DNA from: Pagrus major
Lineage: Eukaryota; Chordata; Actinopteri; Spariformes; Sparidae
DNA: 64,000 nucleotides
Direction: 5' to 3'
NCBI RefSeq assembly: GCF_040436345.1
Contig: NC_133219.1
Location: 19,364,458 to 19,428,457, forward strand
The position numbers and the translations under genes are program-made. This document shows, one piece after another, positions 1 to 64,000 of this stretch. The first letter of the stretch is position 1; each line of letters opens with the position of its first letter. A model generated the notes under the pieces. That model was not told the origin of the DNA, ran no database searches, and saw only the letters and a list, made by a program, of their open reading frames with translations.

Positions 1-479
1 ATTACCTGATTATCTCTGAAAAGAAAGACTGAAATTGTGTCATATGATCTGACATAAGTCTGGTAAAACAGATACAGTATTTAGTTTTAAGTGTTGTGAC
101 CCTTTACAAGATTCTTATAACTTTCATGAAAAGATAACAGAGCAGATCTCACAAGGAAGAGCATGTAGCAAAGATCAGGCAATAAAACAGCTGCCACACA
201 AAGTCCAAAGATAGTGAGAGCTGTAATCAGCAATAAACTGGAGCACTGAAGAAAGAAAAGTTTCTGAAAATGTCTTTACTTATACAAATATGTGAAATTA
301 TCCAATCAAGCATGAAAACATGCAGAGACACACAGTTTATTATAATGTCAAACAGAAGAGATCAGAGGTCTTTTCATCAACAGTGTTTCCAACAGTTTAT
401 GTGTCTTCACTGTGACAAAATATATTTTCATTGTTATACACGAAACATCAGACGAAGCTTTTTGATGAGATCAAACTCT

Positions 480-620
480 TCACCTTCCTGTCGGTGTTTG
501 AAACTTAAGATTTCTCACACTGGTCAGATCATCACACAGAGAGAAACAGAGGCTTAAACATGTTTGAGTCCAGAATGAACTTAAAAGTCTTCCAGGTGCT
601 GAAGGGCAGCTTGTGAAGTA
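480..620 (-). pseudogene. Inverted PRY/B30.2 fragment (relic)
   Basis: Read on the minus strand, this stretch resembles the PRY part of the neighbouring TRIM genes. It has the equivalents of the 'ILD' and 'LSDDLTSV' segments (seen here as CDDLTSVR), in the same order and spacing. The two segments are in different frames and no open domain can be built, so it is a relic and not a gene. The same relic is at 13915-14058 in copy 2, so it predates the segmental duplication. It lies about 0.85 kb upstream of the TRIM start in opposite orientation, evidence of an older, inverted TRIM or B30.2 gene at this locus. Confidence 0.6.
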
Positions 621-717
621 TCCTGTTATATCTGCTGGTAATAAAATCAGCTGGCTGCATCTACTACCAGTAATGATTAACGAATAAAAGAGGTTGGTGG
701 CGTTGAAAGAAATTCTG

Positions 718-826
718 ACATTGTTGAACGGAGCCACGATGACAGCACACTGTGGGAGATCTCTACTGAACAATGCACATTTCTGGGACTGAAAGAGTCA
801 AACTGAAGGGAAACAAAAGTTGGTGA
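718..826 (+). other. Candidate 5' non-coding exon A of the TRIM gene
   Basis: This stretch ends at a strong donor-like GTGAGT at about 822-827. It is clearly similar to 1319-1427, which ends at the same kind of donor just before the TRIM start codon. The shared order is a TTGTTGAAC block, then GAGATCTCT, then a purine-rich run, then TTGGTGAGTC. The two blocks therefore look like a duplicated 5' exon. The second block is only about 35 bases from the ATG, too short for an intron, so transcripts may use the first donor or read straight through. Copy 2 has the same pair near 14156-14265 and 14762-14872. Confidence 0.45.
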
Positions 827-1458
827 GTCTTTGATTTACGAACATTTTGGGACAAAAGAAAAACATTTGAACTCTGAACATTTTATTTCCACTTTCTGTC
901 ACTTATTGACATGAATATTATTGTTAGCTGCACAGGTTGATCGACAGCACCACCTCTTATCAGTTTCTGATGGATTTGTGCAGATTTCAAAATTTGACAT
1001 CCTGCTGAGAATGATCAGTCCTCACTGGAGGACTAATGAAAAAAACTCTTCCTGTTTGTGGTGTTTCATGAGAGTTTGTATTCTTTGTTTTGTGAAACAA
1101 AACATGAGAGGTCATCATTTTTTCACATGTTACTTTTTTTTTGTTGTAGGATAACAACTGCCAAAACAAGGAAATTATATTCTTCTGAGTCAAGAGAGAA
1201 ATATTCAACTCTGAATGACATCCTGACAGCTCCATCTGCTGGTGACAAAATAACACGACAACATTTATTATGGTAATAATTTAACCCTGTGACAGAGGTG
1301 AAAGAAAATTAAAGTTTTGACGTTGTTGAACAGAGCTGAGACGCCATTACAGGGTCTGAGATCTCTGCTGGAAAACACACGATTGGAGTATTTGAAGAAA
1401 TCAAGAGAAGAGACAGTAACTTGGTGAGTCCTGCTGTGAAAAATAACTTCAATAAGAA

Positions 1459-2883
1459 ATGGCTGAGAAAATTGCTCTCTTTGAAAGTCTCCTGAGCTGC
1501 CATGTGTGTTCAGAGACTTTCAGAGATCCTGTGTCTCTGAGCTGCAACCACAGCTTCTGTTCAATCTGCCTGAAAAAATTCTGGGAACAAGCTGCAAACA
1601 AAAACTGTCCCATTTGTAAAAGAAGATCCTCAAAAGATCTACTAGTGAACTATCAATTGAAGGAACTGGCTGACTCCTTTGCTGGGAGACAGAAATCTGG
1701 ATCATCTGAGGCAGAAAAAGGAGAGAAGAAGGTGGAGGTGGTGTGGAGTAAACATCAAGAAGAGACATTTCTCTTCTGTGAGGACGAGCAGAGAGCTGTG
1801 TGTCCTGTCTGTGAGTTTTCTCTCCACCGGACTCACAAGGTGGTTCCTGTAGAACAAGCAGTCAGTGAGCTGAAGGAGCAGCTGAAATCTGACTTAAAGT
1901 CTCTACAGGACAAGAGGAACAAATACAAACAAGTGAGGAAAACATACAATGAAGTGATTCAACACTCCAACAAGCAGCTGTTGTCCACAGAGAGGCAGAT
2001 CAGAGCAGAGTTCAACAAGCTCCACCAGTTCCTGAAAGAGGAAGAGGAGTCCAGACTGGCAGCTCTGAGGGAGGAAGAGGAGCAGAAGGGGAAGACTATC
2101 AGCAGAGAGATGAAGATGATGGAGGAGCAGATCTCCTCTCTGTCAGACAGTATCTGTGCTGTTGAAGAAGAGCTGCAGAAACACAACGTGCCATTCCTCA
2201 GCAGTTATAAAGCCACTCAGACCAGAGCCAGAGTCCAGTGCTCACTGTCAGATCCACAGCTGGTCTCAGGAGCGCTGATAGATGTGGCCAAACACCTGGG
2301 CAACCTGTCCTTCAGAGTCTGGGAGAAGATGAAGGACAAGGTCCACTTCAGTCCTGTCATTCTGGACCCAAACACTGCAAACCCCTGGCTCCATCTGTCT
2401 GATGATCTGACCAGTGTGAAAAATGAAGACACAAAGCAGCAGCTTCCTGACAATCCAGAGAGATTCACTAAGTATGTCAATATTCTGGGCTCTGAGGGCT
2501 TCAGCTCAGGGAAACACAGCTGGGAGGTGGAGGTGGGAGATCATCCTAGCTGGAATGTAGGTTTGGGTAAAGAGTCAGCTGACAGGAAGGGAAAGATATC
2601 TGGTACACCAAAATATGGAATCTGGTGTTTATCACATGATGATGGAAAATACACTAATGGTGTTGATGAGACTGTCAGAGTGAAGAAGAGTCTGCAGAGG
2701 ATCAGAGTCCAGCTGGACTATGACAGGGGGGAGGTGTCCTTCTACGACCCTGAAGACATGACTCACATCTACACTCACAGAGACACTTTCACTGAGAAAC
2801 TCTTCCCATTTTTCACTGTTGGAGAGGCTGCTGATGCTAAAACTGCTGATATCAAAATCTGTCAGACTGATATTTCTCTGTGA
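1459..2883 (+). CDS. TRIM E3 ubiquitin ligase-like, copy 1 (RING, B-box, coiled coil, PRY-SPRY)
   Basis: This is an intronless 474-residue tripartite-motif protein. A C3HC4 RING uses C14, C17, C29, H31, C34, C37, C50 and C53. A B-box2 follows at about 96-126 (H99, C107, C115, C118, H123, H126), then a long charged coiled coil to about 260 and a PRY-SPRY domain from about 285 to the end (WEVEVGDHPSWNVGL motif). RING-TRIM proteins of this layout are ubiquitin ligases, many antiviral, and the SPRY domain recognises the target. It resembles the intronless TRIM35/A33/NF7-like fish genes more than multi-exon finTRIMs; the exact subfamily is not settled. Oddity: the first B-box zinc ligand is Trp (W96, codon TGG at 1744-1746), where copy 2 has Cys. 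The start is the first ATG before the RING and gives MAEKIALFES, matching copy 2. Confidence 0.93.
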   Translation: MAEKIALFESLLSCHVCSETFRDPVSLSCNHSFCSICLKKFWEQAANKNCPICKRRSSKDLLVNYQLKELADSFAGRQKSGSSEAEKGEKKVEVVWSKHQEETFLFCEDEQRAVCPVCEFSLHRTHKVVPVEQAVSELKEQLKSDLKSLQDKRNKYKQVRKTYNEVIQHSNKQLLSTERQIRAEFNKLHQFLKEEEESRLAALREEEEQKGKTISREMKMMEEQISSLSDSICAVEEELQKHNVPFLSSYKATQTRARVQCSLSDPQLVSGALIDVAKHLGNLSFRVWEKMKDKVHFSPVILDPNTANPWLHLSDDLTSVKNEDTKQQLPDNPERFTKYVNILGSEGFSSGKHSWEVEVGDHPSWNVGLGKESADRKGKISGTPKYGIWCLSHDDGKYTNGVDETVRVKKSLQRIRVQLDYDRGEVSFYDPEDMTHIYTHRDTFTEKLFPFFTVGEAADAKTADIKICQTDISL

Positions 2884-4170
2884 TGTTCAGGAATGTAAAT
2901 TAATTGTTCCAACTTTTACATTCAAAATGTATAAATCATGACTGTTTGAGGTTTATTAGACATCACTCATCATTGCACCCAAACCAGCATTCTGGATCTG
3001 TTTTTTTTTCTTTTACATCTGAAGCAGACATAAGCAGTCTATAGATTATAAATGCATACTGAAACTGTATTTTTTATCTGGTCTTAAAGTTTTATACAAT
3101 TATAAATCAGTTTTTTAAGATTATAACTTATTATCCTGGTCAGCAGCATCTTGTTTTTAGTCAGATCACAATATAACATAAACTGTATCCACTACAACAA
3201 ATATGTTGTTTCTTTAACTTTTATCATCATCAGACATCAGTTTGTGTTTGTCAGATTTCAGTTTTTACACTCAGAGTCTCAGTGGTTCAGAGGATCAACA
3301 CACATTCTGGATCTGACTGATTGTCTTTTTTATAATTTGTTGTTGAGCGTCACAGAAATTGTTTTTCTGTCTCTACTGTCTGAAATGAAATTACGTTAAG
3401 TTGTTTTATTTTTATTTACACTTTTCAGGCAAACTGACTGCAAAGTGATTTACATTAAATCATTGTTTTGAGCTGAAATCTGTACTTTCAAATATCTTCA
3501 GTCATTAAGTATTCAGTTATATTTTATTTTGATAACATTTATGAAGAAAGTCACTCCAAAGACAAACTTGATATATTGAAGCTGATTGTTTTGTTTCATC
3601 ATCTCACAGTGCTTCTTCAGATGTATATGACATTTGTTGTGTGTAAACATGGTCAATAACACGAATGATAAAAGTCAATGTCCAGATCAACATATGATCA
3701 ACATAGAGGAAATACCAGCAGGACCATTTAGTTTACTTAAGAAAAATAAATAATAATAACTATATGTTTTTGAAATGTACATCAGATGGATGCTGCTTCA
3801 CATGATGTGTAATTAAATCACCAGCAGCTTTTATTCAGAATTATGTGGTTGTCAGTCAAACAGTCGTGTGATTTTACAAAGGTAAAAATTATAATAAACA
3901 CAGATCATAAAAGACAATTATAGAAAATACGATATTTATTGTTAATCCATTAATGATATAATAACTGTTTTCTTTCTATTTTTTCTTTCTGTAAAGTCAC
4001 ATGACTCATGAACTGATTGTATATAAAGAAACCTGAATCAGCCTCATACCACCCTGATGAAGCTGAACAGCTGAAAACATGTGAGGAATAAAACATGTCA
4101 TACTGGAGAGGAGTTGTGCAGCTTGTTTAATACTGATGGAGTTTTACTGATTGTCACACTGATCTGTACC
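2884..4170 (+). other. AT-rich 3' flank of TRIM copy 1
   Basis: No open coding segment with family resemblance is visible. The sequence is AT-rich and largely shared with 16332-17680, which suggests 3' UTR and flank carried along by the duplication. It differs from copy 2 between about 3255 and 3560. Confidence 0.6.
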
Positions 4171-4240
4171 TCACTGTGTGTGTGCGTGTGTGTGTGTGTG
4201 TGTGTATGTGTGTGTGTGAGTGTGAGTGTGAGTGTGTGTG
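4171..4240 (+). repeat. Imperfect (TG)n microsatellite
   Basis: TG repeat interrupted by CG, TA and GA units. The corresponding place in copy 2 (17680-17751) is an uninterrupted and longer run, so the two copies have diverged in repeat purity since duplication. Confidence 0.9.
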
Positions 4241-4267
4241 TCGTCAAAATAGAAACAGAAATCTAGT

Positions 4268-5488
4268 ATAAAAGATGGTTAAACTTTAAACTCCCACAAC
4301 TTCACTGCAGGATTATATACTCTAAAAATGTAGTTTTATAAACAATTATAACAGTTTCCTTAAGAAATATATAAGAAATATATAAAGTTTGTAAAGTGAA
4401 GTTGTGACAGTGTGTTGATCCTCAGCTCTGATACAGACAGCCTCATTAAAGAGAGGGAGTACTGAGGCTTGTACAGACACAGCAGGTCTCTGATACTGGC
4501 GGTGATAGAATGTGATCATCTAAGTACATTTACTCAAGTACTGCGCTTAAGTATACATTTTAGGTATTTAATTGAGTATTTTTATTTCATGCAACTTTTC
4601 TGATGATTCAAACACTTTATGTTGTAAGAGATAAATGTTATGCTCAGGCAAAAGTAGTAGAACAGAAAATGACGACTTTTACTTATACTCATCAAGAGCA
4701 GTCAAAGAAGATGTGGAGTTTGAATTTCACAACTCATATTATGGGATTAAGACCAAAAGTTAGTACAAAATGGACTGGGCTACAGAACGTCGGGCTATGT
4801 ATTGTGTTAAACTTAAATCTAATCCCTCGTCATGACTCATAAAACATGCCAAAACCAAGGGTCGACTTGTGTACCTCTGGTCCACGGTGTCCTGTAGGTG
4901 ACATCAGGCAGCTTTCTGCTGTGGGGGTACAGGTCACTAGTGCCAGTGAAGTAAGGTGTTGGCAGCGCCAGCAAATTCATCATTACTTTCTGATTAGTGG
5001 TGGCCTGAAAGAAAGAGACAGGGGAAGGAGGGAGGCAGGGCAACATAGCATCAGGGTTTAATGACAAATTGTGTGGAAAAGTTAACAAGCCTCAAAAACA
5101 TAGTCGAGAGCTTTATATCTGTTAGCAGAGAAAATCTGAGCAGGAAAACAGCTGTCACTTTCTGACCTGTGAAAGTCATACAAAGAACAGTACACGTATA
5201 ATTAAGGCAAACATTGATATCATGATTCTTTCTTTTTATTTTCTTAATGACAACATGGAAACGGTACTCAGATCAACATATACACTCCTCAAAATTCATT
5301 AGGGATATTGTCATATGGGTGCATAAATGCATGTGCATGGATATGTAATAAAAGTCAAATGAAATGTGTCGCCTTATTTTTGGGGACCAAAATTATTCAC
5401 AAAACACAAATCACAGAAGAAAAGCAACCCAGTGAAACACTAAAATATCCCAATATCCCTGACTAATTTTAAACAGTGTACTTACATG
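4268..5488. other. Non-coding stretch specific to the copy 1 side
   Basis: I see no supported gene here. The short frames around 4603-5088 have no recognisable domain and no splice context. It is the start of the inserted segment that separates TRIM copy 1 from its promoter-like block. Confidence 0.5.
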
Positions 5489-5490
5489 TA

Positions 5491-5868
5491 CAGTGCCTGA
5501 CAAAAGTCTTACACTTATCCTGTGGTTGCACTTCACATGAAGGTCTGGTGTGCTGGGGTCCTTTTTATACACACCTGGGAATGTGTTAATTACAGTATTT
5601 GTCACAGGTGGAGCTCTAATCTGTGATTGGTTGAATCATTTAAAGACACAACAAGACTTTTGTCCAAGCAAAATCTGACCTTTCTGTCCTAATTAAATGA
5701 TAAAACTCAATGAATGATACACAACTTTATTTTGGTATAATAAGCATAATCTAGAGGCCTTTGCCTTTCATATAAGCCATTTCTGATTCCAATTGATCAA
5801 CTACAAGTCAAGTTATTATTTGTTGTTCCTACAACTTGGATAAGTGACAAGACTTTTGTCAGGCACTG
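5491..5868. mobile_element. Tc1/mariner-like miniature inverted-repeat element
   Basis: A 378-bp element flanked by TA on both sides (5489-5490 and 5869-5870). The left end reads CAGTGCCTGACAAAAGTCTT and the right end is its exact reverse complement. The inverted repeats continue for about 30 bases with small differences (ACTTATCC present in both). There is no transposase frame, so it is non-autonomous. The TA target site and CAGTGCC-type ends fit fish Tc1-like elements. Confidence 0.88.
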
Positions 5869-6449
5869 TATGTATATCACAAATATAAGTACTCATTATG
5901 CAAAATGGCCGACATCAGAATCACATTATATAGAAAAGCAGTTAATTGATGCATTGACTTATTTGTTAAATCTTCCATTAATCATCTTTTATTGTCAATT
6001 ATAATACTAAGACATCCATGCAGGAGTTGCATTGTGGGGAAGCCTTTGAGGACTTGAGGGTTGGCAGATGAATTAAAGGGTCACATCGCATGAAAACATA
6101 CTTTCTCACATATCCCATTTGACATGAAGATGGTTTTGATTTTATGCGACTGGATACATTATTACACCAACACTATTAGCATGTCTAACAACCAATGGGA
6201 GAGCAGGAGAGAATGTTATTGTTTGAAATGGAGAACTGGGGCTTTGATCTGGATTCTAAAGCTGGCAAGCTCTTTGATTGAGTGAGACCATTCCTCCCAT
6301 TCCTCTGATCACTGCTAAAAGACACAGCACAGTAGTAGAGGTGTTGCAAGTTTTGCAGTCAGTTCAGGAATATACGAAGCCAGGTTTTATCCCAGCTATA
6401 TCGAAGCAAGATTTTCAGTAAAGTGCGGTAATTTCTTCAAGATAAGAAG

Positions 6450-7043
6450 ATGAACAGAAAAGGACAACTTCCGCCCCTGCCGGCCCTGACCCGTCCACTG
6501 ATCCCAGAGATTAAGAGGAAGGAGATGAGAATTGAAAAAACAATCAAAACCTGCCAACAATCAAAACCTCGTAGACTTCCCCCCCTGCCGGACGTGCCAG
6601 CCCTGCCGGCCCTGCCAGCCGGGATGTCTCTAACCCGTCCACTGATGCCACCAATTACGAGGAAGGAGACGAGAATTGAAAAGACAATCAAAACCTGCCA
6701 ACAATCAAAACCTGGTCCACTTTCACCCCTGCCGGACCTGCCGGCCGGGATGTCTCTGACCCATCCACTGATCCCACCAATTAAGAGGAAGGAGACGAGA
6801 ATTGAAAAGACAATCAAAACCTACCAACAATCAAAACCTCGTAGACTTCCCCCCCTGCCGGACGTGCCAGCCCTGCGGGCCCTGCGGGCCCTGCCGGCCG
6901 GGATGTCTCTGACCCGTCCACTGATCCCACCGATTAAGAGGAAGGAGATGAGCATTGGAAAATCAGAGGAGTCTCAGGAGTGTGTTCTGGACCCACCCAG
7001 AAAAGTGGAAAAGTTTTCCTCCATCCCACCCCTGAGTTTCTGA
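6450..7043 (+). CDS. Hypothetical proline- and lysine-rich repeat protein (197 aa), possibly broken
   Basis: The frame encodes four tandem units of 42-51 residues, each running through LPPLPD/PALPAG, MSLTRPLIPPI, KRKE, then RIEKTIKTCQQSKP. The unit spacings (about 144, 126 and 153 bases, measured between successive AGGAAGGAGA sites) are all multiples of three, so unit changes kept the frame. The start is the first ATG (context AAGATGAAC). The last unit diverges into SIGKSEESQE and the frame stops at 7041-7043. A different frame immediately after (7034-7190) encodes a convincing coiled coil, which hints at a frameshift. No family is recognised. The opposite strand is also open over much of this stretch, as expected for GC-rich repeats. 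It could be an expressed orphan gene, a pseudogene or a coding-looking minisatellite. Confidence 0.4.
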   Translation: MNRKGQLPPLPALTRPLIPEIKRKEMRIEKTIKTCQQSKPRRLPPLPDVPALPALPAGMSLTRPLMPPITRKETRIEKTIKTCQQSKPGPLSPLPDLPAGMSLTHPLIPPIKRKETRIEKTIKTYQQSKPRRLPPLPDVPALRALRALPAGMSLTRPLIPPIKRKEMSIGKSEESQECVLDPPRKVEKFSSIPPLSF

Positions 7044-7190
7044 GCTCAAAGCAGAGAGAGCAAGAAACGATGAACTCCTCAAAGAAGCAGCAGAGTATCG
7101 TGACCAAATCATTGCCCTTCAGGTACTCATCAGTGAGCAGCAGGAGAAAAGTCAGCAGAAAGACAGTCAAAAGACATGCAAAAGAAGTTA
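7034..7190 (+). pseudogene. Coiled-coil coding fragment in a shifted frame
   Basis: From about 7034 a frame different from the preceding ORF reads VSELKAERARNDELLKEAAE and continues as a charged heptad-like segment to ALQ, where a donor-like CAG/GTACTC lies at about 7118, before ending at a TAA near 7190. The composition is that of a genuine coiled coil. The preceding reading frame stops at 7043, so either one small indel has separated two parts of one protein or an intron boundary is missed. Its 3' part runs into the 191-bp tandem repeat. Confidence 0.4.
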
Positions 7191-7640
7191 AGTTAATCGG
7201 ATAGTCTAAAAAAGTCACTGCTCTCCAGATCAGATATGAGAGGCTCAGCTAAGAAAAAAGAGCAGAGTTCAGATCACAGTAGCTCGTCCTTGAACTCCTG
7301 AACCCTAACCCTTAACCCTTGTGGGTTCTCTCCGGGTGCTCTGGCTTCCTCCCACAGTCAAAAGACATGCAAAAAAAGTAAGGTTAATCGGTTAGTCTAA
7401 AAAAGTCACACTGCTCTCCAGATCAGATATGAGACGTTCAGCTAAGAATAAGACCAGAGTTCAGATTACAGTAGCTCGTCCCTGAACTCCTGAGCCCTAA
7501 CCCTTAACCCTTGTGGGTTCTCTCCGGGTGCTCCGGCTTCCTCCCACAGTCCAAAGACATGAAAAAAAAGTAAGGTTAATCGGTTAGTCTAAATTGTCCG
7601 TAGGTGTAACCCTCCTTAAAGTCCCTGAACCCTAACCCCG
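7164..7640 (+). repeat. 191-bp tandem repeat, about 2.5 units, with telomere-like motifs
   Basis: Units begin at about 7164, 7355 and 7547 (spacing 191 and 192). Each holds CAGTCAAAAGACATGCA, a GTTAATCGG segment, AGCTCGTCCCTGAACTCC, then CCCTAACCCTTAACCC and TCTCCGGGTGCTC. The CTTCCTCCCACAGTCCAAAG and CTAAATTGTCCGTAGGTG segments belong to a dispersed repeat I know to be abundant in fish genomes. Amplification therefore seems to have started inside a dispersed element. Confidence 0.8.
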
Positions 7641-7788
7641 TAACCCTTAAGCCTGAATTAGAGACCTGGAAGTATCCTTGAGCAAGATACTGACCCCCAA
7701 TTTGACATCATCTCTTGGTCATCTCTTTAAATTACAGATAGATTGTAAACATTGTTCGGTTCTGTACTTACAACATCTGTCATGTACA

Positions 7789-7943
7789 GAAGAGTATTAA
7801 GGCCAGGAGGAGGAAAAAATTGTCAGGAGGAAGTTTTTTTATTTTCATTATGCAACATTTAGACTTTTTTCTTGAAGTGCATAATGGGGGAAAAAAACTT
7901 TCTCCTCTCATTTTTTCCCTCATCCCTGGCCCTAATACTCTTC
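7789..7943. mobile_element. Palindromic (fold-back) miniature element
   Basis: Two arms of about 70 bases are imperfect reverse complements around a short centre near 7860-7877. The left arm starts GAAGAGTATTAAGGCCAGG and the right arm ends CCTGGCCCTAATACTCTTC. The arms also share the CATTATGCA segment next to the loop. There is no coding content. This is a non-autonomous hairpin-type element whose transcript would form a long hairpin. Confidence 0.8.
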
Positions 7944-7964
7944 CGTAGTCATGCCTGTCCATCC

Positions 7965-8145
7965 TGGGAGAGGGATCCCTCCTCTGTTGCTCTTCCTGAG
8001 GTTTCTCCCTTTTTTCTTCATGGAGTTTTTCCTCATCCGAGTCGAAGGTCTAAGGACAGAGGGTGTTGTATGCAGTACAGAATGTTTTTTTGTTTTTTTA
8101 ACCCCAGCTCCATTAGACACGAGGCTCACCACCCTTTGAATGTTT
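7965..8145 (+). repeat. Dispersed teleost repeat fragment (GCTCTTCCTGAGGTTTCT type)
   Basis: It contains GCTCTTCCTGAGGTTTCT, GAGTTTTTCCTCATCCGAG and GGTCTAAGGACAGAGGGTGT in order. The same series appears at 43050-43257, where the copy ends in AATAAAATTGATTTGATTTG. The TTGAT tail suggests retrotransposition. I recognise this as a very common fish repeat but do not assign its class. Confidence 0.75.
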
Positions 8146-8644
8146 TGTTTGTTTCTCTGCGTATGTATTAATTTGTGAAGGCATTATTAAAATAAGATCA
8201 AAAATTAGGAAAACAGAAAACATCTTCTTATTGGACACAGGAGCTCCACACCAAAGTGTACCAGAAAATTGTTAAAGCAAGAAAGAAACAATCTCACCAC
8301 AAGGTCCTCACATCCCTTCTGACTTCATATTTTCATATTTGTTGTGGTAGATTCTCATTAAGGCCAGCAGATAAAATACAATGAAATGCAAAGCTGCAGC
8401 GTTATATAATAAATATTATACCGAGATGAGCCACTTTGCCTGATGAGAACATATATTTGGTACTTAAAGTATACTTGGATGCTGATATGAATTTAAACAG
8501 AGTATTTCTACACTTCAATACTTTGCAGTGTTACTACTTTCACTAAAGATCAGAATACTTCCTCCACTACTGCTGAATCCTCATGAAGGTATTACTTTTA
8601 GATAGCCCATTCACAGCTTTTGAATGGGTTTTTTTTTTCCTGCA

Positions 8645-8881
8645 GCAGCACTGCATGTTTTTCACCACATGGAGGCGTTATTTACTACTCTATCAAAAGA
8701 CAGTGTATATAGAGCTGATACCAAGGATATGATTGAGTCTATGCAGATACGTGCAGGTGAGTCTGTCCAGTATATCATGAACATGAACAGAGCAGACAGT
8801 AACACAAACACTTTGTCACTGAATCGCTTCATGCCAGGTGATTTTGCATCAGATCTCACAGAAGGTTTGACTATATTGTAG
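8645..8881 (+). other. Orphan exon-like open segment
   Basis: A pyrimidine run ending CCTGCAG (about 8640-8646) precedes a frame open to 8881 that reads HHMEALFTTLSKDSVYRADT and then DMIESMQIRAGESVQYIMNM. The composition is more protein-like than that of nearby frames, and the acceptor is good. No partner exon, domain or family was found, so this may be an exon relic. Confidence 0.2.
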
Positions 8882-9426
8882 TTCAAAGACAACCTTAAGA
8901 AAAAGAAGAGTCTTTGTTCTATATCTGACAAAAAGAGATAGAAATGTGTGGGATTGTTACGGTGTCTCACACTTTTTTTCTTTCTGGGTTTCACAAAACA
9001 ACTGCTGTCTCCTGTGCTTGTAAATCTTTTTGTATGGCCTCGCGGAAATCTCTCGAGTTAACAGACTCTTAAAAGTCAGTGAGAAACATCTATATTTGGA
9101 TTTTTACAAGTATTTCATCAAGGTGACAAAAACAACACCATTCACTGTCTGTTTCAGACTTATCAGTGACATCAGACTCTGGGAATTTGTGTGTTTTGAC
9201 TGCATCTCAGTAAAACTTTTCACAATGGAGGGACAAGTTTTAGGATATTCACATTGACATGAAACTGCACCAAATGAGCGCTAATGTAAGAACAACTTTC
9301 TCTTTCTATTAAAACTGTATTTCTACAGCACCTTTCAAAACCAAAGTTACAAAGAAATACCAACAAAAAAACAGAACAACATGTCCACACATGATCAACT
9401 AACAAGTCAGTCTTTGTAACTTTAAC

Positions 9427-10645
9427 CTGCCACTTCTGACTCTACCAGGCCTCTATTCATCTTGCTGGACTCCTCTGGTATTTCACAGGAAATGTCTACT
9501 GGTACTGATAAATCTGAAAGGGAAACGTGAAGATTTGTGACTAAAGTGTTTCAGTTAACTTGCCTGTGCATTTTACTTTGATCTAAAATAGATCTCATCT
9601 TGTCTTCACCTCTATGAAGCACATCCAGGACTGGAGTGTCTTTATCCAGCTGTTCAGGAACAACATGGATGCTTGAAAAGGCAGTGTAATCTTCCTGGCT
9701 CAGATTCATTGTGTCCACTACAACTGGCAATAGCAGAGACTATAGAGAAAAAATTATCAATGTTAAAACCATTTCATACATAAGCACACCTTTTGGTATT
9801 TATCATTTTTAACTACCTCTTCCTTCAACAGTGACTCTTTAACAAACTCCTCATTAATGTTTGCACACGTCTGAACATCAGTGGTGGTCACATCAGGAGG
9901 CTTCTCATAAGACGCACAGTGCCTGAAACAAGTTTTAACATTACACACAAACCAGGAAATGAATGGAACAATAAAGCAGGTAAGAATCATTTCTTGCACC
10001 TCAAAAGCATATTTGAGGATGCAACAACCACTGAACATTGAAACCTGAATATGGTGTCCTCAGAGAGGGTATCTGCAGCAGAGGGTCGGCCACAGGAAGG
10101 GTCCTCAACCTCGACAACATGGCTTTCAGCGTGGGTAAATGTCTCTTAAGTTGTGACAGGTAGTCGACAACTATGAGCTCTTCTGGCAGGAGAGAGATCT
10201 TTGACAGATGTAAGCAGATTTTTAGAGAGAAAGAAGATCGGTGTCACAGTCAAATCAGTCACTTCTGTGAAAGGGAGTAAATAAGAGACAGATATTCTTT
10301 AAGTGCTGCCAGGATGTTGAATTACCTTTTGTTCTGACTTCCAGGCTCCATCTGTTCAGCTGTCAACTTGAAAAATGATTCCTGACATTGATCATTAATC
10401 TGGGACTCTTTTAAAAGACAAATATACTCATCCAAATCTAGATCCTTCAATGAGTCAGGATTAGAGCTGGGTATCCGCTCCACATCCCCTTTCACTTCAC
10501 TCAGAGTAACCTTAAATCTGGAATAAATAAATATTGACATTACAACTCAAATTATGAAACATAATGAGATTGAAATGGTGCGCACTGAGAGGGGTTTCAA
10601 ATTCTCCCAGGTCATCGAGCACAGAACCATTGACAAACCGACTGC
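9427..10645 (-). pseudogene. Multi-exon gene relic, minus strand, unidentified
   Basis: Five exon-like blocks run down the minus strand, each bounded by AG and GT: 10561-10645, 10326-10517, 10045-10264, 9817-9922, 9610-9739, with a sixth at 9427-9513. Most joins agree in phase: 10561-10645 to 10326-10517 reads [16 protein letters not shown], and 9817-9922 to 9610-9739 to 9427-9513 reads [15 protein letters not shown] and then VLHR-D-LSVPVDISCE. The block 10045-10264 breaks the gene. Its frame that joins the next exon has a TAA at about 10146-10148. The leucine-rich segment [19 protein letters not shown] is in a different frame, and neither joins the upstream exon. I read this as a decayed gene with near-intact splice sites. 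The family is not recognised; a meiotic SHOC1-like origin crossed my mind but I cannot support it. Confidence 0.5.
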
Positions 10646-11074
10646 CTGTTTGTTCAATGAAATCAGAAGAAATTCAGTTAAGTGTGAAAAATGTTCCAGT
10701 CTTCAAGTGATGGTGTCTGACATTATTTGCTCTGAAGGAGAATTCAGATTGTCACCAAAGATTTGCTTCTTTAAACAAGTTGAGTCAGTCAGCAGGACTG
10801 TATAATGCTAACACAGTGTATGAAGGCTGTAGAAATGATCAACATTTACAAGAAGACAACATAGTTTAAGAAACGGTTTCACTGTTACATTTGATTCATG
10901 TTGTAACAGACTTAATGCAGTTTTCAGGGACAACATGCTCTCATGTGCATGATGTCATCAACATTATTGAATGTACAGTATGTATACAGGATGTGACTGC
11001 ATGGACACATTTTTCTTCCTGTAAACGCCACAAGATGGAGACAAAGAAGACATTTTGTTCACAGCCTGCTCATT

Positions 11075-11341
11075 TTGAACTCTGAACATTTTATTTCCAC
11101 TTTCCACTACTTATCATTTATTATTATTACTAGTATTTTTTTAATGGCTTTAAATAAATAAGTTTGCACATTCTATCTCTCTATAACTCTGAACAAACTT
11201 GATTTTATCACATCTTCAGAAGGTTTAATTCAATTAATTCTGTGTTGTACGTGATGCCGCTCTTATTCTGAAAAATCAAGCGGAAGTCTTGTGTTGGCAG
11301 AGCCGTGAGGTAAACAAACTGTCGCCACTACTTCCGGTTGT
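11075..11341 (+). promoter_or_regulatory. Duplicated promoter-like block, copy 1 (orphaned)
   Basis: It matches 17804-17833 plus 18590-18810. The shared part runs through ATGGCTTTAAATA, CACATTCTATCTCTCTATAA, GTACGTGATGCCGCTCTTAT, GCGGAAGTC, GGCAGAGCCGTGAGGTAAAC and CTACTTCCGGT, then homology stops abruptly. It has two ETS-type sites in opposite orientation (GCGGAAGT and ACTTCCGG) and a strong donor-like GAG/GTAAAC, typical of a housekeeping TATA-less promoter with its first exon. No gene follows in this copy, so it looks like a promoter left behind by the duplication. Confidence 0.6.
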
Positions 11342-11589
11342 TACTAAGTCAGGTTATATATTGTTTGTTTCATGTGTTTATGTGTTTCTTCTATTTCTTT
11401 TATTTTGGAACATGCACTGTGTCGTTTGAGCTTTGCATTAATGATTTGTCTTTATTTGAAACATAAATATCCACTGATAGAAGTTGTTATTTAAATGTGG
11501 TATTGTTGTGTTTATGTGATGCCATGTGGGTGACCCATGTCACAATTTGCTGTACGACATAGAAATGCAAATGTATTCATATCCTGTTG

Positions 11590-11890
11590 GTCACCTGAGC
11601 TGTAGTTTTTTCCCATTCTTCCTCTCTGTCCCTCTTCAGTCACATTCACACTTCCCCAAGCTGCTGTGTTGCCATTCTCCGTCTGTCCACCAGATGCCCT
11701 TAGACTCTTCCATCTGTCCCAGTCACCTGACTTTCACCTCCACCTGCTCACCTGTTTCCACTTTCCCTCGTCAGCCCTGCAGTATATTTACCACCCTGTT
11801 ATCACTCATTCCTCACCAGATTGTCAGTGTTGCTTTGTACCTTTGCTGTAAACTGGTCTGTACCTGCCAGCCTGTGGACACCTTAACTTT
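11590..11890 (+). repeat. Probable dispersed repeat fragment
   Basis: The pyrimidine-rich stretch (CACCTGTTTCCACTTTCCCT, CGTCAGCCCTGCAGTATATT, then CCAGATTGTCAGTGTTGC) resembles sequence repeated in fish retroelement ends. Open frames here are low-complexity and are not called as genes. Confidence 0.35.
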
Positions 11891-12714
11891 CATGTGAATA
11901 CCCAAACATGTTCTTGTACATATACAGAGACATATAATCATCACATTCATACCACACTGTTATTTTTTCTACTGGGAGGTCAGGGAGAGCTCACACATGA
12001 ATCAGTGTGCTAATGTACCTGGGAGCCTGAGAGAGCCGGCCTCAAGGCTCGGGACCACATCAATATTACAGCACACCAACACGGGGCCGGAGAGGAGCCA
12101 GTCAAATATTAATTTATCACCCCTCCTCTGTTTCTCTTCCTCTCAGCTCTGGATCTCTCCAGCCAGGCTGTTACACAATGAAAACACACACAGTCTCACA
12201 GTTTTTCACATGTTGACCCTCAGTGTAGAGGCTCTGCTTGTGTATTCAGTTATTCAGAGTTCCTGGGGGAGAGCTTGGGTTAAGTGATACGTGGAATGAG
12301 AGCTCCATTTAGGTCAAATGCAGAACGAGGACACCACAACGCTGAGGAAAGCCTGTCTGGTTCTGCTGTTGGAGCTCACATACAGTGTAGTATATGCTTA
12401 ACAGCAAGTACTAACCTGTATGTGCACAGATAGCAGTCGGTGGTGGAAGAAGTACTCAGAGCTTTTAATTTGTGTAAATAAAGCAATACCAAAATGAAAA
12501 AATACTTATATACTAATATATATAATACTATATATTAGCAGCAAATTCTATTTAAATGATCCAATGTAAAAATACTCATTATGCAAATTGGCTCAACTTA
12601 AAGTGTTGCATTTAATATATAATTATAACTGAAATGTCATTCCTGATTTTTTATTCTAAGCAGTGTCTGAATGTCAAAAGCAAAAATGTTGACAGCAACT
12701 GGACATTTCTACAG

Positions 12715-12915
12715 CTCTTTTTCCAGTCATCTGATCACTCAAAGCACTTTACAACACTTTGTCACATTCACACACACATGTCAGAGGTCATCAGCAGCAA
12801 TTTGGGGTTCAGCATCTTGCTCAGGAATACTTGAACATGCAGCTGGGGGGTCCAGGGAATCGAATCAGCAACTTTCCGATTACTGGACGACCCACTCTAC
12901 CTACCGAGCTACAGT
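12715..12915 (+). repeat. Dispersed teleost repeat fragment (TTGGGGTTCAGCATCTTGCT type)
   Basis: It contains AAAGCACTTTACAACACTTT, CACATTCACACACACATGTC, TTGGGGTTCAGCATCTTGCT, ATCGAATCAGCAACTTTCCG and GACGACCCACTCTACCTACC in the order of a very abundant fish dispersed repeat. It has no coding value. Confidence 0.75.
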
Positions 12916-13066
12916 AAATGTGAGATACGTTTCTGTATAATTATCTGCAACATATAAAGTCAATGTAACAGAAAGTTTTCAATTAATTTTGAAGTGTTTT
13001 AATATTTTTCATCAGACTTTAAAGAGAAGATGTTAAAAGCTCATGTGCAGTTTTTGATGAGGAGAA

Positions 13067-13364
13067 TTAAAGGGGCACTATGTAGTTTTGGAGAAGAAAT
13101 GCAAAATGCAAAGAATTGTAACCAAACTAAGAAATATTTATTTAATCCATAACTGAATAAACAAGCTGTTCTCAGAGAAAAATAAGGTCCCCAGAACACT
13201 GTTTGAAGCCAGAAAGGTGGCAGGGTCCGCCACATATAAACAAATTAAAATAGTATGAAATTGTGTTTTCCTTTAAGGTCAGTTTGTTTATTCAGTCACA
13301 GAAACAAAGAGCTTGTTTATCTAAAATAAAATGTCTTCCCTAAAACTGCACAGTGCACCTTTAA
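13067..13364. mobile_element. TTAA-bounded miniature element, copy 1 of 4
   Basis: It starts TTAAAGGGGCACTATGTAGT and ends in the inverted form TGCACCTTTAA, with the internal landmark AACTGAATAAACAAGCTGTT and GGTGGCAGGGTCCGCCACAT. Related copies lie at 44935-45195 (full) and 30030-30194 and 43290-43439 (right halves). It is a non-autonomous inverted-repeat element with TTAA at both ends. Confidence 0.8.
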
Positions 13365-13914
13365 TCATAGCGATTAAAAGTGTGATATTTAGTGTGTACA
13401 AAGTCGACATCTGATTGATTCAGTAAAGAAACATTCAGCATTATTACCTGATTATCTCTGAAAAGAAAGACTGAAATTGTGTCATATGATCTGACATAAG
13501 TCTGGTAAAACAGATACAGTATTTAGTTTTAAGTGTTGTGACCCTTTACAAGATTCTTATAACTTTCATGAAAAGATAACAGCAGATCTCACAAGGAAGA
13601 GCATGTAGCAAAGATCAGGCAATAAAACAGCTGCCACACAAAGTCCAAAGATAGTGAGAGCTGTAATCAGCAATAAACTGGAGCACTGAAGAAAGAAAAG
13701 TTTCTGAAAATGTCTTTACTTATAGAAATATGTGAAATTATCCAATCAAGCATGAAAACATGCGGAGACACACACTTTATTATAATGTCAAACAGAAGAG
13801 ATCAGAGGTCTTTTCATCAACAGTGTTTCCAACAGTTTATGTGTTCACTGTGACAAAATATATTTTCATTGTTACGCACGAAACATCAGACGAAGCTTTT
13901 TGATGAGATCAAAC

Positions 13915-14058
13915 TCTTCACCTTCCTGTCGGTGTTTGACACTTAAGATTTCTCACACTGGTCAGATCATCACACAGAGAGAAACAGAGGGTTAAACATG
14001 TTTGAGTCCAGAATGAACTTGGAAGTCTTCCAGGTGCTGAAGGGCAGCTTGTGAAGTA
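13915..14058 (-). pseudogene. Inverted PRY/B30.2 fragment, copy 2
   Basis: The duplicate of the relic at 480-620, with the same minus-strand CDDLTSVR segment and the same loss of frame. Its presence in both copies dates it before the segmental duplication. Confidence 0.55.
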
Positions 14059-14903
14059 TCCTGTTATATCTGCTGGTTATAAAATCAGGTGGCTGCATTT
14101 ACTACCAGTAATGATTAACTAATAAAAGAAGTTGGTGACGTTGAAAGAAATTCTGACATTGTTGAACGGAGCCACGATGACAGCACACTGTGGGAGATCT
14201 CTACTGAACAATGCACATTTCTGGGACTGAAAGAGTCAAACTGAAGGGAAACAAAAGCTGGTGAGTCTTTGATTTACTAACAGTTTGGGACAAAAAAAGA
14301 AAAACATTTGAACTCTGAACATTTTATTTCCACTTTCTGTCACTTATTGACATGAATATTATTGTTAGCTGCACAGGTTGATCGACAGCACCACCTCTGA
14401 TCAGTTTCTGATGGATTTGTGCAGATTTCAAAATCTGACATCCTGCTGAGAATGATCAGTCCTCACTGGAGGACTAAAGAAAAAAACTCTTCCTGTTTTT
14501 GGTGTTTCATGAGAGTTTGTATTCTTTGTTTTGTGAAACAAAACACGAGATGTCATCATTGTTTCACATGTTACTTTTATTTTGTTGTAGGATAACAACT
14601 GCCAAAACAAGGAAATTATATTCTTCTGAGTCAAGAGAGAAATATTCAACTCTGAATGACATCCTGACAGCTCCATCTGCTGGTGACAACATGACACGAC
14701 AACATTTATTATGGTAATAATTGAACCCCGCGACAGAGGTGAAAGAAAATGAAACTAAGTTTTGACGTTGTTGAACAGAGCTGAGACGCCATTACAGGGT
14801 GTGAGATCTCTGCTGGAAAACACACGATTGGAGTATTTGAAGAAATCAAGAGAAGAGACAGTTACTTGGTGAGTCCTGCTGTGAAAAATAATTTCAATAA
14901 GAA

Positions 14904-16331
14904 ATGGCTGAGAAAATTGCTCTTGTTGAAAGTTTCCTGAGCTGCCATGTGTGTTCAGAGACTTTCAGAGATCCTGTGTCTCTGAGCTGCAACCACAACT
15001 TCTGTTCAAGCTGCCTGCAAAAATTCTGGGAACAAGCTGAAAACAAAAACTGTCCCATTTGTAAAAGAAAATCCTCCAAGGATAATCCAGATGTGAACTT
15101 TACACTGAAAGAACTGGCTGACTCCTTTGCTGAGAGACAGAAATCTGGATCATCTGAGACAGTAAAAGGAGAGAAGAAGGTGGAGGTGGTGTGTAGTAAA
15201 CATCAAGAAGAGACTAAATTGTTCTGTGAGGACGAGCAGAGAGCTGTGTGTCCTGTCTGTGAGTTTTCTCTCCACCAGACTCACAAGGTGGTTCCTGTAG
15301 AACAAGCAGTCAGTGAGCTGAAGGAGCAGCTGGAATCTGACTTAAAGTCTCTACAGGACAAGAGGAACAAATACAAACATGTGGAGAAAACATACAATGA
15401 AGTGATTCAACACTCCAAGAAGCAGCTGTTGTCCACAGAGAGGCAGATCAGAGCAGAGTTCAACAAGCTCCACCAGTTCCTGAAAGAGGAAGAGGAGTCC
15501 AGACTGGCAGCTCTGAGGAAGGAAGAGGAGCAGAAGGGGAAGACTATCAGCAGAGAGATGAAGAAGATGGAGGAGCAGATCTCCTCTCTGTCAGACAGTA
15601 TCTGTGCTGTTGAAGAAGAGCTGCAGAAACACAACGTGCCATTCCTCAGCAGTTATAAAGCCACTCAGACCAGAGCCAGAGTCCAGTGCTCACTGTCAGA
15701 TCCACAGCTGGTCTCAGGAGTGCTGATAGATGTGGCCAAACACCTGGGCAACCTGTCCTTCAGAGTCTGGGAGAAGATGAAGGACAAGGTCCACTTCAGT
15801 CCTGTCATTCTGGACCCAAACACTGCAAGTGGCAGTCTCTCTCTGTCTGATGATCTGACCAGTGTGAGACGTGGAGACACAAAGCAGCAGCTTCCTGACA
15901 ATCCAGAGAGAAACACTAAGTACGCCAATGTTCATGGCTCTGAGGGCTTGAGCTCAGGGAAACACAGCTGGGAGGTGGAGGTGGGAGATCATCCTGACTG
16001 GAATGTAGGTTTGGTTAAAGAGTCAGTTGACAGGAAGGGAGAGAGATTTGCTTCACCAAAATATGGAATCTGGTGTTTATTGCATGGTGATGGAAAATAC
16101 ATTGATGTTGTTGGTAAGACTGTCAGAGTGAAGAAGAGTCTCCAGAGGATCAGAGTCCAGCTGGACTATGACAGGGGGGAGGTGTCCTTCTACGACCCTG
16201 AAGACACGACTCACATCTGCACTCACAGAGACACTTTCACTGAGAAACTCTTCCCATATTTCAGTATTGGAAAGGCTGGTGATGCTAAAACTGCTGATAT
16301 CAAAATCTGTCAGACTGATATTTCTGTGTGA
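14904..16331 (+). CDS. TRIM E3 ubiquitin ligase-like, copy 2
   Basis: This is an intronless 475-residue paralogue of the gene at 1459-2883, with complete RING (C14, C17, C29, H31, C34, C37, C50, C53), complete B-box (C97, H100 and following ligands), coiled coil and PRY-SPRY. The putative role is ubiquitin ligation with SPRY target recognition, probably in innate immunity, as in related fish TRIMs. The coiled coil differs from copy 1 at only a handful of residues. The PRY-SPRY differs at many (for example SGSLSLSDD for NPWLHLSDD, and HGDGKYIDVVGKT for HDDGKYTNGVDET), clustered in loop segments. One extra residue lies just after the RING (KDNPDVNF for KDLLVNY). The intact zinc ligands suggest that this copy keeps the ancestral biochemistry. 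Confidence 0.94.
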   Translation: MAEKIALVESFLSCHVCSETFRDPVSLSCNHNFCSSCLQKFWEQAENKNCPICKRKSSKDNPDVNFTLKELADSFAERQKSGSSETVKGEKKVEVVCSKHQEETKLFCEDEQRAVCPVCEFSLHQTHKVVPVEQAVSELKEQLESDLKSLQDKRNKYKHVEKTYNEVIQHSKKQLLSTERQIRAEFNKLHQFLKEEEESRLAALRKEEEQKGKTISREMKKMEEQISSLSDSICAVEEELQKHNVPFLSSYKATQTRARVQCSLSDPQLVSGVLIDVAKHLGNLSFRVWEKMKDKVHFSPVILDPNTASGSLSLSDDLTSVRRGDTKQQLPDNPERNTKYANVHGSEGLSSGKHSWEVEVGDHPDWNVGLVKESVDRKGERFASPKYGIWCLLHGDGKYIDVVGKTVRVKKSLQRIRVQLDYDRGEVSFYDPEDTTHICTHRDTFTEKLFPYFSIGKAGDAKTADIKICQTDISV

Positions 16332-17677
16332 TGTTCAGGAATGTAAATGAATTGTTCCAACTTTTACATTCAAAATGTATAAATCATGATTGTTTGAGGT
16401 TTATTAGACATCACTCATCATTGCACCCAAACCAGCATTCTGGATCTGTTTTTTTTCTTTTATATCTGAAGCAGACATAAGCAGTCTATAGATTATACAT
16501 GCATACTGAAACTGTATTTTTTATCTGGTCTTAAAGTTTTATACAATTCTAAATACATTTTTTTTAGATTATAACTTATTATCCTGGTCAGCAGCATCTT
16601 GTTTTTAATCAGATCACAATATAACATAAACTGTATCCACTACAACAAATATGTTGTTTCTTTAACTTTTATCATCATCAGACATCAGTTTCTGTTTGTC
16701 AGATTTCTGGACCTTCTGATGATCTTTCAGTTTTCATCATGTTTTAATTCCAGTTTTTTTTACTCTCACTCAGTATTAAGTATTTAGTTATATTTTATTT
16801 TGATAACATTTATGAAGAAAGTCACTCCTGCTTTTGACTTTCTCTTTTTCTTGTAATGGAGGTCATGAGAATATTTGTTTATGTTGTTTTGTAAATACAA
16901 AATGCTGAAAATGTTTCACATCATCAGGAGACAAACTTGATAAATTAAAGCTGATTGTTTTGTTTTCAATCAAACAACATTGTATAGTTGTATCAGTCAT
17001 CAGTTTTAGTTGTTTTTTTTTCTGATGAATTATTTCAGTTTCCGATCTGTTGGGTTTTTTCTGAGGAAACAAACGTTTGATATTAATTTTGATTCAGTAT
17101 TTGATTCTCACAGTGCTTCTTCAGATGTATGTGACATTTGTTGTGTTTAAACATGGTCAATAACACGAATAATAAAAGTCAATGTCCAGATCAACATATG
17201 ATCAACATAGAGGAAATACCAGCAGGAGCATTTAGTTTGCTTAAGAAAAATAAAAATAATAATAACTATATGTTTTTGAAATGTACATCAGATGGATGCT
17301 GCTTCACATGATGTGTAATTAAATCACCAGCAGCTTTTATTCAGAATTATGTGGCTGTCAGTCAAACAGTCGTGTGATTTTACAAAGGTAAAAATTATAA
17401 TAAACACAAATCATAAAAGACAATTGCAGAAAATACAATATTTATTCTTAATCCATTAATGATATAAAAACTGTTTTGTTTCTTATTTTCTTTCCGTAAA
17501 GTCACATGACTCATGAACTGATTGTATATAAAGAAACCTGAATCAGCCTCATACCACCCTGATGAAGCTGAACAGCTGAAAACATGTGAGGAATAAAACA
17601 TGTCATACTGGAGAAGAGTTGTGCAGCTTGTTTAATACTGATGGAGTTTTATTGATTGTCACGCTGGTCTGAACCTC

Positions 17678-17679
<2 letters not shown>
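16332..17679 (+). other. AT-rich 3' flank of TRIM copy 2
   Basis: Shared in large part with 2884-4170. Nothing coding is visible. It may contain the 3' UTR. Confidence 0.55.

Positions 17680-17751
<72 letters not shown>
17680..17751 (+). repeat. Pure (TG)36 microsatellite
   Basis: An uninterrupted TG run of about 72 bases at the place where copy 1 has an interrupted run. Confidence 0.95.
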
Positions 17752-17756
<5 letters not shown>

Positions 17757-18589
17757 GTGTATGTGTGTCCTCAAAATAGAAACAGTCAGAAATCTAATAT
17801 ATTTTGAACTCTGAACATTTTATTTCCATTTTCTGCTGCACAGTGCTGCAAACAACTCTTATATTACTTGTAGTTGTTAATCTTATAATTATCCCAACTA
17901 CTACCTATGGAGATAAAGTCAAATCTGGTGATCCTTGATCAAAATGAATGAATGAAATAAATACTTATTATACTCGATCCTTGTGTTCTTTGTATCGTGA
18001 TTGTTATTTCTACATTTACTGTGATAAAATGTCTGAAAAAGACTCTAATCTCAAATAGTATGATCTTGTGTTTTGAAAATAGGATGACACCATCCAATGT
18101 TTTCTCATCAAGTTGTAAAAGTGTTAAAAAAAAAGACTGATACTGATACAATTTCCACAATTGTTATAATAATATGTAGATGCTGCTGCTGCTTTTGATG
18201 CTGTTCGTTTAAATTATGTGTAGTTTGTAACTGTAAGTTTGTTACTGTAAGTTAGTTTTGTATGTGGTTGTTCTTTTGTCCTGCTAGACATGAGCTGTTA
18301 ATTATATACTCATGTATGCTGTGATCATTTGGTGAATCAGAGTTCTTATATGAATCACCAGCAAGTTATGTCAGTCGTAAAGGAGCAAGAACTGTCCGTC
18401 TACAAAGTCAGAGAGAGTTTTTTTTTTTTTGCATGGACCCTTTACTAATACACTCAACTAGCTTTGATTGACTTTTGATCTATTCCCACAAAGAGGCAGT
18501 TCAACTTTATGATAAGCCTGTATATACATATTGTTTCATAAAAAAGTTATCTAGAAATTGGCTTTATTTATAACTTTTTGATGTATTAT

Positions 18590-18822
18590 TTATTATTATT
18601 TCAAGTATTCTTTTTAAAATGGCTTTAAATAGATAAGTTTGCACATTCTATCTCTCTATAACACCCAACAAACTGGATTTTATCACATCTTCAGAAGGTT
18701 TAATTCAATTAATTGTGTTGTACGTGATGCCGCTCTTATTCTGAAAAATCAAGCGGAAGTCTAATGTTGGCAGAGCCGTGAGGTAAACAAACTGTCGCCA
18801 CTACTTCCGGTGATGTGCACAG
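18590..18822 (+). promoter_or_regulatory. Promoter and candidate first non-coding exon of the chimeric gene
   Basis: Homologous to 11090-11341. ETS-type GCGGAAGT and ACTTCCGG sites flank a GAG/GTAAAC donor (about 18782), and a second possible donor CAG/GTATTG ends at 18822. There is no TATA box. It lies 2.2 kb upstream of the first coding exon at 21059, whose acceptor would join to either donor. Assigning this promoter to the chimeric gene is an inference from position and orientation. Confidence 0.55.
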
Positions 18823-19589
18823 GTATTGTACTGATGCTCAAACATTTAACTGCAAGTTAGACGTCTTTTCCACAGACAAGTCATACTTTAGTCTAGTCGC
18901 TTTTGAGACGTTTCCAGTTTCAGGAATACGTTTTTACAGCCAAGCATGCAAACAGCTAGCCAGTGTAGCTATGCTAACGTTAGCCATAGAACTGAAGCCA
19001 CACTGCTAAGCTAACTTAGCTACGTTTGTCGATGTGCACACAACTGCAGCGATTTAGCTAGCTATAGCTGCCTATTCCCTACAGTAAGTACAAATGTATG
19101 GTTATTTCAGGAATGGCAAGTTAATTACCTTTCGTAGCGAATCCTGCAAATACATTAATATCCATTGTACTGGTGTTGAGGCAGAAATTGACATCTTAAA
19201 CCTAGAAAAATAAAACTATCTGTGTGACTACGTGACACAAGAGGTGAGTGATAAAATGAGTATGTAATCATTTGGTTGACATGCCCTGTAATAGCAAAGC
19301 ACTTCAACCAGTCACACTTTTATTTCCTAAACAAACATGTTACAAGTCCCCCTACACTCTAATATATGTTACTTCACTGAGGTGTTTTGCCTTCACTGTG
19401 GAGAAAGATGTGCAGTCTGGCACTAGAAGGCTGCTGTCACACTAATATGTGTAAGGAGGACAGTTTAAATCTGTGTTTTGAAGCCAGTCATGGTCCAACA
19501 TGCCACTTATACTTAACTAAAGGACAAAGTCAAACGTTTTCATATAAGAACTGAAAAATATTTGCACATTTATAGATTGTAGATTTTAT

Positions 19590-19959
19590 AAAGAGGCAGA
19601 AAGACTAGTCATTTTGAGAATTATTAACAGAATAATTAAAATTTTTGTGACAAACTATTAGCGGACACAAATTTCATTACAAAGCCGGCTATTTGCCTTA
19701 TCTAGATACAGCATAAGGCTTCTCACAAATGGTACCAGAGCTGAAACAGTATTCTGATTATAATGTTTGTCAAGCAGAAATAACACACATGATCAGATAT
19801 GAGGATTTGCTGCTTTTCTTTGTCTTGATGGTAGTAAACTGAGCATTGTTTGTCCAAAAAAAGCCATTTTAAGACGTCACTCTTGCATTTTTCACTATTT
19901 TCTGTCAATTTAGACCAAACCATTTGTCAAATAATCAATAGAAATGACAGCAGCCCTAA
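19590..19959 (-). mobile_element. Miniature element of the AGGGCTGCAAC family, degraded
   Basis: It ends GACAGCAGCCCTAAAT, and inside it has the ATATGAGGATTTGCTGCTTT, TTTGTCCAA and AATCAATA landmarks that recur, in either orientation, at 20274-20595, 41790-42025, 54835-55012 and 58920-59147. No transposase. Confidence 0.6.
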
Positions 19960-20273
19960 ATATTACAGTAGCAAGTGACTGGAGGAATTAATTAATTAAA
20001 TGTATTTATTGCATAGTTATTGGTCTGTGATGTTACTGTAGTTCTGACAATGGTTAGTGAAAGGCAGTCATTATTTAACTGTGTTTTATATTGTTTTATT
20101 TGTAAAAATTGCTTTATAGCAATTGTCTTATAGTAAAGTAAATCTTTGGGTTTGTACTCTTTGTTGGACAAATACAACAGTCTGAGAGTTTGTATTATGG
20201 ATATTTTCTCTATATTCTGACAAATATGTTTAATCTACTAATTGAGAAAATAATTGGCAGATTGATAACTAAT

Positions 20274-20595
20274 AGGCCTGCAAACAATTATTATTTTCAT
20301 TATCAATTAATCTGACAATTCTTTTAATGATTAATCAATTAAACGTTCAGTTGATAAAATATCAAAGAAATGTAAAATAAATGCTAATCACAATTTCCAA
20401 GACCCCAAAGTAAAATCCTAAAATAATTTCTTTTGTCCAACAGTCCAAAACCCAAAGACTCTTTATTTACTAACATGAATGACAAATAAAAGCAACAAAT
20501 CCTCACATTTTAAAAGCAGAAAAACGACTAAAACTATTTATTATCAAAATAATTGCCAGATAATTTTCTTTCAATCAACTAGTTGTTGCGGCTCT
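20274..20595 (+). mobile_element. Miniature element of the AGGGCTGCAAC family
   Basis: It begins AGGCCTGCAAACAATTATTA and closes with the inverted end CAACTAGTTGTTGCGGCTCT. In between are TTGTCCAACAGTCCAAAACC and AGCAACAAATCCTCACATTT. This family is widespread in fish; the copy is non-coding. Confidence 0.75.
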
Positions 20596-21109
20596 TATCA
20601 TTAATATTTTGTAATTTATCTTGACTATCTATATTTATATTTAGCCCTCCTAGCCAATCTACCATGAAGTGTCCATCGCCTTTCTTATTTTCAGTTTATC
20701 TGCTGATAACATCCTTTCCAGCTGATTCCAATCAATTCTTTCTCTCTCATGTTTTCACTGAGTTGAATATCATAAACCTCATGCTCTCACTTTTCTTTTA
20801 CTCAAGGTTGAAGGAAAACCACAATAAATTGAGATGGATGCTTTAAAATGTAGGCCTATAATTGCCAGTCGTGACAATGTTAGCTGGTAATGTCATCACA
20901 ATCAAATTGTGGTCCTGGAGTCACCTTTTCTTGTGGGAACTACCATAGAAGCAGATTTACTTAAAGCAGGTGTTCATATGTCTGTCTGTCCCTATTTATT
21001 AGAAATGCAAACACATTGTGACCCTGATGATCAATTCTGCATGTTTTTGCTCTACTAGGCCTCCTAAATGAAACAGACTCCTAGCGACACGCTCTGATGA
21101 TTATGTAGA

Positions 21110-24100
21110 ATGATGGACAACCTGGCAGCAAATAAGAGCAACATACCCTGTCAGTCATGGGCGAGCCAGAATGGCTGGTCCACAGTTTCAGCTCAAGGAT
21201 CCCTCTTCAGTCCACTGTCCAGCTCTCAGCATCTCAGCCTGGACTTGTCCTCTGGCCAAAGACCCTCCTGCGACCACCTGCAGGCATCCCTCCACAGCTG
21301 TATGAGTGACATCAGCACCTTACCGTCCACTCACCGCACTGCCCTGTACGAAACATCTCACAGTAGCAGCAATTCCTCATCCATCGCGCTGTTTGCCAAC
21401 TCTGCTGTCCCGAGTTCCTCCCACAGTATTTCCTTTGCTCAGCAAAACCCTCACATGTCATCAATGCTGCTAACTACAAACCAAGGAAAAAATGTACCCC
21501 CACCATCTCTTCCCCAAACAAACCAAGCTCCACAGCCCTGTAGGCCCCAACAGCTACCACTTCTCTCAACCCAAGGCCATTACAAAGCGTCATTTCAACC
21601 ACCATTCGCCAATCAGGGTTTACCAAACGGTCTTCAAGATCTGCCCAATAGCCTGCCGTCATGTGGACAACAACATGTAAGTACATCTCAAGCTACTTCT
21701 GATGGAGCTAATGTGGAGTTTGTGTCTGGAAACACTCACAGTTGTGCTTCATCCTCTTCTCAGGAGCAGCGTCAGTGGATACCTTCATCACACTGCAGGG
21801 GTAAGTGCTGCTTGTAATACCTTTGTGGTTTGTGGCATGTTCATCTTGTACTGGAGGATGAAAAGCCTCATTAGTGTGGTAAAACATGTTGGGTGTGATG
21901 GATCGATCTAAACCAGGGTGGCCCAAAGTTTTTCTTGAGATTTTGACTAATAATTAGGGATTCTACAAATGTAAAGAACATTTTTTACCCCACAAAAAAT
22001 AAAAAGGCATACAAGGGGATTTATATTATTTGTTTTGGTTTTTCTTTCCTGCAAAAACCGTCTGGTTGTAGTTGTAGTCGTAGTTAGTTGAATCAAGACC
22101 TCTCTAAAAGAGTTTGAACAAAAACTGAACGTTATGATTTTCATGAAAGGAGAATTTATGTCAGGGCTGTTGTGTCATGTATAGGTTTCAGGTAGTGGCT
22201 CCTGTGTTTACATTCATTAATCAGAAGATGTTGTGACAGGTAACAAGTAGGATCATTACAAAAATACCATATCATTAAAAAAAACAATAAAACATCTCAC
22301 CCTACTGATTAGTCACTTATTCAGACAAGCACTGCAGTTCAGATTGCAGAAGTTTTGGATGTTGCCTACAATTTCCTTTCACATTGTTTAACTTAATCGT
22401 CTTTTCCTCAGGAGCTGCTAACAAGTCTGTCCCTGATGCAGCAGCTCATCCTAACAAAGAGCCATCGCAGGGAGGGAACATTTGTCCACCGGTAGGAAAT
22501 TAACAGCACGTTGAGACTAGTATCTACCAAATGATTGTTACCTGTTATCTACCATCATGTGGACATTACCGGGAGAGTTTTATAGGAGATCATTACCTTA
22601 AGATTACACCTTCTAATTTTTAATTTGTTTTGCGCTTATCTGCTTCCAGGCCAACAATGACACACGGCGTACAGTACTTTTACATCAGCGTGCACAACTA
22701 CTTGAACAACTGGCAGAGTTGAATAAACACGTAAGTGTGTGTGTTAATTAAAAAGTCAGTATTATTTTAGATAGTTCCTACATAGTGCTACTGTATGAGT
22801 GTATATATATAACTTAAAATGATAAATTGCTCAAATCCCAGTTATGGATAAGATTAGAGATGAGTCCACACAGTTTCTCTGTTGACATCTCTTCTATCTG
22901 CCTGTTAAGCTGGACTCAATACCTCCAGATGACAGCAGTGATGGGCAGACACCACACACAGCTGTTCAGGTAGGTTAAGATTTTTCAGATGCTGCAGTTC
23001 GATTTGCAATCCAAAAAAAATTCAAATCTAGAATATGTGTAAAAATATTATACTGTTGTTGTCGTCACTTTTAGTCTCTTCCACCAACGGATGACTTGTC
23101 CCAATATGAACAGAATGAGACCAGTGATGCACAGCAGGTTCAGTCAAAGGTAGCTCCTCAATAATTTATTTTATAAACATGAATGACGGCTCCTTTCATA
23201 GATCCATTCATGCTATCATATAAATGATAGTCAAGGTACCTGACTGTTACATTTTTAGAGTTCCTTGTCACCTTTTCACTGTTCTGTTTTTCAGTCACAG
23301 TCACAACTTTCAGCGGATTGTTCATCACCTGTATCCTACGATGAACAGAATGAAACCTTTGATACACCAGAGGATCCAATGTCAGAGGCAGAATCAGTGG
23401 TACTTACCTCTATTTTTTCTGTTTGTTTCTTTAATCCCTAACAAATGGCACATTTACATGTTCTTAGTATTAGTGTCAAGCAGATGATCATTTCGGAGTG
23501 TGTGATGTATCAGAGCATAACCCATAGTCATTTTTGGGTATGTTCTCTTGGCTATGTTGCATTTATTTGTTACGCCCTGTAAACATTAGTGGCCGATCAC
23601 ACCAAGCTACGCTGCTCGAAATGCATTGCCAGTAAAACGATTCTTTTCCTATGGTTCAGGTGTCTCTCATGCACTCCTCTCTAGTGCCATTTTAGTAGTG
23701 GTTTTTACACATGCATAAAATAATATTCTTAACTTTTCAGCAAGAGGCATGGAGGCCTGAATACAAACTTAACATACATTAATTAATGAAATACTTAAGT
23801 AGAATTAAGATGAATTATACATCTTTTAAAAACAAATCTCTTAAATTAAATGTGGTGAGTTAGCATAGAGATATTTGTGTCTTTGTAAAAAAAAAATTAA
23901 ATAGAACACTTCATTTTTTTTTTCTTTCAGAAAAAAGAAAACACCTCAGCTGAGGATGGCAGTGATCTTGATTACATTCCTGAAAGTAATGGGGACTTCT
24001 CTGATTTCCAATCTGACAGTAGCTCTTCAGATGAATCCAGTCACAGCAAGCCCGCCACCCCCACAGATGAAAGACCTTCTCTCCCAGAGGAAAGAAGAGA

Positions 24101-27100
24101 CAAATCAGGAGGTTCTTTGTTCAAGGCCAAAAGTGTCAGTCTTCCAAAACAGATATGTGCAACTAATCTGAAGAAGTCCTCTGAAACTGTAGTGTTGCCC
24201 AGTATGAATACTAAAGAACAGCGTCATTATGACAGGAGGAATTATTGTGTATTCTGCTCTAAGCCATTATCCAAAATGGCACGACATTTAGTGCAGGCCC
24301 ACAGCGACAAAAGAGAGGTTGCAGCTGCTTTTCAGTATCCCATAAAATCCAGAGAAAGACAAAAGATATGGAACAGACTAATAAATCAAGGAAACTTTGC
24401 TCATAATAAAAAGGTCTTGAGAAGTGGGAAGGGCCAGCTTGCCGTTAGAAAAAGACCAAATTACGCTAGACAAGCCAGAGACTTTCTTCATTGCCTTCAC
24501 TGTCGAGGCCTTTATATGAAGAATGCCTTGTTCCGACACGTGAAGTTGTGCCCAGAGAGAGGGAAGAATGGAAATGAATCAAGGGTCGGAAGAAATCGTA
24601 TTGCAGTACGCTGTGTGCTTGAAGCTTCAGACGACCTTGGCATAACCGATGGTTTTAAAAGCATTCTCACCAAGATGACTTACAATGATGTGACACAAAC
24701 TATCATAGATGACAAGGTTCTCTTGCAGTTTGGTGAGCTGTTGTTCAATCATTACGGATCTGATGTGAAGAAGCATGAATATATAAGACAAAACCTTCGT
24801 CAGATAGCAAGACTTGTACTCGAAGCTAAAAAAATAACCCCTCTTAAGAAACTGGAGGACTTCTTTCTCCCTTCAAGCTTCCCACATGTGGTGTCTGCAG
24901 TGAATGTGCTGGCAGGCTACGATCCAGAAAACAAAAGGTACCGTATTCCCTCCCTTGCCATCAAGCTTGGCTACCACCTACAGAAGACCTGTGGTATTGT
25001 CAAGGATAATGCAGTTAAGAGTGGTAATGAAACTTTGGCAGAATCTGCACAGAGCTTTCTCTCAGTTTACCAGAAAAAATGGAACAAGCTCGTTTCTTCA
25101 GGTGCATTGTCATCCCTGAGAGAAACTAAATCAAACACAGACAAGAAGGTGCCTTTTGCTCAAGATGTAAAGCGCCTGAGTTTCCACATGGAGAATGTTC
25201 ATCTTCTTGCTGAGAAAAAACTCAGAGACAATCCCTCCACAGAAAACTACACTGCTCTGGCCAAGGTAATACTCGCTCGAACAATAATTTTCAACAGGAG
25301 AAGAGCCACAGATGTATCGTCGCTGCAACTAAAGGATTTCATGTCATGGAAGCAGTCAGAGTTGCATGCTGGCATGGAGTTCTCGGTGTCAGACTTGGAA
25401 AGAACCTTGTGTGGGTTCTTCCCTAGAGTTGACATACGGGGAAACTGTGGAAGGATGTTTCCTGTGTTACTAAAACCAGCATTTGTGTCTGCTATGGAGC
25501 TTTTAGTAGAAGTTCGCGAGACATGTGGAGTCCCCAGTGAGAATCCCTTCCTGTTCGGCCGACCACAGGCAATGTGTTACTACAATGGATCGGATTGCAT
25601 CCAAAAATATGTCAAAGAATGTGGAGTTGAAGACACTGAAGCGCTGACAGCTCCAAAGATCAGGAAGCATTACGCAACAATGGTACAGCTGATAACCCTG
25701 GATGAAAATGAGGCCGACCAAATTTTAGGCCCTAATAATCAAGTCAGAGCGCTGCGACAGAACAGCAGCATGCAGCTGGATGACATCGAAATAGACTTTG
25801 ATGGTAAGAATATTTTATTTGTTTTAGATGATTCTGATGTGAATTAAGTTTTACATAGTTTGAGATTAAATGCAGGATTTATAAAGGTTGTCAGTCTGTT
25901 GTTAAACCAACAAACGGTGGCACATGATAACCAGAAAATGAACAAAGATATTGGAACCCAAAACTTGTCTTAGTGCCATATTGTGGCTCACTCATTCTCT
26001 GGCTTTTTCTGCAATAATATAAGCGTGTGTTTGTGTAAATATGTGTATAGAGTATGTAGATGGGATATGTAAAGGAAGACGTTCTCTTTTTGTTCAATGC
26101 AGAGGGATTACAGCCTGCAAGAGGAGAACGAGGTGGATCATGGAATCGCAATCAGCGTCCCAGCGCACGCCATGTCAATTCAGGCAAAAAATGTAGAAAT
26201 GGTGATTATTAACAGTCATACTAACTTTTTTTTTTTTTTTAAGTATGGGCCACTTTGGCTGAAATTGTTTTAATCAGAAATCTGCATATGGGAATAATTA
26301 AAACTTTTCATGAATATTTTGATTTAAAAAAATGTAATTTGAATACCAAACATTGCATTCATGCTGATCAAAGGAGAGTTGGTGTCAAAGCATGACATCA
26401 AATCAATATGGATGGTGAAGATGGACAGGATTTAGGGTTTGGACAGTGCGAAGAGTGGGGCAGTAATGACAATAAGATCTGTCTTGAACAAACATTTGTG
26501 CTGGGCTCAGACGACACAAATTTTTGGAACCTAATCAATTAACCACATAAGGAGAAACTTACAGATGTGAGATGCAAGAACTGGAGGCAAGATTTTACTC
26601 TCCGTTTAAAATCATGTCAGCAGTAGTTTGCTAGCTAACGTCAGCCTCAAGGGCTAGGGCGCAACACCATCAGCTGCTTTGGGATGTCATGTTGGAAATT
26701 ATCAGGGCAGCCTGATGAGTCTGCCAGCAGTCAGTGAGGTTTAATACTGGATCTGTAAACCCTTCACACTACCAGAGAACATCGGTGCTTACCAAAGCCC
26801 GGGACCAGATTTCTCCTCCAATTGTCGGGAGATGTGAATCAAGGATAATTAGGACCAAAACTCTATTTGAACCTTAAGATGAAGACATTTCACTGTGTTA
26901 TCTTAAAGAATCTTTTTAGGGTTTGTTTTTTTAGTAATGGCACAAGTTCACTCTTTTCTCTTTTACCCTACAGGTGCCCAAATGAGCAGCAAACATAAAT
27001 GGCAGGAAGCAGAGGTTCTTGCTGTTGAGAGACACATGATGCGTTTCATTAAAGGTCACAAAATCCCTCAGAAAGACGACTGCATTCAGTGTCTTGAGGC

Positions 27101-29179
27101 TGAGCCAGATGCACTGAGGACCCGTTCATGGAAAGGTGTGAAGGACTACGTCAGAAACAGGATAACTTCCCTAAAACATGATAGAAAATGTGGTGCGAAA
27201 GACACTGTCGCACAGACATCAAAAAAGACCAGGAAGCATGAAACAACGACACCACAGCTGATGAACCTGGATGGAAGTGAGGCGGGCCAAACTGTAGGTG
27301 CTGATAATCAAGTCCAACAACTGCGACAGAACAACTGCGTGCAGCAGGATAACGTTGAAATGGACTGTAATGGTAACAATTTGTCTTTATATTTTCTTTA
27401 TATATTCCCCTTGAGCAACTCCTTTTATACAAAATTAACTTTAAATCATACATCATAGTTTTGAGATTAGCATTGCAAAAAACTTCTTGAATGGACGTTA
27501 AAACATGACCTCTATCGAATAACTTACATTGGTCAATTTAATCTGGTGTCATAAGGCAAATAAGTGGAAATCAGTGCTGTGATCTATTAGAAGCATATTT
27601 TGTTCTAGTTGTTGAATTTCTAAATTCATAAATCTAACGCTCTAACAAAAAAGAAAAAAATCCAGTGTCTGTGGCTCTCAGAGGCCTTGAATAAACACAT
27701 TCAATCATTTCATTAGGCCTGAATAAAATGATTGGATGACTTAAATGCCTGTCTACATACATATCTTACTACCTGAGTGCGCTCATCGTGCATGACCGGC
27801 GTCTTCCACAATGCTTGATGGATATTTTGCCAAAGCTATTAGTGAGCTAGTAGCACAAAAATGGCAGAAAACATGCAGCCTGTAATTCCCGATACTAACA
27901 TGCTCACTTGACAGCTGTAAGTAATAACAAGCCATTTCCGTTTTTTACTTTCATTGTGTGTGTGTGTTTTCTTAGATGTGAATGAGATATAAGGTAGTTT
28001 CATATGGTTAGTGATGACAACAATGCGCTGCTCTTGGAGGGGTGGCTTTGGAGGGAGGCCTGACTGGAGGTGGTGGGATTTTTTTTTTTCATTTAGATGT
28101 GTTCAAAATCTAGCTTGCTCCTGCTCGTTTGTCTAAGATCAACCCAAACAGTAATATAATTTAATGACTCAAGATCTTGAGGGCAAACCAAATGTTGTAA
28201 CGCAGACCTTTCTGGGTGAAAAGAACAGAGGGTGACCAGTATCCTGAGAGGCCACTGATTAAAATGTGTGTCGTTCATGTATATGGCAGAACGGTGACCA
28301 CAAAATGGCTTTTGAACAAGAATTGAACCTTGTCTGGGTGCTGCACTGTGGCTCACTTATTTCTCTGGGTTTTATGCAGTTATATAAGTGGTTGTGTGTG
28401 AATGTGTGGATACATTATGTAAATAGGAAATGTGAAAGAAGACTTTCTCCTTTTGTCTTCAATGCAGAGAGATTTACACCCGCAAGAGGACGACAAGCTG
28501 CATCATGGAATCACAGTCAGCATGCGGGTGCACACTATGGCCAAGCAGAGATTTATCACGACCAAGCACATGGAGCAACAACACGGGCCACAATGACTGC
28601 ACCTCAAAAATCTGTCAACTCAGGCAAAAAAGGTAGAAATGGTGATCATTAACAGTCATTCCATACATTTCCTTTATTTTTTTTTTAAGTTAAACAAACT
28701 TATGTTTGATAAACAATAACAGTAGTCGTTTGAAAGATTTAAATGTCTAGTGTGTTTTATAGTAGAACAAAAATTAGAAGGCTGAGTAAAGAAATAGAGC
28801 ACTGTGCAATTAAAGGTTCTTGTTGATTGTTTTTAATATTTTTTTATTATTTGAGATGGCACAAATTCACTCTTTTCCCTTTTACCCTACAGGTGCCCAA
28901 AATAGCGGTGTACATAAATGGCAAGAAGCAGAGGTTCTTGCTGTTGAAAGACACATGATGCGCTTTATTAAAGGACACAAGGTCCCTCAGAAAGACGACT
29001 GCATTCAGTGTCTTGAGGCTGAGCCAGAAGCACTGGGGACCCGTTCATGGAAAGGTGTAAAGGACTACGTCAGAAACAGGATAACTTCCCTAAAAAGACA
29101 AAAAGGAAGTTCCAAAGCTACGTCCACAAACAGTAACTGGTCTGGCCAAGTGGAATCACAATCTTATTGGACCAATTGA
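21110..29179 (+). CDS. Chimeric gene: Sec24-like N-terminus + zinc fingers + degenerate tyrosine recombinase + duplicated KW domain
   Basis: Eleven coding exons join with consistent phase into 1301 codons: 21110-21800, 22412-22491, 22650-22730, 22910-22969, 23075-23149, 23295-23399, 23931-25803, 26103-26192, 26974-27372, 28468-28632, 28893-29179. Exons 1-2 are paralogous to the first coding exons of the sec24-like gene (31247-32313). Exons 3-6 and the start of exon 7 are short, acidic and Ser-rich. Exon 7 holds a C2H2 finger (YCVFC...H...H, about residue 470), a C2HC finger (CLHC...H...C) and a recombinase-like core with NRRRATDVSSLQLKDF and IRKHYATM, but it lacks the GH...Y segment that carries the catalytic tyrosine in relatives. 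Exons 9 and 11 each encode KWQEAEVLAVERHMMRFIKG followed by RSWKGVKDYVRNRITSLK. Exon 7-type proteins abound in fish and are probably transposon-derived. DNA binding in the nucleus is inferred; the function is unknown. The Sec24 part lacks every coat domain. No stops or frame breaks. Confidence 0.78.
25608..27372 (+). repeat. Intragenic cassette, unit 1 (recombinase tail, linker exon, KW exon) and junction
   Basis: The recombinase tail at 25608-25803 (KECGVEDTEALTAPKIRKHY through LRQNSSMQLDDIEIDFDG) is repeated at about 27178-27372, fused in frame to the end of the first KW exon (RKCGAKDTVAQTSKKTRKH through LRQNNCVQQDNVEMDCNG). The fusion point lies about at SLK of the KW exon. This is what unequal crossing-over between exon 7 and a KW exon would leave. 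Confidence 0.85.
27178..29110 (+). repeat. Intragenic cassette, unit 2
   Basis: It has the same order as unit 1: recombinase tail (27178-27372), linker exon (28468-28632, matching 26103-26192 in PARG...SWN and VNSGKK) and KW exon (28893-29179, matching 26974-27170). Intronic sequence before the linker exon is also shared (26000-26102 with 28360-28467), as is the sequence just before both KW exons. The intron before the KW exon is about 780 bases in unit 1 and about 260 in unit 2. Confidence 0.85.
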
Positions 29180-29709
29180 AAGTGAAGAGACAGACCGGAA
29201 ACGATGGGGAGAGAGAAGAGAGCATGACAGGCCACAAAGGTCGCTGCTGTAATCGAACTGTGGAGGTCTAGCTCAGCTATCAAGGCACTCTGGAACCACA
29301 GCAGAGTGTTGGGCATTTTCACCACTTGTAGTTCTGATATGTTGTCAAAGGCAAAATCTGTTTTGTGCACCTTTTCCTTTTTGCAACATTGTTAGTGTTT
29401 CAGTCCATTAAGATTGCCATGGATAGACTGATATTTGAACATTTTTATTTTTGTGTGTTATGGTTTGTAGTTGTTCTGTTATTTTGCACAGTATATCTTT
29501 CACCATTTCATTGTATCAAGTTCATTTGGACAGAGACAGCTCATATATACTGACTAATTATTTACAGATTTAGCTAAATGATTGCTAATTAAGTTTTTTT
29601 CCGCAAATTGACCTCTGTGACCAATTTATCTAGTATACTGTATTTCGTTACTCTGTTTGGTACACTGCTATACTTTAATTTGTTGGATTTTGTATAACAA
29701 TTTACCACC

Positions 29710-29715
29710 AATAAA
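29710..29715 (+). promoter_or_regulatory. Polyadenylation signal of the chimeric gene
   Basis: AATAAA about 530 bases after the stop codon at 29179, the first such hexamer in a suitable place. This makes a 3' UTR of roughly 0.55 kb. Confidence 0.55.
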
Positions 29716-30029
29716 GTGCCCAGAATAATCTTGGAATTCATTTGTGAACAAATGCAAAGGTTACCTGTATTCCACTCGTAAAATGATGAACTCATGGTAT
29801 TTCAGTGATTTGTTCACCACGTCAGGCCTCATCTCTGGCATGTATGTACAAATGACAGGCATAAAGGCAGTTGTGGATGAAGTGACCAGATATTGTACTG
29901 ATGTACTAGCAGCACACTGTACTTAAAGTACCCAAAGTAAAAGTAATCATTGGGAAGCAGAACTGCTCCTGGTCTACTGGTAGATCCACCAGTACACCAT
30001 CTTTATGGTCCACTTAAATAAACACAGTA

Positions 30030-30194
30030 TACCTTTAACCAAATATAAACAAAGTAAAACAGTATGAAATTGTGTTGCTCTTTAAGGTCAGATTGTTTAT
30101 TCAGTCATGATAATGAAGAGGGTTTGTTTAGGCACTAAAAGTCTTGCTCTTCGGATTAAAATTTCACCCCCAAAACTACATCATGCACCTTTAA
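30030..30194. mobile_element. TTAA-type miniature element, right half
   Basis: It shares ATATAAACAAA, AGTATGAAATTGTGTT, TTTATTCAGTCA and the end CAAAACTACATCATGCACCT with the element at 13067-13364. The left half is missing. Confidence 0.6.
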
Positions 30195-30400
30195 CAGACT
30201 TTGTGTAAAATCTTAATCTGATAAGTAATTATAGCTGCAATATTTTCTTCTGAAATATTAAAATTGTACTGATAGTAACGCAGACAGAAACTGAACTGTA
30301 ATTTATTAAAGAAACTCAGTATAATTTAGGAAGTACTAGATTAAAGCTTTTTACTTCGTATTAAATTGTATTTTTTTTTCTTTAACCGTGGCTGGCTTGT

Positions 30401-30701
30401 TTTTATTTTGAAAGGGCAGGCGGAAATGCGTTGTCGTGAATCTTGCTAGCATGATGCTAACACTGCAGCAAAAGGCTCAGGTTTATGAACGTAGCCGGTT
30501 GTGTGGTGGCTAAAATCTTAAAGTAACTCATGATACAGTTTGTTATCATGGAAGTTAACGCCACTGTAACGTAAAGACGAGCTAAACAACACGTTTCATC
30601 CTGTCCGGAGTGTTTCTCTTCCGTCGCAGAGGGGGAAATGAAGACGTTAACGTCAGGGACGTTGACAGACAGGTGCCGCACGCAAAGCTCCGTGTCCAAA
30701 G
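30401..30701 (+). promoter_or_regulatory. Promoter and candidate first non-coding exon of the sec24-like gene
   Basis: A CpG-containing region with TTATTTTGAAA followed by GCGGAAATG, the same arrangement as at the other promoters in the window. A donor-like AAAG/GTATCG ends at about 30701 and another (GACAG/GTGCCG) lies near 30671. The first coding exon acceptor is at 31196. Confidence 0.5.
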
Positions 30702-30983
30702 GTATCGACTCATCTTATATTACTTAACATAAGACTGTTTCCTTCAGATGTTGGTGTTTTTTTTATCTCAACCTGTCTATTTATGAGGAGCCGCTGGTTG
30801 CCCAGTGGTCATGCCGATGCGTTCACATGATGCCATGATACCTCTGTGTTATTGAACTAGCGTTAGCTGACGACAGAATAGCATCGAATAAGCTACTTTA
30901 CCATAATGATTTTTCGACAGTGTGCTATCATAAGCAAGAGTTTAGATCATGTTTTTATTTCTGTTAACCAGGTGGTATGACAG

Positions 30984-31031
30984 CTAACTACTATAGTCAC
31001 AAGATTCTGATCTTGTGACTATAGTAGTTAG
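30984..31031. repeat. Perfect 22-bp inverted repeat with a 4-base loop
   Basis: The left arm (30984-31005) begins CTAACTACTATAGTC, and the right arm (31010-31031) is its exact reverse complement, separated by TCTG. It lies in the presumed first intron of the sec24-like gene. Confidence 0.92.
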
Positions 31032-31246
31032 TAGTTAGCGTTGTCAAAGATGAGAAATAACACCAAAAAAAGCTTAATTTGGCTAGTTATGTGCAAGTGA
31101 CCACTGTCAGGAGGCTATCGGCCTGTCTCAGAAGAGAGCTGAGCATCACATCACGATCCTGATGGTCCATTCTGCATGTTTGTGTTGCCTCGCTAGATCC
31201 CGCCTCCGAGGAGAGACACACCTATCAGTGATGGTTATGGAAGACG

Positions 31247-34200
31247 ATGGACGTCCCCACAGCCAATCAGAGCCAGACACCCTGCCAGCCGTGGGCGGGC
31301 CAGAACGGCTGGTCCCCTGCTTCACCTCAAGCAGCCCCCTTCAACCCTCTGCTGGGTTTTAAGCATCTCAGCCTGGGCTCACCTTCTGACCAGAGAGCCT
31401 GCTATGATCACCTGAAGGCGTCCAACCAGGGCTGCCAGAGCGACATCAGCACCTTTTCATCCAGCAACAACACTCATCACAGTACGCTTTACGCTAATAA
31501 TGCTGATCAGAGTGAGCAGCGAGTCAATCCTGATGCTCGTGTGTCATCCACGGTTCCAGCTGCAAGCCAAGGAAGAAACATACCTCCATGTTCTCTCCCT
31601 CTTCTGAACGAAGGGACGCAGCCATGCAAGCCACATCAAATGCCATTTTACTCCCCTTACAGCCCTTACCAAGCAATATCTCCCCCTTTGCAGTCTCCAT
31701 ACGCACACCAGGGTTTATTGAATGGACCTCAGTCACCACATCAAAAACATCTGCCCATCAGCTCTCCATCATTTGGACAATGTGTAAACCAGAGTCCACA
31801 GTGCACACCTCAGCCTGCATTTGAGAGGGCAAATGTGGAGTCCTCTGTTGGATACACCTACAGTCATGTCACGCCTACCTCTCCTATCCAACAGCAGCCT
31901 CAGTGGACACTTCCACAACACTCTAAAGGTAGGTTCATTTATGATATGTACATGGTAAGCTCAGATTTATTTTACAAACCCTCCCACGTGAGCTGACCAG
32001 CAGGTTGAGAAGCATTGGTCAGTGAAATTCTGAAATTAATAACTACAGCTGCAGCCCAATGGCATTGTAGAAAAAACTGATATTGTTTAATCACGTAAAA
32101 GCAGTCCAATAGAGCATCACAGTTGTGCCCCATCATTCAGGGAACTCGTCACTTCAGGGAAGTGTTGGAGTCAGAGTTCAGATTATGATGATCTTCTCTG
32201 GATCTTTCCTCCGTCGTCTTCTTGCATTGTGTAACTCCCCTGTATTTTCCTCAGGACCCATAAATGAGTTTGTTCCCAGCACGGGTGCACAGGACAAGAA
32301 CATCACACAACAGGTGGGGAGAATACAGCAACAGCAACACAACTCTCACACAAATGATTATTTCCCTAATCAATACATATCTTCTAAGGTGTTGTTTTGT
32401 TCAACCAACAGTCCAAAACCACAAATACAGATGCATTACCACATTGCCATGTATCCTGCAAACAGCTGTGATTAGAAAAGAAAAATAGTATTTAAAACTA
32501 TGTTGCATCTTTCTTTAACTGACTTCCAAAACACTCGCCAGATCAACATCTTCACACACAAGGTGGTCGACAGGGGCCATCAATCAACGTTTTGGTTTTT
32601 CGTCCCTCAGAATTACAGGATGTCTTTCTTGACTCAGTATTGCTGCACTCATATTGAATACAGTCTAGAAAAACAAAATCTAACTAGAAATAGCATCAAT
32701 GTGTTGAAATAATGTCAAAGTTTCATTGTTTTTCTCGACAGTCTCCTAACTCTGAGTCTCGTTATGGCCTGGACCCAGAGCTCCTTCCCAGTGCTGTAAG
32801 TTCATCTTTTCCTGAATGACTCCCGCAGCTCCTCACCAATGATGTTTATTGCCTGTTACAGTACATCTTTAAGAAAAGCAGCAAAATGGCTGATTGAATG
32901 AATGTATTTATTTTATTTATTTTGTAATAGTTCATGCCTCTTTTGAGGGAAGAGTTATCATACTTCTGCTGATTGATATGGTTTCACTTGTGTCTCTCTC
33001 TGTACGTCTCAGGTGAAGGTGATTGCAGAGGACAGGGCAGAGTGGGAGGGCAAAGTCTTCATCTCAGAGCCTTTTTCCCGTCTTCCTCCTCTGGCGACTA
33101 CTTCTTGTACCGTAGAGGACAGGGGTAAACGCACACAACACTGTCTGCAACTGTGTCACAGAGATGTACTCCATTAAAATGTATTTTAGATATCCTACTT
33201 AATGCTGCATCAACATGACTTACATCATATGGTATGGTTCAGCTCTGAATTACAAATATGATATTTTGATGTGCTTGTCAGTTTGTTTTCCTTCAGCCCT
33301 TCTTGTCACCGTGTTTTTAGACAGCCGTTATGTCATTCCTGACCCGTCTCTGTCGAACTCTAGGTAATGCGAGTCCTTCGGCCATCCGCTCCATTTCGTA
33401 CTGCGTGCCCTGTGAAGGTCAGACTGCCCTACTCAGCCGTCTGCCGCTGGGAGCTGTGGTCACCCCCCTGGTAAAACAAAATGCTAGAGAGGTCAGTTTA
33501 TAGCTACTCTGTTTATTCTGTAATATATGTGTTGGAATAACTTCAATAACAAAATACAAACTTAGAATTGGAGAAATATTTAGGGCAGTTTTTGCGTGGA
33601 ACTGAAGCCATTGTGTTACGCTACAAATAAACCCATGCATGGGCCGTTTAGAGATCCTGAGATATACACATGTGAATTTAAGGTGTATGTGTGTGCGTTG
33701 CCTCTAGAAGCCCCTGCCTGTGTGCAAAGAGGCAGAGTGTGTTACGGGATGTGGCTGGTGCGGAGCCTCCATGTGCCCAGCGATGGGCTGGCAGGACTGT
33801 GGACAGAGGTTTTACTGCCCCTTCTGTGGTAAACTCAGTGAAGGTAAGATTTCACATTGAGCATCAAAGCCTCCAGGCAGCGCTCATACACGATCTGTAG
33901 TTGAGGTTCAGTGACAGAAAAGATGGCTGTTTTTTTTCACACATTGTAGCCACAAGTTTGGTTTGTCCAATACCTACTCTACTTACAGTAATAGTCAAAA
34001 TCAAACTTTATTTATATAGCACATTTTATACGGCATTTTATATGGCATGCGGCCATACTTTGTCTCTCCTGTCCTGTGTATTAGTGCCGTGGCAACACTA
34101 CCAGCCCACCAAAGGGGTGGAGGGGGTTCGGGTGGATAAAGACAAGAGGCCAGAGCTCAATATGGGCTCTTACGAGATACTCAATTCTCAGAAGGTTAGT

Positions 34201-37200
34201 TCCATCTTCTACCATTGTTAGTTTTGTTTGTTTATTAGTTGTCATTGCTTGTTCTTACTGGCGCCCTTTAAAGACCCTTTAACAGTCTCAGAATAACGTG
34301 GGTAAAGATGCTTTGTGTGTGTTTTAAACTGTTGTTCTTTATCTCAGGGTGAACCTGCTGCACTGCTTCTAGCCATAGATGTTTCTCCCTCAGCACTAAG
34401 AGGAGGACATCTGGAGTTTGCAACACAACAAATACTCGCCCTGCTCACTTCTTTGAAGAGGTAAAACACGCCCACATCGCACTATATATGCACACACACA
34501 CTCTCTTTCACAGCCTGCTCAGTAGTAACCCTATGCAGGTTTGGAAACACTGGGAATATAGGGACGATGGTCTTTTATCTAGTTTGCAGCAGGCAATCTT
34601 TAACGTTTCATTTAATTCGTGTAGGGAGGATGGTGATGCCTTGTCGGACGTCCGTGTTGGTTTAATGACTTATGACAGCAGGATCCACCTGTACGACCTC
34701 AGCCCTGCCCTGTCTCGCCCACACATGCTGGTCATCACTGAGACAGAAGAACTGCAGCTTCCTGTGAGGGAGGGGCTTCTGGTGTCCCTGAAAGACTGTA
34801 TCGACAGTATCGAAAGGTTTCAACTGACCATTTTGTCAGATGTTTTTTCATGTCGAACTGAATTATGCACGAGTGTGCTCCTAGTTTCATACAGCACTCT
34901 TGTTCATGTTCTAGAGCAAGCCAGCCGAAATCTGTTGCAAGCTAGTGATGTTCTTTCTGCAAATAGAAGTGATAATAATAGACTTGAAAATATTTTCATG
35001 ACTTTGCCTTTCTTTTTTTGGATCAAGTGATAATTAACTGTCTGTTGTCTGTTTGTGTAGTGTGTTGCAGCTTATTCCTCAGTATTCTCCAGAGTGTGAT
35101 GACTCCAGTGGAGTTACCGTGGAGCTGTCTATGAAAGCCGGGCTAGCTGTACTGAAGGTCAGTCATCACTGCACAGACTTTAATGGTTTTTTTTTTTCAT
35201 TGTTAAAATTTCTCCTGGATTTATTGTGGCTGCACAAGGAGGGATAATATCCTGATGTTAGTTTACCACTTTAACTGCTAACTTTAACCCTCTTTTACAG
35301 TCAGTGACTTGATATGATTTAAGTACTTTGTTCTGTTTGTTTCCAGGCCCTGAGTTGTCCTGGGAAGCTGCTGATCTTCCATACTGCCCCTCTGATAGAG
35401 ATAGGACAAACCAACTCATCCTCAGGGTTCTTTGGCTCCAACAAACCAAAGGTATGAAACACACACACGCACACGCGCCCTGTGCAGTTGGGGCGGCTAA
35501 AGCAACATTGTGTGCAAGTACAAAGACAGTTTCATTAATTCCCTTCTCTTTAATTTTCCCCAGTCAATCTTTCAGCCATCAGAGCTCACCATCTCATTGG
35601 CCAAGGAGTGCGTCAGTCATGGCTGCGGCGTTCACCTGTTTCTCCTCTCCCAGCAAGACGTGGGTGGAGCTTGGCCGGGGCACATTCCACATCTAACAGG
35701 TGGACGTCTGCACACCTACAGCCACCTCCAGGTATCAGTTGTTCCTCCCATTTTAGCACTGGAAATGACGTTAAATGAACTACATAAAGAAGAAATATCA
35801 TTTTAATAGTTGATTAGCTGCTCTACTTTTACCACTAGTAGCAGTTGTGCCAAATTCAACAAAAAAAAGTAAAAATACATAACTTACAGTTGGTTAGAGC
35901 TTCACAAATGCAAAGGGTTGCCTACTACTACTTTATCAGTGATTTAAAACGAATAATTTATGAAATTGTTGGTTTCTTTTTAACTGTTTTTTGATAAACT
36001 GATGACTGGAACATGCTACTTATTCAGGTCCAGTTACAAACTAATTTTTTTTTTAATTCCCACCACAGGGTGAATTGGACAAAGAGCGTTTCAGCACTGA
36101 CCTAAAGAAGACTGTAGAAACGGACTCAGGCTACAAGGCTGAGCTCAGGATTTTTGTCAGCAAAGGTGAGACCTTTTTATTTTGTGTGATTATTCAGTTA
36201 ACATCCTTTTAAAAATACCTGTGATCTCTCTCCAGATATGCGTGTGTCTGGGTGTTATGGACTTTTTATCCCTGGGCCCAGTCCTGGCCACGTCACCATG
36301 GCAACCCTTGATCACTTTACAACACTGGCTGTGGAGCTCGCGCACACCAGAGCTCTGGATGAGACGAGAGCTGTCGCCATTCAGGTAAGGTTTATGTTTG
36401 TGACCATCGATTTGGATCAGAAATAGAAAATCACAGAGTTGTCAATTGTGTTGCCTTTATGTCATCCAAATCCTTCTGCTGGTTGAGAAGTAGTTAATTG
36501 AATTATTTTTAATAATGCTTTTTAGTAAAATTTTTGTAAATAATTTTATAAAGACTTTTTACTTTATCAGTCATTCATAAAACAGTAACTCAATGCGGAC
36601 TGCGTTCTGATGATTGAAGAGATACTTTATGATTTGCAGTCCCTTCAACTGTCTTTTTTTAACCATAATCCTCCTCTCTCCGCTCCTGTTTATCAGGCTG
36701 TATTGTCCTACAGCACCCAGACTGGAGACAGGAGGACCAGGGTTCACACTCTGACCCTGCGATGCTCACGTCACCTGCAGGACGCCTTCCGGCAGTACCA
36801 GGCCCAGACACTACTCACCTTCTACTGCAAAAAGAGTGAGGATCTTATACTGTGGATTAGTGCATTGTTTAGACGTTATACTGTAGATAAAATGCTTAGC
36901 AACATCAGCATATGTTCTGTTGTACATTGCTAATTAATATGACTTAAAGATTCCCTCATAGCTAAGATAGTTATTCTCTCTGTTCTTTTAAATTAAGACC
37001 ACAGATTTTTTCCATGAACATAGAAAGTTTTGAAAGCCACTAGACAACATTGTTTTGTGTTTTGGTGTTCCTGTCTAGTTTACTGTGCAGTGTTGGAGCG
37101 CCCTCTACAGGAGCTGAGGGAGGAACTGCAGACGGAGGCAACAGAAGCATTGGCGTCCTATCGGAAACACTGCTGCTCTGCTTCAGTGTCTGCTGGACAG

Positions 37201-39626
37201 GTGAGGTTATGAAACATAAAAAGAAACTACATAGCTATAAATTAATCCAGAAGGTTTGTTTTTACTTTTGAAAATGTCTAAAAAGTGTAAATTCTGTTTC
37301 AGTTATTGTAGAGAAAAATCAGAATGACTTTTTTATTAACATTATTTTCTTTTTTGCTTTACAAGCCCACCCTGATGCATCATCTTTCTCTTGTTATATC
37401 CCTCTTCATTCACCTGCTACATAAGTTAATAACATCTCTTTTGACCATATGTACTTTGTTCTCTCTGTGTATGTGCCTGTAGCTGGTCCTCCCTCAGTAC
37501 CTGCGAGCTCTTCCTGTTTACATCAACAGTCTGAGGAAGAGCGAGGTGCTGCTGCCGGGCCTGCGGAGCTCCGTCCACCAGCGGCTGCAGCAGCGCTGCC
37601 AGGTGCTCAGCATGGACACCCGCAGCACCTCCACACAATTCTACCCTCTGCTGCTGTCTCTGGTCAGTACCATCAACACGTGGATGTTTGTCCTGATCAG
37701 ATTTATGCTACGAAAAGTCAGTGAGGCTGGTGTATCAGGCTAAAATTACGCGTGACTAACCACATTACTGACTCTTACTTAATCGTTGACAGAGCAGTTA
37801 TTTAAGCCTCTCCTGCACCGCATTAGTGTTGACCTGTGACCTCTATTTCCACTGACCGAATTCTAGATGGAGAGTTATTTCTCTCTCAAGACAGTAATGC
37901 TACCAGTAAGAGATGGCTGTCACTTCATTGACAGAACATTTTTTTCCAGTTCCTTTGTTTTTGCCTTTGGCGTGTATCGGTAAGTTCTCACTCACTTGTC
38001 GCCTGCAGCCGCTGTCAGCCGACAGCTCCGACTCTCCACACCCAGAGGAGGCCCTGCGCTGCTGTGCTGCCAGCCTTGAGCCGAGAGGTCTGTACTTGGT
38101 TCATGCACCCCTCACCCTGCTGCTCTGGGTGGGCACCCAAGTCCCAGCATGCACCCTGGTCGAGCTCTTCAACACCAGCTGCTTCTCCTCCCTGCCCTCT
38201 GGAGAGGTAAAGGATTAGACGGAGGTGGACACACACACAGCACGCAAGAGCCAATACAGCGGCGCTACAGTGGATATATCCGACAAATTAAATAAAGGCT
38301 GAAAATAAAATGTTCTAAAACTGCTGTAATTGTTTGGGTTTGTTTGGCCATTTTTTAACAAGCATTTTAATTCACCAAAAATTAAAAAAAATTGGCTACA
38401 TCAGCTTTCCTGTAAAGAATTCAACCATTCCAAACTGTGAAGTAATGTTATGAGGAGGTTATTTAGAAGAGGAAAAACAGGGACAACTAGTTTAAAAACG
38501 AGACTGATGAAGCTTCTCACCACTAAGCTGTGCCATGTTTGTGACACTGATTTAACCCAAAGGGCTCTAAAGACACTCTGTTTTCTGTCCATTTCTAATG
38601 TTTCTTTTTTAATGTGAATGTGTTATTTCAGACCAAGCTGCCAGTTCTTGAAAACCATCTGTCCATCACTGTTCGATCCCTCATCGACACACTGAACTCC
38701 CAAGCACCCTGTGCCCGCAAGGTGAGCCTATGCTGACCGCCCTGCTTCTGCTGCAGGCGAGGATTTTATATTCCAACAATGGCGACTCAATGAGTCAGCC
38801 AACATCTGTGACCTTAAATCACACAGTTGCTGTTTCAATATGTGAGGTCATCTCCTCTGTTGCGGCCTCACTCGTTTTCTTGTACAATTATATTGTTCTG
38901 CAGTAGGTCCAGTGGATTTGGTGGATTATCAGCCAAATTATGTTTAAAATCCATTCTTTTTTAAAATCCATTCTTTTTTTTCAAAAGTTCACTACATTAG
39001 TGATGTTTTCTAAATCCATAAGAAATTGTGTTAAAGCAACATTAAGTAAAATAAGATCATCTAAATCATGTTGATGGTACAGTGTCTTGTATTTGGGTGA
39101 ATGGTCTCTGTCTCAGCCACTCCGCCCCCCCATCACTTGTTTCTGCACTATGTAACTTCAGTGAGAGGGTAGGATCACAGCGTTACATACTGTACATGTG
39201 TACTTCATCAAGTTTTCAACACATAACATTGTAATGACGTAATGAGTTTTGTTTGTAGTTAGCACCTACATTATATCTGACAAATAACAGACCTGGGATT
39301 TGTATTTACGACAGTGGCGTTGCACTCAGAAACTGTGGGGGGTGCCAAATTGAACAAAATGCCAATTTCTACATAATGTTGCTTTAAATAATTGGGATTT
39401 CAGTGTTGGCCAAAATGATTATTATTATGATTTCAGCCCTTCTTGTAGCCACTGATGAATGAAGACTGTGTTTTTTCTGTCTCAGCTGTTGGTGGTGAAG
39501 CAGGGCGACTCCTGTGAGGAGGCTCTGCAGCGCCACCTGGTGGAGGACAAGAGTCCTAACGGAGGAGCGTCCTACGCAGACTTCCTGTACCATCTCCACG
39601 TCAACTCTGTCCGGCTTCTGCAGTGA
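31247..39626 (+). CDS. sec24c/d-like: Sec24-like COPII coat protein (SEC24C/D clade)
   Basis: Twenty-one coding exons give 1036 codons without frame breaks: 31247-31928, 32255-32313, 32412-32450, 32742-32795, 33013-33124, 33364-33491, 33708-33843, 34085-34194, 34348-34460, 34625-34816, 35061-35157, 35347-35451, 35564-35731, 36069-36165, 36236-36384, 36697-36835, 37079-37200, 37483-37662, 38009-38206, 38632-38721, 39486-39626. Sec24 pairs with Sec23 in the inner COPII coat and selects ER export cargo. Visible are a Gln/Pro/Ser-rich N-terminus (about 230 residues), the zinc finger (CGWC...YCPFC), the trunk (RPELNMGSYEIL, AALLLAIDVSPSAL), LLIFHTAPLIE, LTGGRLHTYSH, the helical domain and the gelsolin-like end with HLVEDKSPNGGASYADFLYH. 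The C-terminus matches SEC24C/D best, though much of the protein is divergent. The 39-base exon at 32412 has a weak donor and is the least certain. The 5' coding exons are paralogous to those at 21110-22491. Confidence 0.93.
33985..34045 (+). repeat. Fragment of a dispersed repeat in a sec24 intron
   Basis: AAACTTTATTTATATAGCAC is the start of a very common fish repeat. Only a short piece is present, just upstream of the exon at 34085. Confidence 0.5.
39031..39387. mobile_element. TTAA-bounded miniature element in the last sec24 intron
   Basis: The left end TTAAAGCAACATTAAGTA and the right end TACATAATGTTGCTTTAA are inverted repeats with one mismatch. It is 357 bp long, non-coding, and ends 99 bases before the last coding exon. 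Confidence 0.8.
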
Positions 39627-40018
39627 CTTAACACACAAACATGCACACTTTCTGACCTCTCTGGGTGCATTTTCCTCTACAAAAGACATACTTGCCGAAA
39701 ATAAAGACAGACGGAAGGAAACAAAAGTATTACGGGCCATTATTGACATTACTACAGTGTGGAAATATGAAAGGCCTGTTGTCAGGCAGTGCATGGGGAC
39801 ATTTTAAGTGAGACATAATTTCATTTATTTCACGACTGTGACGTGTGCTGTGTGGAATGTGATCCGTGCTGTTCTGAAAATGTGTTTATGATGTTAATTT
39901 ATTCCTGTGTCATGGCAGTTCTCTAATCCCTGCCTGAGATTTGTGTGTAAGTGTGTCTCAGCGTGTGTGTGTGTGTGTGATGCCCACAGTATGTTCTGTG
40001 TCTGCATAATCTCCTATA

Positions 40019-40041
40019 AATAAATAAATAAATAAATAAAT
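40019..40041 (+). promoter_or_regulatory. Polyadenylation signals of the sec24-like gene
   Basis: A run of overlapping AATAAA hexamers (tandem AAAT repeat) about 400 bases after the stop codon, followed by a TTTAATTGAACC stretch. Consistent with the end of a 0.4-kb 3' UTR. Confidence 0.7.
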
Positions 40042-41789
40042 GCTTTAATTGAACCTTGATTGAAGTTTCTACCATTGTTTTTCAGGAGAGGACTTTTCTG
40101 TGTCTCATGAACATCAATAGAACTGTTTTCTAACAGTCAAGTTGTATCTAAGACGTCATCCTGCCACATTGGATGAAGATGTGACTCAGGAAGCCGAAAG
40201 GCCAACTGTCTAATGAGTCCAAGGGGCTAATCAAACTACAGTAATTGGCAGTAATTATGTTGCTGCAAGGGTGGGGAGCACTCAAGCATGTGGCAGGAGC
40301 AGCGGGGAGGGGGTGGGATGGCACTGCTGTTATTTTCCTTCATTACAGTCCTGTTTTCATATCACTCATGAATTTGATTGGTCAAACAAAAAACACTGAG
40401 GATAAATTGATCGTGGGGATTTTCCATGATGAGGATAATCGTTAATATCCTCACATGAGTGACTTGAAACGCTGTCAACGCCTCAAATCTGCCCTCCCAT
40501 CTCTGTTACATCACCATCTTAGTTGATGAGGGTTTATCTCGTTGGTACCATGAATGCATATACAAAAAAAATGTGTTAATCCATCCAAACACTCTGGACC
40601 AAGTGATGGACTGATTGACAAACCAGCTCTAACACCATGGAGCCACACTAGTGACAAGGCTAAAACAAACAGACAAACAAACCATTTCCTGCTATAATCA
40701 AGATAATCAAATTAATTAAAAGGCATCATCTCTAATAATAACCTCATCTCTAACAGCATTACAGCTCATTTAAACCCTCAACTTTAACCCTCTCTTCACT
40801 GATTTCAAACCCTGACCACACAGACTTTACTTTTGGATCTACTCAGATTCTTATCTTTCCAAATAAGCAGTATAATCACAGTGAAAACATCTGCGCAGAG
40901 ATGAAGTACAATCAGTTTCTACAGCTGTCTGTGAGGAAAAATAAATAACCACCAGCTGGATGTCCAGCGCTACTGTGAAGAAAAAGACCAACGCAGAACA
41001 TTCAAATTATTTGTAACTGTGTGTCTGTGTACTCATTGGCTGTGTGTAGGCTGTCCTGCTTTTGTATCCTGAAGCATTTTGGATGCTGCCCAGCTAATTC
41101 TGCTGGGATCACACTGACTGAGAGGATGTAGGCTGAGAGAGCAGAAGTTAAACTGCAAGCACTCTGTTTGACACTGTAGCTTGAAGCAAAGACAAACAGA
41201 TTTCTCTTTTTTTGGTTGTGTTGGAGAATTTTAAATTACGGATTAAAAAGATTAAATCGGTGCTAGCTACACTTCTGCGCCTTTGGAGGTTTTAATGAGT
41301 TTACATTTTATGATTACACGTTTGGTTGAATGACAAAAAAGGGAAATTAAGGACAATTTTATCAATAAGGATTTTCAGATCTTGGTTGGTGGCTCGTCAG
41401 CAATGTCCTCAGTTGGTGGGGTTCTGTTACAGGAATAGAGTTTAGTGGCATCAGTCTTGTTTAACTTAATGTTTTGCTATGAGCCTGATGGTACTAAGAA
41501 AGAGCAGAGAGCCATTTTTGTGATGTGACTTTTACATGTGAAATTTTTCAATGCCCAAAATGCAACTGCACATCGCTTAAGCGATGAAAGTTAAATACTT
41601 TGTTACTAATAACAACTGCAGTGCAGCCCTGTTATGAAGACTATACGGTCACAAAGGGCCCCTGGAGCCACCGTGGGGCCTCCAAAAAGTGTACTGTAGT
41701 GAGGATTGTTTTTAAATCCCTTGACAAATGTGTTCCTAATAATTTAAAATAAACATTTTGGGGGAAATGCAGCATCTGTTTCATCAAGA

Positions 41790-42025
41790 TTGCAGCATCA
41801 AGATTAGTTGCTTACAAGACAGACAATTAATCTACAACTATTTTGATAACTGGATAATCATTTTCAGCATTTTGAAGCATCAGATGCCAAACATTTGCAG
41901 GTTCCAGCTTCTCAAATGTGAGGATTTGATGCATTTCTTTGTCATATGTGAAAGTGAAGTGAATTTCTCTGGATTTCGGACTGTTTTACTTGAATTACGC
42001 CAACATGTTCCTAAAAACATTGTAA
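41790..42025 (-). mobile_element. Miniature element of the AGGGCTGCAAC family, partial
   Basis: It shares GACAGACAATTAATCTACAA, TTCCAGCTTCTCAAATGTGA and GGATTTGATGCATTTCTTTG with the family members at 20274 and 58920 (some in opposite orientation). The ends are eroded. Confidence 0.55.
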
Positions 42026-42591
42026 GGAAATGCAGCACCTGTCTCATGTATGCACATTTGGGAGATGTTATAATGGAGATTCTTTCAGACCTGTAACTTT
42101 TCAGGAGTTTCTTGATGCCCTAATGTTTTTGAGATATTACAATTTTCTGTGAGTCTAGGTTTTTCCGGGTTCAACTTGAAATGTCACACTTGACCTGAAA
42201 GATGTTAAAAGTTCTTCACAGATCTAGCCTCTTTTGCTCTTAAAGTGCACCAGATTGATGCCCCCCAACAAGCTTGAAACGGCCCTGCAGCAGTATTTCT
42301 ATAACACTGCCCTGAACGTTTATGTCATTTTACAGTTTTATCTGCAGAGCTTGAGTCTGTTGCTGTGATGTCTGAATAATGCCACTCTAAAATTACTACC
42401 AGGATCTCTTTCAGTCCTTCTGTGGATTAAACCAAGACACAATTCGCATCGTCCTGCTTGATTCACACCACTCATGGCGGCACGTTTTGAAGGCACAAAC
42501 CAGCTCTCTCATATTTGCCCCTATTTGGAAATACGCACCGTGCAGGCGGGAGGTGTGTTCGATTACGTTGCCGCGCTGCGCCGTCGTGCGC

Positions 42592-42612
42592 TCTGTCCAC
42601 CAGAGGGCGTCA
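42592..42612 (+). promoter_or_regulatory. CTCF-like site
   Basis: GTCCACCAGAGGGCGTCAG closely follows the vertebrate CTCF core (CCACCAGRGGGCG). It sits in the only GC-rich patch between the two genes, about 1.2 kb upstream of the CaMKII start codon, a plausible boundary position. Sequence match only. Confidence 0.5.
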
Positions 42613-43049
42613 GAGAGCCAGCCCTGCACCGCCTCTTACTACTGAGGGTGCAACCAGATCAAGCGCACTGTGTCAAGTTAGCCGGACTTATCAGCACAAG
42701 ACCGGAAGAAGGGTGATTTTGGACTTCAGAATACAGTATTTTGAAGCGCATGCTCTCTGGTTGAAAAGGTGGGTAGACTATGACCTCCAGTCAGTCATCA
42801 TATATATTTTTTTAACATTTTTTTACATTTATAAACATTGTATTCGCAATTTTTTATTGGAAAGTTACTGATGTTTATAGTTAGGGTTAAGGTTAACTAT
42901 ATATGTATCATTTACTAATGATGGTTATTGTAAAGTGTTACCCATGTTAGTAAGTTCTTTTTATCATTGAAATAAGTTTAAAAAAAAGTTTAATACATTT
43001 CAGTCAAAATCAGCCATATTTGTTACTTATCTTCTTTGTCTTCCTCTGT

Positions 43050-43257
43050 GGCTCTTCCTGAGGTTTCTTCCATCTTTTCCCCTCCTGTTCAAAGTTTTTT
43101 TTTGTGTTTTTTTTGTTTTGCAATATGGAAAGTTTTCCCCACTCGAATGTAGGGTCTAAGGACAGAGGGTGTCATTCACTGTGCAGATTGTAAAGCCCAC
43201 TGAGACATTGTGATTGTGATTTTGGGCTATATAAATAAAATTGATTTGATTTGATTT
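43050..43257 (+). repeat. Dispersed teleost repeat with TTGAT tail
   Basis: A longer copy of the repeat at 7965-8145: GCTCTTCCTGAGGTTTCTTC, GGTCTAAGGACAGAGGGTGT, ATTGTGATTGTGATTTTGGG, then AATAAAATTGATTTGATTTG. The short tandem tail is typical of retrotransposed sequence. Confidence 0.75.
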
Positions 43258-43289
43258 ATCATGGAATTGAATGTTACACCAACGTAAAT

Positions 43290-43439
43290 ACATTTGTTGG
43301 TTATACAGTTTATTCAGTCATGAAAAAAGAGAGTTTGTCTATTCAGTTTGCTAAGGGCATAATAAAGATATTAGTCAATGAAGATCTTTCTCTTACTGAT
43401 TAAAAATCTCTTCCCCAAAACCACATAGTGCACCTTTAA
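43290..43439. mobile_element. TTAA-type miniature element, right half
   Basis: It shares GTTTATTCAGTCATGA and the end CACATAGTGCACCTTTAA with 13067-13364. It lies directly upstream of the CaMKII promoter. Confidence 0.6.
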
Positions 43440-43474
43440 AAGTTTAACTAAACATTTCAATATGAAAAGACGCG

Positions 43475-43806
43475 TCTTATTCTGAAAATCCCAACCGGAA
43501 GTCGCCGTGCTCTGGTCGGGCAGCTTGAATCGCGGGTCTGTTGGGTTGAGCGCGGTTGTAGCTGTCAGATAGTGGAGAGAGACAGAGACAGAGACGGAGA
43601 CAGACAGAGACACCCACCCTGGTCGCTTCGTCTGTCCGTATCCAACCCTCCCTTGACTCGGCGCCTCCGACAGGCCACCTCACCGCTCCCACGGCCGTCT
43701 AGCTGCTGGGCGGACCTTTACTTTGAAACGCACATTTAAGCGCAAAGGACCTCGCACATTTTCCCGGAGCTGTCAAAGTAGAAGAAGCGAGAGACAGGGG
43801 AGCGAC
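43475..43806 (+). promoter_or_regulatory. CaMKII promoter and 5' UTR
   Basis: A CpG-rich, TATA-less stretch begins with TCTTATTCTGAAAATC and CCGGAAGTC, nearly the same as the block at 11261 and 18734. A GAGACAGAGAC purine repeat (43570-43610) and GC-rich sequence run up to the ATG at 43807 (context GCGACATGG, a good Kozak match). The transcription start is probably near 43500. Confidence 0.6.
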
Positions 43807-61071
<17,265 letters not shown>

Positions 61072-64000
61072 GTAGGAGCGCAGCTGTCACTCCTGTATGT
61101 GTGAAAGGGCTTCTCCTCGTCCTTAAATGTCTTCTGTTGTCTCCTCTTGTCTATTTTACGTATTTTCCCTCTTCCTCTGTGACTTCTGCTTTACTCTCTT
61201 TTCTACTCTTTGCTCCTCTCCTTCTCACTTTCTGCCCTTTTCCTTACCTTTTTTATACTCCTCACACCCCCCCTCTGCATGTTTTCTTATTCTTGGCTTA
61301 ATTTTTGTCTTCATTTTTTTCTTGTTTGTTTTTACTGTCCTCTTTTGTTTCTATTGTCTTTTCTCTTCTTTTCGGCTAGCTGTTTCCCTTTCTCTCTTTC
61401 TGTTAACTTCTAATTTACCTCTTATTTTCATTGGCATATTACTATTTTTTCTTATACATGTTTTCCTCCTCCTCCTTATTTTCACTATTCCTCCTCTCTC
61501 AATCCCACAGCACTTTACCTCTCACACTGACACCGGGACAAGCTTTAGGTTCAGTCCAAGGTTTGACTGATGAGGGTTTTCAAGACCAAAATAACACTTT
61601 AAAAAAGAAATTCAGCTTTTCAAGTTTTCAGATGTGAAAAGTGGGGTGGATGTTGTCGCCCAATTTAAGTAAACTTCACATTGAATTGGCGTCTGCGAGT
61701 TTGTGCCTGCTAGTTTAATTGCAGCAAGTGTTGTGATTACATTTTACATCCTGTAGTGAAAATTGAGCTACCAACAGAGTTTGTAATAAAAGTGATTTCT
61801 GCTAAGTGCAAAACATGTCATAGCAAGAGCACTTAGAAGAAGAAAGAAAAGCATTTTTGATAGATCTACACATTTTGTGTTTTTAAAAACAAAAGTAACA
61901 TATTTGTTGTTAAAAGTTTATCACATCACAAAAGTAGAAGTAAAGTTGTCTCCAAAACAGTAATAAGTCCATAACACAGGACACACTGAACCCAGTTCCC
62001 TTGCTAATAATAATAAAAACTGCATCTTTTGTCTCATAGAAGGTCACTAATATTTGTAATGAAATCAACAAACTCATATTGGTGAAAACTTAAATATGCG
62101 TCTTTTAAAATAAAATATCCAATTAGCTTGCCTGATGCTGGTGGTCCACAGTACACCCCTATACTGTTATGATGCCTCCTTCATTTCCCCCTGTGCTTTC
62201 ACTTACTCAAAAAGTAGGAGACATACAAACGAAACGAGTAGCTCTGCCCACCTGTTGTGTTTGTGTGTATTTTCACAGTCTCACCTTCTCTTCTTCTCTT
62301 TACTTAATTTTCATTCAGCCCTCTTCTTTCCTTTCTTTTTCTCCCCCCCACCACCACCACAACCACAACCACCCATGTTGTTTTATATCTCACTCCCACC
62401 ACTCGTGCTGACTCATCGACACACACAGTTCACTTCAACCAATGGCGGAAGAGGAAATGGAGTAGTGGGGGGGTGGACAGACAATAGGCTGAGAGAACAG
62501 TGAGAGAGATACTTGAAAATGACAGTTGTGATGTGGGTGTTAGTCCATTCAACAACATCAAAAGTGAAAATGAATAGTCTGATATTGTAGAAATTCATGC
62601 CAATATGGCACAATAAACGATTGTCTGTAGTCTCTCCTCCAGAGCTGTTTGACCTGTAGCTTGAGAACAGCGGGCCCTTTGAGCGAAGTGTTATTCAGTT
62701 AATTAGCTTTGTGACCAGCTTGTGTTACATTTATTGAAAATGCTTTGAAAGTCAAAATAAAATCAAATAAAAGTCAAAATTGATATTTAAGTGTTTTAAT
62801 CATATCGGCCAACAAGCCCAACAACAGCACAAAAAGTTTTGTTTTCTCTTTTTCTTATTTTAGAATTTGTTTTTTTCGCGGAGAACAATGGAGGCCTGAG
62901 GTGATTTATGGGGTTTCCTGATGGACACATACCTGTAGCTTTGTTGCTAAAGTAACCTTTAACTGCTGCTAATGTAACTGTCATTATATAGTTAGCTTGG
63001 ATAGCAGTGCAACAAGCAGTCCTCTATGCTGCCAGTGTAGAGAGCCAGTTGATCGCTAGGTCCATGGCAGGGAGCGATCGCACATTCAGCTGTATTGGCT
63101 ACTGTAATCTCTGTAAACTCCAATCAATATCTGCCTGTTTTGTAGGAAACATGTAACTAGCCGTTTAATGTGAATTCTTTTTTTAATACTTTTATTTGCT
63201 CTATATAATAACATTGATACCGTTTTCATATTGTTTTCATTCATATTATCCATCTATTTTCTGTGCCCCTGTATCCCATTCAGAGTTGCATTGCTGGCTG
63301 AGTTTCAATCCCAGCCAGAGGCTGTGTAACCCCAGCTGAAATGTTAGTAAAACTATTTTAACTATTTTATAAAAAGTAGTCTAGAGTAGTAAAGTGGCAA
63401 GCTTTGGCTCATAGCTCAGCTTTTAGTCAGTGCAGTAAGCTCTATCACCAATTAAAATCAAGCATGATATGATTTTCAGAAGGCCTGATGAGCTCATTGG
63501 ACAGATTGAATATACCTTATGGTTCCATTACAGCTCAGCGATGGGTCTAGCATTATTTTGATCCAGTTTTTATAAAGTATGCTGTACAAACGACTTGATT
63601 TGATGACAGCTGTTGCAGCTGCAAGGCATGGCAGCAGCAACAACGGGTGGCAAAGAGGCCCACATGTCACTCACAGTAGAAAAGGTCATCTCACAGTAGT
63701 CCAGCTGTCTAATTTGTTCTGCAAACATACAACATACATACAGTATATTCCTTTTAAAACCATATGCAGCTACCAGCAAGCTTAAATATTTCACAGCCAT
63801 GACAAGGATATTACAGAGGCACACAGGATATACAGAGTGTATTTAGGTGATAAATGTGGCATTTAATTTCTATTGCAGAAAAATAAGAATAATTTTTATC
63901 ATTTGGATTGTGTATCTTGATATAAAAGACATGTGAGTAATGACATCAGAACATAAAACTGACATATGAGATTCTCACGAAAGCATACTGTCTTATTTGA
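61072..64000 (+). other. CaMKII intron 5 (continues past the window)
   Basis: It begins at a GTAGGA donor. 61130-61530 is a strongly pyrimidine-biased stretch and 62270-62400 a shorter one. No exon 6 coding sequence was found before 64000. The rest holds nothing I can name. Confidence 0.7.

Follow-up and report, generated by a model that had tools for sequence, protein, structure and literature searches.

The window, a 64,000-nt stretch of Pagrus major contig NC_133219.1, contains a predicted chimeric gene and, downstream of it, a Sec24-like gene, with the following features:

21012..21046, + strand: flank upstream of exon 1, common to the chimera and the Sec24-like gene (35 nt, 83%)
21110..21800, + strand: exon 1, duplicated Sec24-type N-terminus, by homology to Sec24-like exon 1
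22412..22491, + strand: exon 2; 59 nt matching Sec24-like exon 2 (same length and phase), followed by 21 extra nt
22492..22649, + strand: intron 2 (158 nt), which should contain the fusion point
22650..22730, + strand: exon 3, element-derived coil exon, aligning to element group A
22910..22969, + strand: exon 4, phase 0, no genomic relative found
23075..23149, + strand: exon 5, phase 0, no genomic relative found
23295..23399, + strand: exon 6, phase 0, no genomic relative found
23931..25803, + strand: exon 7, acidic region, two zinc-finger-like motifs, core and catalytic-like domain of a recombinase-type family
24219..24560, + strand: zinc-finger region, approximate ends, from alignment to three elements
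25443..25445, + strand: Asn codon where three elements have Lys (RGNCGR versus RGKRGR or MGKRGR)
25720..25756, + strand: eroded box III, where an in-frame loss has removed the element segment LGHDIRVHR-x-x-YR
26103..26192, + strand: exon 8a, phase 1-1
26974..27372, + strand: exon 9a, phase 1-1, in which a KW domain is joined to a second exon 7 tail copy
28468..28632, + strand: exon 8b, phase 1-1, duplicate of 8a
28893..29179, + strand: exon 9b, second KW domain, stop at 29179
29710..29715, + strand: AATAAA, possible polyadenylation signal
30400..30799, + strand: CpG-rich start region of the Sec24-like gene (CpG observed/expected 1.0-1.1)
31247..39626, + strand: Sec24-like gene (1023 aa in 20 coding exons), from which exons 1-2 presumably came

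The 11 exons at 21110-29179 have consistent phases, GT-AG introns and no stops, and bear out the 1301-codon open frame claimed in the original prediction (3906 nt, including the stop). Splicing is deduced from phases and splice sites, among which the exon 8a donor (AAT/GTAGAA) appears weak; the chimera would be transcribed as one mRNA.

Exon 1 aligns with exon 1 of the Sec24-like gene (31247-31928) at 40% identity (97/243 columns, E 3e-48, BLASTP), or 46% over 213 codons. At the DNA level the first part matches at 73% (179/246 nt, E 9e-47), and all six gaps in the DNA alignment of the exon are multiples of three. The segments that had been listed as common to the two copies (PCQ-WA-QNGWS, F-PL, HLSL, DHL-AS, and SDIST) are present in order in both, as is the claimed phase 1 donor; the claimed similar noncoding sequence was also recovered, with TTCTGCATGTTT in the 35-nt block upstream of both. 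In the fish's own 786 Mb genome the chimera copy of exon 1 finds only these two loci (other matches E 0.70 or worse) and the Sec24-like copy finds no third (other match E 2.96). No Pfam domain scores above cut-off in exon 1, and its composition suggests that it is disordered. Exon 2 is homologous too, agreeing with Sec24-like exon 2 at 28 of 59 positions, a count reached by 5 of 20000 shuffles. Its donor is shifted by exactly 21 nt with the phase kept: GG stands at the original donor position, so a GT further on serves instead and lengthens the exon in frame.

The Sec24-like gene has Pfam matches above cut-off to the Sec23_trunk, helical, and beta-sandwich domains and a zinc-finger match just under it (22.6 versus 25 bits); by sequence comparison it is nearest to Sec24C/D among solved structures. 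Pfam scans of chimera exons 1, 7, 9a, and 9b reveal neither a Sec23/24 trunk nor a Sec23/24 zinc-finger domain, and Sec24-like exons past exon 2, sought in the gap before the Sec24-like gene, were not found there. Compared with the Sec24C/D COPII coat proteins, the chimera thus carries the N-terminal exons only, with no Sec24 folded domain found. Transfer in the reverse direction, with the Sec24-like gene taking exons 1-2 from the chimeric gene, is very unlikely: Sec24-like exon 1 matches no other Sec23_trunk locus in the genome, which leaves some room for it, but the CpG-rich start belongs to the Sec24-like gene, and this N-terminus occurs at no other genomic locus, element copies included.

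The original prediction had a partial tandem duplication of a coat-protein gene supply both promoter and N-terminus. The N-terminus holds, exons 1-2 being homologous; the promoter is not supported, as no similarity to the Sec24-like gene is detected upstream of 21012 at E 0.001 and no CpG-rich stretch lies at 18000-21199, upstream of the chimera (observed/expected 0.15-0.66). The value at 30400-30799 is the window maximum among 300-nt stretches with G+C above 0.45. The chimera showed no identifiable promoter; a duplicated one could be present, too diverged to recognise.

The missing CpG-rich stretch would also suit two neighbouring units: a decaying 5' fragment of Sec24, made up of exons 1-2, and an element block with its own start further downstream. 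The exon 1 pair gives dN 0.378, dS 1.044, and a ratio of 0.362 (95% 0.231-0.533); the ratio reaches 0.5 in 5.1% of bootstraps, which leaves the same room for two neighbours and some for neutrality on the chimera branch. Separate neighbours are nonetheless improbable. Exon 1 is stop-free, with every gap in frame, at dS ~1.0, whereas under simulated neutral decay, at 0.25 and likewise at 0.5 substitutions per site, 0 of 2000 copies escaped both stops and frameshifts (stop-free alone, 0.4% at 0.25; at 0.1, 8.65% stop-free and 0.05% free of both). The phase-preserving 21-nt shift of the exon 2 donor and the agreement of all junction phases also argue against them.

Exon 3 aligns with an exon present at six group A element places, gap-free from the seventh nucleotide through the donor. 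The match was missed at a limit of 0.01, appeared in a local low-threshold search (0.008), and was then shuffle-tested; 0 of 3000 DNA shuffles and 1 of 5000 protein shuffles reach its score, counts that overstate its strength somewhat, the match having been picked among many short ones. The common donor position is the stronger point. Exons 3-6, as a single query against the whole genome, return only self-matches. Since exon 2 matches the Sec24-like gene and exon 3 the element, the fusion point is placed in intron 2. With exons 3 and 7 both matching the element family, the predicted mobile-element-derived coding block is upheld, and the window gene is very probably chimeric, such a block joined to a Sec24-type partial 5' duplication. 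As a correction to the original prediction, the element-derived part starts as early as exon 3.

The element family is multi-copy: exon 7 has 69 matches in the genome and exon 9 has 41, two in each case being the window gene. Family copies 95-100% identical occur on several chromosomes, and five near-identical copies have differing 3' flanks; many exon 7 matches are fragments or contain stops. The nearest full-length relative of the window gene is 44% identical, and with none closer the gene behaves as a single-copy gene. The parent elements span ~17-20 kb, with a KW exon at the C-terminal end and, in many cases, a SET exon. A survey of 36 of the 69 exon 7 matches, the longer ones picked by eye and merged to 33 loci including the window (at least one long match, C21:4741761-4742387, was left out), places a SET exon at most 15 kb upstream in 14 loci, of which six are near-identical group A/B copies and not independent; 19 loci, the window among them, are without one. 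No SET match lies within 60 kb upstream of the window locus.

The three parent elements compared all contain Arg, Lys, Arg, His, and Tyr in order, with a His-Tyr spacing of 9. These five are the active-site residue set of tyrosine recombinases, and the His/Trp-to-Tyr spacing is 9 in four of six phage recombinases (the pattern was not found in the other two). In the alignment, the window protein has lost the Lys, His, and Tyr and kept both Arg. The claimed zinc fingers are present, as all 10 Cys/His columns invariant in the three elements are retained. Across columns invariant in three other members, the window protein keeps 31/38 in the zinc fingers, 31/42 in the core, 42/66 in the catalytic part, and 5/28 in box III, a loss skew relative to those members with Fisher p 2e-6, or 0.008 when box III is left out; losses are concentrated in the catalytic part of the protein. 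The 'recombinase-like' core of the original prediction is supported by the motifs of the parent elements but not by any recombinase family match in Pfam, PHROGs, NCBIfam, or PDB sequences, and no DUF3504-type Pfam match occurs in window exon 7 or in two elements; the recombinase assignment is by motif only.

An ordinary degenerating element copy, its frame open by chance, would be in keeping with a multi-copy family in which many matches are fragmentary or carry stops. It is quite unlikely, however, given that no simulated exon 7 (0/2000) stayed stop-free even at 0.1 substitutions per site, that the gene has diverged to 44% identity without any stop, and that what it lost lies preferentially in the catalytic site, the finger Cys/His columns being retained. 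Selection from the time when it was an element may account in part for the open frame of exon 7.

Both predicted KW domains are found, in exons 9a and 9b, and are 91% identical over 67 codons; the second copy of the exon 7 tail in exon 9a begins at ~27207. The duplicated block containing KW is 88% alike and the remaining duplicated blocks 74-86%. The KW duplicates give dN 0.052, dS 0.229, and a ratio of 0.225 (95% 0.056-0.720) that reaches 0.5 in 8.75% of bootstraps; for exons 8a/8b the ratio is 0.94 over 30 codons, with no sign of constraint. The end of exon 2 and the start of Sec24-like exon 3 (32742) are both in phase 0, so exons 1-2 might instead serve the Sec24-like gene as an alternative 5' end, spliced ~10 kb downstream to that exon, with the element block as an intron passenger. 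This would account for the constraint on exon 1, but it leaves both the stop-free, phase-consistent exons 3-9b and the dN below dS in the KW duplicates unexplained, and there is little likelihood that it is correct.

The account we favour, and which as a whole is probably right, is a Sec24-type duplication fused to an element, followed by catalytic loss. Coding exons 1 and 2 of a divergent Sec24C/D-class gene would have been copied ~10 kb upstream by a partial tandem duplication, beside one copy of a large mobile element that encodes a recombinase. The 5' exons native to the element, which code for a SET domain in many family members, would then have been replaced as the duplicated exon 2 was spliced to the element's coil exon. 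After fusion, the gene would have kept the zinc fingers and core but lost the recombinase-site residues Lys, His, and Tyr, and its KW exons would have been duplicated later. The sequence itself displays the homologies, the losses, the unbroken frame, and the interval in which the junction lies; we infer that fusion preceded catalytic loss.

The window gene looks like a new host gene and not an active jumping gene. Its product would be a nuclear protein that binds DNA and no longer recombines it, a DNA-binding role to which we give an even chance. The most likely targets would be chromosomal sites related to the parent elements, with the product acting as their regulator or competitor. A broader conjecture, which we hold to be unlikely, is that fish carry giant tyrosine-recombinase-type transposons with interchangeable N-terminal host modules, and that the window gene is a dead, captured member restraining its relatives. 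If so, the zinc finger-recombinase-KW body would be conserved, with an N-terminal module that is a SET methyltransferase in many and a Sec24 N-terminus here, and an old, catalytically dead gene would restrain or redirect its mobile relatives by binding at their sites.

One genome holds the donor gene, the partial duplication, the junction intron, the shifted donor, the parent element exons, and the selective loss of the catalytic site, and near-identical copies of the wider element family persist alongside. The steps of the proposed capture can all be located there and are thus testable. The locus draws attention, too, to large SET-recombinase-KW elements; their recombinase part has no match in the family libraries used.

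The Crypton-derived DUF3504 genes (KCTD1, KIAA1958, ZMYM2/3/4, QRICH1, and WOC) resemble the window gene in having a tyrosine-recombinase-type domain within a longer host protein, with the catalytic tyrosine lost and DNA or protein binding proposed as a leftover role (PMC3212892). According to the same source, vertebrate DUF3504 proteins have lost the second Arg, which by alignment the window protein keeps, and animal Cryptons are without a C-terminal domain, unlike the ~17-20 kb parent elements with their KW exon and frequent SET exon; the known Crypton domestications are all very old, and their functions are therefore hard to propose (PMC3212892). The lack of a DUF3504 match likewise separates exon 7 and the two elements from this group.

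In SETMAR, CSB-PGBD3, and KRABINER, host exons are spliced to a transposon-derived DNA-binding protein (PMC12062965). The window gene is like them in joining host and transposon-derived exons in one frame and in having a multi-copy mobile source; it is unlike them in combining a tyrosine-recombinase-type protein with the N-terminus of a COPII coat gene from a tandem duplication. SETMAR, CSB-PGBD3, and KRABINER use DDE-type transposases, as do most described host-transposase fusions. In the literature searched, titles and the beginnings of abstracts yielded no report of this fusion or of a SET-plus-recombinase element in fish; the host-transposase fusion is a known kind, whereas this Sec24 donor and element family were not found in that search. 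We read the window gene as a candidate domesticated, DNA-binding member of that kind.

The features referred to below lie in the window, on contig 5 of the searched genome (786 Mb, 25 contigs; presumably a fish, judging from the genes it contains):

14901-16331: TRIM-like frame in one exon, matching RING, B-box and PRY-SPRY
21110-29179, forward strand: predicted chimeric gene, exons 1-2 Sec24-type, element-derived from exon 3 on
23075-23399: exons 5 and 6 of the chimera
23931-25803: exon 7 of the chimera, with the zinc-finger region, core and catalytic-like part
29710: AATAAA, downstream of the chimera stop
31247-39626, forward strand: Sec24-like gene, presumed donor of chimera exons 1-2

The chimera frame comprises 11 predicted exons totaling 3906 nt (1301 codons plus stop); its introns are all GT-AG and phases agree across junctions, which bears out the gene model originally proposed. 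Exons 8a, 9a, and 8b are phase 1-1, so that tandem duplication of the 3′ exons is able to keep the frame. A motif common to exons 5 and 6 (YEQNET/YDEQNET) suggests that one arose by duplication of the other. Pfam gives no domain above threshold in the N-terminus.

The Sec24-like gene reads as 20 coding exons (1023 aa). Its Sec23/Sec24 trunk, helical, and beta-sandwich domains score above the cut-off, and its zinc finger falls slightly short of it; Sec24C and Sec24D are the nearest solved structures. The match between the two first exons spans start codon to donor (BLASTP 40%, E 3e-48), with 73% DNA identity across the first 246 nt and all six alignment gaps multiples of three. Neither copy, used as query, finds a third in the genome. 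Sec24-like exon 2 is 59 nt long, and gap-free alignment with the first 59 nt of chimera exon 2 gives 28 matching positions out of 59, a similarity equaled in 5 of 20000 shuffles. GG now stands at the original donor position; the predicted donor is a GT 21 nt downstream, a shift that keeps phase 0. No trace of Sec24-like exon 3 or later was found upstream of the Sec24-like gene. Elsewhere, on contig 20, four Sec23_trunk pieces lie in one 535-aa open frame (G000:C20:20249084-20250595), possibly an intronless Sec23/Sec24 copy.

Homologies and open frame uphold the predicted fusion; its junction, however, has to be moved. Exon 3 of the chimera aligns without gaps, through its donor, to a 34-aa coil exon found at six group A places (group A and group B are near-identical copy sets of the parent mobile elements), and the fusion point therefore most likely lies inside the 158-nt intron 2.

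The parent family is numerous: exon 7 and the KW exon give at least 69 and at least 41 match rows in the genome, two of each being the chimera itself (lower bounds; a row is a piece, not a locus). Within each of groups A and B, copies on different chromosomes are almost identical. In group A, identity outside the repeat arrays is 98.8-100% among the copies on contigs 8, 14, and 10, with extra copies on contigs 5, 9, and 21 at ~95-98%; five copies share a single 3′ end adjoining a GT repeat while their flanking DNA differs, as expected of a mobile element. Group A elements span ~20 kb, with a provisional 5′ boundary at a GATA repeat. The interspersed element at G000:C8:24100086-24120245 (~20 kb; copies on contigs 14, 10, 9, 21, and 5, ~95-100% identical) contains SET exons, coil exon, zinc finger-recombinase exon, KW exon, and internal tandem repeat arrays; its recombinase part has no match in the family libraries searched. 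Group B (contigs 14, 10, and 18) spans ~17 kb at >99% identity for most of its length, with one stretch near 97.5%. Its ends are provisional, because the copies at G000:C10:16991191-17007810 and G000:C18:34444759-34462561 have DNA in common past the position at which the contig 14 copy meets a run of N.

SET-domain exons stand upstream of the recombinase exon in both groups. A SET match in the same orientation occurs ≤15 kb upstream at 14 of 33 merged family loci, six of these 14 being group A and B copies, against a chance expectation of ~0.0008 per locus; the other 19, chimera included, have none within that range. Diverged SET exons may be overlooked by this test, so SET is not claimed as ancestral in the whole family. 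Three recombinase fragments (G000:C10:15715728, G000:C18:12651385, and G000:C6:39615116) have a SET match at near-equal distance, ~31 kb upstream, which suggests that they belong to a longer duplicated block.

Exon 7 equivalents in three elements (one each from group A, group B, and contig 12) all have Arg, Lys, Arg, His, and Tyr with the same distances between them, the nine residues from His to Tyr being the same distance as in lambda integrase. At columns invariant in these three, the window protein keeps 31/38 in the zinc fingers (including 10/10 Cys/His), 31/42 in the core, 42/66 in the catalytic part, and 5/28 in box III, the segment with the catalytic-type His and Tyr. Lys is gone (RGKRGR to RGNCGR), as is His (LGH to LGP), and Tyr through in-frame loss of a segment; both recombinase Arg are still present. 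The surplus of losses in the catalytic part gives Fisher p 0.008 without box III and 2e-6 with it, values that are rough because related proteins do not supply independent columns. After its KW domain, exon 9a repeats the exon 7 tail, and this repeat too lacks box III, so catalytic loss probably predates tandem duplication of the 3′ exons.

For the exon 1 pair, dN is 0.378 and dS 1.044 (ratio 0.362, 95% 0.231-0.533). Since the ratio is 0.5 or more in 5.1% of bootstraps, constraint along both branches is likely rather than proven. The KW pair has a ratio of 0.225 (95% 0.056-0.720; 8.75% reach 0.5), and the 8a/8b pair shows no sign of constraint (0.94 over 30 codons). In simulated neutral decay (2000 runs per condition), 0.05% of runs leave exon 1 without stops or frameshifts at 0.1 substitutions per site, and no run does so at 0.25 or 0.5; exon 7 acquires a stop in every run from 0.1 upward. 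A dS close to 1 suggests that the duplication is old, and the chimera, if really a gene, would thus be expected in many related fish.

Because zinc fingers and core are kept, catalytic residues are lost, and the gene is single-copy with a host N-terminus, we infer that the product binds DNA but lacks recombinase activity. Most simply, it would have inherited binding sites akin to those of the parent elements and would regulate or compete with those elements; nothing was found linking it to vesicle coats. That the duplication supplied a promoter, as first suggested, finds no support: a CpG-rich start marks the Sec24-like gene, and the chimera has none at 18.0-21.2 kb of the window.

Host-transposase fusions (PMC12062965) and domesticated Crypton recombinases that have lost the tyrosine (PMC3212892) are established classes. 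In its proposed way of working, the chimera would resemble both. It matches no DUF3504 domain, however, and the elements from which it derives are unlike animal Cryptons as the latter source describes them.
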